NCBI RefSeq assembly: GCF_004153455.1
Contig: NZ_SDQE01000002.1
Location: forward strand, 310,001-374,000
Origin: Allopusillimonas ginsengisoli
Lineage (GTDB): Bacteria; Pseudomonadota; Gammaproteobacteria; Burkholderiales; Burkholderiaceae_B
Length of the DNA: 64,000 bases
Direction of reading: 5' to 3'
Part shown: positions 1 through 64,000 of the stretch, in pieces
Layout of the letters: each line of letters opens with the position of its first letter
How positions within the stretch are numbered: the stretch's first letter is position 1
Position numbers and translations under genes: made by a program
The notes under the pieces: model-generated
The model's input: the letters and a program-made list of their open reading frames with translations, nothing else
Told to the model about the DNA's origin: nothing
Databases searched by the model: none

Positions 1-212
1 AGCAGCGTGTCATAGATCATATAACCGTGGTAGGTCGACATGCTGATCGTGGTGATCGCAGGATCCAACATGCGAAGGCCGGACTGCATCACTGCGGTGA
101 TCGTTTGCGCCGAGGCGCTTGGTGCCGCCAGACAAGCGACGGCGACGGGTGCGGCGGACAAGAAAGACTGGACTAATCGTAAGATAGATAAAGGCTGCGG
201 TTTGGGTGGCAT
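1..212 (-). CDS. ABC transporter substrate-binding protein, family 5 (partial, 5' end only)
   Basis: Only the first 70 or so codons lie in the window; the gene continues past the left edge. The start ATG is at 212 with an AGGAG ribosome site just upstream. The N-terminus is a signal peptide (hydrophobic stretch ending in A-S-A-Q around residues 16-36). The mature start resembles SBP_bac_5 proteins (L-R-M-L-D-P-A-I-T-T, then Y-H-G-Y-M-I-Y-D-T-L), which bind oligopeptides, dipeptides or glutathione in the periplasm. It sits 32 bp downstream of the ATPase gene and is the last visible gene of the transporter operon. The family call rests on this short N-terminal stretch and on context; the ligand cannot be told. 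Confidence 0.8.
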   Translation of the reverse strand, partial: MPPKPQPLSILRLVQSFLSAAPVAVACLAAPSASAQTITAVMQSGLRMLDPAITTISMSTYHGYMIYDTL

Positions 213-244
213 GCTACTCTCCTAGAAGTTGGCTTTTATCGCTG

Positions 245-1936
245 CTACGAGGCAATGGCACGAGCCTGCTTATCGTCGAGGACGCGCAAGTTCTTGAAGT
301 CCCAATTGCGTCCAGGGGCCGCCGCCAGCAGCGAGCGGGTGTAGATGGCTTGTGGGTGGCTAAGAATATCCAGAGCGGATCCTTGTTCCACGATGCGTCC
401 TTGCTGCATGACGATGATGGTGTCGCAGATCTGTGCGGCGACGCGAAGATCATGCGTTATGAAAAGAATGGCGATGCCTGTACGCTCGCGGATATCGTCC
501 AACAAGCGCAGAACCTGGGCTTGTACCGATACGTCCAGGGCGGATACCGCCTCATCTGCTACCAGGATGTCCGGCTCCAGCGACAGTGCTCGCGCAATAC
601 ATATTCGTTGGCGCTGCCCTCCCGAGAATTGATGGGGGTAGCGCTGCATGGCGTCCGCCTCCAGCCCGACGAATTCGAGCATTTCAATGGCCTTCGCCTC
701 CGCCTCGGGGCGCGCCATGCCAAAGTTCGTAAGCCCTTCAATCATGGAGTCGCGGATGCGAATCCTGGGATTCAGCGATCGGTAGGGGTCTTGGAATACC
801 ACCTGAATGCGCCGCCGCAGGGGACCGAGTTCGCGCCGGGAATAGCGAGAGATGTCCATTCCGCCAAGGGAGATCTGACCGGACGTCGGGTGAATCAGAT
901 GCATGATGCAACGTGCGACTGTCGATTTTCCGGAACCGGATTCCCCCACGATGCCCGCAACTTCGGCGCGTTGTAGTCCAAGGTTGATATCTTGCGCCGC
1001 GGTAACGGAACTGCCGGTGCCGAACAGGCGTTTTCGTGTATAGGTTTTGCTTAATGAGACGACGTCCAGGACAGGCTCGCCGGTCAATGGTACGCGTTCG
1101 ACAGGTACGAGACTGGGCACCGAGGTAACCAAGTGGCGCGTGTAAGGGTCGGCGGGTCGGGTGAGAATATCAGTACGGGTACCTGTTTCGACGATCCTGC
1201 CTCTTCGCATGACGACTATTCGGTCGGCGATCTCGGCGACCACGCCGAAGTCGTGTGTAATGAACAGCACTGCTGTGTTCTGCTGTTGTTGAAGCTCTCT
1301 TACCAGCGCCAAGATCTGCTTTTGCGTCGTAACGTCCAGGGCCGTTGTCGGTTCATCGGCAATCAGCAGCTTTGGCCGCAATATCAGCGCCATCGCGATG
1401 ACGATACGTTGCCGCTGTCCCCCAGAAAGCTGATGTGGATACGAGGCATAGATACGTTCGCAGTCTGGCAAATGTACTGAAGCCAGCATATCGAGCACGC
1501 GCTGGCGCCTTTCGGCGGCGCCAAGGTCGGTATGCAGGCGTAGAACTTCCTCGATCTGCGAGCCTGCTGTCTGGATCGGATTCAGGGCCGTCATGGGCTC
1601 TTGAAACACCATGGACATCTGGGCGGCACGCATACGGCGCAGCTGTTCGTCAGTCGCCGCCAAAACATTCTGGCCCTGGACAAGAGCCTCTCCGGCCTCG
1701 ACGACGAGTTCATTGCGCGGTAACAGCCCCATGATGGCCAGGGAGGTTACCGATTTTCCGGAGCCGGACTCTCCGACGATGCAAACCACCTCGCCGGCTT
1801 TCACGTTGAAGGTCAAGTCCTTCACGACGGGCATGTGCTCACCGCGGGTACGGATAGACAGCTGCTTGACCGACAATACAGGCACTATTTCGGTAACTGC
1901 TCCGTTTACGACGTTTGCGTGTTCCTTATGCGTCAC
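245..1936 (-). CDS. Fused dual ABC ATPase of a peptide-type importer (DppD-DppF fusion)
   Basis: 563 residues holding two complete ABC domains, so one chain supplies both ATPases that DppD/DppF or OppD/OppF provide as separate subunits. Domain 1: Walker A GESGSGKS at 55-62, signature LSGGQ at 170-174, Walker B LLIADEP at 190-196. Domain 2: Walker A at 331-338, signature FSGGQ at 437-441, Walker B ILVADEA at 457-463. After the first domain lies the P-x-x-P-Y-T-R region typical of oligopeptide ATPases. The arrangement is like GsiA and YejF. Its start overlaps the stop of the permease gene by 4 nt (ATGA), suggesting translational coupling. It should energise import from the cytoplasmic face. Substrate unknown. 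Confidence 0.93.
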   Translation of the reverse strand: MTHKEHANVVNGAVTEIVPVLSVKQLSIRTRGEHMPVVKDLTFNVKAGEVVCIVGESGSGKSVTSLAIMGLLPRNELVVEAGEALVQGQNVLAATDEQLRRMRAAQMSMVFQEPMTALNPIQTAGSQIEEVLRLHTDLGAAERRQRVLDMLASVHLPDCERIYASYPHQLSGGQRQRIVIAMALILRPKLLIADEPTTALDVTTQKQILALVRELQQQQNTAVLFITHDFGVVAEIADRIVVMRRGRIVETGTRTDILTRPADPYTRHLVTSVPSLVPVERVPLTGEPVLDVVSLSKTYTRKRLFGTGSSVTAAQDINLGLQRAEVAGIVGESGSGKSTVARCIMHLIHPTSGQISLGGMDISRYSRRELGPLRRRIQVVFQDPYRSLNPRIRIRDSMIEGLTNFGMARPEAEAKAIEMLEFVGLEADAMQRYPHQFSGGQRQRICIARALSLEPDILVADEAVSALDVSVQAQVLRLLDDIRERTGIAILFITHDLRVAAQICDTIIVMQQGRIVEQGSALDILSHPQAIYTRSLLAAAPGRNWDFKNLRVLDDKQARAIAS

Positions 1937-2859
1937 TTCAACCTCCTTGCCATTCGTGGATCGAGAGCGTCGCGCAGCGCATCACCGAGCACGTTCACGC
2001 TAAGCACGGTTAGCGATAGAAACAAACCGGGATAAAGAATCAGGCTAGGGCTAAGCTGAAAATACATTCGACCTTCTGCCATGATGTTGCCCCATGAGGA
2101 CGTCTCTGGTGGCAGTCCGGCACCCAGGAAGCTCAGGATGGCTTCCGTGAGGATCGCGGATGCAAAAACGTAAGTACCTTGCACGATAAGAGGGGCGGTT
2201 GCCGCGGGCACCAGATGTCGCCATAAAAGCACTGGCAGGCTGGTGCCTAGCGTTAGCGCGGCTTCTACATAGGGTTCGTGTCTTACCGTCAGAATCGTGC
2301 CGCGAACCAGACGCACCACCCGCGGGATCTCGGGGATGGTAATTGCCACCATGACTGTCACGAGGCTTGCGCCGCTTAATGAAACCAGTGCAATAGCCAG
2401 CAGTACGCCGGGGATGGCCATGATGCCGTCCATGAGACGCATGATGATCGCGTCTACCCATGGGAAGTAACCAACGATCACGCCGATGAACAGGCCGGCC
2501 ACTACTGCCGTCATGGCAGCCCCCAGGCCCACAATGAGGGAGACTCTGGAGCCATAGACGACCCGAGAGTAGACATCCCTACCGAAGGCGTCAGTACCGA
2601 ACCAGTGCACCGACGAAGCGTGAGAAAGCCGTTGCGCCGGATCGAGCGCAAGCGGGTCGGTAGTGCCCAGCAGCGGCGCGAAGATCGCGATGGCGACAAT
2701 CAGAAGAAGAATGACAAACGCCAGTAGCGTTGGGCCACTGCTGAACAACTGACGAAAATGTTCCAGCAGGCTCGTGGGGCGTGATGAAATCTCTTCGTAG
2801 CCATTGAGGTCGGAAGGCGTAGCTTGCAAACTGGTTTTGCTGTGGGATGCAGAAGTCAT
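1933..2859 (-). CDS. ABC transporter permease, DppC/OppC type
   Basis: 308-residue inner-membrane permease. A cytoplasmic N-terminal tail of about 42 residues leads into the first membrane helix (about 44-62), followed by the conserved H-W-F-G-T-D-x-F-G-R-D periplasmic motif at 85-95, as in DppC-like proteins. The EAA coupling loop, which docks on the ATPase, is visible at about 199-213 (E-A-A-L-T-L-G). It lies 8 bp after the DppB-type gene and overlaps the ATPase gene, so it is the second membrane subunit of one transporter. Substrate is not deducible; peptide or glutathione are the usual ligands of the family. Confidence 0.92.
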   Translation of the reverse strand: MTSASHSKTSLQATPSDLNGYEEISSRPTSLLEHFRQLFSSGPTLLAFVILLLIVAIAIFAPLLGTTDPLALDPAQRLSHASSVHWFGTDAFGRDVYSRVVYGSRVSLIVGLGAAMTAVVAGLFIGVIVGYFPWVDAIIMRLMDGIMAIPGVLLAIALVSLSGASLVTVMVAITIPEIPRVVRLVRGTILTVRHEPYVEAALTLGTSLPVLLWRHLVPAATAPLIVQGTYVFASAILTEAILSFLGAGLPPETSSWGNIMAEGRMYFQLSPSLILYPGLFLSLTVLSVNVLGDALRDALDPRMARRLK

Positions 2860-2867
2860 GGCTGGCC

Positions 2868-3809
2868 TTAATACCTGATCCTTGGATCGACCACGCAGTA
2901 GAGGATATCTACGACGAGATTGATAAGGATGTAGACGAACGAAAACAGCAGGATCAGCCCTTGAATGACCGGATAGTCGCGGGCGAGGACCGCCTCGACA
3001 ACCAGGCGTCCAAGGCCGGGCAGGTTGAACACGGACTCGGTAACCACCACGCCGCCGATCAGCATGCTGACGCCTATGCCTATGATGGTGATGATGGGTA
3101 CCGCCGCGTTGCCCAAAGCGTGTTGCATAACGACGGCACGCTCTTTCAGTCCTTTTGCCCTTGCGGTGCGAATGTAATCTTCACCCAAAACTTCGATGAT
3201 GCTGGTCCGCGTGATTCGAGCGATCAGGGCAACATAGACAGTGCTCAGGGTCATGGTTGGCAAGATGAGCCGCTGAAAATAGGGCCAGAATCCTTCCGAA
3301 AGCGGCTTATAGCCCTGCACTGGCAGCCACTGAAGATTGATCGAGACGACGAAGATCAGAGCGTAGGCGACAACGAAGGCGGGCACTGAAAACCCAAGCA
3401 CCGAGAATGACATGACCGCCCGGTCTAGTAGTTTTCCGCGACGCCATGCAGCAATCGTCCCCAGAGGTACCGCCACAAGAACGCTGAATATGATGGTGAA
3501 GGTGGAGATGGAAAGGGTTGGTCCGATACGGTTCACAATCATTTCCGTGACAGGGACGTCTGATATGAGGGAGACCCCCAGGTTTCCCTGCAGCAGTTGC
3601 ACTATCCAATGCACGAACTGTATGTACAGGGGCTCGTCCAGGCCCATACTATGGCGTATCTGTCGTAGCTGATCGGGGGTCGCCAAGTCTCCGGCAAGCA
3701 GCGCTGCGGGATCACCTGGCGTTAGCCGAAGAATGGCAAACACGACGATGGCAACCATTAGCATCACTGGAATTGTTGCGATTAATCGTTTTGCGATGAA
3801 TGACAGCAT
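2868..3809 (-). CDS. ABC transporter permease, DppB/OppB type
   Basis: 313 residues. The N-terminal helix starts at once (M-L-S-F-I-A-K-R-L, then a long hydrophobic stretch), followed by the periplasmic region with F-A-I-L-R-L-T-P-G-D-P typical of DppB. An EAA-like loop (E-D-Y-I-R-T-A-R-A-K-G-L) is present in the C-terminal half. It forms the membrane pore together with the DppC-type protein. It is 42 bp downstream of the Lrp-type regulator on the same strand, so regulator and transporter may be co-transcribed. Length and motif order match the family. Confidence 0.92.
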   Translation of the reverse strand: MLSFIAKRLIATIPVMLMVAIVVFAILRLTPGDPAALLAGDLATPDQLRQIRHSMGLDEPLYIQFVHWIVQLLQGNLGVSLISDVPVTEMIVNRIGPTLSISTFTIIFSVLVAVPLGTIAAWRRGKLLDRAVMSFSVLGFSVPAFVVAYALIFVVSINLQWLPVQGYKPLSEGFWPYFQRLILPTMTLSTVYVALIARITRTSIIEVLGEDYIRTARAKGLKERAVVMQHALGNAAVPIITIIGIGVSMLIGGVVVTESVFNLPGLGRLVVEAVLARDYPVIQGLILLFSFVYILINLVVDILYCVVDPRIRY

Positions 3810-3851
3810 TTTGTCTACTCCGACAACGGTGTTAGATGTCTGGGCACGCCG

Positions 3852-4367
3852 CTAGTCAGGGATCGGCGCTATGCCGCCCGCTTTGGCCTCGTGCATGGCA
3901 ACGTATGAATGAGTGATACGCACCCCCGGCAACCTCAGAATCTTGTCCTCAAGCAGGTGGCGGAACGCATTGATATCTTCGACGCGGATCTTCATGACGA
4001 AATCGACATCGCCGGTGACCATGTGGCACTCGACAATCTCTTTGATCTGTGAAATGGCTTCGCTAAATTTCTCGTACACACCGTCTATGGCGCGATCGAA
4101 CGAAATCAAGGCGAAGATCAACATCGGGTAGCCGACCATATCGGGTTGAACCACAGCGCGGTAGCCATGAATGAAGCCTTCGCTCTCCAGTCGCCGTACT
4201 CGCTCGAGGCAAGGCGTGGGGCTTAGATCGACCTGCTTGGAAAGCCATTGGTTGGTGGCGCGGCCGTTTTCCTGTAGCAGCTTCAAAATCTTTCTGTCGA
4301 TGGCATCGAGCTCTCGCTTGTTGCGCTCATTAGCGACCTGTCGAATATTTGGCGGATGGCGAGTCAT
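3852..4367 (-). CDS. Lrp/AsnC-family transcriptional regulator
   Basis: 171 residues. An N-terminal winged helix-turn-helix (about 20-75: L-D-A-I-D-R-K-I-L-K-L-L-Q, then L-S-x-x-V-D-L-S-P-T-P-C-L-E-R-V) is followed by a RAM ligand-binding domain (about 82-160) with the V-T-G-D-V-D-F segment. Lrp-type proteins form octamers or dimers that sense amino acids or related metabolites. Its place at the head of the peptide-transporter operon suggests it controls that operon and itself. Two perfect inverted repeats lie upstream (4463-4480 and 4500-4516). There is a short basic N-terminal extension (about 15 residues) compared with Lrp. Confidence 0.92.
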   Translation of the reverse strand: MTRHPPNIRQVANERNKRELDAIDRKILKLLQENGRATNQWLSKQVDLSPTPCLERVRRLESEGFIHGYRAVVQPDMVGYPMLIFALISFDRAIDGVYEKFSEAISQIKEIVECHMVTGDVDFVMKIRVEDINAFRHLLEDKILRLPGVRITHSYVAMHEAKAGGIAPIPD

Positions 4368-4462
4368 TGGCTACTCCGGTATGTCCATGCCGTGACCACT
4401 GTGGTCTTCATGGCCAGTCTTCTTTACAACCTTTAGTATATGAATGTATCTACAAAAACAAT

Positions 4463-4516
4463 ATAGGTGTTAGCACCTATGCTACAAATCGCCATTTTAG
4501 CAGTTAGTTTAACTGC
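4463..4516. promoter_or_regulatory. Two short inverted repeats upstream of the Lrp-type gene
   Basis: 4463-4480 has perfect 7-bp arms ATAGGTG/CACCTAT around TTAG. 4500-4516 has perfect arms GCAGTTA/TAACTGC around GTT. Both lie in an AT-rich stretch about 95-150 bp upstream of the regulator's start codon. They are possible operator sites for autoregulation. That is inference; one of them could instead be a leftover of the neighbouring insertion sequences. Confidence 0.35.
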
Positions 4517-4555
4517 CTTTTATAATAATTACAGGATCCATAGCCGGAAGGGTAG

Positions 4556-4720
4556 GGGTGCTTGGCTCGTTTGTCTCAGCCCCGACAGCCGTATTGCAAC
4601 TGCAAAAATAAAACAATAGTTGCCAAGAAGCAGGCACGACCGTTTCAAGTCGGTTGGAAAATGGTGGGCATGGCCTTCATTGAACGGGCTAAACAGATCA
4701 TTGGGCTGAGGCAGCCATAA
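4556..4720 (+). pseudogene. ORF fragment next to the IS scar, unidentified
   Basis: An open frame with no clear start runs from just after a stop at 4553-4555 to TAA at 4718-4720 (about 54 codons). Its end reads M-V-G-M-A-F-I-E-R-A-K-Q-I-I-G-L-R-Q-P. It butts against the point where the IS1182-type transposase breaks off (about 4728), so it may be the 3' end of another inserted gene or element. I do not recognise the family. Confidence 0.25.
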
Positions 4721-4728
4721 CTGCGACC

Positions 4729-5448
4729 ATCCACAATAATGCCCGCTTGCAGGTCTATCAGATAGTTGGTCGAAAAGGCATAGAAAGCCGGATCGCCTGG
4801 GGCGGCCGTCGAGCGTGCGGCCGATCGGTCAGCGAAATATTCTTCGCGGGTGTTGTCGACTCTGATGAAGCGCAGATGTTGTCATCGCTTGGATTGTTCT
4901 CTTCCAACGCTTCGAGATATTCGCGCACGGCACGGCTTTGTCGGTCGCCTTGGCGCCAGTCGATGACTTCAGTGCCGGGAATGCCACGTGCTCGGTTGGC
5001 ATCAGCCTTGATGACGCTGGCATCAATAGCAAACCCTTCACCTGCCACAAGGCCTTCGATCATGCACCGGCGCAGGACGGATTCGAACACATGGCGTAAC
5101 GTCTCACTATCGCGAAAGCGACCATGTCGATTCTTTGAAAAGGCTGAATGGTCGGGCACTGCATCTTCCAGCCCCAGGCGACAGAACCAACGATACGCCA
5201 GGTTCGGGTGCACCTCTTCGCATAGTCGGCGTTCAGAGCGAATGCCAAAGCAGTAACCCAAGAGCAGCATACGCACCATCAACTCCGCATCAATCGAAGG
5301 CCGACCCGTGTGGCTATAAAAAGGGGCGAGATGCTTGCGCAAGTCACCCAGGCCAAAAAAAGCGACCAATGCCGCGCAACAAATGGGACCGAGACACGTG
5401 ATCATCCAGGTTGAAGGAATAGCAGCGTCCTAGCCTGTAGCAGGTCAT
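4729..5448 (-). pseudogene. IS1182-type transposase, frameshifted and 3'-truncated
   Basis: The conserved N-terminal half of an IS1182-like DDE transposase is readable only by joining three frames. From ATG 5448: M-T-C-Y-R-L-G-R-C-Y-S-F-N-L-D-D-H-V. A 7-A run at about 5352-5358 shifts the frame before G-L-G-D-L-R-K-H-L-A-P-F-Y-S-H-T-G-R-P-S-I-D. The next part carries S-E-R-R-L-C-E-E-V-H-P-N-L-A-Y-R-W-F-C and E-G-F-A-I-D-A-S-V. A second shift, apparently a lost base near 4822-4826, precedes A-F-Y-A-F-S-T-N-Y-L-I-D. Homology stops at about 4729, so the later catalytic residues are missing. The element is dead. No terminal inverted repeats were identified. Confidence 0.88.
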
Positions 5449-5831
5449 CACGCAACGTGCCTGGCTTGCCGCCTGCCCAGCGACAAGCGGGAAAATGTAA
5501 ACGGTTGGGCTTGTATGATAGCTATGGTTTACAAAACACGTCTCAACCCATGCAATCTTACAACCATCTAAAGGTGCAGCACAGAGGAAAAATCGCTCAA
5601 TCAGTCGCTGTTGACATACCTTCTAACTATATAGAACGTCATGATCTGACGCATGGCTTATCCAAGAAACAAAACTCAAAATACGGCCGCGTCGATGGCG
5701 CGGCATGCAGATGCCATTGTAAACACCGCTGCACAAGCGGGGCGTCGCCGCGCCGTTCAAAGTTTCGGGCAGGCCCGAGCAACGAAGATACTTGGCATAC
5801 AGCGTCTGGCATCGCGCACGCCTGCCCTGCC
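5449..5831. other. Non-coding stretch between IS scar and efflux operon
   Basis: No convincing gene. A TTGACA at 5611-5616 is followed by an AT-rich TATATA only 11 bp later, a poor promoter spacing. A short forward frame starting at 5653 runs antisense into the 3' end of the efflux gene and has no recognisable domain. The region probably holds remains of the IS insertion site. Confidence 0.4.
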
Positions 5832-8800
5832 TCAAACGTCGCTGGTGCTCGCCGTGGGCCTGGCTTTGCTGGCGATCAAGGTATAGGCCACCGGCACGAC
5901 AAACAGCGTGAGTATGGTGCCCAATGCGAGCCCACCGACCAGAACCCAGCCAATCTGTTGACGAGATTCAGCGCCTGCGCCCGTCGCATAGGCTAGCGGC
6001 AGCACGCCCAGCACCATGGCGCCGGTCGTCATCAGGATGGGCCGCAGACGCATCACGCTGGCCTGAACAACCGCCTCCATCATTTCAGCACCCTCTGCCC
6101 GCAGTTGATTGGCGAACTCGCAGATCAGGATGCCATGCTTGGTGATCAGCCCGACCAGGGTAATCAACCCGATCTGGCTGTAGATGGACAATGTACCTCC
6201 GGACAGATACAAGGCAAGCAACGCACCTGTCATGGACAGCGGCACTGAAAGCATGATGATGAGCGGATTGCGCCAACTCTCGAACTGTGCCGCCAACACC
6301 AGGTAAATGAACGCCAGCGCCATCGCAAACACCAGATAGATGCCACCCGAGGAATCGCGATACTCACGCGACTGGCCATCCAGATCGGTCTGCACGGTTG
6401 CCGGGAGCACATCGCGCGCAACCTGATCCATGTGTTCAAGGACTTCGCCCAGCGCGTAGCCGGGTGCGATCGCCGCTTCCACCTTGACCGCTCGCAAGCG
6501 ATTAAAGTGATTGAGCGATTGCGGCGAAACACTTTCGACCACCTGCACAAAATTCGACAGTTGAACCATGGTGCCGTCGCGGGTACGAACGAAGATATCC
6601 GAAATGTCGGCAGGGTCGGCCCTGTCTGTTTTCCTGACCTGAACGATCACGTCATACTGCTCACCGCTATCCCTGAAACGCGTGACCTGTCGCCCGCCAA
6701 GCATCGATTCCAGCGTACGCCCTACTTCGTCCACGTCAACGCCCACGTCAGCAAGCTTGTCGCGCTGAACAATCACGCGCAACTCCGGTGTATTGAGGCG
6801 AAGATCGGTATCGACGTTCTGCAAGCCAGGATAACTGCGCAGCTCGTCCAGAAACACCTTGACCAGTCTGTCCATTTCGGGATAGCTGGCCTGACTCATG
6901 ATCATGAAGTTCACTGGTTTAGACGTGGCGCGCTGACCAAGCGACGGAGGATTGGTCGGGAACGCCCTGACGCCGGACAGTTGGTCGAACTGCGGCTTGA
7001 GTTCCTGTGTGATGGTTTGCTGCTTCTTGTCGCGCTGATCCCAATGCTTCAAGCGCAAAATGGCGATGCCGTCCGTGATGGTGGGAAATCCGATGATGGA
7101 CTGGTTGGCCGCCGCCTCCGGTATCGTGCTGTAGATGCGCTCCACCTTTTCCATGCTATGCAGCATGTAATCGATGGTCGATCCTTCCGGCGCGGTCAAC
7201 ATGCCGTAGATGACACCGCGGTCTTCAAGCGGCGCCAGCTCGCTTTTGACCACTTTGAACAACATCCCGCTGCCCAGCGCCACCACCAGACCGAGTAGCA
7301 GTACCAGCATGCGATGCCGAAGTGCGCGCTTCAGGCCGTTTCGATAGCGATTGGTGAGCGCCACCAGCAGCCTTTCAATAAAGGTGTACACCCTGCCATG
7401 GCCTTTCTGGTGCCGCAGCAGCACTGAGCACATCATGGGTGTCAGCGTCAGGGCCATGAAGCCCGACACCAGCACCGCACCCGCAAGCGTCAAGGCAAAC
7501 TCAATGAACAGCCGGCCGGTACGCCCTGTGGCGAACGCCAATGGCGCGTAGACCGTGACAAGCGTCAGGGTCATGGCCACCACGGCAAAGCCTATCTCCT
7601 TCGAGCCCAGAAAGGCCGCCTCCAGCCGCGTTTTGCCTTCTTCCATGTGGCGAAAGATATTCTCCAGCACCACAATCGCATCATCCACCACAAGCCCGAT
7701 GGCCAGCACCATGGCCAGCAATGTCAATGTATTGATGGAGAATCCAAAAAAATACATCACCCCAAACGCACCGATCAGCGACACGGGAATCGTGACGATG
7801 GGGATCAGGCTGGCGCGCACGCTGCGCAAGAAAAAGAAAATCACCAGCACGACCAGCAGCACGGCTTCGCCAACGGTGTGATACACCGAGCGTATGGATT
7901 CCTGAATGAACACAGACGTGTCATAGGTGATGTCCAGCCGCATCCCCGAAGGCAGGTTTTCGTTGATGGCGTCGACCTCTGTGCGGGCAACGCGCGACAA
8001 GTCCAGCGGATTGGCAGTGGATTGCTTGGTGATGCCAATCAGCAGGCTGGACTTGCCATTGATGCGAGCCAGCACGCGATCATCCAGTGCGCCGATCTGA
8101 ACATCCGCAACGTCGCTCATGCGTACGGGATATCCATTGACGTTGGAAACAATCACTTCCTTGAATTGCTGAACCGTCTGCAAATCCGTGGTCGACATCA
8201 CGGTGAATTCCCGCTGCTTCGATTCGATGCGACCGGCAGGAATAAGCACGTTCTGTGCTCGCAAGGCATTTTCTACGTCTTGCACAATCAGGCCGTAGGC
8301 CGCGAGCTTGGCGCGATCCACATAGATGCGCATAGACGGCAGGCGCTCGCCATACACGCGTACTTCGGCAGCGCCGGGCAGCACGGACAGCCGCGTCTTG
8401 ATATAACGGTTGATATAGTCCGATGCTTCGATGGTGGACATATTGCCCGTCGTGACAGACAGGAAAATAATCGGAGTCGTATCGGCCTCGACCTTGCTGA
8501 TGATGGGCTCATCCACCTCGTCGGGCAGATAACGGCGCGCCCGCGATACCTTGTCGCGCACATCGGCCGCCGCGGAATCCGGATCGCGGGACAGGTTGAA
8601 TTTAACGTTGATATAACTGGTTTCGGAACGACTGCGCGATGTCATGACATCCACGCCCTCGATGCCCGACAGTTGATCTTCCAGCGGCTTGGTGACCTGA
8701 GACTCAATGACTTCGGGCGAAGCGCCTTTGTAATCGGTGCGAACAGAGACCACGGGCTCGTCGATGGCGGGGTATTCGCGCACGGTCAGGCGTTCATAGG

Positions 8801-8882
8801 ATATGAGGCCTATCAGCAGAATGATCAACGACAAAACCGTTGCGAAAACGGGCCGTTTGATACAGATTTCCGAGATAACCAT
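5832..8882 (-). CDS. RND multidrug efflux transporter (HAE1 family) inner-membrane pump
   Basis: 1016 residues, the usual size for AcrB/MexB relatives. The N-terminus (I-S-E-I-C-I-K-R-P-V-F-A-T-V-L) and first helix (about 13-33) match the family. The proton-relay pair is present as G-L-V-V-D-D-A-I-V-V-L-E-N-I in TM4, and the TM10 lysine as L-I-T-K-H-G-I-L. Pumps of this type take drugs or toxic compounds from the periplasm and inner membrane and pass them to an outer-membrane channel, driven by proton import. The adaptor gene lies 12 bp upstream in the same operon. No outer-membrane factor gene is nearby, so the pump probably uses one encoded elsewhere. Substrate cannot be read from sequence. 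Confidence 0.95.
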   Translation of the reverse strand: MVISEICIKRPVFATVLSLIILLIGLISYERLTVREYPAIDEPVVSVRTDYKGASPEVIESQVTKPLEDQLSGIEGVDVMTSRSRSETSYINVKFNLSRDPDSAAADVRDKVSRARRYLPDEVDEPIISKVEADTTPIIFLSVTTGNMSTIEASDYINRYIKTRLSVLPGAAEVRVYGERLPSMRIYVDRAKLAAYGLIVQDVENALRAQNVLIPAGRIESKQREFTVMSTTDLQTVQQFKEVIVSNVNGYPVRMSDVADVQIGALDDRVLARINGKSSLLIGITKQSTANPLDLSRVARTEVDAINENLPSGMRLDITYDTSVFIQESIRSVYHTVGEAVLLVVLVIFFFLRSVRASLIPIVTIPVSLIGAFGVMYFFGFSINTLTLLAMVLAIGLVVDDAIVVLENIFRHMEEGKTRLEAAFLGSKEIGFAVVAMTLTLVTVYAPLAFATGRTGRLFIEFALTLAGAVLVSGFMALTLTPMMCSVLLRHQKGHGRVYTFIERLLVALTNRYRNGLKRALRHRMLVLLLGLVVALGSGMLFKVVKSELAPLEDRGVIYGMLTAPEGSTIDYMLHSMEKVERIYSTIPEAAANQSIIGFPTITDGIAILRLKHWDQRDKKQQTITQELKPQFDQLSGVRAFPTNPPSLGQRATSKPVNFMIMSQASYPEMDRLVKVFLDELRSYPGLQNVDTDLRLNTPELRVIVQRDKLADVGVDVDEVGRTLESMLGGRQVTRFRDSGEQYDVIVQVRKTDRADPADISDIFVRTRDGTMVQLSNFVQVVESVSPQSLNHFNRLRAVKVEAAIAPGYALGEVLEHMDQVARDVLPATVQTDLDGQSREYRDSSGGIYLVFAMALAFIYLVLAAQFESWRNPLIIMLSVPLSMTGALLALYLSGGTLSIYSQIGLITLVGLITKHGILICEFANQLRAEGAEMMEAVVQASVMRLRPILMTTGAMVLGVLPLAYATGAGAESRQQIGWVLVGGLALGTILTLFVVPVAYTLIASKARPTASTSDV

Positions 8883-8894
8883 GCCAGTGCGCCC

Positions 8895-9995
8895 TCAGGA
8901 GTTTGCCGCAGGCGCCACAGGCGCCACGACGTCGACTTCCTGACCCGCAGACACTTTCTGCAGCCCCGAGGTCACCACAAGGTCTCCCGCCTTCAACCCG
9001 TCGAGTACCTCTACCCTACCCGCCTGGCGCAAGCCGATGCGAACCACGACGCGTTCGACAACCCCTTGATTGACGCGGTATACATACTGCTCATCGCCCG
9101 AGGGCGCCAGCGCCGTTTCCGGAACCACCAAGGTGTGGTCATCGGCAAACTGCAGGCGCACCCGCGCAAACATGCCTGGGCGCAGGGTAGCATCCGCATT
9201 CGGTACATTGGCACGCAACAGGATGGAACGCCCGCCGACATCGACGAGCGGGCTGATGGCCCCGACCTCGCCCTGGCGCACCGCGTTGGGCAGCGCATCA
9301 AAGCTGAGCGTCAGTTGCTGGCCAACTTTGACCTGCCCGAAGTATTGCTCGGGAATGCGGAAATCCACCTTGAGCGGATCAATGGATTCGATCGGTACAA
9401 GATCGCTGCCCGGACTGACATAGTCGCCGACAGACACGTTGCGCAAGCCGATCAGGCCATCAAAGGGCGACACAATAACGGTTTTGTCCAGATGGGCCCG
9501 GGCGAGCGCGGCAGCGGCCTGCTGTACCTTGAATTGGCTGGCCGCTTCGTCGCGCGCCTGCTTGCTGATAAACCCCTGCTTGGTCAACGCTTGCGCGCGC
9601 TTGTACTGGCTGCTGGCCAGACTGAGATTGGCTTGCGCTTGCTGCAGTTCGGCCCGCACCACGCTGTCGTCCAAGCGCACCAGCACTTGGCCTTTGTCGA
9701 CCCGCCCGCCTTCCTGAAAGTTGAGTTCCGAAATGCGGCCGCTCACTTCTGAACGCAACATGACGGAATTCTCGGAGCGCAGGCTTCCGACGGCAGAAAT
9801 ACTGCGCGGCAGGGTCACGGCTTCGACCGTAACGGCCTCGACACGTGACTTTACGGGCTCGTCAGCGGCAGTATTCGGAACGGCTGCAGATTGCTGCGCT
9901 GCGGGACGCCGGTCGCCCAGCCACTGCGCACCATAGGCGCCCAAAGCAACGCCCGCCACAAGCATTAAGACAAAACCCCAAGCCGAGCGCGTCAT
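8895..9995 (-). CDS. RND efflux periplasmic adaptor (membrane fusion protein)
   Basis: 366 residues. An N-terminal membrane anchor (about 5-25) has no lipobox cysteine. Then come the barrel-sandwich half-motif (L-R-S-E-V-S-G-R-I-S-E-L-N-F-Q-E-G), a coiled-coil hairpin rich in Ala/Gln (about 110-165), the second half-motif (V-S-P-F-D-G-L-I-G-L-R-N-V-S-V-G-D-Y-V) and a beta-barrel and membrane-proximal domain (about 200-350). It bridges the RND pump and an outer-membrane channel. It is the first gene of the two-gene operon; the promoter should lie in 9996-10196. No regulator gene is adjacent. Confidence 0.93.
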   Translation of the reverse strand: MTRSAWGFVLMLVAGVALGAYGAQWLGDRRPAAQQSAAVPNTAADEPVKSRVEAVTVEAVTLPRSISAVGSLRSENSVMLRSEVSGRISELNFQEGGRVDKGQVLVRLDDSVVRAELQQAQANLSLASSQYKRAQALTKQGFISKQARDEAASQFKVQQAAAALARAHLDKTVIVSPFDGLIGLRNVSVGDYVSPGSDLVPIESIDPLKVDFRIPEQYFGQVKVGQQLTLSFDALPNAVRQGEVGAISPLVDVGGRSILLRANVPNADATLRPGMFARVRLQFADDHTLVVPETALAPSGDEQYVYRVNQGVVERVVVRIGLRQAGRVEVLDGLKAGDLVVTSGLQKVSAGQEVDVVAPVAPAANS

Positions 9996-10196
9996 TCAGG
10001 CCTCTACTCTTGGCGTGCCGGCCGGAACACAGCCCGATCCGAAAACAAATACGGAAATCATCATGAACAACGCTACTCAGAACACAAACAGTAGAAATAA
10101 GGGATGCGCAGGGAATTTGTTCCCCGAGATGGATATGCTGACAAATTGGGCACCCCCGCGATACAGGAGGTGACTTTAGCATTAGTTATCAAAACA

Positions 10197-10667
10197 TTAC
10201 ATGGTTTTATTCGGAGAAACATCCCGTACCAACGCCACCCCCAGGTTGGCGAGCTCATCGGCCCGTTCGTTTCCTGGGTCACCTGCATGGCCACGCACCC
10301 AACGCCAAGTCACCGTATGCTGTCCGACCAGTTCATCGAGTTCCTGCCAAAGGTCGGCGTTCTTGACAGGCTTCTTATCGGCGGTGCGCCACCCGCGACG
10401 CTTCCAGTTGACCAGCCATTCGTTCATGCCTTTCTGTACATACTGAGAGTCTGTATGTACGACGACATCGCAGCGACGCTTGAGGGCTCGAAGCGCCTGA
10501 ATGACCGCCATGAGTTCCATGCGGTTGTTCGTCGTCGCGAGCTCGCCTCCGTACAGGTCTTTTTCGTGGCGCCCCTGACGCAGCAATGCCCCCCAGCCCC
10601 CAACACCCGGATTGCCCTTGCAGGCGCCATCCGTCCAGATTTCTACCTGACTGCTATTTATTGCCAT
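10197..10667 (-). CDS. rnhA: Ribonuclease HI
   Basis: 156 residues, full length for bacterial RNase HI, which cuts the RNA strand of RNA-DNA hybrids (R-loops, Okazaki primers). The catalytic acids are visible: D13 (W-T-D-G-A-C), E51 (N-R-M-E-L), D73 (H-T-D-S-Q-Y) and D137 (E-R-A-D-E-L), plus H127 in the flexible loop. The basic W-K-R-R-G-W-R handle binds substrate. Its start overlaps the 3' end of the methyltransferase gene by 10 nt, so the two are co-expressed. The gene order methyltransferase-rnhA beside gloB is like E. coli yafS-rnhA. Confidence 0.97.
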
Positions 10668-11434
10668 TTTTCCTGCCGTTCACGCGCCACATGCTGACGC
10701 CCCGTGACGACCGCCTGTCGTCGCATCCGCTTTTTGGCCTTTTTCCAGTTGGGCCCCACCAGCCTCATACCCGCCACCCGCTTTATAGCAGACACGACAT
10801 AAACCGCCCCGCAAACAGGCCACCAGCGGTCTCCTGCCTTGTCCATGAAAGCCCAGCGATCCAGCCACACCTGATCGTTGCAGGCCGGACGATAGCACCC
10901 GAAGCGACCACGATCGAGTTCAAATGACAGAAGTTTGAACCAATCTTTGATACGGGGCAGCGAAACCTGCAAATGGGCCGGCACGGGCAGCAAGGGATCC
11001 AGCCCCGGCGTCCGGTCGCTCAGCCCCCAGAGACTCCAGGGATTGAACCCCGTAATCACCACCCGGCCTTCGGGCATGAGCACGCGTTCTGCCTCGCGCA
11101 GTACTTGGTGCGGATCCGATGAGCATTCCAGCACATGCGGAAGAACCAGCAGGTCTATACTTTGGGATTCGAACGGCAAGCTTTCGGGTTCGATCACCAT
11201 CGTGGCGCCAAGTTCCGCAGCCTGAGGGTATTCGATATGTGTGCGCCCCTTGTAGGGGATGCGATTCGCCTGTAGCAAATCCCAATGCGGCAGACCCACT
11301 TGTATGGCATGATACCCAAACACATTGCTGACAATCGTGTCCACCTGCTTTTGCTCCCAGCCACGCACATACCTGCCAGGCGGCGTTTCCAGCCATTCGG
11401 CCAGGTCCAGAATAATGGGTTGGTCTGCAGACAC
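10658..11434 (-). CDS. Class I SAM-dependent methyltransferase, YafS-like
   Basis: 258 residues. The region [16 protein letters not shown], then [21 protein letters not shown], matches motifs II-III of Rossmann-fold methyltransferases. The glycine-rich SAM motif I is degenerate here (F-G-Y-H-A-I-Q-V-G), as in the YafS group. It is divergent from gloB (14 bp between start codons) and overlaps rnhA. The substrate of this family is unknown, so the call rests on fold plus the conserved gloB-yafS-rnhA neighbourhood. Confidence 0.85.
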
Positions 11435-11448
11435 TATTACTCCTGCTC

Positions 11449-12246
11449 ATGAACAATACCGACGTAAATACCGAATTGCTTCCTATCCCCGCATTTACAG
11501 ATAACTACATCTGGATGATACGCAAAGGAGAACACGCCGTGGTGGTGGATCCCGGCCAGGCAGCGCCTGTTCTCGAGATGCTGCGCACGCGCGGGCTGAC
11601 ACTGGACGCCATTTTACTCACTCATCATCACGGGGATCATGTCGGCGGGGTGCTGGAGCTGCTGCAGCACTATCAGGCCACTGTATACGGGCCCGCCAGC
11701 GAACGCCTGCCCGCGTGCGATCATCGTTTGAGCGAAAATGATACGGTACAATTGCCCAGCGTTGGCCTGCAGCTCACGGTGCTGGACGTTCCCGGCCACA
11801 CTGCGGGCCATATCGCTTACCATGGCCAGCTCAACGGTTTTCCTCCTGTGCTGTTCTGTGGAGATACGCTTTTTGCGGGCGGCTGCGGCCGCCTCTTCGA
11901 GGGCACACCTGCACAAATGGTGGATTCTCTGGGTAAACTAAGCGCTTTATCGCCTGAGACCCTGGTTTGCTGTGCCCACGAATACACGCTGTCCAATCTA
12001 CGTTGGGCGCTACAGGTCGAACCCGGCAACACTGCGCTGCAACAAAGATGGGAGCGCGCCTCGCAGCTCAGGGCGCAAGGAATGCCAACCCTGCCGTCAA
12101 CGATAGAGTCAGAACTTAACACCAATCCGTTTATCAGAACCCAGCAAGCAGACGTCGTACAGGCCGCCTCCCGTCATGCTGGCGAGGCGCTGAGCAACTC
12201 CATCGATGTATTCGCCGGCTTGCGAGAATGGAAGAACAATTTTTAA
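11449..12246 (+). CDS. gloB: Hydroxyacylglutathione hydrolase (glyoxalase II)
   Basis: 265 residues of the metallo-beta-lactamase fold. The metal motif T-H-H-H-G-D-H spans 58-64 (ligands H59, H61, D63, H64). Later ligands lie in G-H-T-A-G-H and F-C-G-D-T-L-F-A-G-G-C-G-R-L-F-E-G, with C-C-A-H-E-Y-T downstream. The enzyme hydrolyses S-lactoylglutathione to lactate and glutathione, finishing methylglyoxal detoxification. It starts 14 bp from the divergent methyltransferase and is 10 bp upstream of mltD, forming a gloB-mltD transcription unit. Confidence 0.97.
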   Translation: MNNTDVNTELLPIPAFTDNYIWMIRKGEHAVVVDPGQAAPVLEMLRTRGLTLDAILLTHHHGDHVGGVLELLQHYQATVYGPASERLPACDHRLSENDTVQLPSVGLQLTVLDVPGHTAGHIAYHGQLNGFPPVLFCGDTLFAGGCGRLFEGTPAQMVDSLGKLSALSPETLVCCAHEYTLSNLRWALQVEPGNTALQQRWERASQLRAQGMPTLPSTIESELNTNPFIRTQQADVVQAASRHAGEALSNSIDVFAGLREWKNNF

Positions 12247-12256
12247 TGAACTGCCC

Positions 12257-13639
12257 ATGACTTGCTTGCGACTATTCCTCCTGCTTATCGTAGCAGCGCT
12301 GGCCGGTTGCGCCACGCAACAACAACCCAAGAACCCTTACGCCCCCACCCCCAAGGCGTATTCGGCTGCGGAAACCTCCCGCACCATAGACCTTACCCAT
12401 CCTCCCCGCGACATGTGGGACCGCGTCCGCCGCGGCTTTGCCATCCCCAATCTTCATACCGATCTGACCGATCACTGGACCAACTATTACGCTTCCCACC
12501 CCGAAGCCGTCCAGCGTATGAGCGAGCGCGCGGGCAAGTATTTGTATTACATTGTCGACGAACTCAACCGCCGTGGCTTGCCGACAGAGCTGGCGCTGTT
12601 GCCTTTCGTCGAAAGCGCCTACAACCCCACGGCGCTGTCTCGCTCCAAGGCATCGGGCCTCTGGCAGTTCATTCCGAGCACTGGGCGACACTTCAATCTG
12701 GAGCAGGACTGGTGGCGCGACGAGCGTCGCGATCCCGTCGCCTCCACGCAGGCAGCGCTCGACTATCTTGCTTATCTGTACGACTTCCAGGGCGACTGGT
12801 ATCTGGCGCTGGCGTCCTATAACTGGGGCGAAGGCGCGGTCAAGCGCGCTATGGAAAAGAACGCGATGGCCGGCAATCCGACAGACTATCTGTCGCTATC
12901 GATGCCCGACGAAACCCGCAATTATGTGCCCAAGCTGCAAGCCATCAAAAATATCATTGCGGATCCCGCCCGATACGGCATTGCCCTGCCAGAGGTGAAC
13001 AACGAGCCCTATTTTGCGGTGGTCGAGAAAAATAGCGATATCGACCTCGAACTGGCTGCGCAGCTGGCAGAAATGCCGCTTGACGAATTCAAGTTGCTGA
13101 ATGCGTCTTTCAATCGGCCCATTATTCTTGCCGCACACAATCCCGCGTTGTTGCTGCCCACAGACCGCGTCGACATTTTCAACGCGAATCTGGCCGCCTA
13201 CAAGGGCAGGCTCAGTTCCTGGGAGGTGTACAAGAGCAAAAAGGGCGAGTCCTATGATGCCATTGCCAAGCGCCATGGCATCAGTGTCGCCACGCTGCGC
13301 AATGTCAACGGTATCAGCAGGAAGCAGAGCCGCGCGCTCGCCCAGACCCTGCTCATACCTGCCACAGGCAGCAAGTCGGCCCCCACTGGCGGCATTGTCC
13401 TGGCATCGCTCGAACAGCCCGATGTTGCCGCGCCAAGCCGCCGCAAGGGAGATGTCAAGATTCTTCGGCGCCAGGCTAATGTACGCACGCATACGGTCAG
13501 GAACGGCGACACGCTGTACGCGCTGGCCAAACGGTACAAGACATCCGTTACGGAGCTGCGCAAGCTGAACAACCTGAAAGGCAACAGTATCTCCAAGGGC
13601 AAGCAGTTGCGTATTCCGGGAACGCAGATACGCGGCTAG
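12257..13639 (+). CDS. mltD: Membrane-bound lytic murein transglycosylase D (lipoprotein)
   Basis: About 460 residues from the ATG at 12257. This start is preferred because it gives a lipoprotein signal (L-L-L-I-V-A-A-L-A-G-C); an in-frame ATG at 12206 lies inside gloB. An SLT domain (about 95-240) carries the family-1 motif with the catalytic Glu in P-F-V-E-S-A-Y-N-P and downstream A-S-G-L-W-Q-F-I-P. Two LysM domains follow (about 320-365, Y-K-S-K-K-G-E-S-Y-D-A-I-A, and 415-458, H-T-V-R-N-G-D-T-L-Y-A-L-A). It cleaves peptidoglycan between MurNAc and GlcNAc, leaving 1,6-anhydro ends, and is held at the outer membrane. Confidence 0.95.
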   Translation: MTCLRLFLLLIVAALAGCATQQQPKNPYAPTPKAYSAAETSRTIDLTHPPRDMWDRVRRGFAIPNLHTDLTDHWTNYYASHPEAVQRMSERAGKYLYYIVDELNRRGLPTELALLPFVESAYNPTALSRSKASGLWQFIPSTGRHFNLEQDWWRDERRDPVASTQAALDYLAYLYDFQGDWYLALASYNWGEGAVKRAMEKNAMAGNPTDYLSLSMPDETRNYVPKLQAIKNIIADPARYGIALPEVNNEPYFAVVEKNSDIDLELAAQLAEMPLDEFKLLNASFNRPIILAAHNPALLLPTDRVDIFNANLAAYKGRLSSWEVYKSKKGESYDAIAKRHGISVATLRNVNGISRKQSRALAQTLLIPATGSKSAPTGGIVLASLEQPDVAAPSRRKGDVKILRRQANVRTHTVRNGDTLYALAKRYKTSVTELRKLNNLKGNSISKGKQLRIPGTQIRG

Positions 13640-13688
13640 CGCTGCCTTATTCATATAATCCATCCCTTTAGCTATCAAGGATCAACAT

Positions 13689-14471
13689 ATGGGCTTCCTG
13701 GAAGGCAAACGCATTCTGGTCACCGGGGTCATATCCAACCGTTCAATTGCCTATGGCATTGCCAACGCTTGCCGGCAGCAGGGCGCGGAACTGGCCTTTA
13801 CCTATGTCGGCGACCGTTTCAAGGATCGCGTTTCCGAGTTCGCAGCGCAATTGGGCAGCGACATCGTGATCCCCTGCGACGTCGCTGACGATGCGCAGAT
13901 TAACGGCGCAATGGATGCGTTGGCTGCGCGGTGGGACGGGCTGGATGGTTTGGTGCATTCCATCGGTTTTGCGCCGCGCGAGGCGATTGCAGGGGATTTT
14001 CTCGAGGGGATGTCGCGCGAGGGTTTTCGTATTGCGCACGATATTTCGGCCTACAGTTTTCCGGCGCTGGCCAAGGCTGCGCTGCCGCTGCTCAAGGGCC
14101 GCAACAGTAGTTTGCTGACGCTTACGTATCTCGGCGCAGAAAAGGCGATTCCCAATTACAACACGATGGGATTGGCGAAGGCCTCGCTAGAGGCGAGCGT
14201 TCGTTATCTGGCGTCGGCACTGGGCCCGCTGGGGATCCGCGCCAATGGTATTTCGGCCGGGCCGATCAAGACGCTGGCGGCCAGCGGCATAAAGGATTTT
14301 TCCACGATTCTCAAGTATGTGGAGTCGCATGCGCCTTTGCGCCGAAATGTAACGATTGAGGATGTGGGAAATGTTGCTGCTTTCCTGATGTCGGATCTTG
14401 CCGCGGGGGTTACCGGGGAGATTACGCATGTGGATGGCGGGTTTTCTACGGTTGTGCCGGGGATGGCGTAA
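13689..14471 (+). CDS. fabI: Enoyl-[acyl-carrier-protein] reductase (NADH), FabI
   Basis: 260 residues, an SDR-fold enzyme for the last reduction step of fatty acid elongation. The FabI-type cofactor motif [15 protein letters not shown] is at 11-25. The active site Y147, Y157, K164 sits in [26 protein letters not shown] at 90-96 lines the triclosan/diazaborine site. It follows mltD by 49 bp with its own ribosome site (AAGGAT). Immediately after the stop a palindromic repeat element begins, which may end the transcript. Confidence 0.97.
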
Positions 14472-14472
14472 C

Positions 14473-14648
14473 GGGTTCTTTTGACGGTCGGACAGTCCCT
14501 TGCCCGCCTTCCGGCACAACTTCGCCGGTTCGGCGCCCCTGCGCCGAACACCGCATCGGCTTGCTCGTCCGGGCCCTTCGGCCCTCCCTTCGCTTACGCC
14601 TTGCTCGGCTCAGATCGTGCCTGCAGGCGGGCAAGGGACTGTCCGACC
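14473..14648 (+). repeat. Palindromic repeat element, copy A
   Basis: A roughly 165-bp element bounded by perfect 23-bp inverted repeats at 14486-14508 and 14626-14648 (GGTCGGACAGTCCCTTGCCC/GGGCAAGGGACTGTCCGACC core), preceded by GGTTCTTTTGAC. The interior includes an imperfect hairpin (GGTTCGGCGCCCCTGCGCCGAAC). Copy B lies inverted at 15580-15741; degenerate copies C and D follow. It starts just after fabI. Confidence 0.8.
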
Positions 14649-14740
14649 TACATTGAATTGATGCGTCACGTCGCTGGCACGGTCAGGGTGCTTGGCCTTT
14701 TTGCGCGATGGATTGTCTGTGCCAAAGAGCTCTTGCGCTT

Positions 14741-14776
14741 GTGCGTGCCGGCCCCCCTATCAGGGCCGGCACGCAC
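14741..14776. repeat. Perfect 14-bp hairpin, left partner
   Basis: Arms 14741-14754 (GTGCGTGCCGGCCC) and 14763-14776 are exact reverse complements around the 8-nt loop CCCTATCA. It is followed by no T-run, so it is a weak rho-independent terminator. The flank 14720-14740 matches, inverted, the flank of the right partner at 15451-15486, whose stem has a different sequence. Confidence 0.8.
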
Positions 14777-14960
14777 GTCGGGGAAGTGGTTTGCGAAAGG
14801 GGGCAAAAAAGCAGAGAGCAGAGAAAGGGTGCAACATAGAGAAAGGGCCGCGCGGCAGGGAGGGCGCTTGCCCGTCTATGATGGCTGATACGTCCGATAC
14901 TTCTTATCTGGCGCGTCCGTGACACGAGACGCCGACAAAACATGCGCGCGAGTGATGTCA
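14777..14960. other. Intergenic spacer, no gene seen
   Basis: Purine-rich, GC-rich sequence between the left hairpin and the IS256-type remnant. Several short frames cross it, none with a recognisable domain or a good ribosome site. Confidence 0.4.
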
Positions 14961-15160
14961 ATTGCCATCGAGCGCGTCAGTGCGCAGTTGCGCAAGATCA
15001 TCAAGACGCGCGGACAGTTCCCCACCGATGAGGCTGCCCAAAGCTGCTGTGGCTGGCGATCCGAAGCATCACCATCAAATGGGGCTGCGCCATCCATTAT
15101 TGGATCGCAGCAATACAGCAATCTGCTATCCTGTACGAGGATCGATTCACGCAGACATAT
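14961..15160 (+). pseudogene. IS256-family (mutator) transposase, 3' remnant with frameshift
   Basis: The C-terminal signature of IS256-type transposases is readable in two frames: I-A-I-E-R-V-S-A-Q-L-R-K-I-I-K-T-R-G-Q-F, then P-T-D-E-A-A, a frame change at about 15039, then K-L-L-W-L-A-I-R-S-I-T-I-K-W and A-A-I-Q-Q-S-A-I-L-Y-E-D-R-F-T. The catalytic DDE part of the gene is absent, so it is an inactive scar. It lies in the middle of the inverted repeat formed by units A and B. Confidence 0.8.
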
Positions 15161-15450
15161 CGCTACGCGGATCCACAGTCACAAGAAAAGCAGGCAGATC
15201 ATGATCTATTTAAACTGCCTGAACACAAATATTCTGACACTCCCCAATCCTTCCTAAAGCGCGGCCCGGAGCGTGTCCGACATGCTGTGCTCCGGCCTAT
15301 GGCTGTCTTGAAGGAGCAAGCTCCGCCAGACGCAGCCAGTGAAAGAGGCACAAGCATTGCCGACACGGCCCGCACGGAATACATGCGCGCCACGCACAGC
15401 TCAACCGCTCCCCCCCCCCCGACAAACCTCTCATCAACCACGACTCCGAC
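15161..15450. other. Intergenic stretch with an 11-C run
   Basis: No gene is supported. The in-frame extension of the IS256 remnant continues here without recognisable similarity. A homopolymer of 11 C lies at 15410-15420. Confidence 0.4.
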
Positions 15451-15486
15451 GTGATCATGGGCCCTGATAGGGGGGCCCATGATCAC
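15451..15486. repeat. Perfect 14-bp hairpin, right partner
   Basis: Arms 15451-15464 (GTGATCATGGGCCC) and 15473-15486 are exact reverse complements around the 8-nt loop TGATAGGG, which is the complement of the left partner's loop. The adjoining AAGCGCAAGAGCTCTTTGGC (from 15487) is the reverse complement of the left partner's flank. Confidence 0.8.
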
Positions 15487-15579
15487 AAGCGCAAGAGCTC
15501 TTTGGCATTAACAGGTCATCACGCAAAAAGGCCAAGCACCCTGACCGACCCAGCGACGGTGCAAAATAAGCCAGTGCAG

Positions 15580-15741
15580 GGCGGACCGTCTCTTGCCCGC
15601 CTGCAGGCACGATCTGAGCCGAGCGAGGCGCAGGCGAAGGGAGGGCCGAAGGGCCCGGACGAGCGAGCCGATGCGGTGTTCGGCGCGTGGGCGCCGAACC
15701 GGCGAAGTTGTGCCGGAAGGCGGGCAAGAGACGGGCCGACC
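15580..15741 (-). repeat. Palindromic repeat element, copy B (inverted relative to A)
   Basis: Same element as copy A, opposite orientation. Terminal repeats are 15580-15601 and 15719-15741. The inner TIR step differs from A (GTCTC/GAGAC instead of GTCCC/GGGAC) but is changed on both arms, so pairing is kept. It is followed by GTC and a run of A. With the hairpin at 15451-15486 it forms a unit of about 290 bp that mirrors 14486-14776. Confidence 0.8.
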
Positions 15742-15758
15742 GTCAAAAAAACCCAAGC

Positions 15759-15899
15759 CACACCTGAACAGGCGAACCACACGAAGAGAGGGTCGAAAGC
15801 CCCGAACAAGCAAGCCAATGCGGTGTTCAGCGCAAGGGGGCCGAACCGGCGAAGTTGTGCCGGAAGGCGGGCAAGAGATGGGCCGACCGTCAAAAAAAC
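15759..15899 (-). repeat. Degenerate repeat copy C (one terminal repeat)
   Basis: Aligns with the fabI-distal part of copy B: A-A-T-G-C-G-G-T-G-T-T-C-A-G-C-G-C, then the GAACCGGCGAAGTTGTGCCG core, then GGCGGGCAAGAGATGGGCCG and CCGTCAAAAAAACC. The opposite terminal repeat is missing and is replaced by a segment starting CACACCTGAACA that is shared with copy D. Confidence 0.7.
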
Positions 15900-15915
15900 C
15901 GGAGAAGAACCGCAT

Positions 15916-16060
15916 CCACACCTGAACAAAGCGAACCCAGACGAAGAGAACGCCGAAGGCTCAGGCAAACACGCCAATGCGGTATTCAGCACATGAGCGC
16001 CGAACCAACTCAGCTTGTGCCGAAAGGAACGTGGGGAACGGGCCGACCGTCAAAAGAAAA
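15916..16060 (-). repeat. Degenerate repeat copy D
   Basis: The most diverged copy, in tandem with C. It shares the CACACCTGAACA start, a CCAATGCGGTATTCAGC core and the GGGCCGACCGTCAAAA end, but its terminal repeat is eroded (CGAAAGGAACGTGGGGAACG). It ends about 50 bp from the stop codon of the GST-like gene. Confidence 0.65.
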
Positions 16061-16112
16061 GACCCGCCGCCAAAAGCAATACCAGAGGCACTCTTGCCGC
16101 CACAACACCACT

Positions 16113-16856
16113 TTAATCCAGCGCCGGAAAAAACGTTGGCGGGTCACCCTCGCGCCACTGGGGAAACTTGGGCATGACCGCAGCGAAAAGATCGCTGCTC
16201 TTCCAAGCATCCAGCCACTCCTGCAAACGCGGCCACGGCTGGGCCGCGAACCATGCCATATCAACGTGAGCATACTGCCTGATAAACGGCAGGATGGCCA
16301 TGTCCGCGAGTGCGGGGCGCGTACCGAACAGAAAACCGGATTCCAGTTTCGCATCAAGCGCTGACAGCCATTCAGCCGCCTGCTCCCGCTGATCCCGGGC
16401 AAAAGCGCTGGCCGCCTCGTCGTCCTCAAACTCCGCATGGCGCTGAGGGTATTTATAACGATCCAACTGACGCTTGAAGGCACCATCGCACTGTGCAATG
16501 AGCGCCAGCATGCTGCGCAAATCGCCCCTCTCTGGGTGGAGCCAGTGATGCGGATCATCACAGGAAAGCGCCCAGCGCATGATGTCCAGGCTTTCGTCAA
16601 TAATGCGCTCTCCCCTTGCCTCGGGCAAGACCAGAACAGGTACAGTGCCCTTGGGAGAGGCCTGTAATAGCGCAGGTGGCTTGTCGCGCAGCACCACTTC
16701 TCGAACGACGCAGCGCTGCCTGCTGGCGACGATGGCAAGGCGTGCACGCATTGCGTAGGGGCAGCGCCGGAAAGAGTACAGAATCGGCACATCCTGCCTG
16801 GTCAACGGATCATGGCTTGCTGCGCCATCGCGGCCGGAATCTGGTGCCATCACCAT
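16113..16856 (-). CDS. Glutathione S-transferase family protein
   Basis: 247 residues. The N-terminal thioredoxin-like domain has the Grx-type start I-L-Y-S-F-R-R-C-P-Y-A-M-R-A-R (about 25-39), the cis-Pro segment G-T-V-P-V-L-V-L and the E-S-L-D-I-M glutathione-binding loop. A helical C-terminal domain follows (about 110-235). The Cys in C-P-Y-A-M suggests an omega-like or glutaredoxin-like thiol role rather than classical conjugation. Its ATG overlaps the trhO stop by 1 nt (TGATG), so the two are translationally coupled. Physiological substrate unknown. Confidence 0.88.
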   Translation of the reverse strand: MVMAPDSGRDGAASHDPLTRQDVPILYSFRRCPYAMRARLAIVASRQRCVVREVVLRDKPPALLQASPKGTVPVLVLPEARGERIIDESLDIMRWALSCDDPHHWLHPERGDLRSMLALIAQCDGAFKRQLDRYKYPQRHAEFEDDEAASAFARDQREQAAEWLSALDAKLESGFLFGTRPALADMAILPFIRQYAHVDMAWFAAQPWPRLQEWLDAWKSSDLFAAVMPKFPQWREGDPPTFFPALD

Positions 16857-17836
16857 CAGTCGGCAGCTTGCGCCGCAGAGGCTTTATCTTGTGGCGCTTT
16901 TTCGGGCTTTTCGAAGCGAACCCCAATATGGCGCTGCTTGCGCTGGCGTGCAAGCTCAACCTGCTTCTGGCGCTCCATAAAGCGCTGCTTTTGCTCGAGT
17001 GTATGTTTATCGTGGCAGTGCGGACAGCTGACCCCCTCAACGTACAGCGATGAGGCCTTATCCGCCGCACTGAGCGGCAGGCGGCAGGCACGGCACAGCG
17101 CATAATCGCCCGGCTCCAGTCCATGCCCCACGGAAACCCGCTCATCGAACACAAAACATTGGCCATCCCAGAGGCTTTGCTCGGCCGGCACCGTTTCCAG
17201 GTATTTAAGAATGCCGCCCTGTAGATGATAAACCTCGTCAAAGCCCTTCGATCGCAGGTACGCCGTCGATTTTTCGCAGCGTATTCCTCCAGTGCAGAAC
17301 ATGGCCACGCGCGCGCCTTTTGCCAACACCCCGCCTTCCGAGGACTGCGCCTGCACCCACTGCGGAAACTCCGAAAAGCTTGTTGTGTGTGGGTTGACCG
17401 CGCCCCGGAAGGTACCTATGGACACTTCATAATCGTTGCGCACATCGACCACCACCACATTCGGATCATCAATCAGTGCATTCCATTCTTCGGGCGGTAC
17501 GTAAGCACCTGCCATGGTGGTGGGTTTGATATCGGGCACGCCCATGGTCACGATTTCGCGCTTGAGTTTGACCTTCATGCGGTAGAACGGCATGGTTTCC
17601 GCCCAGGACTCCTTGTGCTCCAGCCCCGCCAGGCGCGGATCTTCGCGCAGATAAGCCAAAACCTCGCGTAACGCTGGCGCTGGCCCGGCAATCGTGCCGT
17701 TGATACCTTCGCGCGCAAGCAATAGTGTGCCCTTGATGCCACGCGCCTCGCAGAACGCGAACAACGGGGCCTGGAGTTCGCAATAATCTGCGATCTCGAC
17801 GAATTTATACAGTGCGGCAACGAGAAATCTAGACAT
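16856..17836 (-). CDS. trhO: tRNA uridine(34) hydroxylase, rhodanese-type (TrhO/YceA)
   Basis: 326 residues from the ATG at 17836. The open frame runs 71 codons further upstream, but that part is antisense to the I78 gene region and the conserved N-terminus is M-S-R-F-L-V-A-A-L-Y-K-F. TrhO makes 5-hydroxyuridine at tRNA position 34. The N-terminal domain has L-L-L-A-R-E-G-I-N-G-T. The rhodanese domain carries D-V-R-N-D-Y-E and the active-site loop C-T-G-G-I-R-C-E-K. A C-terminal Cys cluster (C-R-A-C, C-P-H-C-H) is also present. Coupled to the GST-like gene. Confidence 0.94.
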   Translation of the reverse strand: MSRFLVAALYKFVEIADYCELQAPLFAFCEARGIKGTLLLAREGINGTIAGPAPALREVLAYLREDPRLAGLEHKESWAETMPFYRMKVKLKREIVTMGVPDIKPTTMAGAYVPPEEWNALIDDPNVVVVDVRNDYEVSIGTFRGAVNPHTTSFSEFPQWVQAQSSEGGVLAKGARVAMFCTGGIRCEKSTAYLRSKGFDEVYHLQGGILKYLETVPAEQSLWDGQCFVFDERVSVGHGLEPGDYALCRACRLPLSAADKASSLYVEGVSCPHCHDKHTLEQKQRFMERQKQVELARQRKQRHIGVRFEKPEKAPQDKASAAQAAD

Positions 17837-17938
17837 AAATATGAAATACCAAGGTGGACACCTAATTTTACCGTTATCGGCCACAGCGCTGTTTCCAGTA
17901 TGATGGAAGCCGCTTTCTTCCATTGAAAGGAACCAACC

Positions 17939-18283
17939 ATGCTCTGGAAATCTATTACCGGAACTTTGGCGGCCCTGGCCCTCATGGCGGGCTGCGCCAG
18001 CCACGCACCCGATATCTCCGGCGCGGATACCGGCGCCGGCGACACCCAAAGCGCCACGACCGACACTTCATCCAACCAGAATACCTGCAATTCAGATCTG
18101 GCCGAAAATGCGGTGGGGCAGAAAGTCAGCCCCGACCTGGTCGAAACGTCGCGCAAGCAGGCACATGCCAAGATGGCTCGCGCCCTGCGCCCCAATGACG
18201 TCATCACGATGGAATACAACCCGCAGCGATTGAATCTTCGCGTAGACGAGCAGGATATCGTCACCAGCGTCAACTGCAGTTAA
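17939..18283 (+). CDS. I78-family peptidase inhibitor-like lipoprotein
   Basis: 114 residues. The lipoprotein signal (L-A-A-L-A-L-M-A-G-C) lipidates Cys19 or so, followed by a Ser/Thr-rich linker and a small C-terminal domain (about 48-114) matching I78 inhibitors: C-N-S-D-L-A-E-N-A-V-G-Q, then R-P-N-D-V-I-T-M-E-Y-N-P-Q-R-L-N-L and a final Cys that can pair with the first. Such proteins inhibit serine proteases in the envelope. A good AAAGGA ribosome site precedes ATG 17939. The target protease is unknown. Confidence 0.85.
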   Translation: MLWKSITGTLAALALMAGCASHAPDISGADTGAGDTQSATTDTSSNQNTCNSDLAENAVGQKVSPDLVETSRKQAHAKMARALRPNDVITMEYNPQRLNLRVDEQDIVTSVNCS

Positions 18284-18296
18284 TGTAAAGGGGCGC

Positions 18297-19346
18297 ATGG
18301 ATTCTCTCACGCAGGCCGTACTCGGCGCCGGCATACAAGGCGCCCTGCTCGGCCGCTTCCATGGCCGCAAGGCGCTCGCGGCCGGCGCCCTGTTGGCCAC
18401 ACTTCCCGACCTCGATGTATTCATTGATCATGGCGACCCGATTTCGGGCATGATCAATCACCGTGGGTTTTCGCACTCGCTGTTTGTGCTGTCGGCACTG
18501 GCGCTGCTGATCACGTGGCTATACCGGCGATGGCGACCGTCCGCCGGCTATGGCGCAGGCCGCCTTTTTCTTACGCTCTGGTTAGTGCTGTGCACGCACG
18601 CGCTGCTGGACGCCTTCACCTCTTATGGCACCCAGCTATGGTGGCCGCTGCGCCCTATCCCTACCAGTTGGTCCAGCATTTTCATCATCGATCCCTTTTT
18701 CACTGTGCCGCTGTTTTGCACTGTGATAGCCGCAGCGATCGTGGGCGACCGTCCTCGCACCTGGAAAGCCTTAAGCTGGGCACTGGCATGGTGTGTGTTG
18801 TATCTTGCTCTGTCAGTTGGCGCCAAGGCCGTCATCGAAGCCCGCGTGCAACGCACGCTGGCGCAAGAGGGCATCCAGGTGCAGGCCATGTTTTCCTCGC
18901 CCGGGCCCTTCAACATTCTGCTATGGCGAATCGCTGCCCGTACGGACGACGATCACTACATCGAAGTCATCTCGAGCATTCTGGACCGCAAGCCGCCTGA
19001 ACAGATACGCCTGCCACTCAATTCAGAACTCGCACGCAACCTGCCATCGCTGAACGGGCTGAAATGGTTTACTGGCAACTGGCTGCGCTACGACGAAATC
19101 GATGACAAGCTTGTTGTCACCGATCTTCGCATGGGCTTGGCCACCGGCTTTTATTCCTTCCGCTTTGTGGTGGCCGAGCGCAACCAGCAAGATAACACCT
19201 GGCACCCCATCACGCCCACGTATTGGCCACGCAATCGCGGCATCGAAGAGCTTGGTCTGATAACCCGACGCATCTGGCAGCAGACGCCAGCGGTGCCGCT
19301 GGCGCAGTGGGAATCCCTGATGCAGGCCAGCACGCCGGGACAATAG
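18297..19346 (+). CDS. DUF457-type membrane metal-dependent hydrolase (YdjM-like)
   Basis: 349 residues. The N-terminus M-D-S-L-T-Q-A-V-L-G-A, then D-L-D-V-F-I-D-H-G-D and H-R-G-F-S-H-S-L-F are hallmarks of the DUF457/YdjM family, whose conserved Asp and His probably bind metal. Several membrane helices follow (about 55-75, 85-105, 130-175), then a soluble C-terminal domain (about 190-345). Catalytic activity of the family is poorly defined. It begins 13 bp after the I78 gene and probably shares its transcript. Confidence 0.88.
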   Translation: MDSLTQAVLGAGIQGALLGRFHGRKALAAGALLATLPDLDVFIDHGDPISGMINHRGFSHSLFVLSALALLITWLYRRWRPSAGYGAGRLFLTLWLVLCTHALLDAFTSYGTQLWWPLRPIPTSWSSIFIIDPFFTVPLFCTVIAAAIVGDRPRTWKALSWALAWCVLYLALSVGAKAVIEARVQRTLAQEGIQVQAMFSSPGPFNILLWRIAARTDDDHYIEVISSILDRKPPEQIRLPLNSELARNLPSLNGLKWFTGNWLRYDEIDDKLVVTDLRMGLATGFYSFRFVVAERNQQDNTWHPITPTYWPRNRGIEELGLITRRIWQQTPAVPLAQWESLMQASTPGQ

Positions 19347-19469
19347 TCTCAGCGCGAGGACTGCGCGGCCCCGATGGGCCGCCTGCGTTGATGCCACGGG
19401 GGCCGCATGCACCACCACATGGAGCACGCACGCCAGCCTTAGGCAATATCGTCGCGCGGTACACCAACG

Positions 19470-19931
19470 CTAGCTCAAAGGCAGCGCCGTCTTGTAGGAA
19501 ACCTGCTTGAGCGCAAAACTGGAGCGTATCTTGTCGATATCGGGTATGGATGTCAGATGCTCGAGAATGAAATGCTCAAGTGCGCCAATATCAGTGACAG
19601 CAACACGTATCAAATAATCGGCATTGCCCGTCATGAGATAGCACTCCATGACCTCATCGTGTTCCGAAATACGGCGCTCGAAATCCGCCAGAGCCTGCTT
19701 GTCCTGCGACTTGAGACTGATGGAAATAAACACATTCAGCCCCAGCCCCAATGCCGGCGGATCGACCAGCGCCACATAGCGCCGGATAACATTGGCGGCC
19801 TCAAGCGCTTTGACTCTGGCCAGACAGGGAGACGGCGACAGATGAATGCGCCGGGCCAGCTCGACATTGCTGAGCGAAGCGTCGCGCTGCAGTTCTTCGA
19901 GTATGCGCAAATCGGTAGCATCAAGCTTCAT
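19470..19931 (-). CDS. Lrp/AsnC-family regulator, MdeR-like by context
   Basis: 153 residues from ATG 19931 (M-K-L-D-A-T-D-L-R-I-L). The frame stays open far upstream, but that extension is antisense to the E1 gene and not coding. A wHTH spans about 3-60 (L-S-N-V-E-L-A-R-R-I-H-L-S-P-S-P-C-L). A RAM domain spans about 65-150, with M-T-G-N-A-D-Y. It is divergent from an MdeB-like E1 gene with 87 bp between starts. In Pseudomonas putida the Lrp-type MdeR activates the divergent mdeAB methionine-catabolic genes, so a similar role is likely here by analogy. Confidence 0.92.
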   Translation of the reverse strand: MKLDATDLRILEELQRDASLSNVELARRIHLSPSPCLARVKALEAANVIRRYVALVDPPALGLGLNVFISISLKSQDKQALADFERRISEHDEVMECYLMTGNADYLIRVAVTDIGALEHFILEHLTSIPDIDKIRSSFALKQVSYKTALPLS

Positions 19932-20018
19932 ATGTCCCCCAGCAGGCGTTTTAAAGCATTTTATGCTGAAAACCACCGCCAGGCTCCGCAAATTCGAAAG
20001 CACATTCGTCTGACTTGA

Positions 20019-22754
20019 ATGCAGAATGATGAATACCCCTTTTTGATGAATCTCCTGAGTCAGGTGCCTGCCATGCTGATGAATACCAGTGGCCACGATA
20101 GCCCCGCCATCGATATCGATCCCGAAGAAACCGTTGAGTGGCGCGATGCATTTTTGTCGCTGCTTGATGCCAGTGGGCCGCAGCGTGCCGTGTTTTTGCT
20201 GGAAGAACTGCAGCGACTGGCACGAGACGCTCAAGTGGGTTGGCGCCCTACAGGGCAAACCGCCCATGTCAACACCGTCGCCGCAGATCAGCAGCCGGAT
20301 TTCCCAGGCGATCTCAACATCGAACAACGCCTGGGCGCCATGATGCGCTGGAACGCCCTGGCCATGGTGGTTCGCGCCAACGCTGCCTATGGTGAGCTCG
20401 GCGGCCATATTGCCAGTTACGCCAGCGCTGCAGATCTGTTCGAGGTTGGATTCAACCACTTTTTTCATGGCCGCAATGACGAAACCGGGCACCGGGGCGA
20501 TCTGGTGTTCTTTCAGCCGCACAGCGCGCCAGGGGTGTACGCGCGCGCCTACCTGGAAGGTCGCCTCGATGAAAATGATCTCGCCCACTATCGCCAGGAA
20601 CTGCGCGGCCCCCGCAATGGCGCGCGAGGCCTGTCCAGCTACCCGCATCCTTATTTGATGCCCGACTTCTGGCAGTTCCCTACGGGCTCCATGGGGATAG
20701 GCCCCATCAGCTCCATCTATCATGCCCGCTTCATGCGCTATCTGACCCATCGCCAACTGCTGGACTGCACTGGCCGTAAAGTATGGGGCGTCTTTGGCGA
20801 TGGCGAGATGGATGAACCGGAATCCATGAGCGCACTCACGCTGGCAGCACGTGAAGGCCTGGACAACCTCGTTTGGGTCGTGAACTGTAATCTGCAACGA
20901 TTGGATGGGCCAGTACGCGGCAACGGCTGCATCATCACCGAACTCGAAAAACTGTTCACCGGCGCGGGCTGGAATGTGGTCAAGCTGCTGTGGGGCAGCG
21001 ACTGGGATGGCCTGTTTGCCCGCGACCTGAGCGGATCGCTGGTGCACGCGCTCTCGCAGACTGTCGATGGCCAGATGCAGACCTTTGCTGCCAAGGACGG
21101 TCAATACAATCGAGAACATTTTTTTGGCCAGAACGAGGCGCTGACCCGCCTGGTGCAAGGTCTGACCGATGAGCAGATCGACCAGCTGCGCCGAGGCGGC
21201 CACGATCTGGTCAAAATCTATGCCGCGTATGCGCTGGCGGCCCGCCATACCGGCCAGCCGACAGTCATCCTGGCTCATACGAAGAAAGGCTTTGGCATGG
21301 GCAGCGCGGGCCAGGGCCGCATGACCACGCACTCGCACAAAAAATTTGAAGAACAGGATCTGATCGGTTTTCGTGATCGGTTCGCACTACCGCTGGACGA
21401 TGAGCAAGTGCGTCAGGTTGGTTTTTACAAACCTGATGAAGACAGCGCTGAGCTGCGCTATCTTCATGCCCGCCGCAAGGCGCTCGGGGGCTATCTTCCC
21501 GCGCGGCGCACCGATGCCGCACCTGTTCCCGTTCCCGAACTTGCCAGCTATGCGCGCTTTGCGACCGAGTCGGATGGCCGCGCAATGTCCACCACCATGG
21601 CATTTGTGCGCATGCTCGGCACCCTGCTGCGCGACAAACAGCTTGGACAGCGCATAGTACCCATCGTCGCCGACGAGGCTCGCACGTTCGGCATGGCCAA
21701 CCTGTTTAAACAAGTAGGTATCTACTCCAGCGTTGGGCAACGTTACGAGCCCGAAGACATCGGCTCGATGCTGACCTACCGTGAAGCACTCGATGGTCAG
21801 ATCCTGGAAGAAGGCATCAGCGAGGCCGGCGCCATCTCCAGCTGGGTGGCGGCGGCGACCAGCTATAGCGTACACGGCACCACCATGCTGCCCTTCTATG
21901 TGTATTACTCCATGTTTGGTTTTCAGCGCGTGGGCGACCTGATCTGGGCCGCCGCCGACCAGCGGCCGCGTGGCTTCCTGATTGGCGCGACCTCGGGACG
22001 CACAACGCTGGGGGGAGAAGGCCTGCAGCATCAGGACGGCAGCAGCCATCTGTCTGCGGCCACCATACCCAACTGCAAGGCCTACGATCCAGCCTTCGCC
22101 GGCGAACTGGCCGTGATTATTGACCATGGCATGCGCGAGATGGTGGAGGAACAGCGCGATGTTTTCTACTACATCACGGTGATGAACGAAAACTATGCTC
22201 AGCCTGCCCTGCCCGAAGCTGTACACAAGCAAGTTCTGCAAGGCGCTTATGTTCATGCCAGATTTGACGTGATGGCGGGGCACAAGGCAGACGAGCGGCC
22301 AGCCGCCATCGACCAGCACGGTGCCAAGTTACGTGTCACATTGATGGGATCCGGCGCCATTCTGGGTGAAGTGATCAAGGCCGCCGAAGAACTGGCACAG
22401 CACGGCATTGCCAGTGACGTTGTGAGCGTTACCAGCTGGAGCGAGCTTGCGCGGAACGGCCGGCGAAGCGAAGAACAAACCCTGCGCGGGGAACCCGCCG
22501 AGCAGCCTTATCTTGCGCAACTGCTCGAGGGCTGCTCTGGCCCCATCATCGCCGCCACGGATTATGTCCGTCTGGTCCCTGAATCGGTGCGCGCCTATCT
22601 GCCGTCGGACCGACGCTACGTGACGTTGGGAACCGACGGTTTTGGACGCAGCGACACCCGAAGCGAGCTGCGGCGGTTCTTTGGCGTGGATGCACAGAAT
22701 ATCGTGGATGTTGCTGGCCGGCTGCTCGATCAGAATCAGCCAGCGCGGGGATAG
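20019..22754 (+). CDS. Homodimeric E1 2-oxoacid dehydrogenase (AceE/MdeB-like paralogue)
   Basis: 911 residues, related along its length to the homodimeric pyruvate dehydrogenase E1. The thiamine diphosphate motif G-D-G-E-M-D-E-P-E-S at 260-269 ends with N-C-N-L-Q-R-L-D-G-P. The E1 signatures R-G-L-S-S-Y-P-H-P and T-K-K-G-F-G-M-G-S-A are also present. There are no E2/E3 genes alongside, as expected of a paralogue rather than the housekeeping aceE. With a divergent Lrp-type gene it resembles P. putida mdeB, whose product acts on 2-oxobutyrate from methionine, but no mdeA-like lyase gene is present. ATGs at 20046, 20073 and 20079 are alternative starts. Confidence 0.9.
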   Translation: MQNDEYPFLMNLLSQVPAMLMNTSGHDSPAIDIDPEETVEWRDAFLSLLDASGPQRAVFLLEELQRLARDAQVGWRPTGQTAHVNTVAADQQPDFPGDLNIEQRLGAMMRWNALAMVVRANAAYGELGGHIASYASAADLFEVGFNHFFHGRNDETGHRGDLVFFQPHSAPGVYARAYLEGRLDENDLAHYRQELRGPRNGARGLSSYPHPYLMPDFWQFPTGSMGIGPISSIYHARFMRYLTHRQLLDCTGRKVWGVFGDGEMDEPESMSALTLAAREGLDNLVWVVNCNLQRLDGPVRGNGCIITELEKLFTGAGWNVVKLLWGSDWDGLFARDLSGSLVHALSQTVDGQMQTFAAKDGQYNREHFFGQNEALTRLVQGLTDEQIDQLRRGGHDLVKIYAAYALAARHTGQPTVILAHTKKGFGMGSAGQGRMTTHSHKKFEEQDLIGFRDRFALPLDDEQVRQVGFYKPDEDSAELRYLHARRKALGGYLPARRTDAAPVPVPELASYARFATESDGRAMSTTMAFVRMLGTLLRDKQLGQRIVPIVADEARTFGMANLFKQVGIYSSVGQRYEPEDIGSMLTYREALDGQILEEGISEAGAISSWVAAATSYSVHGTTMLPFYVYYSMFGFQRVGDLIWAAADQRPRGFLIGATSGRTTLGGEGLQHQDGSSHLSAATIPNCKAYDPAFAGELAVIIDHGMREMVEEQRDVFYYITVMNENYAQPALPEAVHKQVLQGAYVHARFDVMAGHKADERPAAIDQHGAKLRVTLMGSGAILGEVIKAAEELAQHGIASDVVSVTSWSELARNGRRSEEQTLRGEPAEQPYLAQLLEGCSGPIIAATDYVRLVPESVRAYLPSDRRYVTLGTDGFGRSDTRSELRRFFGVDAQNIVDVAGRLLDQNQPARG

Positions 22755-22768
22755 CGGCGGGCGCGCAA

Positions 22769-22794
22769 GGCAAGCGGAACACCCCCCGCTTGCC
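22769..22794. terminator. Hairpin between convergent genes
   Basis: Perfect 9-bp arms GGCAAGCGG/CCGCTTGCC around an 8-nt loop, in the 66-bp gap between the E1 gene and the ATPase gene. There is no T-run on either side, so termination efficiency is uncertain. Confidence 0.4.
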
Positions 22795-22820
22795 GCGACG
22801 GTCCAGGCGAGCCAGCCCAC

Positions 22821-23555
22821 TCAGTGCGGGAGGATCTTGGAAAGGAACAGTTGAGCGCGTTCGGACCGCGCCGTGAGATTGCCAAAAAACTCTTCGTTGC
22901 TACAGTCTTCGACGATTTTCCCCATATCCATGAACACCACGCGGTCAGCCACTTTACGGGCAAACCCCATCTCGTGCGTAACCACCATCATGGTCATGCC
23001 CTCCTTGGCAAGATCGACCATGACATCCAGTACTTCGGTCACCATCTCGGGATCGAGCGCAGAGGTAGGCTCATCGAACAACATGGCCACCGGATCCATT
23101 GCCAGCGCCCGGGCAATGGCTACGCGCTGTTGCTGCCCGCCTGACAACTGACCGGGAAACTTATCCTGATGCGCGGAAAGACCAACTCGATCAAGCAGCG
23201 TAATGGCACGCGCTCTGGCGTCGTCGGCGCTGCGATCCAATACTTTTTCCTGGGCCAGCATCAGATTCTGCATGACGGTCAGATGCGGAAAAAGCTCGAA
23301 GCTTTGGAACACCATGCCAATACGCGCGCGCAGCTTGGGCAGGTTGGTGGACTTTGCGCCGACAGAAATACCATCCACGAATATCTCGCCTTTCTGGAAA
23401 GGCTCCAGTCCATTCACCGTCTTGATCAGCGTAGACTTGCCTGAACCGGAAGGGCCACAGACAACGACCACTTCACCGCTGGCAACCTCTGTGCTGCAAT
23501 CATCCAGCACTTGAGTTTGCCCATACCATTTGCTGACTTGCTTGATCTCTATCAT
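22821..23555 (-). CDS. gltL: Polar amino acid ABC transporter ATPase, GltL type
   Basis: 244 residues with one ABC domain: Walker [10 protein letters not shown] at about 34-42, Q-loop [10 protein letters not shown], signature L-S-G-G-Q-Q-Q-R, Walker [12 protein letters not shown] and H-loop V-T-H-E-M-G-F-A. These are the features of HisP/GltL-type ATPases. It is the last gene of a four-gene operon with two permeases and a binding protein and energises their uptake. Glutamate/aspartate is the likely class of ligand because of the binding protein; exact specificity is inferred. Confidence 0.94.
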
Positions 23556-23582
23556 TCGGTCTCCTGCGGGATATGGCCCAGC

Positions 23583-24272
23583 CTAACGTGCAATTTCAGT
23601 ATGTCGCCGCAGATAGCGCACGAGCAAAGATGCAGCATAGCTGATTATGAAGTACACCACGGCGACGAACATATACATTTCTATCAACCTGCCGTCTCGC
23701 TGGGCAACCTTGACCGCTGCGCCCAGAAAATCCGTCAGAGACAATACATACACCAGCGATGTATCCTGGAACAACACGATCACTTGCGTGAGCAGCACAG
23801 GTGTCATGTTGCGAAAAGCCTGCGGCAGCACCACGTTGCGCATCACCTGCCAATAAGTGAACCCAAGCGCATAGCCAGCTGCAACCTGACCACGCGGCAC
23901 CGACTGGATACCCGCGCGCATGATTTCGCAGAAGTACGCCGCCTCAAACAATGTGAACGTAATCAACGCGGACGTAAAACCGCCGACAGCGACCGGCCTA
24001 TCCGAACCGGTTACCCATGCGCCAATATAAGGCACCAGGAAATAGAACCAGAAGATCACCAGAATCAGCGGCAAGGCCCGCAGCAGATTGACATACAGGC
24101 CTGCAATGGTGGACAGTGGCTTCAGGCCTGCCACGCGGCACAGCGCCAGCAGCGTTCCCAGAAACAGGCCACCCAATGTCGACAGCGCCGTCAACTTGAG
24201 CGTGAATGTCATGCCGTCGCGAAACAGATACACCCAGGAACGCGCGATCACATCAAAATCGAATCCGTTCAT
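23583..24272 (-). CDS. gltK: Amino acid ABC transporter permease, GltK type
   Basis: 229 residues of the HisM/GltK family. An N-terminal membrane segment follows M-N-G-F-D-F-D-V-I. The central region has the Y-V-N-L-L-R-A-L-P-L-I-L motif of polar amino acid permeases and the EAA-like loop A-G-Y-A-L-G-F-T-Y-W-Q-V-M-R-N-V-V-L-P-Q. It overlaps the upstream permease by 4 nt and pairs with it in the membrane. Confidence 0.93.
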   Translation of the reverse strand: MNGFDFDVIARSWVYLFRDGMTFTLKLTALSTLGGLFLGTLLALCRVAGLKPLSTIAGLYVNLLRALPLILVIFWFYFLVPYIGAWVTGSDRPVAVGGFTSALITFTLFEAAYFCEIMRAGIQSVPRGQVAAGYALGFTYWQVMRNVVLPQAFRNMTPVLLTQVIVLFQDTSLVYVLSLTDFLGAAVKVAQRDGRLIEMYMFVAVVYFIISYAASLLVRYLRRHTEIAR

Positions 24273-25027
24273 AGCGGCCCCACTTTTGTTGCGACCGCTG
24301 GCCCGATGAATCCGGGCACCGCCAGGCGCCGCTCAAGCAGCAACATTCCGCGCACGACCACCAGGTTCAGTATCAGATAGAACAGCGTCGCCACCGCGAA
24401 TGTCTCAAACACCTGGAAACTGAACTCCTGTACGGATCGCGCGGCGCCGACCAACTCGAACAGGCCAATCGTGAATGCCACCGATGTGTTCTTGATCAGA
24501 TTGAGCAACTCTGACGAAAGAGGCGGAAGGATGATGCGAAACGCGGTAGGCAACAGCACATGCCGATAGACCTCCCAAGGTTTCAGCCCGAGTGCTGTGG
24601 CGGCCATGCGCTGGCCCGGGGGCAGAGAGTCAATGCCTGCCCGTACCTGTTCAGCGATGCGGGAGGAGGTATAAAAACCCAGGCACAGCACGGCAGGAAT
24701 GAATATCCCCCAGGGCGGCGGGACCTGCTTGATGGCGTCGCCCAGCGCTTTGGGCACCAGCTCGGGCATCACGAAATACCACAGAAACATCTGCACCAGC
24801 AAAGGAATATTGCGCAGAAGCTCCACATAGGCGGTACCCACCCGCCGCAGCCAGGGCACACGGGTCGTGCGGGCGACACCAATCAGCGTGCCCATGCTCA
24901 GCGCCAGCACCCACGACAGCACTGCGGTACCTATCGTCCAGACCAGCCCGCTCAGCAGGGTCTGGAGATAGGTTTCGCCGCCTGGTGCTGACTCGAGCAG
25001 TACGTGCCAGTTCCAGTTGTAATTCAT
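24269..25027 (-). CDS. gltJ: Amino acid ABC transporter permease, GltJ type
   Basis: 252 residues. M-N-Y-N-W-N-W-H-V-L and the early segment Y-L-Q-T-L-L-S-G-L-V-W-T are typical of GltJ. The Y-V-E-L-L-R-N-I-P-L-L-V-Q motif and the EAA loop (A-A-T-A-L-G-L-K-P-W-E-V-Y-R-H-V-L-L-P) are present. It lies 19 bp after the binding-protein gene and overlaps gltK by 4 nt. Confidence 0.93.
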   Translation of the reverse strand: MNYNWNWHVLLESAPGGETYLQTLLSGLVWTIGTAVLSWVLALSMGTLIGVARTTRVPWLRRVGTAYVELLRNIPLLVQMFLWYFVMPELVPKALGDAIKQVPPPWGIFIPAVLCLGFYTSSRIAEQVRAGIDSLPPGQRMAATALGLKPWEVYRHVLLPTAFRIILPPLSSELLNLIKNTSVAFTIGLFELVGAARSVQEFSFQVFETFAVATLFYLILNLVVVRGMLLLERRLAVPGFIGPAVATKVGPL

Positions 25028-25046
25028 AGCTGGCCTGCGCTACGAA

Positions 25047-25946
25047 TCAGCGGTAATCGTCCGGATCCGGTGAATCAGTCGGGTTGGCGATTGCCTTTTT
25101 CAGCTGTTCGCTCATCGGCCAGTTCAGATTGACATTCTTGGGAGGCACTGGCGATTCGAACCATTTTTTATACAAGGTGTCGAGGCGCCCATCCTTCATC
25201 ATGGCAATAATTGTGTCATCCACCAGCTTCTTGAACTCAGGATCATTCTTGGGTTCCATAATGGCGTAGGGCTCAATGGTATATGCGTCCTTGCTGATCA
25301 CCCATGAGTCAGGGTCGCGCGATGTCGCCACCAGCCCGGCAAGCAGGATATCGTCCATGAAGAAGGCAGCGGCACGGCCATTATTGACCGTCAGCAGCGC
25401 CTCGGCATGATCTTTGGCGGGAATGATGTTCATGCCAAGCTTTTCTTTATCGTTGGCCCCGGTAGCCCAGCGAATATTGCTGGTGCCCGCCGTGGAAACC
25501 ACGGTCTTGCCCTTCAGGTCCTCAAGATTATTGATGTTGGATGACTTCTTTGCCACAAAGCGCGTTGCGGTCACAAATGTCGTAGGCGCAAATGCTACCT
25601 GCGCCTGGCGTTCTTTAGTATTGGTTGACGAGCCGCAATTCAAATCTACCGTGCCGTTTGCCAGCAACGGTATGCGTGTGGACGATGTCACGGGCACCAG
25701 CTTTACCTTGATGCTGTCCATGCCCAGCTTCTCTTCAACAGCCTTGACAATCTCATGGCAAATATCCATGGAATAGCCGATCGGCTGCTGCTTATCGTCC
25801 AGATATGAAAAGGGAATCGACGAGTCGCGGTGTCCCAATGCGATTTCACCCGTGGATTTGATCTTGTCCAGCCGGCCGTCGGCATAAGCCGGCGAACCCG
25901 CCAAGACGGCAAACACCGTCAATATTGCAATGGTGGATGTCTTCAT
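25047..25946 (-). CDS. gltI: Glutamate/aspartate-type ABC substrate-binding protein
   Basis: 299 residues from ATG 25946, chosen because AAGGAGACAAGG precedes it and a signal peptide follows at once (M-K-T-S-T-I-A-I-L-T-V, cleavage near P-A-Y-A-D). A type-2 periplasmic binding fold shows G-H-R-D-S-S-I-P-F-S-Y, the acidic amino acid binder motif D-L-N-C-G-S-S-T-N-T-K-E-R and T-V-V-S-T-A-G-T-S-N. These match GltI/AatJ. It captures the amino acid in the periplasm for the GltJ-GltK-GltL complex and is the first gene of the operon. Local context (MdeB-like E1, Lrp) suggests a shared role in amino acid use. Confidence 0.93.
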   Translation of the reverse strand: MKTSTIAILTVFAVLAGSPAYADGRLDKIKSTGEIALGHRDSSIPFSYLDDKQQPIGYSMDICHEIVKAVEEKLGMDSIKVKLVPVTSSTRIPLLANGTVDLNCGSSTNTKERQAQVAFAPTTFVTATRFVAKKSSNINNLEDLKGKTVVSTAGTSNIRWATGANDKEKLGMNIIPAKDHAEALLTVNNGRAAAFFMDDILLAGLVATSRDPDSWVISKDAYTIEPYAIMEPKNDPEFKKLVDDTIIAMMKDGRLDTLYKKWFESPVPPKNVNLNWPMSEQLKKAIANPTDSPDPDDYR

Positions 25947-26351
25947 GGCCTTGTCTCCTTGTAATTCAGAAAATCTGCCGGTATTCGCACTGGCCGACAG
26001 CACCGTCGCCCTCTGTAAACACCACGTTTTCGTTCTTTTTGAAGTGACCTGCGCGTAACCACGCCATCAGGCCTGCCATACTATTTCCGGAGCACACTGC
26101 AGCGCGCGCGCACTCATCCCATACTCGGGATCGCTACCATTGCTTGCGCGAACAAGCGTAATCTGCGGATTTTCATCGTACCCACAGCGATGCACTTTGC
26201 CCAATACCAAATTGTTCAATTCCTATGCTTTTTTTGCATAACTTACCACTACATTGAAGATGATTCTGTATCGGGAGTCAATAAATCATGACCTTCTTCT
26301 TATTACTATGACTATTACAAGCACGCCATGCGGCTGAGGAGGATTGTTTTT
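25947..26351. other. Intergenic region upstream of the gltI operon
   Basis: 405 bp without a gene. It must hold the gltI promoter. The half near the RraA-type gene (26190-26350) is AT-rich and lies downstream of that gene's stop; no clear hairpin terminator was seen. Confidence 0.5.
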
Positions 26352-27035
26352 TTAACGTATTTTGAACCGCTTAACGGCGTCTGTCAGCGAGCCCCCGCCT
26401 TTCATATAGGTCTGCATTTTTTCCTCGCTCTCGATTAAAAGCCGGGCCTTGAGCGCTATCTCTTCGGCCGCGTGCTCTGGAATCAAGAGTACACCATCAG
26501 CGTCCCCCGCGATGATATCGCCAGGCTTGATCAGCACCCCGCCACAGACCACCGGACCGTTTTTAACGGTAGTGGCAAAACGATGCTGGCCAGCCCTTGG
26601 TGAAGTGCATTTTGCAAATACCGTCATGCCATAACCTTGCATTTCATTCAGATCACGTATGGCGCCATCTGTCACTATGCCCAGAATGCCAACTTTGCTG
26701 GCGCGCAGGGCTTGGTTGCCACCCCAGTTCGCGTGAGAGGCAATGCCCTGAACGGCAGTGACCAGAATAGAGTCTTTTCCAGCGCTATCAATCACCTCTT
26801 GAATCGCGAGCGTCATCGACGCATCTAGCGATTCCTGCGTCGCATTGGGCGGCATTGGAATGCGTCCAATAGTGATGGCGCGTCCAAGTATGGTTTCACC
26901 CGCCAATAGGCGAATGGAAGGATCCAGTGTCGTATCATCGAGTCCAAGGCCGAACATCGCGTCCGACAACACCGACGAAGACAATCCTCTCAACGCAACA
27001 AGTACACTGTCGTCTGAAGTTTTCTGCGTGGTCAT
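26352..27035 (-). CDS. RraA-fold aldolase/decarboxylase-like protein (paralogue 1)
   Basis: 227 residues from ATG 27035; an in-frame upstream start gives 13 more residues but lacks a better ribosome site. The RraA/HMG-aldolase fold is shown by G-I-V-T-D-G-A-I-R-D (Arg-Asp pair for substrate and metal) and P-G-D-I-I-A-G-D-A-D-G-V-L-L-I-P. Family members split 4-hydroxy-4-methyl-2-oxoglutarate-type compounds or decarboxylate oxaloacetate with Mg. It is the last of ten same-strand genes, 45 bp after the LysR gene. It has an atypical N-A-N-W-G-G-N-like segment (H-A-N-W-G-G-N-Q) ahead of the motif. Substrate unknown. Confidence 0.85.
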   Translation of the reverse strand: MTTQKTSDDSVLVALRGLSSSVLSDAMFGLGLDDTTLDPSIRLLAGETILGRAITIGRIPMPPNATQESLDASMTLAIQEVIDSAGKDSILVTAVQGIASHANWGGNQALRASKVGILGIVTDGAIRDLNEMQGYGMTVFAKCTSPRAGQHRFATTVKNGPVVCGGVLIKPGDIIAGDADGVLLIPEHAAEEIALKARLLIESEEKMQTYMKGGGSLTDAVKRFKIR

Positions 27036-27080
27036 TGTCTCTCTCCTAAGGCGGTATTCCTGACAACCGGGCACACGATG

Positions 27081-27983
27081 TCAGGGCGCCAACACTTGGC
27101 GCTTGTGGCTAAAATTGCAACTCGCAGAAGCGAGCTGCGCGATTCTGTCGCTGATCTTGTCGGCACGATAAATAGCGTAATAATCCATCTTCGGCATAGG
27201 GAAGTCCGTTTTGATAGCGCGTAGCCCCCGTCTGCAGAAATAGGCCGAAAAGTAAGCCTTAGGCAGGTATGCCACACCCAAACCGGCACGCGCCAACTCA
27301 GCCATCGCGATCATGCTGCCGCAAAACAATTTGTCCTTAGGCGCTGCGCCACCTGTCAGGAAAGAGTCCTTTAATGTCTTGTGGAGCATTGAGCCATCAG
27401 AATGCGATAGCAATGGGAAGCTCGCGATCTCTGCCATCGAATAGATTTTTCGGGGTGACACCAGCAGCTCACTACGTATCGCCCAGGTGAGTTCAAGCGT
27501 GCTAAGAAAGCTCGTCGCAATATGGGAATCCATATCCTCCATTAAGGGAGAGATGACGAAATCCAGCTCATTGGAAGCGATCTGCTGACAAAGCGTGCGG
27601 GCCATGTCGACCCTGGATTCGAGGATCATCTTCGGATAGTCTTTTTTGATCAACGCAATCAGGTCGGGCAACCAGGTAAGTGCCACCATTTCGGTCACCC
27701 CCAGCCTGAAGAACCCGGAATACGAGCCAGGGTCCTGCGTGCGTGCCACCACGTCCTGGCGAATATCCAGCATGCGGGTAAAAGCATCCAACAAGCTACG
27801 GCCTTCGACCGTCAACCTGGTTCGATTCTGACGATCAAAGATGTCGATACCGAGGAAGTCCTCCAGATCAATGATCCGTTTTGAGATAGTTGATTGCGTT
27901 GCGTGCAGTTTCTCTGCCGCCGCCGAGAAGCCGCCTAGCGTATGCACCCAATAGACCGCCTCGATCTGCTTAAAGGTTGGCAT
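27081..27983 (-). CDS. LysR-family transcriptional regulator of the catabolic array
   Basis: 300 residues from ATG 27983, where the conserved HTH begins (M-P-T-F-K-Q-I-E-A-V-Y-W-V, then S-A-A-A-E-K-L-H-A-T-Q-S-T-I-S-K-R-I). The open frame extends 34 codons upstream into the oxidoreductase gene without LysR similarity. A C-terminal co-inducer domain (about 90-295) follows. Its start overlaps the oxidoreductase stop by 14 nt, so it is embedded in the operon rather than divergent, which is unusual for LysR regulators. It probably senses a pathway intermediate. Confidence 0.9.
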   Translation of the reverse strand: MPTFKQIEAVYWVHTLGGFSAAAEKLHATQSTISKRIIDLEDFLGIDIFDRQNRTRLTVEGRSLLDAFTRMLDIRQDVVARTQDPGSYSGFFRLGVTEMVALTWLPDLIALIKKDYPKMILESRVDMARTLCQQIASNELDFVISPLMEDMDSHIATSFLSTLELTWAIRSELLVSPRKIYSMAEIASFPLLSHSDGSMLHKTLKDSFLTGGAAPKDKLFCGSMIAMAELARAGLGVAYLPKAYFSAYFCRRGLRAIKTDFPMPKMDYYAIYRADKISDRIAQLASASCNFSHKRQVLAP

Positions 27984-28968
27984 CTGATGAGACCGAGATA
28001 ACAACCTTGCCGTGCGCCTGACCCGACTCCAAATGTGAATGTGCCTGTGGCGCAGTTTGCAGGGTGAATTCTGTCTGATCGACAATCGGCTTTAACCCGC
28101 CGGCCTCGACAAGCCTGGCAATCCTCGCCAATATCTCTCCATGTTGCTCCCTGTTTTTGTCGTGCAGCATGGGTATCAGCATAAAAATAACATTCAGCGT
28201 CAGTGCTTTCGCGTGCATAGGGGACAAGTCGTGGGTACTACGCGCGGCAATAGCACTGACCCGTCCATTCAATCCCGCAGCTTGTAGCGACCTGTCGAGA
28301 TTCTCGCCCCCTACTGTGTCGATGACGACGTCAAAACCACGACCTTCCGTATACTTTTCGACGTAATCCTCTACGCTTTCCTTGCCTGCATCGATAATGC
28401 CATCAATGCCAAAACTGCGCAGCAACGCGTCATCGCGATGACGCGACACCGTCACGAACACCCGTGCACCACGCTGCACTGCCAGCTGGGCGGCAATGTG
28501 CCCAACGCCACCCATGCCGCCGTGCACCAGTACCGCCTCACCCTTTTTCACATGAGCGCGCTCTATAGCCTCCCAAGCAGTAATGGCAACCAGAGGCATA
28601 GCGGCAGCCTCTCTCATTGAAAGATTTACCGGCTTTTTTGCGATAAGCTGCGCATCTGCCAACACATACTCGGCCAATGCACCACCCATACCCTTCACAC
28701 CGGCAACACAGCCATAAACCGCATCACCTACTTCAAATCCGGTAACACCCTCGCCAATTTTCGTGATAGTTCCTGCCGCATCGCAGCCTATGGGCCCAGG
28801 CAGCGCCGGCGAAATCGGCAATCCATTTCTAATCTTGATATCAACCTGGTTGACGGATGTCGCAGCAACCTTAATCAACACATATCCACGCTTGATTTCA
28901 GGCATTGGTATATCCTGAAGCTCAAACTGATCAACGTTACCGTGCTGCTTCAGCATGAGAGCTTGCAT
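27970..28968 (-). CDS. Zinc-independent MDR alcohol dehydrogenase / quinone reductase-like
   Basis: 332 residues of the medium-chain dehydrogenase/reductase superfamily. A GroES-like N-terminal domain (K-R-G-Y-V-L-I-K-V-A-A-T-S-V-N) and Rossmann motif V-H-G-G-M-G-G-V-G-H-I-A (about 150-161) are visible. The Cys/His zinc ligands of true alcohol dehydrogenases are not evident, which fits the NADPH:quinone reductase group. In context it may reduce or oxidise an intermediate of the array. It is 74 bp after the NAD(P)-dependent dehydrogenase gene. Confidence 0.87.
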   Translation of the reverse strand: MQALMLKQHGNVDQFELQDIPMPEIKRGYVLIKVAATSVNQVDIKIRNGLPISPALPGPIGCDAAGTITKIGEGVTGFEVGDAVYGCVAGVKGMGGALAEYVLADAQLIAKKPVNLSMREAAAMPLVAITAWEAIERAHVKKGEAVLVHGGMGGVGHIAAQLAVQRGARVFVTVSRHRDDALLRSFGIDGIIDAGKESVEDYVEKYTEGRGFDVVIDTVGGENLDRSLQAAGLNGRVSAIAARSTHDLSPMHAKALTLNVIFMLIPMLHDKNREQHGEILARIARLVEAGGLKPIVDQTEFTLQTAPQAHSHLESGQAHGKVVISVSSDANL

Positions 28969-29042
28969 GTCGAGTACCTCCGATTTTGATAACTAGCAAA
29001 TTTATATAACGGGCGCGATCGTTCGACACTAACCTTGTGTAC

Positions 29043-29918
29043 TTACAGGCGTCGCGCCAGTATATCCAGCGCAGCCTCTAACGAAGTCGGCACAACATTA
29101 GCGGCAGCCGCAGGCACCCCTGCCTCGACGCTGCGCCGAAAAACATCACATGCCGCTCTCGCCATGCTAGGCTCAATCCCCGCAGAGGCGATCGCCGACG
29201 CCGACATGCCAATCTCGTGCAATCGCCGTTCGGCGTGCACTACATGAGTGGTTACCAGCAGCTCCGCCATCTCCTTCGCAGGACGCGCATCCAGCATCTG
29301 ACAAAAGGAATTCAGCACTTCATCCCGTATATCAAAACGCTGCGCTGCGACTAGCGCTTCTACGTATAATGCTTCCAGCCCCTTTGCCAGAACGCTGCGC
29401 ACAATCTTGATGGCGGATGCTTGGCCGGGCGAGTCACCTACACAGCGCGTATTCAATCCTAGGGCGTTGATCTGTTGAGATATGCGATCTGCGTCTATAC
29501 CTGAGAGCACGATGGGCACCCTTATGCCATCCTGCGCGGGCCCTAATACCGCACCATCAATAAAATGACGTTGCGCGGCGACAAGCACTTCACTGTTGCG
29601 TATTTTTTCATCGCGGCCCATTGAATTCAGATCAAGGAATACCGCAGAGGTCTGAATCCGCGTGCAAGCCAATTCCGCCGCCGCCAGGGAGTGCTGAGGC
29701 TGAACTGTCGAAAAAACAAAGGCGGCATCGCCCAAGCCCGAATCTGCGTCTTGTAAATCGATTCCTGCCTTCTGAGCCGCCTCTTTTCGATCCAAAGAGA
29801 GATAAGGATCGATACCCACTACTCTCGCATCGCCTCTTCCAGCAATCCCTTTTGCCAGCGAAAATCCCAACTGGCCCAATCCAATGAATGCAACACAAAT
29901 ATCTGATGCCGTTGTCAT
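29043..29918 (-). CDS. NAD(P)-dependent 3-hydroxyisobutyrate dehydrogenase-like oxidoreductase
   Basis: 291 residues from ATG 29918; an in-frame GTG at 29930 overlaps the upstream gene. The N-terminal Rossmann motif is F-I-G-L-G-Q-L-G-F-S-L-A-K-G-I-A. A conserved Lys is plausible in S-A-I-K-I-V-R-S-V-L-A-K-G. The C-terminal helical domain resembles the DUF1932 type found in 6-phosphogluconate/beta-hydroxyacid dehydrogenases. It is 5 bp after an RraA-type gene and would oxidise a hydroxy acid made or used by this pathway. Substrate not known. Confidence 0.83.
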   Translation of the reverse strand: MTTASDICVAFIGLGQLGFSLAKGIAGRGDARVVGIDPYLSLDRKEAAQKAGIDLQDADSGLGDAAFVFSTVQPQHSLAAAELACTRIQTSAVFLDLNSMGRDEKIRNSEVLVAAQRHFIDGAVLGPAQDGIRVPIVLSGIDADRISQQINALGLNTRCVGDSPGQASAIKIVRSVLAKGLEALYVEALVAAQRFDIRDEVLNSFCQMLDARPAKEMAELLVTTHVVHAERRLHEIGMSASAIASAGIEPSMARAACDVFRRSVEAGVPAAAANVVPTSLEAALDILARRL

Positions 29919-29923
29919 GTTTG

Positions 29924-30709
29924 CTACCACTTGTGGGAAGGAACGATCTTGACCACATCACTGGGGGAGTCTCCACGGGCGATGGCATCGATAAGCAGTC
30001 CTTCTGAGGACGCAGCCGCTTCGGCGCGATTGATGACTGTCTCTGCGAGCGCTATGGGTACCACCACGATCCCATCGTCATCTGCGAGGATAAGGTCACC
30101 CGGACGAATCTGCACACCCGCAATGTGCACAGCGCCGTTGAAATCGGCGAGCTCAAGCCGATGCTTGCCGGTACGCGGCGTAATGCCGCGGGACCATACG
30201 CGCAGACCCAGCTTACGCATATTGGCGACGTCCCGCACATTGCCCTCCACGACCAGGCCAGCCAAACCAGCGGCCGCAACGCTCGTTGCCATGATGCCGC
30301 CAAAGCTAGACACGGCCTGATCACAATTACTTTCAATGACCAGGACATCGCCTGCTTGGCTCAACGTAACAATATCGCTGCCACCCAAGGCTGCACTGGG
30401 CTGCTGGTGAGCAATATTGAATCCACTCGCAATCCGGGCCGGTACATAACGCACAGTAACGGCGCTTCCCACCATTTTCCCGCCAGACCGGGAGCAGATT
30501 TCATGCCCCGGAATGGCGCTGTCAATCCCAAGTTCATCCAAAATATCGGCCACAGTAGAAGTAACGTCTTCCAATGCTTCGTAGCGCTTGATGAGGGCGG
30601 GGTCCACGCGCTCAATCTTCACTTTGCGGATTTTTTCTGGCGAAATCAAACCAAGCAATTTATCCGCATACTCCGCCAACTCATTTGCTGTTTCTTGCGT
30701 GGCCTTCAT
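29924..30709 (-). CDS. RraA-fold aldolase/decarboxylase-like protein (paralogue 2)
   Basis: 261 residues from ATG 30709, 4 bp after the Bug gene stop. An N-terminal helical extension of about 35 residues precedes the RraA domain (V-T-S-T-V-A-D-I-L-D-E-L-G). Active-site pair in V-E-G-N-V-R-D-V, and P-G-D-L-I-L-A-D-D-D-G-I-V-V-V-P later. In place of the usual first glycines it has S-F-G-G-I-M-A-T-S. The family suggests Mg-dependent retro-aldol or decarboxylation of a 2-oxo diacid. Tight spacing on both sides ties it to a Bug protein and a dehydrogenase. Confidence 0.85.
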   Translation of the reverse strand: MKATQETANELAEYADKLLGLISPEKIRKVKIERVDPALIKRYEALEDVTSTVADILDELGIDSAIPGHEICSRSGGKMVGSAVTVRYVPARIASGFNIAHQQPSAALGGSDIVTLSQAGDVLVIESNCDQAVSSFGGIMATSVAAAGLAGLVVEGNVRDVANMRKLGLRVWSRGITPRTGKHRLELADFNGAVHIAGVQIRPGDLILADDDGIVVVPIALAETVINRAEAAASSEGLLIDAIARGDSPSDVVKIVPSHKW

Positions 30710-30713
30710 ATCA

Positions 30714-31688
30714 CTATTGCTCCTTGATCCCAGCAGCCTTTGCCACCTTCTTCCATGTTTCAATCTCGCGTTTCAACGCACTCCTGAATTCTGCGGGTGT
30801 ACTACCTACGGCACCAATGCTTACTTGTTTCAGTTTCTTCTTGAAAGCATCGTCGTTACTCAGGCGTACAATATCCTGACCCAAGGCATCCACAATTTCC
30901 GGATTTGTACCTTTGGGCAAAAATACCCCGAGCCACCAACCCATATCCAGCCCTTTTACGCCATTTTCTTCAAGGGTTGGAATATCCGGAGCCAGTTCGG
31001 TACGTTCTTCGCCCAGCATTCCCATACTCGTCAGTTTCTTTGCTTCAATGTACTGAAGAGAAGGTCCCAATGTTAGAAAAGCAACATCAATCCGACCCGC
31101 CAACAGGTCCATCAAAATAGGATTCTGACCTTTATAAGGCACATGCAGAAGACGCGTGCCAGTCAGTGATTGAAACAATTCCGCCGTCAACTGGTGCGGC
31201 GAACCAGTGCCGGAAGAACCATATTTCAACGTGCCAGGTTCCTTTTTGGCCAACGCAATGAACTCAGATATATTGGCTACAGGCAAGCCGCCATTGACGA
31301 CCATCACAACCGGCAAAGTAGCCGCCATACTCACCGGCTCAAAATCGCGAAAAACGTCATAATTAACTTGGTTCGGCAGTGTAAGATTAGTGACCATGCT
31401 ATTCGATACAACGAGTACGGTGTGTCCATCAGGCTTTGCCTGAGCCACTTCACGTATACCGATGCTACCACTGGCTCCAGGTCGATTTTCGACGATGAAT
31501 GTCTGCCCAGTCTTTTCCTGAAGCGCCTGAGACAATATGCGCGCAAACGAATCGTTGCTACTGCCGGGCGGAAACGGCACGACCAGCTTCACAGTACTTT
31601 GTGGCCACTGAGCCGACTGCGCTCCGGCCGATACCAGCATAGACAAGCCAAACACCGGAATGCACAATCGCGTCATCCATTTTTTCAT
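30714..31688 (-). CDS. Bug-family (TctC-like) periplasmic binding protein
   Basis: 324 residues. A signal peptide (about 1-25) is followed by P-V-K-L-V-V-P-F-P-P-G-S-S-N-D-like and the Bug signatures I-V-E-N-R-P-G-A-S-G-S-I-G, Y-G-S-S-G-T-G-S-P-H-Q-L-T-A-E-L-F and V-P-Y-K-G. Bug proteins bind carboxylates or related small molecules in Alcaligenaceae, usually without a dedicated TctAB permease. It follows a second Bug gene by 21 bp. Likely delivers or senses the substrate of this array. Confidence 0.92.
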   Translation of the reverse strand: MKKWMTRLCIPVFGLSMLVSAGAQSAQWPQSTVKLVVPFPPGSSNDSFARILSQALQEKTGQTFIVENRPGASGSIGIREVAQAKPDGHTVLVVSNSMVTNLTLPNQVNYDVFRDFEPVSMAATLPVVMVVNGGLPVANISEFIALAKKEPGTLKYGSSGTGSPHQLTAELFQSLTGTRLLHVPYKGQNPILMDLLAGRIDVAFLTLGPSLQYIEAKKLTSMGMLGEERTELAPDIPTLEENGVKGLDMGWWLGVFLPKGTNPEIVDALGQDIVRLSNDDAFKKKLKQVSIGAVGSTPAEFRSALKREIETWKKVAKAAGIKEQ

Positions 31689-31709
31689 GATGGGTCTCCT
31701 CCCTCACGA

Positions 31710-32711
31710 TTACCTAACGGGACCGGCCACTTTGACTTTTTTCAAACCGGCGGCTTCTACTACATCTGCCCACTTCTTTAATTCTGCACTCACAAACCTG
31801 CCAAGCGACTCAGGATTAGAATCGACGACCGGTTCAAATCCGATATCAAGCATCTTGCGGGCCAGCTCTGGATCACGAACAGTCGCCTGGAAGGCCTTGA
31901 GCAAAGCGGCAACTACCGAATCCGGGGTTCCTGCCGGAGAAAAAATCGCACTCCAAGAGTTGGCCTGGACGTCGTAACCCTGCTCCTTAAGTGTCGGCAG
32001 ATCCGTCGCACCGGAAAAGCGCTCTGCACTTGCTACGCCGAATATCTTAAGCGTGCCGTCGGCCACATGCGCATTGGTCGCAGCGAAGGTATCGAACATA
32101 AAACTGGTTCGCCCGGCAACAAGGTCGACCATCGCGGGCCCGGAGCCTTTGTAAGGGACGTGCAACGCGTCAACCTGCGCCACCTTCTTGAATAGTTCAC
32201 CAGCCAGATGCAAAGGCCCGCCTATACCAGATGACGCATAGGCATACTTGCCCGGATGCTGCTTGAGCAACGCGATGAACTCTTCCAGGCTATCCACTGG
32301 AAGCTTTGCATTAGTCACAAGTACCAAAGGCACGTTGGCAATCTGGCACACTGGCACGAAGTCCTTCTCCGCGTCGTACGGCATACTTTCTGCCAACGCC
32401 TGATCCATGCCATGGGTCGCTGCCGTGCCCAGCAATAACGTATAGCCGTCGGGGGCAGCATTCTTCACATGTGACGCTCCTACGATTCCGGAAGCCCCCG
32501 CCCTGTTCTCCAGAATTACTGTTTCCCCCAGGTGCTTGTTTAAAATGGGGCCGGCATGCCTCATGAAGATATCCTGCCCGCCTCCTGCAGCGAATGGGAT
32601 TATCAGCCTTAATGGACGCACCGGATACTTTCCAGCGGCCGTCGCAAAAGATGGAGCCATTCCGAAGGCGAGCATCATCGAGAGGATTTGCCGACGTGAC
32701 AAGGTATTCAT
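31710..32711 (-). CDS. Bug-family (TctC-like) periplasmic binding protein
   Basis: 333 residues from ATG 32711 (M-N-T-L-S-R-R-Q-I-L), which gives a Tat-like signal (S-R-R-Q) and cleavage near A-T-A-A-G. Bug motifs: L-I-I-P-F-A-A-G-G-G-Q-D, I-L-E-N-R-A-G-A-S-G-I-V-G, Y-A-S-S-G-I-G-G-P and V-P-Y-K-G-S-G-P-A-M. It is distinct in sequence from the adjacent Bug protein, so two binding proteins of different specificity may serve one pathway. Confidence 0.92.
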   Translation of the reverse strand: MNTLSRRQILSMMLAFGMAPSFATAAGKYPVRPLRLIIPFAAGGGQDIFMRHAGPILNKHLGETVILENRAGASGIVGASHVKNAAPDGYTLLLGTAATHGMDQALAESMPYDAEKDFVPVCQIANVPLVLVTNAKLPVDSLEEFIALLKQHPGKYAYASSGIGGPLHLAGELFKKVAQVDALHVPYKGSGPAMVDLVAGRTSFMFDTFAATNAHVADGTLKIFGVASAERFSGATDLPTLKEQGYDVQANSWSAIFSPAGTPDSVVAALLKAFQATVRDPELARKMLDIGFEPVVDSNPESLGRFVSAELKKWADVVEAAGLKKVKVAGPVR

Positions 32712-32740
32712 GTTGTCTCCAGAATATGAAGCGATCGCGT

Positions 32741-33139
32741 TCAAGGTTGGTACGCCTCATCAATGGGAACGCGATAGCCTGCCACCAGACGGTTTGTCTC
32801 ATTGGCCATACCGACAATTGCCATCATCTCGGCGAACATCTCATCAGTCATGCCCGCCTTGTATGCGGCGGCAGTATGGCTTGCCACGCAATAAGGGCAA
32901 TTGTTTGAGACACTCACTGCCAGATAGATGATTTCTTTAACCGCAGGGCTCAACGCTCCGTCCGGGGCCATTATTTCCTTGATGCTTGACCATGTACGGG
33001 CCAGCGTTTTGGGATCGTTAGCCAGATACTTCCAAAAATTGTTGAGCTTATCTATTTTTCTGGTTTGCATAATGTCATCAAATACCTGCCGCACCTGAGG
33101 GGACGCGTGTTCATATTCGATGGGGGACGTCATCGCCAT
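32741..33139 (-). CDS. Carboxymuconolactone decarboxylase/AhpD-like protein
   Basis: 132 residues. The CMD fold with a redox-type C-x-x-C at 81-84 (N-N-C-P-Y-C-V-A-S-H) and H88 is as in AhpD-like peroxidase partners. True carboxymuconolactone decarboxylases lack this Cys pair, so a thiol or disulphide role is more likely than lactone decarboxylation. It is co-transcribed with the RraA and Bug genes (41 and 29 bp gaps). Confidence 0.87.
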   Translation of the reverse strand: MAMTSPIEYEHASPQVRQVFDDIMQTRKIDKLNNFWKYLANDPKTLARTWSSIKEIMAPDGALSPAVKEIIYLAVSVSNNCPYCVASHTAAAYKAGMTDEMFAEMMAIVGMANETNRLVAGYRVPIDEAYQP

Positions 33140-33180
33140 GATTCTCTCCTTTTACTGAAAATCAAACCCTGCCAGTGCAA

Positions 33181-33852
33181 TCAAATATCAAGCCGGATTC
33201 CCTTGGCTTTCACCAATGCATCCAGGTTCAACATGTCCCATGTAGTCTTTCCGGTGATAAGTGCTTCGCGAAAACGTACTTCTTTCTCTTCACGCGTTTT
33301 GCAAATCTCCGCCAAAGACTCGATTTCGTCTTTAGGGACCACCACGACGCCATCATCATCACCAATGATCAGGTCTCCTGGATGCACAGTCACGCCACCC
33401 ACGGCAACAGGCTGGTTCAATGTTCCAAATGTTTCCTTGACCGTGCCCTTCACACTGATTGAGCGCGAGAAAACCGGGAAGCCAATTTTATGGATCGTCG
33501 AAGAATCCCGTACGCCACCGTCCACGACAAGACCAACGATTTGACGTCCCACCGCGCAACTCGCCATCACATCTCCAAACAGGCCCTGCTCTGTGAATCC
33601 GCCCGCATCGCAGACAATGACATCACCCGGCTGAGCAAGTTTCAAAGCGGCGTGCAGAGTGAGGTTATCGCCAGGATGGCATTGACAGGTATAGGCTCGG
33701 CCCAATATCGTCATGCCCTGCCTTATGGGCTTTATGGCGGAATCCATTGCCCCTCGCCTGCCCATACCTTCGTGTGCCGTCGCTGCGGTCACTCCCTCAT
33801 ACATGGTGATATCTTGCGCAGGTGCGCCTCGTTCTGCTTGTGCTACTGGCAT
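33181..33852 (-). CDS. RraA-fold aldolase/decarboxylase-like protein (paralogue 3)
   Basis: 223 residues from ATG 33852, picked for its AAGGAGACTGAG ribosome site. Closest of the three to classical HMG/CHA aldolases: H-E-G-M-G-R-R-G-A-M, P-G-D-V-I-V-C-D-A-G-G, V-D-G-G-V-R-D-S and P-G-D-L-I-I-G-D-D-D-G-V-V-V-V-P. Such enzymes form pyruvate from 4-carboxy-4-hydroxy-2-oxoadipate or HMG. It is second in the operon, 32 bp after the enolase-superfamily gene. Confidence 0.88.
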   Translation of the reverse strand: MPVAQAERGAPAQDITMYEGVTAATAHEGMGRRGAMDSAIKPIRQGMTILGRAYTCQCHPGDNLTLHAALKLAQPGDVIVCDAGGFTEQGLFGDVMASCAVGRQIVGLVVDGGVRDSSTIHKIGFPVFSRSISVKGTVKETFGTLNQPVAVGGVTVHPGDLIIGDDDGVVVVPKDEIESLAEICKTREEKEVRFREALITGKTTWDMLNLDALVKAKGIRLDI

Positions 33853-33884
33853 CTCAGTCTCCTTGACTAATAATTGGTAATCAC

Positions 33885-35075
33885 TTATCGGGTAACGTTT
33901 GCCATTCCCCAGACATAGTTTTTGCGGGGAAACTCTTCCCAATATTGGCGCATACCCTTGCTGGGAAAGGCCTTGTAGGGGCGCCGTCTCATCACCTCGA
34001 CATCCATGTCCACGCCCAGTCCAGGCGCTGTAGGAATATCCATCCAGCCATCCTTTATTTCAATCCGATTCACCGCGATATCATTACAGGCGTCCTGCAG
34101 GTTGATAAAGCATTCCGCGATCACGAAATTCGAAATCATTGCCGAATAATGGATGGTGGCCGCCAGCCCAACGATGGTGCTGTTGTAGTTATGGGGACTG
34201 ATGGCAACCGCATGCGGATGGGCCATCGCTGCGATGTCCAGCATCTGCAAGATGCCCCCTACAGCACAAATATCCGGATTCAGAATATCGGCCGCTCTCG
34301 CGGCAAGTACTTCGCTGAACTGTTCCTTGGTGTAGAGTGTTTCGCCTGTTACCACCGGCGTGTTTATTTTTGTGCGCACCTCTGCTACCAGTGCTATGTT
34401 GTCCGAAAGGCAGGGTTCTTCGAAGCAGAAGATATCGAACTCTTCTAAACGTCTTGCAACTCGTATAGAGTGATACGGCGCTACTCGACGGTGCGCATCG
34501 ATAAGCAAGTCCATGTCTGGACCTAAGGCCTTACGAACTTGCCGAACACACTCAACCGCATGATCTTCTTCCTGCCGGGAAACAAATGTTCGCCACGGCC
34601 CAGGAAAAGGATCCCATTTGAGCGCCGTGTAGCCCATTTCCTTTACCTCTACAGCTCGTTGCACGATTTCGTCAATCGTTCCTGCCCCATACCACCAGCC
34701 ATTGGCATAAACCCGCACCTGCTCACGTGATGCGCCGCCAAGCAAATTGTGAACAGGCTGCCCTGTCGCTTTGCCAACGATGTCCCACAATGCAATTTCA
34801 ATGGCGCTCCATGCACACAGGAAATCCACTGATGTACGCCGGATAGCGAAGTCATCGAACATAATCTGACCGAGGTGGCGTATGTTGAACGGCGAGCGAC
34901 CGACAATATAGGGAGCCATCGCCCGCAGGTATTCATCCACTATCTTTTCTTTGTTTACGCCTACATATGACTCACCCCAGCCATAGTGTCCATCGTCAGT
35001 TTCAACGCGGCAAAACAACAAGTTCTTGCCGCTTCCCGGATAGAAAAGAAAAGTTTCTATATGAGCTATCTTCAC
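33885..35075 (-). CDS. Mandelate racemase/enolase-superfamily acid-sugar dehydratase-like
   Basis: 396 residues. An N-terminal capping domain (1-125) precedes a TIM barrel with metal ligands D193 (L-I-D-A-H), E219 (F-E-E-P) and E245 (T-G-E-T). H195 two residues after the first ligand and H295 (S-P-H-N-Y-N) match the acid/base pair of D-galactonate-dehydratase-type enzymes; K153-W-D155 is on the opposite face. It probably removes water from an aldonic or related hydroxy acid to give a 2-oxo acid, feeding the RraA aldolases. First gene of the array, so the promoter lies in 35076-35484. Substrate is inferred only by class. Confidence 0.88.
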   Translation of the reverse strand: MKIAHIETFLFYPGSGKNLLFCRVETDDGHYGWGESYVGVNKEKIVDEYLRAMAPYIVGRSPFNIRHLGQIMFDDFAIRRTSVDFLCAWSAIEIALWDIVGKATGQPVHNLLGGASREQVRVYANGWWYGAGTIDEIVQRAVEVKEMGYTALKWDPFPGPWRTFVSRQEEDHAVECVRQVRKALGPDMDLLIDAHRRVAPYHSIRVARRLEEFDIFCFEEPCLSDNIALVAEVRTKINTPVVTGETLYTKEQFSEVLAARAADILNPDICAVGGILQMLDIAAMAHPHAVAISPHNYNSTIVGLAATIHYSAMISNFVIAECFINLQDACNDIAVNRIEIKDGWMDIPTAPGLGVDMDVEVMRRRPYKAFPSKGMRQYWEEFPRKNYVWGMANVTR

Positions 35076-35484
35076 GCCACGACCTCTTCCAGAAACAAAA
35101 ATTCAATGGGACGGAACGGTACTTTTATCTTTAGACAAAAGAACTTTCTCATAGCTCTATGGATTTAAAAAGCGAATTATTTTTGACGTTTAGGATCGTT
35201 TTTTTTCATAAGCTCGATGAGCTACCCAACGAGTTAGCGCTTACCAGCTTTAGGGCCGAACGACACCCTACGCGCAATCAATGAGCCCACCCACAGACTG
35301 GCAAAGCCACTCAGCGCGTCATTATGAGTTTTTCTCGGCTTTTCTGAATATTTATACATTGGACTAGCTTCACGGATTCTCCCTAGAATGCCTGCGAGAC
35401 CCTAAGAGGTCGCCCGGCGAGCCTGGATATCGCCTGGCCATATCCATTGACTTACTCAATGAGCAAATTGGAGACATCAGCACA
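35076..35484. promoter_or_regulatory. Divergent promoter region of the two catabolic loci
   Basis: 409 bp without a gene, between the enolase-superfamily gene (minus) and a Bug gene (plus). The first 150 bp are AT-rich. It must carry the promoters for both directions, and is the natural place for binding by the LysR regulator at 27081-27983. No consensus promoter could be fixed with confidence. Confidence 0.5.
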
Positions 35485-36489
35485 ATGAGAAACATCTTCC
35501 GAAATAATTGGCGCCCTTTCGCCTTCACATTGGCCGTAGGAATGCTGTCTGCTGCAGCACCGGCCTGTGCCAGTTCATCGACCTGGCCCGCTTCGGGCAA
35601 ACCCATCACAATCGTCGCGCCCTTCAGCGCGGGGTCAGGCGCTGATGGGCTCGTGCGCAGGCTGGCACAACAAGTGAACAAGGAAACCGGGGTTCCCGTC
35701 ATTGTCGAAAACAAGCCCGGGGCGAGCACGACCATCGGCGCTGATGCGGTGGCCAGAGCCAAGCCGGATGGATATACGCTGCTCTACACCTACGTCCTGA
35801 CACATGCCCAGAATCCCCATCTTTTCAAAAAACTGCCCTACGACGCATTCAAGGATTTCACCCCCATTCTGAAAGTCGTCGACTCTGCGACCATTCTGGC
35901 CGTGAACAAAGACGCTCCGTTCGACTCCATGCAGGCGCTCATCGAATACGCACGGCAGCATCCCGGTGAACTCAATTACGGCTCATACAACGTAGGGTCG
36001 ACAGCACACCTGAACTCGGAAATACTTTTGCGCAATACCGGAATCGATGCCGTCCATATTCCCTACAAGGGCTCTGCCGACGCCCTGATAGGCCTGCTTG
36101 CAGGGGATATCCATTTCGGTTTCGTGGACACGGCAACAGCCGTGAATCAGGCGAGAGCAGGAAAGCTGAAACTCTTTGGCACCGCCACAGACAAACGTTT
36201 GGCGGTTCTCCCGGACTTGCCCACCCTGGCGGAGCAGGGCATTGAGGGTCTGGACATAGTGGGATGGCAAGCCATCTTCGCGCCAGGCAATGTGCCAGAT
36301 GAATTAGCCGAGCAAATCGCCGGCGTGTTTCGCCACGCGCTGTCCGACCCTGAAATTGTGAAGAGCTTTGAATCCCAAGGCGTTCAAGTCAGCGGAGCAG
36401 GCCCCAAGGAGTTTGCCAGTATCGTGCGTCGGGACTATGAACACTGGGGGCAGATCATCAAGGCGCTTGATCTGAAACTCGATCAATAG
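35485..36489 (+). CDS. Bug-family (TctC-like) periplasmic binding protein
   Basis: 334 residues. Signal peptide 1-32 or so (cleavage after A-C-A). Bug motifs: I-T-I-V-A-P-F-S-A-G-S-G-A-D, I-V-E-N-K-P-G-A-S-T-T-I-G, Y-G-S-Y-N-V-G-S-T-A-H-L-N and I-P-Y-K-G-S-A-D-A-L. GGAG precedes the ATG. It is convergent with the LysR gene 51 bp downstream and may belong with the amidohydrolase locus. Ligand unknown. Confidence 0.92.
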   Translation: MRNIFRNNWRPFAFTLAVGMLSAAAPACASSSTWPASGKPITIVAPFSAGSGADGLVRRLAQQVNKETGVPVIVENKPGASTTIGADAVARAKPDGYTLLYTYVLTHAQNPHLFKKLPYDAFKDFTPILKVVDSATILAVNKDAPFDSMQALIEYARQHPGELNYGSYNVGSTAHLNSEILLRNTGIDAVHIPYKGSADALIGLLAGDIHFGFVDTATAVNQARAGKLKLFGTATDKRLAVLPDLPTLAEQGIEGLDIVGWQAIFAPGNVPDELAEQIAGVFRHALSDPEIVKSFESQGVQVSGAGPKEFASIVRRDYEHWGQIIKALDLKLDQ

Positions 36490-36540
36490 GGATTGAGCCA
36501 GCGGGCGGGCTGGATGTGCGTGCGCCAGCCTCGCCTTGCG

Positions 36541-37467
36541 CTATTTTTTTACGGCCGCGCCCTCGCTCATCAATGCTTCTACCATGCTGATCACCTGTAC
36601 GGCAGCGGGCGACAGTGTGCGTCCGGCATGGTGAATAATGCTGCAGGTAAGTTCTGTTTGATTGGAATAGAAAATGGGCAGCTGGATCAGGCTACCGTCT
36701 TCGAGTTCCCCGCGAATCGATTCTCGCATGCACAGAAAAATGACATCGCTGCCCAGCGCGACGGCGCGCAACGCGGCAACACTGTTGCACTCCAGCGCCA
36801 TGGGAAGGTCATCGACACTGGTCAGCCTGTACAGCGCTGCCAGATGATCCCGTGTTCGAGGCGGCAAGGGCGTGGCCGCCAAACGATAATTCATCAGAGC
36901 GGACCGCAACGCACTTCGGCCTTGAATCGCCAGCAACGGATGCCCTGCGCGGACAAACAGGCCGGCATGCTGGGGCGGCAAGGGACGTACCGTGAACTCT
37001 GCTGAAGGAGGCAGGCTGTGGGTGACCGCTACAACGAAATCCAGCCTGTCTTGCGCAAGCATCTCCACCAGACTGGCCCAGCCTTCTATTTCTACACGCA
37101 TGCTGATGCCAGGGTAATCCTGCGCCAATTGTGTCAGCAGAGGCGACAGAAAACCCGCGGCCGGAAACACCCCCGCCCCCATGGCGACCTCGCCGCTGGC
37201 CAGGCCCCGGATCAGTTCCGTTTCACGTTTGAGCGCCGCCGCTTCGGCCAGCACCCGGTGCGCGTGCGCCAGAACGCTGCGGCCAGGTTTGGTGAGGCGA
37301 ATACCGGCTGCGCTGCGGTCCAGCAATTTCAGGCCAAGGGTTTCTTCCAGCGACTGGATACTGCGGGTCAGCGCGGATTGCGTCAGATGCAATTTTGCCG
37401 CGGCGCGAGAATAGTGACGCTCCTCAGCCAGCGTGGAAAAGTGTTTTAAGGCGCGCAAACTAAGCAT
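36541..37467 (-). CDS. LysR-family transcriptional regulator
   Basis: 308 residues. Classical LysR N-terminus M-L-S-L-R-A-L-K-H-F-S-T-L-A-E, HTH S-R-A-A-A-K-L-H-L-T-Q-S-A-L-T-R-S-I and a co-inducer domain from about 90. It is divergent from the amidohydrolase gene (162 bp apart), the usual layout for a LysR protein controlling its neighbour and itself. The AT-rich gap near 37470-37500 (TTTATCATTAATTTATC) is the likely binding region. Confidence 0.92.
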   Translation of the reverse strand: MLSLRALKHFSTLAEERHYSRAAAKLHLTQSALTRSIQSLEETLGLKLLDRSAAGIRLTKPGRSVLAHAHRVLAEAAALKRETELIRGLASGEVAMGAGVFPAAGFLSPLLTQLAQDYPGISMRVEIEGWASLVEMLAQDRLDFVVAVTHSLPPSAEFTVRPLPPQHAGLFVRAGHPLLAIQGRSALRSALMNYRLAATPLPPRTRDHLAALYRLTSVDDLPMALECNSVAALRAVALGSDVIFLCMRESIRGELEDGSLIQLPIFYSNQTELTCSIIHHAGRTLSPAAVQVISMVEALMSEGAAVKK

Positions 37468-37629
37468 AATGAGTTTTTATCATTAATTTATCCAACAGTA
37501 TGCATTTGATTCAAACCAACCGCAAGCCTAAGATTTATCGATCGAAGGCGGATTTCAGAGGCCGGCAACCCAAATGACCCGGCATCAGCTACCCGCAAAA
37601 TTCATCAGTGACATCAGGAGAGAGACAAC

Positions 37630-39348
37630 ATGTACGACTTGGTAATCCGGCGCGGCACGATTGTCGATGGCAGCGGGCAGCCTGCATTCTGTGGAGACCT
37701 TGCCATCAGCGCGGGGAAGATTGTTCAGGCAGGTGGCAAGGCAGGCGCCGGGCGGCGCGAAATAGATGCGGATGGATGTCTGGTGACGCCGGGGTGGGTC
37801 GATATTCACACTCACTACGATGGCCAGGCCACGTGGGATCCTTACCTCAGCCCTTCCACCTGGCATGGCGTGACGACAGCGATCATGGGCAACTGTGGCG
37901 TAGGCTTTGCCCCGGTGCGCCAGGATCGACGCGATTGGTTGATCAAGGTCATGGAAGGCGTGGAAGACATACCAGGCTCGGTGCTGTCCGAAGGCATCGA
38001 ATGGGAGTGGGAAACCTTCCCCGAATACCTGGACGCCCTGGCACGTAAGCCCAAAGCCTTGGATATCGGCGCCCAATTGCCGCATTCTGCCTTGCGCGCC
38101 TATGTCATGGGCGATCGGGCCATACATCATGACGAAGCCGCCCCCCAGGACTTGCAGGACATGCGCAATCTTTTACGCCAGGCAATGGATGCCGGGGCAA
38201 TGGGCTTTTCCACTTCAAAGACATTTCTGCACAAGTATGACGAGCGCAAGTATCCTCCCGGCACTTTTGCCACGGAAGAGGAACTGATGTCCCTGGGTAC
38301 CGTGCTGGGCGAGGCAGGCCACGGTGTGTTCCAGATGACTGCCAACCACCCTGCGATGGAACAGGAAATGCCCTGGCTCGGTGCTCTGGCGCGGCACAAC
38401 GACTTGCCCGTTCTATTCAACCTGCAGCAGACCGATGATGCGCCGGATGTTTGGCGCCAGCTTATGGACCAACTGGAACAAGCCCGCCAGCAGAACATCC
38501 CCTTACTGGGCGGCATCAGCGGCAGACCGCTGGGCATACTTTTCTCATGGCAAAGCAGCTTGCATCCTTTCGTCGCGCACCCGACCTTCAAGGTGCTGCA
38601 AACCCTGCCATTCGACGAGATGATTGCGCAGTTGCGCGACCCGGACGTACGCCGCAAACTGATGGGTGAAAACGCTGGCCTGCTCGACCGGCGCGCCACA
38701 ACGTTATTCAGCAGCTTTCACAAGATCTTCCCGCTGGGCGACGAGCCGGACTATGAGCCGCGAGAGGAAAACAGCGTGGCCGCGATGGCAGCGCGCACAG
38801 GCCGGCAGCCCCTGGACATCGTCTACGATCTGATGCTGGAGAAGGAAGGCAAAGCATTCTTGTACTACCCGTCCTTCAATTACGCCTATGGGCATCTGAA
38901 TCATGTGCACGAAATGCTCCAGCACGACAATACGGTGAACAGCTTGTCGGACGGCGGCGCCCATTGCGGTTACATCTGCGACGTCAGTTTACCCACCTTC
39001 ATGCTCAGCTACTGGACCCGTGATCGCAAGCGTGGCGATACATTGCCCTTGGAACGCGTGGTAAAGCGCCAGACTGCTGATACCGCGCGCGTGTATGGCC
39101 TGCACGATCGAGGCACGCTGATGCCGGGATTCAAGGCGGATATCAATGTGATCGACCCCGCCATGCTCAAGCTGCATGGACCGGAGATGGTATTTGATCT
39201 GCCGGCAGGCGGGCGTAGATTAGTACAGCGTGCAGACGGCTATGTCGCGACGCTGGTCAACGGAGAGCCCATTTTCGAACATGGCCAGTCGACCGGATCA
39301 CTGCCAGGTCGGTTGCTGCGTAGCCGCAAAGGAGGCATCCATGCGTGA
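37630..39348 (+). CDS. D-aminoacylase-type amidohydrolase (N-acyl-D-amino-acid deacylase family)
   Basis: 572 residues. The amidohydrolase start D-L-V-I-R-R-G-T-I-V-D-G-S-G, metal motif D-I-H-T-H at 59-62 with H60 and H62, and the family-specific Cys ligand C89 (M-G-N-C-G-V-G) mark the D-aminoacylase/D-glutamate deacylase group. A later L-S-D-G-G-A-H region supplies the catalytic Asp. It is somewhat longer than typical D-aminoacylases (about 480), like the group often annotated as D-aminoacylase domain proteins. GGAG precedes the ATG. Likely hydrolyses an N-acyl amino acid or cyclic amide; actual substrate unknown. Confidence 0.87.
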   Translation: MYDLVIRRGTIVDGSGQPAFCGDLAISAGKIVQAGGKAGAGRREIDADGCLVTPGWVDIHTHYDGQATWDPYLSPSTWHGVTTAIMGNCGVGFAPVRQDRRDWLIKVMEGVEDIPGSVLSEGIEWEWETFPEYLDALARKPKALDIGAQLPHSALRAYVMGDRAIHHDEAAPQDLQDMRNLLRQAMDAGAMGFSTSKTFLHKYDERKYPPGTFATEEELMSLGTVLGEAGHGVFQMTANHPAMEQEMPWLGALARHNDLPVLFNLQQTDDAPDVWRQLMDQLEQARQQNIPLLGGISGRPLGILFSWQSSLHPFVAHPTFKVLQTLPFDEMIAQLRDPDVRRKLMGENAGLLDRRATTLFSSFHKIFPLGDEPDYEPREENSVAAMAARTGRQPLDIVYDLMLEKEGKAFLYYPSFNYAYGHLNHVHEMLQHDNTVNSLSDGGAHCGYICDVSLPTFMLSYWTRDRKRGDTLPLERVVKRQTADTARVYGLHDRGTLMPGFKADINVIDPAMLKLHGPEMVFDLPAGGRRLVQRADGYVATLVNGEPIFEHGQSTGSLPGRLLRSRKGGIHA

Positions 39349-39949
39349 TTCTGTATCATCCAGCGCTATGACAGATCAACATATAGACCAGCTTTTCCTA
39401 CAAGCCCGCACCCACAGTGCCTGGCTGGACCAGCCCGTGGCTCCTCAGCTGCTGCAGAAACTGTATGCCATGACCGCCATGGGGCCGACCTCAGCCAACT
39501 GCTCGCCTTTGCGCGTGATATTTGTGTGCAGCCCACAGGCAAAGGAGCGGCTGTTGCCACACATGGCAGCCGGCAACCGCGAAAAAACCCGCCAGGCACC
39601 GGTAACCGCCATTCTGGCCTACGACCTGGACTTCCCTGAGCAACTGGCCACGCTTTACCCTCATGAGCCGTCGGCGCCATCCTGGTTCACCAGCAGCGCC
39701 GACGCCACCCGAATCGCGGCGCTACGCAACGGCAGCCTTCAAGGCGGTTATTTCATTCTGGCCGCACGCAGCCTTGGCCTAGATTGCGGGCCCATGGGCG
39801 GGTTTGACGCAGAGGCCGTGGCACAGGCGTTTTTCCCGGATCGGCCGTATGAGGTGAATTTTCTTTGTAATCTGGGTTACGGCGACGATCAGGCGTTGCA
39901 TCCGCGTCTTCCACGCTTGAGCTTCGAAACCGCATGTGAGGTAGTTTGA
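39341..39949 (+). CDS. Nitroreductase-family protein, RutE/malonic semialdehyde reductase-like
   Basis: 202 residues from ATG 39341, preceded by AAAGGAGG; it overlaps the amidohydrolase stop by 8 nt, so it is translationally coupled. The FMN-dependent nitroreductase fold shows A-M-G-P-T-S-A-N-C-S-P-L-R, N-G-S-L-Q-G-G-Y-F-I-L-A-A-R and G-L-D-C-G-P-M-G-G-F-D, as in RutE, which reduces 3-oxopropanoate (malonic semialdehyde). Linkage to an amidohydrolase parallels the logic of pyrimidine-ring or amide breakdown, but no other rut genes are here. Confidence 0.87.
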   Translation: MRDSVSSSAMTDQHIDQLFLQARTHSAWLDQPVAPQLLQKLYAMTAMGPTSANCSPLRVIFVCSPQAKERLLPHMAAGNREKTRQAPVTAILAYDLDFPEQLATLYPHEPSAPSWFTSSADATRIAALRNGSLQGGYFILAARSLGLDCGPMGGFDAEAVAQAFFPDRPYEVNFLCNLGYGDDQALHPRLPRLSFETACEVV

Positions 39950-40012
39950 GGCGGCGGTTGCTTGCCATAACAATTTAAAGCTTGGCGGCCTATCCCGGCC
40001 GTCCTCTTTCAT

Positions 40013-40037
40013 CCGGCCGGAGCGCCGGTTTTTTTTT
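40013..40037 (+). terminator. Rho-independent terminator after the nitroreductase gene
   Basis: Arms CCGGC (40013-40017) and GCCGG (40024-40028) around a 6-nt loop, followed by nine T. About 65 bp past the stop codon at 39949. Confidence 0.75.
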
Positions 40038-40118
40038 GAATGAACGGAACAACTGGTTCATTTCGTTACTTGACTGTTGAATTGCACAGCCTATACTGAA
40101 CTCCATACGGATGGTAAA

Positions 40119-40138
40119 TGGATGGTGTATACCATCCA
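40119..40138. promoter_or_regulatory. Palindromic operator candidate before the CopG-type gene
   Basis: Perfect 8-bp arms TGGATGGT/ACCATCCA around GTAT, ending 21 bp before the ATG at 40160. A related half-site (CGGATGGT) lies just upstream at 40108-40115. Ribbon-helix-helix regulators usually bind such repeats, so it is probably the autoregulatory site. Confidence 0.6.
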
Positions 40139-40159
40139 AGTAGAGTATAAAGGAACAGT

Positions 40160-40573
40160 ATGAGCGTGCATGACATTCGACCCAAGCTCAATGAAAGCGA
40201 GAAGGTCACGATCAACCTTGGCCTGATTGATCTTGGACAAATAGATCTGTTGGTACAGGAAGGCTTTTATTCAAATCGCACAGATTTGATCCGCACCGCC
40301 ATCCGCAATCAGTTGAATACCCATACGGATGTCGTCAAACAGACGGTAGCTCGTAAAAGCCTGGTGCTGGGTTTGCAGCATTACTCGCGCGCAGACCTTG
40401 AGGCGCTACAGGCCGCCGGGCAGCGCCTGCAAATCCAAGTGCTGGGCCTGGCCAGTATCGGCACAGATGTATCACCGGAACTGGCGTTGGCAACCATAGA
40501 ATCCATAACCGTGTTAGGCGCCTTGCGCGCGAGTTCGGCCGTCAAGAAAGCCCTGGCTCAGCGTATTCGTTAA
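40160..40573 (+). CDS. CopG/ribbon-helix-helix-type transcriptional regulator
   Basis: 137 residues. The N-terminal segment E-K-V-T-I-N-L-G-L-I-D-L, followed by helix L-V-Q-E-G-F-Y-S-N-R-T-D-L-I-R-T-A-I-R-N-Q-L, is the ribbon-helix-helix fold (about 14-53). The C-terminal 80 residues are not familiar and may bind a signal or a partner. It lies 67 bp before the esterase gene's ATG and on the same strand. It probably represses its own operon through the palindrome at 40119-40138. Confidence 0.82.
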   Translation: MSVHDIRPKLNESEKVTINLGLIDLGQIDLLVQEGFYSNRTDLIRTAIRNQLNTHTDVVKQTVARKSLVLGLQHYSRADLEALQAAGQRLQIQVLGLASIGTDVSPELALATIESITVLGALRASSAVKKALAQRIR

Positions 40574-40640
40574 TGAATGACCGTAAACACTCTGCGCCCC
40601 TGGCTTATCCGCCTGACGACGTTTGGAAGGAACCGTTGTA

Positions 40641-41858
40641 ATGAAAATGAACGAAAAGATGTTCGAAAAAATGCGGGATGCGACGTCAACCTTGATGACA
40701 AGCGGACCAGCAGCAGCCACGATCGCTATTCAGCAAGCCTTGCAGCAACACGGCTGCTGGGACGCAGGCGAACACCCGGCCTGGCGCCCACAGCAGTCGC
40801 GCCCGATGCGCGATATCACCCCTGCGCCAGAGGAAGCGACAATCGAGTGCATAGATATCTCCGACACACACCACACACTCGGTACAGACAAGGCAGGCGA
40901 TGCCTGTCAGCCTGAAGAAGCCGGCGAGCCAGACCGTTTTATCGCCGGATCGTATCGCAACAACGCAGGCCAGCGAAGCTACAAACTGTACGTTCCCAGC
41001 AGTTATCACGGGCAGACTCTGCCATTGATGGTTATGCTGCATGGCTGCACACAAGATCCAGACGACTTTGCCAGCGGCACGCGCATGAACGAGATCGCCG
41101 AAGAAAAACAATGCCTCGTCGTGTATCCCGCCCAGGCACAATCCGCCAATAGTGCGCGGTGCTGGAACTGGTTCAAGGCCATCGATCAAAAGCGTGATCA
41201 AGGCGAGCCGTCACTCATCGCTGGCATCACGCGTCAGGTTATCGACACTTATCATATCGATGCGAAACGCGTTTATATAGCTGGCATGTCGGCGGGGGGC
41301 GCGATGGCCGTCATCATGGGCACGCTCTATCCGGATCTATACACCGCTGTCGGTGTTCATTCAGGCCTGCCCTATGCCTCGGCACAAGACCTGCCCTCAG
41401 CGCTGGCAGCAATGAAAAATGGACCATCGGCATATCAGGCAAAATCCGGAACACCCACTGGGGCCGCTGCCCGTCTGGCGGCAATCCCCATCATCGTTTT
41501 TCATGGCGACCGAGACTCAACCGTCCATCCCAGCAACAGCGACACCATCGTGGTACAAAGTGCGCCACACCGCAAATCCCAAGATAAACATATGCAATCT
41601 GCTGATCCGGATCTCGCGACGACGAGCGGCAAATCCGAACCGGTCGTGCAGGTGGGAAAAACGCCCAATGGTCACGCATTTACCCGAACTACCTATGCCG
41701 ATGCACAAGGGCATGTCGACGCCGAACAATGGCTTATCCACGGCGCCGCTCATGCGTGGTCCGGCGGCAGCAACCAGGGCAGCTACACAGATGCCAGAGG
41801 CCCCGATGCCAGCCGGGAAATGATGCGTTTCTTTTATACCCAGACTAAGAAGAGATAA
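40641..41858 (+). CDS. PHB-depolymerase-family esterase
   Basis: 405 residues from ATG 40641 (a TTG at 40623 is also in frame; GGAAGG precedes the ATG). Alpha/beta hydrolase with the oxyanion segment M-L-H-G-C-T-Q-D-P-D-D-F, lipase box G-M-S-A-G-G, Asp in F-H-G-D-R-D-S-T-V and catalytic His in H-G-A-A-H-A-W-S-G-G. This is the LpqC/PhaZ-type esterase family. No signal peptide is visible, so it acts in the cytoplasm or needs another route. Natural substrate could be polyhydroxybutyrate or other short-chain esters. Confidence 0.9.
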   Translation: MKMNEKMFEKMRDATSTLMTSGPAAATIAIQQALQQHGCWDAGEHPAWRPQQSRPMRDITPAPEEATIECIDISDTHHTLGTDKAGDACQPEEAGEPDRFIAGSYRNNAGQRSYKLYVPSSYHGQTLPLMVMLHGCTQDPDDFASGTRMNEIAEEKQCLVVYPAQAQSANSARCWNWFKAIDQKRDQGEPSLIAGITRQVIDTYHIDAKRVYIAGMSAGGAMAVIMGTLYPDLYTAVGVHSGLPYASAQDLPSALAAMKNGPSAYQAKSGTPTGAAARLAAIPIIVFHGDRDSTVHPSNSDTIVVQSAPHRKSQDKHMQSADPDLATTSGKSEPVVQVGKTPNGHAFTRTTYADAQGHVDAEQWLIHGAAHAWSGGSNQGSYTDARGPDASREMMRFFYTQTKKR

Positions 41859-41885
41859 GCGCTTCGCGACGATACACGCCTAAGT

Positions 41886-41911
41886 TATAATGTACGTTAT
41901 TCTGTACAACC
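41886..41911 (+). promoter_or_regulatory. Promoter -10 and operator candidate of the Phd-ParE pair
   Basis: A perfect TATAAT (41886-41891) overlaps an inverted repeat TGTAC-N8-GTACA (41891-41908) about 25-40 bp before the antitoxin start. Phd-type antitoxins repress their own promoter, so the repeat is the likely site. The -35 box is weak. Confidence 0.5.
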
Positions 41912-41932
41912 TATGAGCCTATGGAGGCGATT

Positions 41933-42235
41933 ATGTCGATCTCAGCCGGCGATATTATCTCGCTGTCCCAAGCCAGGGCCAATCTGTCCGAACTGGCCGA
42001 CCAGGTGAAGGCTGGGGCCGAGAAAATCGTCACAAAAAACGGCGAAAGCTACGTTGCCATCATCGACGCCCAGCGACTGGATTACTACCACCAGTTGGAG
42101 CGCGAGCGTATCCATTTGTTGTTGATCGAAGACGCCAGCAAGGGCCTGGCCGACATATCGGCAGGCAAGGTCAAAGACGCTCGCAGCACCCTCTCCGCGC
42201 TCAAATCTCGCCGCACCACCAGAACAGCCATCTAA
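41933..42235 (+). CDS. Phd/YefM-type antitoxin
   Basis: 100 residues from ATG 41933 (GGAGG nearby; an in-frame ATG at 41921 overlaps that ribosome site). The N-terminal prevent-host-death fold (I-I-S-L-S-Q-A-R-A-N-L-S-E-L-A-D-Q-V, then T-K-N-G-E-S-Y-V-A-I-I-D) binds DNA. The C-terminal tail should neutralise the toxin encoded 24 bp downstream. Forms a type II toxin-antitoxin module. Confidence 0.88.
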   Translation: MSISAGDIISLSQARANLSELADQVKAGAEKIVTKNGESYVAIIDAQRLDYYHQLERERIHLLLIEDASKGLADISAGKVKDARSTLSALKSRRTTRTAI

Positions 42236-42259
42236 CTAGACAGTAGATAGATTCGCACT

Positions 42260-42646
42260 GTGACAGCCCGTCGTACCGTCAAGCTCACCGCCAACTTCGA
42301 GCGCAACCTTGAAGAAGTCCAAGCGTTCCTGCTGCAAGCCAAATCCCCCCAAGCATACGATGCGCTGCTGGACGAACTAACGCAGGCCGTTATCCCCAAT
42401 CTGGAGCGCTTTCCCGGCATGGGCCGATCATTCCTCGACCGGCCCGCCCGCTCCGTCGAGGTAGGCAACGGCATTACGCGACTGACCAAACAACTCAATG
42501 CCATTACCCCAGGCAGCGAACTGCGCGAATATGTGATGGCGCACTACCTGCTGCTGTATGCGCACATCAAAGGCACGGTGTATCTGCTCTCGATTCGCCA
42601 TCAGCGGCAACTGTCATTTGATTTGGCAAGTCACTGGCCAGCGTAA
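42260..42646 (+). CDS. ParE/RelE-family toxin
   Basis: 128 residues from GTG 42260. RelE/ParE superfamily features: K-L-T-A-N-F-E-R-N-L-E-E-V near the start, L-E-R-F-P-G-M-G-R-S-F in the middle, and the strand Y-L-L-L-Y-A-H-I-K-G-T-V-Y-L-L-S-I-R-H-Q. Whether it poisons gyrase (ParE) or cuts ribosome-bound mRNA (RelE) cannot be told. Longer than the usual 90-100 residues. Paired with the Phd-type antitoxin. Confidence 0.86.
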   Translation: MTARRTVKLTANFERNLEEVQAFLLQAKSPQAYDALLDELTQAVIPNLERFPGMGRSFLDRPARSVEVGNGITRLTKQLNAITPGSELREYVMAHYLLLYAHIKGTVYLLSIRHQRQLSFDLASHWPA

Positions 42647-42712
42647 ACGAGAGTCGTCAATGAAAAAGCCCCTTCCCGTTGCGTATCAGAGAGCTACGAG
42701 ACTGACTGGGGA

Positions 42713-42826
42713 ATGAGGCTAAAAATTTGCTTTATTCCTTACCATGATCATCTGGAAATCAAGACGGCATATGAGCCGAATGCTGAAGAAATTCGTATAT
42801 ACAAAAAATATGGAGAAAAGCCATGA
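42713..42826 (+). CDS. Small ORF coupled to a CopG-type antitoxin, possible toxin remnant
   Basis: 37 codons from ATG 42713 (M-R-L-K-I-C-F-I-P-Y-H) to TGA 42824-42826, which overlaps the next gene's ATG in ATGA. AT-rich compared with its neighbours. The C-terminal part (E-E-I-R-I-Y-K-K-Y-G-E-K-P) looks like the end of a small basic protein. It could be the shortened partner of the antitoxin or a complete small peptide. Not recognised. Confidence 0.35.
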   Translation: MRLKICFIPYHDHLEIKTAYEPNAEEIRIYKKYGEKP

Positions 42827-43134
42827 ATGCACCTAAGATTGAAAGCACTTTAGAGAATTGGGAGACAGGGGCTCTAGGAGCTGACGAGGCTTATGTAAAA
42901 GTAGATGATGACGACTTGGAATCTCTTATCAATGACAACTTGGCAATGCGTCCAATTTCCATTCGTCTCGAAGAATGTCTAATCGACGATTTCAAAATGA
43001 TCGCCAAGCACCATGGGCTTTCCTATCAGCCTATGATGAGGCAGGTACTAAAGAGGTTCGCGGATAACGAAACACGCCGCATCCTCCGTGAGTACATTGC
43101 CAATGGTAAGGATAAGCCTAAGAAAGCTGCCTAA
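42823..43134 (+). CDS. CopG/BrnA-like antitoxin
   Basis: 103 residues. An acidic N-terminal part (1-35) is followed by M-R-P-I-S-I-R-L-E-E-C-L-I-D-D-F-K-M-I-A and a helix-turn-helix-like H-G-L-S-Y-Q-P-M-M-R-Q-V-L-K, typical of ribbon-helix-helix antitoxins of the BrnA/CopG group, then a basic tail. Its usual toxin would be upstream; only a 37-codon frame is there, so the gene may be an orphan. GC content is lower than in the flanks, a sign of transfer. Confidence 0.8.
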   Translation: MNAPKIESTLENWETGALGADEAYVKVDDDDLESLINDNLAMRPISIRLEECLIDDFKMIAKHHGLSYQPMMRQVLKRFADNETRRILREYIANGKDKPKKAA

Positions 43135-43217
43135 GTCCTCGCGGACTGCAAACACGCTCTCCACTCAGAGGGCTTTCTTATGCCAAACCCTACTGATACA
43201 CCATATCCAGCAGGCCC

Positions 43218-43298
43218 CGAGAGCCCGCCCCCAGCCGCTAGCTTATAGGGCTTTTCCTTGGGTACAGCCTGTTTGCATTGGATGTTGGTTAGGGCCAT
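43218..43298 (-). pseudogene. Tyrosine integrase, 5' remnant
   Basis: From ATG 43298 the frame reads M-A-L-T-N-I-Q-C-K-Q, then A-V-P-K-E-K-P-Y-K-L-A-A-G-G-G-L, the start of DUF4102-type (P4-like) integrases. After about 27 codons similarity stops and the frame runs out at about 43131. It sits 166 bp from the 3' end of tRNA-Ser, the classic place for such an integrase. The body of the gene and most of its element are gone. Confidence 0.8.
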
Positions 43299-43394
43299 AT
43301 TGGGGGTACTTTTTCTAGAGGGCCCAAGAGATACCCCCAAATGTACCCCTAGATGAGGGTATATGGCTATAGTCTGCCATGCACTGCCGTAGAC

Positions 43395-43431
43395 AACAAA
43401 AGCCCGCATAGCGTTTAACCATGCGGGCCTT
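43395..43431 (-). terminator. Terminator of tRNA-Ser
   Basis: Arms AAGCCCGCAT/ATGCGGGCCT (43400-43409 and 43421-43430) with an 11-nt loop, followed on the minus strand by a T-rich run. It is 34 bp past the tRNA 3' end. Confidence 0.65.
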
Positions 43432-43464
43432 ATAGACTGTTGTGTACAACTGTAGATGTATTCC

Positions 43465-43555
43465 TGGCGGACAGAGGGGGATTCGAACCCCCGATACGCT
43501 ATTCACGTATACACGCTTTCCAGGCGTGCGCCTTCAACCACTCGGCCACCTGTCC
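43465..43555 (-). tRNA. tRNA-Ser (anticodon GGA)
   Basis: 91 nt including encoded CCA. Acceptor stem GGACAGG/TCTGTCC with discriminator G, D-arm GGCCGAGTGG, anticodon arm ACGCCTGGAAAGCGT with anticodon GGA, a long variable arm as expected of serine tRNAs, and T-arm GGGGGTTCGAATCCCCC. It reads UCC/UCU codons. Its 3' end probably served as attachment site for the integrase remnant beside it. Confidence 0.95.
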
Positions 43556-43626
43556 TGCAACGCTAGCGTAGGCTAAAGCGAAGTCCGCTATTCTAGCAGA
43601 ATTCTATGTCGTTGGACTGCCAGGCA

Positions 43627-44787
43627 TCAGATTCGCGCAAATTGCCGTAGCGCCAGCCAGTGTTCCACATGGCGTGCACGCAGCCGCATATCTTCGCCCA
43701 CCGGGGCAGCGCCGGTAAAAGCGAAGCGTTGCATCGCCGTCAGTTCATCGAGTTCCGGCAGGCGCACCATCCCCAACCCTGGCCCCATCAGCATGGGCGC
43801 CAGATAAATCAGCAACTCATCCACGCATCCTGCCTGCAGCAATGCGCCGCTCAACCGGGCGCCAGCCTCGACGTGGACCTCATTGACCTCGTGCTCGCCC
43901 ATCCAGCGCATCATGGCGGCCAGATCGACTCGGCCATTGCTGGCTGGCATGGGAATGACCAGCGCGTTCTTGGCTGCCAGCCGGGCCGATTTCGTGGCCT
44001 CAGGCGAGCAGGTAAAAACCCAGACCTGCGTGCCATCAAAGAGACGGGCATTTTCATCGATCTCGAAACGGCTGTCGACCACCGCCTTGATGGGAGGCCG
44101 TACGGTATCAACATGCCGTATATTCAGTTGAGGATTGTCTGCCGCGACCGTGCCGGAGCCGGTGAGCACAACACTGCTGCGGGCGCGCCAGTGATGCCCG
44201 TCCGCCCTGGCGGCATCGCCGGTGATCCATTGGGATTTGCCGTTGGGCAGGGCTATGCGCCCGTCCAGCGTGGCGGCCAGCTTGAGCCATACCCAAGGCG
44301 TGGCGCGCGTCATGCGAGCGACAAAACCTGGATTGAGTGCCAGAGATTCCTCTGCGCAGACGCCCACTGTCACGGCGATTCCGGCCTCGCGCAGGCGTCG
44401 TTCGCCGCGCCCCGCTACCAAAGGGTTGGGATCGCTCAGGGCGATGACCACGCGAGCGGGTCGTGCGGCAATTAGCGCGTCCGCGCACGGCGGTGTGCGC
44501 CCATGGTGGCTGCAGGGTTCAAGCGTGACGTAGACCGTAGCGCCCGCGATATCGACGCCTTGCGCCGCGGCCTGGCGCAGTGCCATGACTTCGGCATGGG
44601 GGCCGCCAGCAGGCTGCGTGGCGCCCGAGGCAATCAGTTGCCCATCGCGCACAATGACACATCCGACGCGAGGGTTTGGGTCGGTGATGTAGAGGACGCT
44701 CTCCGCCAGGGCGAGTGCCCGGCGCATCCAGTGCAGGTCTTGATTCGCGGCCTCGCGAGATACAGAGGATGGCAGCGGTGTGCTCAC
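43627..44787 (-). CDS. ribD: Bifunctional riboflavin biosynthesis deaminase/reductase
   Basis: 386 residues. The deaminase domain (about 17-140) has zinc ligands H64 (P-H-A-E-V), C92 and C101 ([11 protein letters not shown]). The reductase domain (about 160-380) has the NADPH-binding segment [12 protein letters not shown] and [10 protein letters not shown]. It converts the GTP cyclohydrolase II product in two steps toward lumazine. It overlaps nrdR by 4 nt, in the common Burkholderiales order glyA-nrdR-ribD. Confidence 0.96.
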
Positions 44788-45245
44788 GGCCTGGGCTTAT
44801 CCTGCATTTCATCGATGGCCTTGACGAATTCGCCGATGTCTTCAAAGCTTTTATAGACAGAGGCGAATCGCACATAAGCCACTTGGTCCAGTTTTTTGAG
44901 CTCGGCCATGACCAGTTCGCCGATATAGCCAGATTCAACCTCGCGCCGGCCGCTGACCAGCAGGTTTTCTTCTATGCGGGCGACGGCAGCATCCACATCC
45001 TCGGTGCTGACGGGCCGCTTGCGCAGTGCCAGGCTCAGGCTGCCTCGCAGTTTGTCGATATTGAATTCGGTGCGGGTGCCGTTGCGCTTGACCACGGCAG
45101 GCATGACAAGCTCTGCCCGCTCGTAAGTGGTGAAGCGGCGCTCACAGGCCGTACAGCGGCGGCGACGCCGTATCGTGTCGCCCTCCTCGGAAACACGAGA
45201 GTCGATGACCTGAGTATCGAAACTGCTGCAGAATGGGCATTTCAT
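44784..45245 (-). CDS. nrdR: Transcriptional repressor NrdR
   Basis: 153 residues. The zinc ribbon has C3, C6, C31, C34 (M-K-C-P-F-C and R-C-T-A-C-E-R-R-F). An ATP-cone domain follows (about 49-139: [11 protein letters not shown]). NrdR senses ATP/dATP and represses ribonucleotide reductase operons at NrdR boxes. Lies between glyA and ribD, 37 bp from glyA. Confidence 0.97.
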
Positions 45246-45282
45246 GTTGGGCAGGCCCCGCGCAAGCGCGGGGCGGGCGCTA

Positions 45283-46527
<1,245 letters not shown>

Positions 46528-46662
46528 GGGGGAGGATCCTGGAATAGAGTGAAGCGGGTATGTAGAGAAACTGCCTCATTTTAGCCCGAATATCCGTGAT
46601 TACCGGCAAAGTATCGCGATAAACCACGATCGAAAGGCTGATTCAGCCGCATTCGTGCCATT

Positions 46663-46695
46663 GAAAAAAAACGGCTCAAGCTGGCTTGAGCCGTT
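46663..46695 (-). terminator. Rho-independent terminator of the tyrS-PEBP unit
   Basis: Perfect 10-bp arms ACGGCTCAAG/CTTGAGCCGT around a 4-nt loop, followed on the minus strand by about nine T. It lies about 105 bp downstream of the stop codon at 46800. Confidence 0.8.
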
Positions 46696-46799
46696 CTCAT
46701 GTTGCTTGCCCGACGACTGGGCAAAAGGCCGTTGAAGCGCGACGCCACTGTGCCGAGCGTGTGGCGGCGCAGCAGCTGGCTGCGGGAACTCAGCCCCCT

Positions 46800-47441
46800 T
46801 TACGCCTTGCCTGCCTCGGCAACGCGCGGATTCAGGGTATAGGTGCCGGTGATGGAGGCCTGGGCCAAAATATGGCCTTGTATGGCCTTGATGACGTCGT
46901 TGCCCGTAAAGCGACCTTCAAAGGGCAGTTCGGCAATATCCAATGCATACACGGTAAAGACATAGCGATGCGGGATGGCATCGTTCCACGGCGGGCACGG
47001 ACCGTCGTAGCCGAAGTAGTCGCCGTTCATGTCTCGATCGGCGGCGAACCAGTGGGTGTAGTCGTTGACGCCTTGGCGCGTCCCATCCAGCGCGAGCGGG
47101 CCAGCCTTGCCCCGCGGCGTAATGCCGTCGGAATACGAACCCTCCGCGATTTCGTGCGTACCGGCGGGAATGTCGACCAGCACCCAATGGTAGAAGTCGA
47201 CGCGTGGCAGGTCGCTCGGGACTTCGCGGTCTTCCTGGTTGACATCGTCTGGCTTGCTGGGTACGTCGGGGTCGTGGCAGATCACTACGAAGGATTGCGC
47301 ATCAGCAGGCGCATCAGACCACGCCAAATGCGGGTTGACGTTGCCCGCCAGCGCGACATGGCTTTGGGCATCAATCTTGCCAAACGCATAACGCTCGGGA
47401 ATGTTCCCATTATCCGTAAAGGACTTGCTGGTTAACTTCAT
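46800..47441 (-). CDS. YbhB/YbcL-type PEBP (Raf kinase inhibitor-like) protein
   Basis: 213 residues. PEBP fold with anion-binding motifs: F-V-V-I-C-H-D-P-D-V-P, F-Y-H-W-V-L-V-D-I-P-A-G and Y-D-G-P-C-P-P-W-N-D-A-I-P-H-R-Y. Length is at the upper end for bacterial YbhB; an extra acidic loop (Q-E-D-R-E-V-P) fits the longer subgroup. No signal peptide, so cytoplasmic. Molecular role in bacteria is not established. 21 bp after tyrS, so probably co-transcribed. Confidence 0.9.
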   Translation of the reverse strand: MKLTSKSFTDNGNIPERYAFGKIDAQSHVALAGNVNPHLAWSDAPADAQSFVVICHDPDVPSKPDDVNQEDREVPSDLPRVDFYHWVLVDIPAGTHEIAEGSYSDGITPRGKAGPLALDGTRQGVNDYTHWFAADRDMNGDYFGYDGPCPPWNDAIPHRYVFTVYALDIAELPFEGRFTGNDVIKAIQGHILAQASITGTYTLNPRVAEAGKA

Positions 47442-47462
47442 GACGTACTCCTCAGAAATGGT

Positions 47463-48710
47463 TTAGCCAGTAAGGGTGACACGGGCAAATTTGCGCTTGC
47501 CTACCTGTACAACGTACGTGCCGGCAGGCAACTGCAGGGACTTGTCTTCAATGCGATCGCCGTCTACCCGGACGCCGCCTTGTTCGACATTACGCTGTGC
47601 TTCGGCGCCTGACGCAGCAAGCCCCGCCTCGCGCAGGACTTTGAGGATGCCCAGGGGACCCTTGCCAACCTGGACCTCGGGCATGTCTTCAGGCATGGCG
47701 CCATCACGGAAACGGGCTTCAAAGTTCGCCAGCGCATGCTCGGCGGCCTTGCGGTCGTGAAAGCGCGTGATGATTTCCTGGGCCAGCATGACCTTGGCCT
47801 CGCGCGGATTCAGCCCTTGCCTGATCTGCGCCTGAAGCGCCGAAATATCATCCATGGAACGGAAGGAGAGCAGTTCGTAGTACTTCCACATGAGCGTGTC
47901 CGAAATGGACATCAGCTTGCCGAACATGGAGTCCGGCGTTTCGGTAATACCTATATAGTTGCCCTTGGACTTGGACATCTTGTCGACACCGTCCATGCCC
48001 TCGAGCAATGGCATAGTCAGCACGCACTGCGGCTCCTGACCGTACTCTTTCTGCAATTCGCGGCCGACCAGCAGGTTGAATTTCTGGTCGGTGCCGCCCA
48101 GTTCCAGATCGGCCTTGAGGACGACGGAATCGTAGCCTTGCAGCAAGGGGTACAAGAACTCGTGCACAGAAATGGGGATACCGCCCTTGAACCGCTTGGT
48201 GAAGTCGTCTCGCTCCATCATGCGGGCCACGGTATAGCGCGAGGCCAGTTGAATAACGCCGCGCGATCCGAGCTTGTCGCACCATTCGGCGTTATAGCGG
48301 ATTTCGGTTTTGGCGGGATCAAGCACCAGACTGGCCTGGGCGTAGTAGGTTTTGGCGTTTTCGTGAACCTGCTCGGCGGTGAGCGGAGGCCGGGTGGCAT
48401 TGCGCCCGCTGGGGTCGCCGATCATGGAAGTGAAGTCCCCAATGAGGAAAATGACCGTGTGGCCAAGATCCTGCAACTGCCGCATCTTGTTGAGCACAAC
48501 GGTGTGCCCCAGATGAATGTCCGGTGCCGTGGGATCCAGGCCCAGCTTGATTCGGAGCGGCGTGCCGCTGGCCTGGCTGCGCGCAAGCTTGCGGGCGAAC
48601 TCGGACTCGACCAGCAACTCGTCGCAGCCTCGCTTGGTGATGCGCAGCGCTTCCTGGACTTCGGATGTAAGGGGGGCTTCGGTGGACGACATAGAGGATT
48701 TATACGGCAA
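47463..48710 (-). CDS. tyrS: Tyrosyl-tRNA synthetase
   Basis: 415 residues, the TyrZ-like bacterial class. Class I motif P-D-I-H-L-G-H-T-V near residue 60 and K-M-S-K-S-K-G-N in the middle. A C-terminal S4-like RNA-binding domain (about 345-410, V-Q-V-G-K-G-P, then G-G-V-R-V-D-G) is present. Charges tRNA-Tyr. Divergent from the M23 peptidase gene; promoter region 48711-48936. Confidence 0.97.
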
Positions 48711-48936
48711 TTTTGAAAAAACGCTCGAAAATTCGAGCCTAATAAGCTAGCATAACGTGCAAGCGCAAACCCTGCTGGGTAGACATCGTTAAAAGCAAGG
48801 CTTAAAACGCCATCTTATCAGAGCGCCAGGCTACAAAATACGGGCTTGAGGTTTACCTCTGGCGGCCTATGCCGGCCCTATAGCCACCCCAATATTATCC
48901 GTCATTCACGCAGCGCATTTCTAGGTTTCTGTTCTT

Positions 48937-50310
48937 ATGTACGAAAAAGGGATCACTGGCTCTCCCTCTTATCGCGAAACAACTCGCACACACCGCTCGC
49001 ATCACTTCATCCGGAACGGGGTCGTCCTCGTCGCCCTTGCCTTATTTGCTGGCGCCGCCGCGCTGGCGGTGGTCAAACCACCCGAAGCGCCCGCCTTCTA
49101 CCAGGCCCGCCAAACGCTAGACCTCCCCGACAGTGCCACGCTTACTCCCATCCGCTCCAACACCCCCTACATCAGCGAAACCCAGATCCGCCGCGGCGAT
49201 ACGCTAGCGGCGCTGCTTCAACGCCTGCGCATCAGCGAGTCCGGCCTGCAGCAGTTCCTGGTACAGAACAAAAACGCCCGAGCCATCTACAAGCTGTACC
49301 CCGGCCGTACCGTGCAGGCGGCTCTGGACGACAGCGGCGCCCTTGTCTGGCTGCGGTACAACCACACTCCCGGGGCCAGACAGGACGATGGCAGCTATGT
49401 GTCGCGCTGGCTGGAAATCCGTCCCGACGGACAAGGCAGCTTCGCCGCAGCCGAGCATAGCGCCCATGCCGAGGCGCAGGTGCGTGTCGCCGAAGGCGTC
49501 ATCAACAGCTCGCTATTCGGCGCAACAGACAGCGCCGGCATCCCTGATTCGATCACCATGCAAATGACCGACATTCTGGGCAGCAAGGTCGATTTCCTGC
49601 GCGATCTTCGCCACGGCGACCGCTTCCGGGTCGTCTACGAAAACTATGCCCGCAACGGCGAAGAGCTTGGCGGTGGCCGCATACTGGCGCTGGAGTTCCA
49701 GAACAAAAACAAAGTCTACGAAGCCGTCTGGTTCGCACCCGAAGGCGGCTCCGGCGCCTACTACGACTTCGACGGACGCAGCCTGAAAGGCGCTTTCTTG
49801 CGCAATTCCATCAAGTTCTCCCGCATCAGTTCCACCTTTGGCCTGCGCAAGCACCCTGTACATGGCAAATGGCGCGCCCACAAAGGCGTAGATTATGCAG
49901 CGCCGGCCGGCACGCCTATCCACGCAACCGCGGATGGCGTCGTATCCTTTGTCGGGCGGCAAAATGGCTATGGCAATGTTGTCATCCTTCAGCATCACGA
50001 CAACTACACCACGCTCTATGCCCACCAAAGCCGATTTGCCAAAGGCTTGCGCAAAGGCGCGCGCGTGAACCAGGGCGATATCATCGGGTATGTTGGCTCC
50101 ACCGGTTGGGCAACAGGCCCGCATCTGCATTACGAGTTCCGCGTCGCCAACAAGGCAATCGACCCGCTCTCGGTAGACCTGCCTGTCGCCCGCACGCTCG
50201 ACAACACCCAGCGCGTGGCATTCAACGCGCTCGTTGCCCAATACCGCGACCAGATCAATGTTGTCTCGCGTGAGCCCCTGGCGCAGGACGTGCAGCTAGC
50301 CAGCCGCTGA
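48937..50310 (+). CDS. M23-family peptidoglycan endopeptidase (MepM-like)
   Basis: 457 residues. A membrane anchor at about 28-48 (G-V-V-L-V-A-L-A-L-F-A) is followed by an OapA/LysM-like region (I-S-E-T-Q-I-R-R-G-D-T-L-A-A-L-L, about 80-125) and a C-terminal LytM domain with zinc ligands in H-K-G-V-D-Y-A and the H-x-H of G-P-H-L-H-Y-E-F. Cuts D,D-crosslinks to allow cell-wall growth. It ends just 1 bp before anmK starts, pairing cell-wall cleavage with recycling. Confidence 0.93.
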   Translation: MYEKGITGSPSYRETTRTHRSHHFIRNGVVLVALALFAGAAALAVVKPPEAPAFYQARQTLDLPDSATLTPIRSNTPYISETQIRRGDTLAALLQRLRISESGLQQFLVQNKNARAIYKLYPGRTVQAALDDSGALVWLRYNHTPGARQDDGSYVSRWLEIRPDGQGSFAAAEHSAHAEAQVRVAEGVINSSLFGATDSAGIPDSITMQMTDILGSKVDFLRDLRHGDRFRVVYENYARNGEELGGGRILALEFQNKNKVYEAVWFAPEGGSGAYYDFDGRSLKGAFLRNSIKFSRISSTFGLRKHPVHGKWRAHKGVDYAAPAGTPIHATADGVVSFVGRQNGYGNVVILQHHDNYTTLYAHQSRFAKGLRKGARVNQGDIIGYVGSTGWATGPHLHYEFRVANKAIDPLSVDLPVARTLDNTQRVAFNALVAQYRDQINVVSREPLAQDVQLASR

Positions 50311-50311
50311 C

Positions 50312-51448
50312 ATGGCCGCCGCAACGCCCGCGCTCTTCATGGGGTTGATGTCGGGCACCAGCACCGATGGCGTGGATGCCGTGCTGGCAGACTTTGCCGA
50401 TCCGGCCCATCCTCGCGTGCTGGCCTCAACGGCCCTGCCCATGCCGGCGCCGCTGCGTAACGAGTTTCTGGCGCTCAACACATCCGGGCCTGATGAATTG
50501 GCCCGGTCGGCGCAGGCCGGCAATGCGCTGGCCGAGCTCTATGCCCAAGCCTGCCTGCAGCTTTTATCGGAAACCAACATGGCCGCCTGCGAGGTTCGCG
50601 CGATCGGTGCCCATGGGCAAACCGTCAGGCACGATCCCGCGTCGGGCTACACCATACAGATCAACGCGCCCGCCTTGCTGGCGGAACGCACGGGCATCGC
50701 GGTCGTCGCTGATTTTCGCGCCCGCGATATCGCTGCGGGTGGCCAAGGCGCGCCGCTGGTGCCGGCCTTTCATCAAGCCATGTTTTCGAGTACGCGCCCG
50801 CGTGCGGTATTGAATCTCGGTGGCATCGCCAATGTCACGCTTTTGCGGCCCTTGGGGTCTGACTCACCCGTCCGTGGATTCGACACCGGGCCGGCAAATA
50901 TACTGCTCGACGCCTGGATCCACGACAAAACCGGGCAGGCCTACGATGCTGACGGCGCCTGGGGCGCTACCGGCACGGCGAACACGGATTTGCTCGAATA
51001 CCTGCTGGGCAGCGAGCCCTGGTTCACCCTGCCTCCGCCAAAATCTACCGGACGGGACCTCTTCAACCTACGCTGGCTCCAGCAACGGCTGGACCACTTT
51101 GAAGCCACGAAAAAAGGCTTGGCAGATGCGGATATCCAGGCCACGCTGGTGCTGCTGACCGCCCATAGCGCGGCCCAGGCCATAAAAGCGCATGCGCCAG
51201 ACGCGGCCGACGTCCTGGTGTGCGGGGGCGGCGCGTGCAATCCCCGCGTAGTAAGTGCGCTGGAAACCGTGCTGAACCTGCCGGTTACCCCTACGTCGGA
51301 CGCGGGGGTACCGGTTCAAGTGGTGGAAGCTTTGGCCTTTGCCTGGCTTGCATGGGCCCATGAGGCCGGTGTTTATGCCGGATTGCCAACAGTTACCGGC
51401 GCACGGCACCCTAGCCTGCTGGGATGCCGCTACCCCGGTACGCCCTGA
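50312..51448 (+). CDS. anmK: Anhydro-N-acetylmuramic acid kinase
   Basis: 378 residues. Start motif G-L-M-S-G-T-S-T-D-G-V-D, then G-A-H-G-Q-T-V-R-H, D-F-R-A-R-D-I-A-A-G-G-Q-G-A-P and L-N-L-G-G-I-A-N, plus V-C-G-G-G-A-C-N near the end. Phosphorylates and opens 1,6-anhydro-MurNAc for reuse; the substrate is the product of lytic transglycosylases such as mltD in this window. Convergent with erpA; the two stop codons touch. Confidence 0.96.
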   Translation: MAAATPALFMGLMSGTSTDGVDAVLADFADPAHPRVLASTALPMPAPLRNEFLALNTSGPDELARSAQAGNALAELYAQACLQLLSETNMAACEVRAIGAHGQTVRHDPASGYTIQINAPALLAERTGIAVVADFRARDIAAGGQGAPLVPAFHQAMFSSTRPRAVLNLGGIANVTLLRPLGSDSPVRGFDTGPANILLDAWIHDKTGQAYDADGAWGATGTANTDLLEYLLGSEPWFTLPPPKSTGRDLFNLRWLQQRLDHFEATKKGLADADIQATLVLLTAHSAAQAIKAHAPDAADVLVCGGGACNPRVVSALETVLNLPVTPTSDAGVPVQVVEALAFAWLAWAHEAGVYAGLPTVTGARHPSLLGCRYPGTP

Positions 51449-51456
51449 TCAGGGCA
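51440..51456. terminator. Palindrome holding the stop codons of anmK and erpA
   Basis: GCCCTGATCAGGGC is a perfect palindrome; its central TGATCA gives the TGA stops of both convergent genes. It may form a small hairpin in either transcript, though neither side has a strong T-run. Confidence 0.4.
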
Positions 51457-51817
51457 CAAAAGACGAACCGCAGCCGCAGGTAGAGGTGGCGTTGGGATTA
51501 CGAATGACAAACTGGGCGCCTTCGAGGTCGTCTTTGTAGTCGATTTCGGCACCCACAAGATACTGAAAGCTCATTGGGTCAACCAGTAGCTGTACGCCTT
51601 CTTTATCTATGGTGGTGTCGTCGTCGTTAATGGTTTCATCAAAGGTAAAACCATACTGGAAGCCCGAACACCCGCCACCCTGCACAAACACACGCAGCTT
51701 GAGTTCGGGATTGCCCTCTTCTTCCAGAAGTTCTTTAACCTTGGAAGCAGCCGCATCCGTAAAGATAAGCGGCGAAGGCGGCGCTTGAAGATCAGCGGTT
51801 TCAACAAGGGTATTCAT
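51449..51817 (-). CDS. erpA: Iron-sulfur cluster insertion protein ErpA
   Basis: 122 residues from ATG 51817; the frame extends 11 codons upstream with no family similarity. A-type carrier with the three cysteines in G-G-G-C-S-G-F and C-G-C-G-S-S-F. Receives Fe-S clusters and passes them to apoproteins such as IspG/IspH. First of a minus-strand neighbourhood leading from argC. Confidence 0.96.
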
Positions 51818-51940
51818 TTGACACTCCGTGGCTGCCCGGGGGCAGCACATTCATATATACAAAATACTATAACACTCCGGTGCGCACACTGCCTTATTTA
51901 CCGTGCCTGATACGCCCGGGCCTCATCATCCGCACCTGCC

Positions 51941-52804
51941 TTAGTCGCCGGCGCTCAGGTTGATCGTGCGCGTTGCGCGAACTGCATCGCCCTCCAGAAC
52001 ATTAAGCGTCAGCGCTGTCGGCGTGAAGCCTTCCGGCACATCAAGCAGGCCGGCGCTGCGCTGGAACTCGTTGAACACCAGGGCAAAGCTGCCGCTATCC
52101 TCATCTGATGCCGCATCCGGGCTGGTTGATGATTGATCAACGGCTTCCTCGGGCGTGTCGGTCGCCGATTCCACGGCAGGCGGCATACCCTTGGCGGGTT
52201 CCAGCGTGAGGGTTTGCGGCTTGCCATCACGGGTTCCTTTTGCAACAAACTGCATTCGGCCTTCAAATTTGTGTGCATTGACGGCGTTGCGCATAAACAG
52301 CGCCCGATACTGAAGCGTACTGCCCTGCAGCTCGGCATCCAGCGCCCGAATGCTTACGGCGCCTTTGGGCCCGGGCGGGAACAACTGATCAAAGAATGCC
52401 AGTTGCTCACGCGTACGACCAAGCTCTGCTTGAGCCGCCTCGAGAGAGGTTTCCAGACCCTTGCGCGTGCTTTGTTCGACCATCAAGCTCCCGGACAGGG
52501 CATCCACATGAGCCTGAGCCTTGGCCAGATCGGCCCTGGCGATGACGAGCTCTGCTTCCAGGCGCTGCTTGAGCGCATCGTAGCGGCGTGTAGCCTGATC
52601 CTTGAACCAGTAGCGGCCACCTAAGCCACCCAATGCCAAGCCGATGAACAATGCCACCAGCATAACACCCCAGGGGCGGCCATGACGGCGCGCGGGGGCT
52701 ACCGGGCCCGCCGCCAGCCCGGCACAGGAAACGTCTTGGTCGGAAGTTGCAGGAGAAGGGCTGGAAAGTTTCGCCGAAGCGGCTTCTGGTTGTTTGCCTG
52801 TCAT
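51941..52804 (-). CDS. DUF6776-type single-pass membrane protein
   Basis: 287 residues from ATG 52804. A cytoplasmic N-terminus of about 45 residues, one membrane helix (about 47-67, V-M-L-V-A-L-F-I-G-L-A-L-G-G), a coiled coil (about 75-145, rich in E-A-x-L and Q) and a C-terminal beta-rich domain with an acidic Ser/Thr linker (about 215-240). It matches the Burkholderiales family between erpA and argC. Function unknown; the topology suggests a periplasmic envelope protein. Confidence 0.8.
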   Translation of the reverse strand: MTGKQPEAASAKLSSPSPATSDQDVSCAGLAAGPVAPARRHGRPWGVMLVALFIGLALGGLGGRYWFKDQATRRYDALKQRLEAELVIARADLAKAQAHVDALSGSLMVEQSTRKGLETSLEAAQAELGRTREQLAFFDQLFPPGPKGAVSIRALDAELQGSTLQYRALFMRNAVNAHKFEGRMQFVAKGTRDGKPQTLTLEPAKGMPPAVESATDTPEEAVDQSSTSPDAASDEDSGSFALVFNEFQRSAGLLDVPEGFTPTALTLNVLEGDAVRATRTINLSAGD

Positions 52805-52846
52805 CCTGACACAGACCGGGTTTGGCGCAAAACAGTTCCCCAATAA

Positions 52847-53911
52847 TCAAGGAAGCACAGCTACGTGCCCCAAACCGGCCGCCTCCGGCAAGCCAAACAT
52901 GAGATTCATGTTCTGCACCGCCTGGCCCGACGCCCCCTTTACCAGATTGTCCTGAGCGACCAGCACAATAAGCTGATCCCCGCCGCCTGGGCGGTGCACT
53001 GCGATACGCAAGTGATTCGACGCCCGAACCGATCTGGTTTCAGGCACGCTGCCCGCCGGCATGACATCCACAAATGGCTCATTGGCGTAGCGCTGCTCGT
53101 AGAGCGCCTGAAAGTCCGTATCCAGTGCCTGGGGGAGGATGGTCGTGTAAAGGGTGGAGAACATGCCACGTATCATGGGTACCAGGTGAGGCACGAAGGT
53201 AAGCCCCACCTGTTCGCCCGCCAGCGCATTAAGCTGCTCGGAGATTTCCGGGTGATGGCGATGGCCTGCCACACCATAGGCCTTGAAGTTGTCACTGGCC
53301 TCTGAAAAAAGCGTTGCCACATCGGCCTTGCGGCCCGCACCCGACACGCCCGATTTGCAGTCCGCAATGATGCGCGACGCGTCAATCAGCTTGCGTCCAG
53401 TGCCGAACAATGGGGCCAGACCGAGCAATACCGTGGTGGGATAGCAACCTGGGTTGCCAATGACTTGTGCCTGGGCAATTTTGTCGCGATTGAGTTCCAC
53501 CAGCCCATAGACCGACTGGCGCAAGATGTCCGGACAGGCATGCGGCATTTTGTACCACTGCTCGAAGACGGCTGTATCCTGCAGGCGAAAATCCGCCGCC
53601 AGATCGATGATGCGCACGCCATTGTCAAGCAGATGCTGGGCCTGCGCCATGGCAACCCCATGCGGCGTTGCAAAGAACACCACATCGCAATTGTCCAGCG
53701 GCGCCTTGTCCGGCGTGCTGAAGCTGAGGTCCACGTGGCCGCGCAAATTGGGATACATCTCGGAAACAGCCATGCCGTCTTCCTTGCGCGATGTGATCGC
53801 AACCAGCTCGACATGCGGATGCTGGGACAGCAATCGCAGCAGTTCGACACCGGTGTAACCCGTGCCGCCTACGATGCCAACCTTGATACGCTTTGCCGCT
53901 GATGTAGTCAT
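52847..53911 (-). CDS. argC: N-acetyl-gamma-glutamyl-phosphate reductase
   Basis: 354 residues. NADP motif [13 protein letters not shown] at 11-23 and catalytic C156 in G-N-P-G-C-Y-P-T. Later G-V-S-G-A-G-R and H-R-H-H-P-E-I supply substrate-binding residues. Third step of arginine synthesis. It is downstream of rplM-rpsI but separated from them by a terminator, so has its own promoter in 53912-54026. Confidence 0.97.
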
Positions 53912-54027
53912 AGCAATCCCCGATACCTGTTAAACCAAAATACGTCTGAATATTATGCAACAGTTCCCGACCTGGTCATGAGCGTTACCCTGCTGCAACC
54001 TCACCTTGTCTGCGAGCGCACCAAGCA

Positions 54028-54053
54028 AAAACCCCCGGCGAGCCGGGGGTTTT
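54028..54053. terminator. Bidirectional terminator after rpsI
   Basis: Arms AAAACCCCCGGC/GCCGGGGGTTTT pair perfectly around a 2-nt loop (GA); T-runs on both strands make it work in either direction. It ends the rplM-rpsI transcript. Confidence 0.85.
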
Positions 54054-54088
54054 GATACTGCACAGGCCCAGGGCCCTGATGTAGCGGC

Positions 54089-54481
54089 TTAGCGCTTGCT
54101 GAACTGCTTGCGACGGCGAGCCTTGTGGAAGCCGACCTTCTTGCGTTCGACTTCGCGGGCATCGCGTGTCACAAAACCTGCTTGCTTGAGCGAGGGCTTG
54201 AGTGACTCGTCGTAGTCGATCAGCGCGCGGGTAATGCCGTGACGCACTGCGCCAGCCTGGCCGCTTTCACCACCGCCCTGCACGTTGACGTGGAAGTCGA
54301 ACGATTCGAGGTGATTGGTGAGTTCCAGGGGTTGGCGAACGACCATACGGCCGGTTTCGCGAGCAAAGTATTCATCAACAGGCTTGCCGTTGACGACGAT
54401 CTTGCCCGAGCCTTTTTTCAAGAACACGCGAGCCACCGACGTTTTGCGGCGGCCTGTTCCATAGTTCCAGTTACCGATCAT
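54089..54481 (-). CDS. rpsI: 30S ribosomal protein S9
   Basis: 130 residues. Signatures [14 protein letters not shown] near the start, [19 protein letters not shown] and the C-terminal [17 protein letters not shown], whose last Arg touches P-site tRNA. Forms the conserved rplM-rpsI operon. Confidence 0.98.
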
Positions 54482-54490
54482 GACCTATCC

Positions 54491-54919
54491 TTAGAATTCC
54501 AGCGGCTTTGGCTGTTGAGCCGAATGCGGATGCTCTGCGCCGGCGTAAACCTTCAGCTTCTTGGCCATGGCGTAACCCAGAGGCCCCTTGGGGAGCATGC
54601 CTTTGACGGCTTTCTGGATGGCACGGCCGGGGAAACGCTCTTGCATTTTCCGGAAGTTGGTTTCGGTGATGCCGCCGGGGTACGTGGAGTGACGGAAGTA
54701 TTTTTTGTCTTCCGACTTGTTGCCGGTAACAACGATGTCAGCAGCGTTGATAATGACGATATAGTCGCCGGTGTCAACGTGGGGCGTGAATTCAGGCTTG
54801 TGCTTGCCACGCAGACGGCGTGCGACTTCGCTGGCCACACGACCGAGGACTTTGCCCTTGGCGTCAATCACGTACCAGTCACGCTTGACTTCATGCGGCT
54901 TGGCCACAAAGGTCTTCAT
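54491..54919 (-). CDS. rplM: 50S ribosomal protein L13
   Basis: 142 residues, the standard length. [11 protein letters not shown], then [16 protein letters not shown] and [16 protein letters not shown]. Early assembly protein of the large subunit. Nine bp before rpsI; promoter in 54920-54985. Confidence 0.98.
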
Positions 54920-55056
54920 GATGGGTCCTAATTAAAAGTTGGGAGATTTTCTGCTGCCACTATCCTGTCAAGGCATTGTAATTTGCCCGTACAAACAGCC
55001 AGAAAAGTCCAACATAATAACATACTTGGCGTAAATATCTACTCAACAAACACCAA

Positions 55057-55102
55057 AGCCGGCAGGGGTCTGGTGCATTTCTGCATCAGGCCCCTGCCGG
55101 CT
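55057..55102 (-). terminator. Terminator of the TRAP binding-protein gene
   Basis: A long hairpin, arms of 21 nt (AGCCGGCAGGGGTCTGGTGCA and its near complement) with a 4-nt loop and two G-U pairs, about 30 bp past the stop at 55129. The downstream minus strand is T/G-rich. Confidence 0.65.
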
Positions 55103-55128
55103 GGCCCGGGCACATCGCCCTGGCGGGA

Positions 55129-56226
55129 TTACTTTTTCTGGCTCGCCAGGGCAATACCCAGATAGTTGTCGTACGCGCCTTCGGCAACACGGAACCATGG
55201 TACGACGCCATCGCGGAAACCCATGTAGTTGTCGTAGATTTTTTTGAACATGGCGTTCTTGTCGCAAAACTCTTTATAGAGCTCGTTGGATGTTTTGAAC
55301 GACGCATCCATGACATCACGCGGGAATGCCTTGAGCACGGCGCCGGCAGCGATCAGGCGGCGCAGGGCTGCGGGGTTGTGCGCATCGTAATTGGCAACCA
55401 TGCGCGAGCCGGCGGCACGCGTTGCGGTGTCGATCAGCGACTGATATTGCTTGGGCAGCTCGTTGTAGGCCGTATCGTTGACATACAGCGACACTTGCGC
55501 ACCGCCTTCCCACCAGCCGGGATAGTAGTAGTACTTGGCGACCTTGTGAAAGCCCAGTTTTTCGTCGTCGACGGGGCCTACGAACTCGACGGCATCCAGC
55601 GTGCCTTTTTCCAGCGAAGGGTAGATATCGCCAGGGGGAACCTGCTGTGGAACCACGCCCATGCGCGACAGCACTTCGCCGGCAAAGCCCGCCGTACGCA
55701 TCTTGAGACCCTTGAGGTCCTCGATGGTTTTGATTTCCTTGCGATACCAACCGCCCATCTGAGTGCCGGTGTTGCCCAGGGGGAAGTTGATGATGTGTCG
55801 CGGCGCGAACAGTTCGCGCATCAGCTTCATGCCATCGCCTTCGTACATCCAGGCATCCATCTGGCGTGCATTCAGGCCAAAGGGAACGGCCGTATCAAAG
55901 CAAAATGATGGGTCTTTGCCATAGTAGTAGTAGGAGGCAGTTTGACCGCATTCCACGGTGCGATTGCCCACTGCGTCCATGACGCCAAAGCCTGGCACGA
56001 TCTCGCCGGCCGGGTACAGGCGAATCGAAAAATTGCCGTCCGACGCTTCTTCTACCATCTTGCAAAATGCCTGGGCAGTGGTAAACAAGGGCGGAAGCGA
56101 CGGCCCATAGGTGGACGTCATTTTCCAGCTGATCTTTGGATTGCTCTGGGCGAAGACGGGTGCGGCAATAGCGGTGCTGGCCACGGCTCCCAGGCCCGCC
56201 TGTTTTAGAAATGAACGACGTTGCAT
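55129..56226 (-). CDS. TRAP transporter solute-binding protein (DctP family)
   Basis: 365 residues. A Tat-type signal (Q-R-R-S-F-L-K-Q-A-G, cleavage near V-F-A-Q) exports a folded periplasmic receptor. D-x-P-like ligand residues are not certain, but G-E-I-V-P-G-F-G-V-M-D-A-V, L-K-M-R-T-A-G-F-A-G-E-V-L and D-A-V-E-F-V-G-P are typical of the longer DctP group that binds 2-oxo acids or lactate-like ligands. No DctQM permease genes lie nearby, so it is an orphan receptor or its permease is elsewhere. Confidence 0.9.
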   Translation of the reverse strand: MQRRSFLKQAGLGAVASTAIAAPVFAQSNPKISWKMTSTYGPSLPPLFTTAQAFCKMVEEASDGNFSIRLYPAGEIVPGFGVMDAVGNRTVECGQTASYYYYGKDPSFCFDTAVPFGLNARQMDAWMYEGDGMKLMRELFAPRHIINFPLGNTGTQMGGWYRKEIKTIEDLKGLKMRTAGFAGEVLSRMGVVPQQVPPGDIYPSLEKGTLDAVEFVGPVDDEKLGFHKVAKYYYYPGWWEGGAQVSLYVNDTAYNELPKQYQSLIDTATRAAGSRMVANYDAHNPAALRRLIAAGAVLKAFPRDVMDASFKTSNELYKEFCDKNAMFKKIYDNYMGFRDGVVPWFRVAEGAYDNYLGIALASQKK

Positions 56227-56329
56227 TTGAACGCTCTCCTTTGGGAAAACAACTTATTTTTACGGTGATTAACCGCCACCGGGGATATTACACCGTGCAG
56301 CGGCCTGTGTAACCAATTGATATCACCCG

Positions 56330-57697
56330 CTACTGCCCCGCGATGGCCATTTGCTCGATCAGGATGGAGCCTGTGGTCTTGGAGCCGCGTGTGATGGTGT
56401 CGGCGCCCACCGCTGCGATCTGGCGGAACATGTCGGCAAGATTGCCCGCAATGGTGACCTCTTGCACAGCGTGGCGGATTTCTCCGTTTTCGACCCAGTA
56501 GCCAAACGCACCGCGCGAATAATCGCCGGTGACGTAATTGACGCCCTGCCCGATAAGCTCGGTAACCAGGAATCCGGTACCCATTTTGCGCAGCATGGCA
56601 GGCAAGTCGTCGGCTGGGTCTGTGAGCCGGGATGCCAGGAGCAGGTTATGCGAACCGCCCGCATTGCCTGTGGTCTGCATTCCCAGTTTACGAGCCGTGT
56701 AGGTGGACAGGAAGTAACCTTGCAATATGCCCCCGGCCACCACATCCCGCGCGCTGGTGCGCACGCCTTCGCCGTCGAATCCGGAACTGCCCATGGCGCC
56801 GGGAATAAATGGATTCTCGGAAACATCGACATGGTTCGCCAAGACAGGTTTACCCAGGGCGTCAAGCAGGAAACTCGCCTTGCGATAGAGTGCGCCGCCA
56901 CTGCTTGCCTGAACAAGGGCGCCCAGCAGCCCAACGGCGAGCGGCGCCTCGAACAGGACAGGGAAGCGGCCCGTCTTGATCCGCTTGGCAGACAAACGCG
57001 ACAGGGTGCGCTGTGCAGCGTAGCGCCCGACCGCTTCAGGATCGGCCAGATTCTGCGCATTGCGTGCGGTGGTATACCAGTAATCCCTGTGCATGGATGC
57101 GCCACGCCCGGCAATGGGCGCCACGGACAATGAATGCCTGGAGTAGGGATAGCCGCCCATGAAACCCCGCGAATTGCCCAACACGAAATGGCCTTCGTAA
57201 GTATCCACGGAAGCGCCGTCAGTATTGGTGACCAGCGGGCTGACCTGGCGCGCAGCGCGTTCGGCGGAAATCGCCATGCTGGCCGCGTCTTCGGCAGAGA
57301 TATCCCAGGGATGGTGCAATTGAAGGTCGGGATAGTCGGTGGCCAGCGCTGAGGCATCGGGCAGGCCTGCGGCAGGGTCCTCGGCGGTATAGCGCGCGAT
57401 GTGCCAGGCTGCTTCGACAGTTTCTCGCAGCGCCTTGGCGGAAAAATCCGAGGTGGAGGCCGAGCCGCGCCGGTTGCCGGCGAAAACAGTGAGATCCAGG
57501 GATCGGTCGCGTGTTTGCTCGACGGTTTCGACGTCGTTGTTCCGAACGGCTACGGACAGGCCACGACTTTCGGAGACTTCGGCCGCGGCGTCGCTGGCCC
57601 CGAGCGTCTTGGCATGGGCCAGGGCATCGGCCACGAGTTCGCGGAACCACGTTTGGTTTTTTTCGATGGGCAGTGAAGATGAAGGTTGGTCGCTCAT
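56330..57697 (-). CDS. pmbA: Metalloprotease PmbA/TldE
   Basis: 455 residues. TldD/TldE family fold, with V-R-N-N-D-V-E-T-V-E-Q in the N-terminal part and E-N-P-F-I-P-G-A-M-G-S-S-G-F-D-G-E-G-V in the C-terminal part. TldE lacks the HExxxH zinc motif of TldD and works as its partner, for example in degrading CcdA or maturing microcin peptides. Divergent from yjgA with only about 59 bp between them. Confidence 0.95.
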   Translation of the reverse strand: MSDQPSSSLPIEKNQTWFRELVADALAHAKTLGASDAAAEVSESRGLSVAVRNNDVETVEQTRDRSLDLTVFAGNRRGSASTSDFSAKALRETVEAAWHIARYTAEDPAAGLPDASALATDYPDLQLHHPWDISAEDAASMAISAERAARQVSPLVTNTDGASVDTYEGHFVLGNSRGFMGGYPYSRHSLSVAPIAGRGASMHRDYWYTTARNAQNLADPEAVGRYAAQRTLSRLSAKRIKTGRFPVLFEAPLAVGLLGALVQASSGGALYRKASFLLDALGKPVLANHVDVSENPFIPGAMGSSGFDGEGVRTSARDVVAGGILQGYFLSTYTARKLGMQTTGNAGGSHNLLLASRLTDPADDLPAMLRKMGTGFLVTELIGQGVNYVTGDYSRGAFGYWVENGEIRHAVQEVTIAGNLADMFRQIAAVGADTITRGSKTTGSILIEQMAIAGQ

Positions 57698-57756
57698 TGA
57701 TGCTCTTTCAGTTTAGACGGTTATCATAGCCAATTAGGCACTATTTTTTCACGTTG

Positions 57757-58374
57757 ATGATGTCCGATACTCCCCACGACGCCGATCACCCCGGCAAGGC
57801 GCAGGCCACGACTGGCGCCCACGACGTTTCCGGTGTGGACGAAAACGGCTACGATCGACCCAGCAAGTCCCAGGTCAAGCGCGACATGCTTGCCTTGCAG
57901 GATCTGGGCAAGCAGTTGGTCGATCTGGCGCCGTCTCAACTCAAGCAGCTCCCCTTGTCGGAGAAACTGCACGATGCGCTGCTACTTGCGCAGCGTACCA
58001 CCAGTCGGGAAGGACGCCGACGCCAGATTCACTATGTAGGCAAGTTGATGCGCGATGCGGATGCACCAGCCATACGCGCCCAATTGGATATCTGGGAAAA
58101 CGGCTCTCGCGAACAAACCAAGGAAATGCACAGGCTGGAGGCCTTGCGCGACCTGCTGTTGCGCGACGACGACAGCCTTACCGACCTGCTGCAAACATAC
58201 CCTGGCGCAGATGCCCAGCACCTGCGCGCGCTGATTCGCGCTGGCCGCAAAGAAGCCCAGGCCAACGAAAAACTCAATCCCGGCCAGGATCCACAGCGCA
58301 AGCATTACCGTGCGCTGTTCCAGGCCCTGAAAACCCTGGTCGGCGGCGTATCGCCCGGCCAAGATACGGAGTAA
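57757..58374 (+). CDS. yjgA: Ribosome-associated protein YjgA (DarP)
   Basis: About 205 residues from ATG 57757 or 57760 (TTG 57754 is also open). Core [23 protein letters not shown]-like segment (about 28-50) and [12 protein letters not shown] mark the DarP family, which promotes late assembly of the 50S subunit. An acidic N-terminal tail is longer than in E. coli. Beside pmbA as in many proteobacteria; 2 bp before the esterase gene. Confidence 0.93.
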
Positions 58375-58376
58375 CC

Positions 58377-59051
58377 ATGAGTACGAACGCCCTGCTTGAG
58401 TGCATAGAAATCGAAACCGGGCCGAATCCGGAACGCGCGGTTATCTGGTTGCATGGACTGGGTGCGGACGGCAACGATTTTGTGCCGCTGGTACCCGAAC
58501 TCCAGCTGCAGGACTCACCCGCGATCCGTTTTGTTTTCCCGCACGCGCCTGTCAGGCCGGTCAGTATCAACCAGGGCATGGCCATGCGCGCGTGGTACGA
58601 CCTTTTCACCATTGATCTCGTACGCCGCGAAGACGAAGCCGGTCTGCGCGATTCACAGCAGGCGGTCGAGGCCCTGATCGAGCGCGAGAACAGCCGTGGC
58701 ATCCCCACGGAGCGCATTGTGCTGGCGGGATTCTCCCAAGGTTGCGCGATGACGCTGCAAACAGGCTTGCGGCTGAACAGCAAACTGGCCGGCATGGTCT
58801 GCCTGTCGGGCTACCTGCCCCTGGCCGACAAGGCTGAAGCCGAACGCACGGCGGCTAATCAGCAGACGCCGATCTTCATGGGCCATGGCGTCACGGATCC
58901 TGTGGTCGCCCTGGACCGCGCACAGGCCTCGCACCAGGCCCTGGTAAAGATGGGTTATGACGTCCAGTGGCGCACTTACTCCATGCCGCATTCCGTATCC
59001 CTGGAAGAAATCAACGACGTCGCCGCTTTTCTGAAACGCGTGCTGGCCTGA
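58377..59051 (+). CDS. Alpha/beta-hydrolase carboxylesterase (phospholipase/carboxylesterase family)
   Basis: 224 residues. W-L-H-G-L-G-A-D-G-N-D-F near the start, nucleophile motif G-F-S-Q-G-C-A-M (about 119-126), Asp in H-G-V-T-D-P-V-V and His in Y-S-M-P-H-S-V. Close to EstB and other acyl-protein-thioesterase-like carboxylesterases. Co-transcribed with yjgA by spacing. Physiological ester unknown. Confidence 0.93.
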   Translation: MSTNALLECIEIETGPNPERAVIWLHGLGADGNDFVPLVPELQLQDSPAIRFVFPHAPVRPVSINQGMAMRAWYDLFTIDLVRREDEAGLRDSQQAVEALIERENSRGIPTERIVLAGFSQGCAMTLQTGLRLNSKLAGMVCLSGYLPLADKAEAERTAANQQTPIFMGHGVTDPVVALDRAQASHQALVKMGYDVQWRTYSMPHSVSLEEINDVAAFLKRVLA

Positions 59052-59104
59052 GCGCCAGCCGGGCGCAGCGCTGCGTGGCCCTGCGTGCGCCCCTCTGAGC
59101 GTGA

Positions 59105-61576
59105 TCAGCTAAGCTTTGTTTCGCCAAGATCAAACCAGACACGTCGCATGGAAGGATCCTCTTCATCGATATCATTTCGGAAGCCCAGATGTGTCATCAG
59201 GCTCAGCATGGGCCGGTTGGTCGACAGCACCAGGCCGTCTATATAGGTCAGCCCCTGCGCCTGCGCAGCTTCGATCAGTGCGCCCATTAACTGCGCGCCC
59301 AGGCCCCGCCGCTGCCAGTCGTCTCCGATGACCAGGGCGTATTCCGCGCCACGGCCATCCGCATTACGCAAGTAGTGGGCAAAGCCAATGATTTTTTCGC
59401 GAGGATGCCCACGATGCGCGGGATTGGGTTCGAGCACCGTCGCCACCAGCGCCAGTTCGCGGTCGTAATCGATGCGGGTGTAGCGCGCCAACATGCGCGG
59501 GGTGAGCTCGCGCAGCATGGACACAAAACGCATGTAGCGCGAGGTATCGGACAAGCCCCGGATGAAGTCCTGAAGCGGCTCGGCGTCCTCGGGGCGTATG
59601 GGCCGCAGCAGCCAGGGGCGGCCATCCTTGAACACCTTGGCCTGCACCAGACGCCGTGGGTAAGGATGAATTGCCATATGCCGGTACCCGGTGGTTTCGG
59701 GCAATACCAGCATGGGCGACGCGGCCAGTTCAACCCGCATGTCCAGTGCCAACAGTTGATCATCTTCCGCAAGCAGCGGGTCTATCGTGAGTGTCAGAAT
59801 ATTGGGCATCTCGCTGATTAGTTGCGAGATGCGCTCCAGCGCGTCGAGCAGTTGCTCGTGGGCGACCGGCAGCATGCGCTTGGATAATGCCCGACGCCAC
59901 AGCGTGCTGCGCTGAACCAGCTGCCGCGCCAGATAACGATTCAGCGGCGGTACTTCTAGCGCCTTGTGCGACATGGAGATCAGCGCGTCCTGGCCGCCCG
60001 AGCCAAAGGTGATGTATGGCCCGAACTTGTCGTCGCGACGCACGCGTATCGCCATGGGCAGGTTGTCTTCGTCCAGATCCGTGTCGCGCGCCTGGGCCTT
60101 CGACATATAGCGCACCGGCACGTGAAAGCAGTCCAGCAGCTGCGCGCAGGCCTCGGCCGCCAGCGTCAGGCGCCCTTCCTGCTGAGCAAGGCGCACCAGA
60201 AGACGCGCCTCTTCGAGACGAGGCTCCCACCACAGCGGCTCGGGCGGCAAGGTCTGCTGCGCCAGTGTCTGGTTGTAGTGATAGGAACCCAGGATGCCGA
60301 AGGCGTTGGCGGCAGATTCCGGCGTGCGAAAGGCCGGCGTGCCTACGTCGTCGAGAATGTGGCGCAGAGGCCGCATGGTTGCATCCCCCATGAAACAGGT
60401 GATGATAGGCTTGCGCGATGCCGGCGCCAGCGCCGCCAATTGCCGTGCCACAGCCTCCAGATCGGACAAGGGATCGGGCGCCAGCAGTACCAATACGCCA
60501 TCCACACCGGAATCGGCGACCAATGCATCGACAACACTTTGCACCAGCGCAGGTGTAAGGCGTGTGTAGGTGACCACCGGGTTGCTGGTGCGCGACCCGA
60601 CTTCGAGCAGCTGATCCAGCGCCTTGATCGTGGATGAAGAGAGCTCGGATGCCATAACAGCGTAGCTGTCGTCCATGACATCGAGCGCAAGCTGCGAGGC
60701 TCCCCCGCCATTGGAGAACAAGGCAATGCGGCGGCCGCGCGGGCGCTGCGTATAGACAAGCACCTTGAGCGCCGAAAACAGCTGCACGAAATAGCGAATG
60801 CGCACGGCGCCTGCGCGCCGCAGCAAGGCATTGAATACGGCGTCTTCGACGGAGCGGCTTTCAAGTGAATGCCCCACTTTCAGCACCACCACGGGCTTGA
60901 CGCTGGCGGCCGCCCGCAAGGCGCTGCTGAAGCGCCTGGAGGAGGACGCCTCTTCGAGGTACAGCACGATACTGTCAGTGCGCGCATCCATGGCGAGATA
61001 TTCCAGTACCTCTGCCATGTCTAGCTCGGCTTCGTCTCCCAGCGACACAACGGCGGAAAAACCCAGGCTGATGTCCTGCGCCCAATCCAGCACGGCTGTC
61101 GCGATGGAGCGGGATTGCGCTACCAGCGCGACGCGACCTGCCAGCGCTGTGCGTGGCTGCTGGCTGAGATTGAGTTCCAGGTGCGGGCGCTGCACGCCAA
61201 AGCTGCGGGGACCGAGCAGCACGCAGTCGTTCAGCGTCGCCCACGAGCGGCAATACACCATGTCTTCGACCGGGTCGGACGATGGCTGCTCATGCAGCAG
61301 CAGGATGACGCAACGCGGACGCAGCGGCTTGAGCGCCTCGAGCGCTTCGGGCAAGCGCGAAGGCGGAACGCACACGAGCGCCTGACCCAGACGCTGATCT
61401 GGCGGCACGCCAGCGCTGCCCGCATCCAGCGCAATCGCCTGCCCTGGAATGACCTTGGCCCACGAACACGCCCCCTGGAGCCAATGGGGGGAGCGCTCGA
61501 TCAGGGGCAATGTGCTGTCGGAGAGCACGAGTATGGTGCTGGGCTCAAACAAGGCAGCCAGGCGATGTCGAAGCAT
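59105..61576 (-). CDS. Pat/PatZ-like protein acetyltransferase (acyl-CoA synthetase-like domain plus GNAT)
   Basis: 823 residues. The N-terminal two thirds resemble NDP-forming acyl-CoA synthetases (A-T-A-V-L-D-W-A, F-S-N-G-G-G-A-S-Q-L-A-L-D, A-I-R-V-R-R-D-D-K-F-G-P grasp region). The last 150 residues are a GNAT domain with the acetyl-CoA loop Q-R-R-G-L-G-A-Q-L-M. The phosphohistidine S-H-T-G loop expected after V-V-L-K-V-G is missing (E-S-R-S-V-E-D-A-V follows instead), and G-P-N is G-P-R, so the synthetase part is likely catalytically dead and regulatory, as known for Pat. Targets are probably acyl-CoA synthetases. Divergent from gltX. Confidence 0.9.
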   Translation of the reverse strand: MLRHRLAALFEPSTILVLSDSTLPLIERSPHWLQGACSWAKVIPGQAIALDAGSAGVPPDQRLGQALVCVPPSRLPEALEALKPLRPRCVILLLHEQPSSDPVEDMVYCRSWATLNDCVLLGPRSFGVQRPHLELNLSQQPRTALAGRVALVAQSRSIATAVLDWAQDISLGFSAVVSLGDEAELDMAEVLEYLAMDARTDSIVLYLEEASSSRRFSSALRAAASVKPVVVLKVGHSLESRSVEDAVFNALLRRAGAVRIRYFVQLFSALKVLVYTQRPRGRRIALFSNGGGASQLALDVMDDSYAVMASELSSSTIKALDQLLEVGSRTSNPVVTYTRLTPALVQSVVDALVADSGVDGVLVLLAPDPLSDLEAVARQLAALAPASRKPIITCFMGDATMRPLRHILDDVGTPAFRTPESAANAFGILGSYHYNQTLAQQTLPPEPLWWEPRLEEARLLVRLAQQEGRLTLAAEACAQLLDCFHVPVRYMSKAQARDTDLDEDNLPMAIRVRRDDKFGPYITFGSGGQDALISMSHKALEVPPLNRYLARQLVQRSTLWRRALSKRMLPVAHEQLLDALERISQLISEMPNILTLTIDPLLAEDDQLLALDMRVELAASPMLVLPETTGYRHMAIHPYPRRLVQAKVFKDGRPWLLRPIRPEDAEPLQDFIRGLSDTSRYMRFVSMLRELTPRMLARYTRIDYDRELALVATVLEPNPAHRGHPREKIIGFAHYLRNADGRGAEYALVIGDDWQRRGLGAQLMGALIEAAQAQGLTYIDGLVLSTNRPMLSLMTHLGFRNDIDEEDPSMRRVWFDLGETKLS

Positions 61577-61701
61577 AAAAAGCCGATTCCTGTAAGAATT
61601 TATGTGTACTCTAAAATAGAGCCAGCGATTTCATCAATACCTCTGTCTACGCGCACCTGTCCCTGAGCAAGTGCACAACAAGTCAAAGCCTAACACTAAC
61701 C

Positions 61702-63111
61702 ATGACCACGCCAACAACTTCCAGCGTTCGTACGCGCTTCGCACCCTCCCCCACCGGCTACCTGCACCTTGGCGGCGCCCGCACTGCCCTGTTTGCCTGG
61801 GCGTTTGCCCGCCATCATCAAGGCGTGTTTGTGCTGCGTATCGAAGATACCGATGTGGCGCGGTCTACGCCGCAGGCAGTCCAGGCCATACTCGATGGCA
61901 TGGCCTGGCTGGGCATGCAGCCAGACGAAGGCCCTTTTTACCAGATGCAGCGCATGGATCGATACCGCGAAGTCATTGCGCGCATGTTGGCCGAGGGCAG
62001 CGCCTATCATTGTTACAGCAGCCCCGAGGAAGTCGAGGCCATGCGCGAAAAAGCCCGCGCCGCCGGCTTGAAACCACGCTATGACGGCACCTGGCGGCCC
62101 GAAGAGGGCAAGACTTTGCCGCCGATACCCCAAGGGCGCAAGCCTGTCGTGCGATTCCGCACCCCCCAGGAAGGCGTCACCCGTTGGGACGACATGATCA
62201 AGGGCCCGATCAGCTTCGACAACCACGAGCTCGACGACCTGATCATCGCCCGGCCTGACGGCACCCCCACCTATAATTTCTGCGTGGTGGTCGACGACTG
62301 GGACATGCAGATCACGCACGTGCTTCGGGGCGACGATCATGTCAACAATACGCCGAGACAAATCAACATACTGCGCGCGCTTGGCGCCACGGTGCCGGAG
62401 TATGGCCACTTGCCGATGATACTCGGGCCGGATGGCGAAAAACTGTCCAAGCGCCACGGCGCGGTCAGCGTGATGGAGTACGACACGGACGGCTACCTGC
62501 CGGACGCAATGATCAATTATCTGGCCCGCCTGGGCTGGAGCCACGGCGACGACGAGATTTTTTCACGGGAGCAGATGGTTGAATGGTTCGATACCCGCAA
62601 TCTGACCAAGTCAGCCGCCCAATGGGATCCCAAAAAGCTTAATTGGGTGAATGCGCACTACATCAAGCAGTGCAGCAACGAAGCGCTGGCCGAGTACGTT
62701 GCGCCACGCATCGTCAAGCTGGGCGGAGATCCGCAGGCGGTCGCACTGCCTGCTGTCATGGATCTGCTCAAAGATCGCGCCGAAACCCTCAACCAGTTGG
62801 CCGAAGGCGCAATGCTGTTCTGCGCGCCCCATGCGCCAGCCGATCCGGACCTGATGGCAGCGCACATAGACGACGCCGCACGTGCGCTGCTGGCTGAATT
62901 TGCCGACAAGGCCAAGGCCTTGCCTGAATGGACGCCGGAATCGGTCGACGGGCTGATCAAAGACATGCTGGCTGACCATGGCGTCAAGATGCCCAAGCTG
63001 GCGATCCCTTTGCGAATTGTTGTAACGGGCCGCAAGCAGACGCCGTCGATCAGCGCCGTGCTGGCCATACTGGGCCGCGAGTGCGTGCTGGAAAGGCTGG
63101 CCGCCGCATAG
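61702..63111 (+). CDS. gltX: Glutamyl-tRNA synthetase
   Basis: 469 residues. Class I motif [18 protein letters not shown] near residue 13, and [11 protein letters not shown] (about 252-262). The C-terminal anticodon-binding domain (about 320-469) has G-R-K-Q-T-P-S-I-S. Charges tRNA-Glu. Convergent with the lipoprotein gene; stops 4 bp apart. Confidence 0.97.
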
Positions 63112-63115
63112 CGCG

Positions 63116-63613
63116 CTAGAAAGGCAGCCTGTACCCTGGAGACATGCGGCGCGCGTTGATGCGCGTGCCGTCGCTGGCCTGCAGGACGAGCTTGTCGGCC
63201 TCTGCTGAAACCAGCTTATAGCGATTGGTGTAGATGGGGTCGTCCAGGCTGACCTGCGCGCCATTGGATTCCAGCGTGCGCAGCACGATGGTGTTCTGGT
63301 CGTGGTGCCAGCAGCCGGTTTCGTCCAACCCTTGTGAGGGCTGCTTGCTGCGCTTCAGCTGCTCTGTATAGGCCATGGTGCCATCGGGGTTCAGGGTAAA
63401 GAGCGTGCGGAGCTCGCCTCGCACCCCTTTTTCGCGACGGACGCTCAGCCAGTTTCCTACCACCGTATCCTGGCTGGCCGCGGCCTGGCACGAAGGAAGC
63501 TGGGTCGCCGACTCGACAGGCGGCGCCTTGACGGGCGCGGTGCAGCCAGCTGCGATGGCAGCCGTGAACAGGCCAGCGATCACCATGCGCGGGCGCAGTA
63601 AGGTATCTTGCAT
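63116..63613 (-). CDS. Putative outer-membrane lipoprotein of unknown function
   Basis: 165 residues from ATG 63613. Lipoprotein signal (V-I-A-G-L-F-T-A-A-I-A-A-G-C). The mature part has G-N-W-L-S-V-R-R-E, T-L-F-T-L-N-P-D-G-T-M-A-Y, and a beta-strand pattern like lipocalin/META-type small lipoproteins, plus two further cysteines (S-C-Q and G-C-W) that could form a disulphide. No specific family recognised. Confidence 0.8.
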   Translation of the reverse strand: MQDTLLRPRMVIAGLFTAAIAAGCTAPVKAPPVESATQLPSCQAAASQDTVVGNWLSVRREKGVRGELRTLFTLNPDGTMAYTEQLKRSKQPSQGLDETGCWHHDQNTIVLRTLESNGAQVSLDDPIYTNRYKLVSAEADKLVLQASDGTRINARRMSPGYRLPF

Positions 63614-63687
63614 GTATTCCTTCCTTGCAAAAAAGCGGGCCACCCACGGCGGTGCCCACGCAATAATCGTACCATCGAAAAAGCGTA

Positions 63688-64000
63688 TCAGATCATAAAA
63701 GGCAGCCTCACTTCGTGCTTGATCTCGCGCAGTGCCACAATGGTGCGCGTTTGCCTGACGCCGGGCAGATTGAACAGAAACCGATGCAGGAAACGATCAT
63801 AGTCCTCAGGGCTGGCGACCACCACCTTCAGCAGGTAATCGGCGTCGCCAGTGACGGCATAACACTCCAGAATCTCCGGGGCATCGCGCACGGTGCGTTC
63901 GAAGTTTTCCACGACCTCTGAGGAGTGCCGCTCCAGGCTGATCTGCGCAAACATGCAGCCATCCAGGCCCACCATGCTGCGATTCACTTGTGCGTAATAG
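63688..64000 (-). CDS. Lrp/AsnC-family regulator (partial, 3' end)
   Basis: The frame is open to the right edge; about 104 C-terminal codons are present, reading Y-Y-A-Q-V-N-R-S-M-V-G-L-D-G at the edge. RAM ligand domain with L-E-C-Y-A-V-T-G-D-A-D-Y-L-L-K-V and L-P-G-V-R-Q-T-R-T-I-V-A-L-R-E. The DNA-binding domain is outside the window. Third Lrp-type gene here. Target unknown. Confidence 0.9.
   Translation of the reverse strand, partial: YYAQVNRSMVGLDGCMFAQISLERHSSEVVENFERTVRDAPEILECYAVTGDADYLLKVVVASPEDYDRFLHRFLFNLPGVRQTRTIVALREIKHEVRLPFMI

Follow-up and report, generated by a model that had tools for sequence, protein, structure and literature searches.

What is the function of a run of ten genes that includes three proteins of the RraA fold? 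The genes lie in Allopusillimonas ginsengisoli (GCF_004153455.1, contig NZ_SDQE01000002.1, 310,001–374,000), in a stretch of 64,000 nt that was analysed whole and is called the window; positions are those of the window. Ten ORFs, all on the - strand, fill positions 26352–35075. The original prediction described ten one-strand genes with an embedded LysR gene, and proposed a route of uptake, dehydration, aldol cleavage and oxidation for a carboxylic acid. The ORFs and the family matches bore out the gene set, as each ORF belongs to the stated family by Pfam and by NCBIfam, which has no model for Bug proteins. From these sequence comparisons we lean towards a patchily distributed catabolic cluster for a hydroxylated carboxylic acid, either sugar-acid-like or branched, which is probably broken down to pyruvate.

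Along the coding strand, the first gene encodes DHT, an enolase-superfamily dehydratase of the mandelate-racemase-like type (33885–35075, GTG start; PF13378, 203 bits; PF02746, 58 bits). It is followed by the genes of RraA1, a LigK/HMG-CHA-aldolase-like RraA protein (33181–33852, ATG at 33852; NF006731, 214.8 bits), an AhpD/carboxymuconolactone-decarboxylase (CMD) family protein (32741–33139; PF02627, 66.4 bits; AhpD core model TIGR00778, 54.5 for a cut-off of 27.8), and two TctC-family solute-binding proteins, Bug1 (31710–32711; PF03401, 217.7 bits) and Bug2 (30714–31688; PF03401, 208.3 bits). Then come RraA2 (29924–30709; PF03737, 116 bits), a DUF1932-type NAD(P)-binding dehydrogenase resembling 6PGDH and beta-hydroxyacid dehydrogenases (29043–29930; PF09130, 44.1 bits), the PIG3-type NAD(P)H:quinone oxidoreductase QOR (27970–28968; PF13602, PF00107 and PF08240; TIGR02824 gave 208.7 bits, under its cut-off of 296.8), a LysR-type regulator (27081–27983, the start at 27983 being a chosen one; PF00126 and PF03466) and RraA3 (26352–27035; PF03737, 104.9 bits). 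From DHT to the RraA3 end, the gaps at the junctions are 32, 41, 29, 21, 4, -7, 74, -14 and 45 bp; the predicted range of 4–74 bp was nearly right, except that two junctions overlap. The terminator scan found no terminator-like site on the coding strand in any intergenic gap. Two weak sites on that strand both lie within the DUF1932 gene, and the scan gave fewer sites than in shuffled sequences (5 versus a mean of 8.9).

DHT carries the N- and C-terminal MR_MLE domains (Pfam), and its residues D193, H195, E219/E220, E245 and H295 are unchanged in the two closest orthologues (alignment). In enzymes of this type the D, E and E residues bind the metal and the two His are catalytic; the features of an acid-sugar dehydratase are all present. 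DHT matched several NCBIfam dehydratase models and reached the cut-off of none, among them D-galactonate dehydratase (NF010624, 245.2, cut-off 311), NF040790 (262.9, cut-off 750), talarate/galactarate dehydratase (151.5, cut-off 500) and glucarate dehydratase (38.6, cut-off 828.7). The latter two scores, far under their cut-offs, bear on an aldarate (glucarate/galactarate-like) route, which we regard as unlikely. In such a route DHT would make a keto-deoxy-aldarate, an RraA protein would either cleave it to pyruvate and tartronate semialdehyde or dehydrate and decarboxylate it as FlDet does, and the DUF1932 protein would be a semialdehyde reductase. FlDet is an RraA-family KDGR dehydratase/decarboxylase of Flavobacterium sp. 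UMI-01, and according to the accessible part of its description it converts a 2-keto-3-deoxy-hexarate (PMC8563752), so that there a 2-keto-3-deoxy acid of acid-sugar catabolism is the substrate of an RraA-family protein. Compared by description only, and within that same part of the source, the FlDet gene differs in adjoining an alginate lyase and in having no DHT or DUF1932 partner (PMC8563752). An FlDet-type route would also need an aldehyde dehydrogenase, and none was found among the ten genes (Pfam). The gud/gar route of commensals resembles the cluster in its succession of dehydratase, pyruvate aldolase and dehydrogenase, but its aldolases, in the text available to us, are GarL or the DapA-like GudL and not RraA (PMC11775122). 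The aldarate route is itself a special case of the preferred reading, with a named substrate class.

The DUF1932 protein has weak matches to NAD_binding_2 (20.8 bits for a cut-off of 21) and to the L-threonate dehydrogenase model, which favours the aldarate route. None of its PDB relatives (4ezb, 3qsg and 1i36) has a named reaction. The oxidation step of the original route rests on this protein, whose reaction and direction are putative. Two other systems also join dehydratases to aldolases. According to the accessible part of a paper on the DDVA genes of Paenibacillus sp. B2, Agrobacterium sp. B1 has a dehydratase gene near an RraA-type HMG aldolase gene; there the dehydratase is annotated as mannonate dehydratase, the proposed pathway is for a lignin fragment, and no DUF1932/Bug-like set appears (PMC12673573). 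The non-phosphorylative sugar-acid pathways proposed for SAR202 combine mandelate-racemase-family dehydratases with dehydrogenases and aldolases, but the aldolase family is COG3836, with RraA unmentioned in the part of the paper available (PMC10444878).

Alcaligenes endophyticus, Alcaligenaceae CGII-56 and a Burkholderiales MAG also have all ten genes on a single strand, in differing arrangements. As this grouping comes back in three further genomes with its gene order changed, it is not due to chance, and the originally predicted unit for uptake and catabolism, with a dehydratase and RraA-fold proteins at its core, is conserved across four genomes. The pairing of DHT with RraA reaches Bosea, Mesorhizobium, Shinella, Azospirillum, Pseudothauera and Clostridia. 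The co-occurrence search proposed beforehand found RraA near DHT in 20/20 loci with a DHT at least 53% identical, versus 0/33 with less than 50%, and DUF1932 in 17/20 versus 0/33. Of these 20 (L018 and L019 were dropped because they repeat L035 and L033), L033 and L035 match by construction, since the window and the genomes of these two places supplied the seeds of the RraA, DUF1932 and CMD profiles. Many loci are related (L043 and L046 share a MAG, and L053 closely resembles L043), therefore the counts are not independent events; loci cut by contig ends include L037, L042, L057, L059 and L064. A second set gave RraA in 4/4 versus 0/11 and DUF1932 in 3/4 versus 0/11, where the 4 are all the new genomes with a DHT at least 59% identical and the 11 come from the 14 new ones at 46–50% (G187, G410 and G455 left out). 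A DHT identity above about 53% offers a simple genomic marker of the cluster, and the cluster gives DUF1932 dehydrogenases a metabolic setting.

Two or more RraA copies lie near DHT in 17/20 loci, three or more in 7 and four in 2, and a Mesorhizobium MAG has a different tandem RraA triple. Two or more copies being usual in this cluster family, three are less odd than first thought, which weakens the original claim that three paralogues are unusual.

The same loci bear on a second alternative, which we consider quite improbable: only DHT and the adjacent RraA would form one pathway, and RraA2/DUF1932, RraA3, QOR and CMD would serve other substrates in a carboxylate island. Adjacency is indeed the most constant feature (nearest same-strand RraA at most 142 bp from DHT in 18/20 loci), and L046 and L047 each contain a single RraA and lack DUF1932, which is absent from L040 as well. 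L106 (DHT 64%) has one distant RraA, on the opposite strand, and no DUF1932. Against this alternative, 11 of the 12 proteobacterial loci in the first set have RraA2-clade genes, and the twelfth (L037) is truncated at a contig end; of 72,556 plasmid records, the 7 with a DHT match are also the 7 with an RraA2 match, under E-value limits of our own choice; and the ten genes stand together in four genomes. Azospirillum TSH58 (plasmid set) and G1477 (L113, second set) agree in length and coordinates. Like L106 and the loci lacking DUF1932, the Clostridial loci weigh against the preferred reading: no member of the RraA2 and RraA3 clades was found in the eight of them, and in five (L043, L044, L046, L048 and L053) the DHT-adjacent RraA has Gly or Glu, not Asp, at position 102, so that DHT is not invariably accompanied by an RraA1-type aldolase.

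The genome has six PF03737 genes, three of them in the cluster. Sequence inspection confirmed that each of these three proteins has the predicted R-D pair and PGDxxxxDxDG motif. The phylogeny that the original prediction called for placed RraA1, RraA2 and RraA3 in separate clades (RraA2, 12 rows, support 100/99; RraA3, 6 rows, support 95/91). RraA1 clusters with the HMG/CHA aldolase 3NOJ (LigK/GalC family) in this tree, which warns of long branches for 3NOJ, three other RraA proteins of the genome and two Clostridial rows. RraA2 and RraA3 orthologues are 23–29% identical to RraA1. Recent tandem duplication as the origin of the three was rejected because of this identity and of the separate clades. 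A contig scan with RraA2 as lone query gave no match; in some scans the RraA1 query was five residues longer than from its ATG start.

Residue counts were taken from the alignment, as a motif script misplaced the R-D pair in four rows and gave none in three. RraA1 is of the same fold family as the HMG/CHA aldolase, and retains the E/D36-region, R40, D102, R123, D124 and E199 of 3NOJ; D102, R123, D124 and E199 are all kept in 20/20 RraA1-clade rows. Asp-102 is one of the metal and enolate residues of this aldolase. Arg-123, Asp-124 and Glu-199 are named as such (PMC5065237). RraA2 and RraA3 retain Arg-Asp (123/124) and the metal residue Glu-199, but have Gly in place of Asp-102 (11/11 complete RraA2 rows, 6/6 RraA3 rows), and Arg-40 is missing in RraA3 and in RraA2 with one exception. 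An alternative aldolase motif, G-x20-R-D-x2-E/D, was reportedly described by Mazurkewich in 2014; position 127 is E in 5/6 RraA3 rows, and E or D in 0/11 RraA2 rows. The prediction that all three are aldolases is put in doubt for RraA2 and RraA3; RraA1 keeps the aldolase residues and is a putative class II pyruvate aldolase. Three RraA types tied to one dehydratase provide a defined place to learn the roles of uncharacterised RraA clades.

The kinship of RraA1 might place it, as CHA aldolase, at the end of an aromatic 4,5-cleavage (protocatechuate/gallate) pathway, a reading that is very unlikely and was rejected. RraA1 scored over the cut-off of NF006731 (179) and under that of the LigK/PcmE model TIGR02798 (185.1 versus 304.5), and the surrounding aromatic-pathway genes are lacking: ring-cleavage dioxygenase, lactonase and hydratase are absent from the ten genes (Pfam) and from the neighbour families that at least three loci share (10 proteins checked, Pfam). 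That the RraA genes encode RNase E regulators without an enzyme role, as could be suggested by the family name and by low-scoring hits to the model of the RraA regulator, is scarcely credible and was rejected, since NF006875 gave 74.3, 55.2 and 47.0 bits for the three proteins (cut-off 136), the aldolase residues Arg-123, Asp-124 and Glu-199 are retained, and the genes travel with metabolic genes.

From the gene content, the conserved linkage, the clade structure and the active-site residues, we infer the following putative reactions, with their order, transport partner and regulation. Bug1 and Bug2 would bind the acid and pass it to a TctAB-type permease whose genes lie elsewhere in the genome. 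DHT would remove water to give a 2-oxo-3-deoxy acid, which RraA1 would split, releasing pyruvate and leaving a carbonyl fragment. This second fragment may be oxidised or reduced, and cleaved or decarboxylated, by the DUF1932 dehydrogenase and RraA2, whose genes are paired, and RraA3 may carry out a third C-C cleavage, a decarboxylation or a tautomerisation. QOR and the AhpD-like protein would have accessory redox functions, and LysR would sense the substrate or an intermediate. More tentatively, and with somewhat less than even confidence, we propose a pathway spread horizontally among Alpha- and Betaproteobacteria, with a relative in Clostridia. There, two to four enzymes of the RraA fold, from different clades, would follow one dehydratase with a series of distinct C-C lyase, decarboxylase or dehydratase steps, the activities of RraA2 and RraA3 being new to the fold. 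No paper describing the ten-gene set was found in searches of an open-access library, in agreement with the original statement that no named pathway with it was known, and the literature matches listed included no relevant paper on isosaccharinate as a substrate.

The route had been called complete, which is not borne out for uptake: two of the ten genes encode a TctC binding protein (PF03401), but neither TctA nor TctB is found among the ten (Pfam). Nine TctA genes lie elsewhere in the genome, and a TctA gene stands beside the cluster in six other DHT loci. A second AceE (pyruvate dehydrogenase E1) paralogue, a possible associate, is encoded on the + strand at 20019–22754 (TIGR00759, 1282.3 bits, versus 1450.5 for the other copy of the genome, on C31). 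It is 74% and 69% identical to the cluster-adjoining AceE of A. endophyticus and of the Burkholderiales MAG, respectively, and 53% to the C31 copy; no AceE was found beside the CGII-56 cluster. A second AceE next to the cluster, seen at three of the four ten-gene loci, is in keeping with pyruvate as a product, and the neighbouring aceE may serve as supporting evidence only. In the window, a glutamate-type ABC operon stands between the second AceE and RraA3.

Ten genes filled positions 26352-35075 of the window on the reverse strand, with neighbouring ORFs overlapping by up to 14 bp or separated by up to 74 bp. Pfam and NCBIfam assigned them to an enolase-superfamily, mandelate-racemase-like dehydratase (DHT), three RraA-fold proteins (RraA1, RraA2, RraA3), an AhpD/carboxymuconolactone-decarboxylase-family protein (CMD), two TctC-family solute-binding (Bug) proteins, a 6PGDH/beta-hydroxyacid-dehydrogenase-like DUF1932 dehydrogenase, a PIG3-type oxidoreductase (QOR) and LysR. 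Six RraA-family proteins are encoded in the 4.5-Mb host genome (33 contigs), three of them in this cluster. The original observation of a ten-gene set with three RraA paralogues was borne out by a co-occurrence search, in which the full set recurred, shuffled, in three more genomes: Alcaligenes endophyticus, Alcaligenaceae bacterium CGII-56 and a Burkholderiales MAG each encode the ten genes on a single strand, arranged differently from the window. The DHT-RraA1-CMD-Bug1 block was kept together in all four ten-gene loci, as was the adjacency of QOR and LysR. The ten genes thus form a genuine unit.

In a search of 150 genomes that included the window's own, DHT was found at 74% identity in two others, A. 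endophyticus and CGII-56, and at 45-50% in eight more. It was present in one of the four other genomes of the genus examined; no copy above 50% turned up in wider draws of 398 further genomes from the order and 397 from the phylum, and the cluster is therefore rare and patchy. Its GC content was 52.9%, compared with 58.2% in the remainder of the window, and the lowest-GC interval of 111 of equal length (52.6%) started at 26501, which suggests, but does not prove, that the cluster was acquired.

The association of DHT with RraA extends past the ten-gene set. A first set of 45 loci came from a scan of named genomes; the loci with DHT at 53% identity or above numbered 20 distinct ones (8 alphaproteobacterial, 4 betaproteobacterial, 8 Clostridial). 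All 20 contained an RraA gene, with two or more copies in 17, three or more in seven and four in two; the DUF1932 dehydrogenase was present in 17 and a strict CMD protein in six. None of the three families was found in the 33 loci with DHT below 50% (11 at 45-49%, 22 at 28-35%), a contrast that gives a Fisher P of 5e-15 with kinship among loci uncorrected. An RraA on the same strand as DHT lay no more than 142 bp from it in 18 of the 20 loci, and RraA2 and DUF1932 lay within 69 bp of each other in 8 of the 11 loci giving both by tblastn, L049 among the 11 being a weak RraA2 call. In a second, later set, RraA was present in 4/4 loci (L105, L106, L112, L113) and DUF1932 in 3/4, versus 0/11 for each at 47-50% DHT identity; L106 is a weak case, with a single distant RraA on the opposite strand and no DUF1932. 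Among 72,556 plasmid records, DHT (E <=1e-100) and RraA2 (E <=1e-40) shared the same seven plasmids (Shinella, four; Azospirillum, three), of which the one from Azospirillum TSH58 coincides with locus L113.

The adjoining transporter type varied with lineage. TctA was encoded near DHT in six loci; five Clostridial loci had a TRAP-type system (DctM confirmed by Pfam for L043; the 'TAXI' label assigned by eye), and others had ABC systems alongside. No TctAB gene was found among the ten window genes, and nine TctA genes lie elsewhere in the genome. The enzymes are the more constant part of the cluster.

A phylogeny placed each of the three RraA proteins in a separate clade. RraA1 (20 rows) grouped with the HMG/CHA aldolase of PDB structure 3NOJ (support 99/92); the RraA2 clade comprised 12 rows (100/99) and the RraA3 clade six (95/91). 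Asp-102 and Arg-40 were retained in 20/20 RraA1 rows, and position 102 was Gly in RraA2 (11/11 complete rows) and RraA3 (6/6). Work by Mazurkewich in 2014 reportedly showed that a G-x20-R-D-x2-E/D form, too, can sustain aldolase or oxaloacetate decarboxylase activity. The last position of this motif was matched in 5/6 RraA3 rows versus 0/11 RraA2 rows, so that RraA2 would be the one most likely to have another function. FlDet is an example of an RraA-family protein able to act as a dehydratase/decarboxylase (PMC8563752). In five Clostridial loci the RraA beside DHT has Gly or Glu at 102, which argues against a simple picture.

For the route, we infer every reaction: most likely, DHT would dehydrate a hydroxy acid and so yield a 2-oxo-3-deoxy acid, which RraA1, encoded beside it, would cleave to pyruvate and a carbonyl fragment to be handled by the RraA2-DUF1932 pair; an FAD-linked oxidase and a molybdopterin oxidoreductase may come after in some Rhizobiales relatives. 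Three of the four ten-gene loci also carry a second AceE paralogue, which adjoins the cluster in two and, in the window, lies beyond a glutamate-type ABC operon; this paralogue is compatible with a pyruvate product, without proving it.

No paper was recognised as describing this gene set among the open-access full-text matches listed (in three of the listings, the best 20 of 37, 10 of 934 and 40 of 861). The cluster is a real, conserved and, within the literature covered, undescribed catabolic one; it is built of known enzyme families, and what sets it apart is that one dehydratase is consistently combined with several RraA clades.

Several features were observed in the flanks and in relatives. 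An Lrp-type gene adjoins the second aceE at 19473-22754 of the window; in A. endophyticus a related Lrp (75%) lies on one side of the cluster and AceE on the other, so the neighbourhood is the same, with the cluster at a different point. Past DHT, 35485-39949 holds a third Bug gene on the forward strand, then another LysR gene on the reverse strand, a gene of amidohydrolase/D-aminoacylase type, so assigned by eye and without an NCBIfam match at 1e-20, and a gene of the malonic semialdehyde reductase RutE family (NF003768, 270.7 against a cut-off of 152). At 4758-5405 an ORF resembles, by eye, an IS-type transposase fragment. A molybdopterin oxidoreductase was encoded near DHT in the alphaproteobacterial loci L031, L032, L034, L037 and L121, four of which also encode an FAD-linked oxidase. 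The Clostridial loci L043, L044, L048, L049 and L053 carry a gene for a Dabb protein (stress-responsive A/B barrel; Pfam-confirmed for L043) close to DHT-RraA-DUF1932. A different tandem RraA triple was present in L097 (8953-11194 of G842 C63, a Mesorhizobium MAG), in a 19.5-kb stretch from which DHT was absent; E2/E3-like pyruvate-dehydrogenase genes precede it and an aminotransferase-like gene follows it (both assigned by eye), with GltI/J/K relatives (48-62%) after that.
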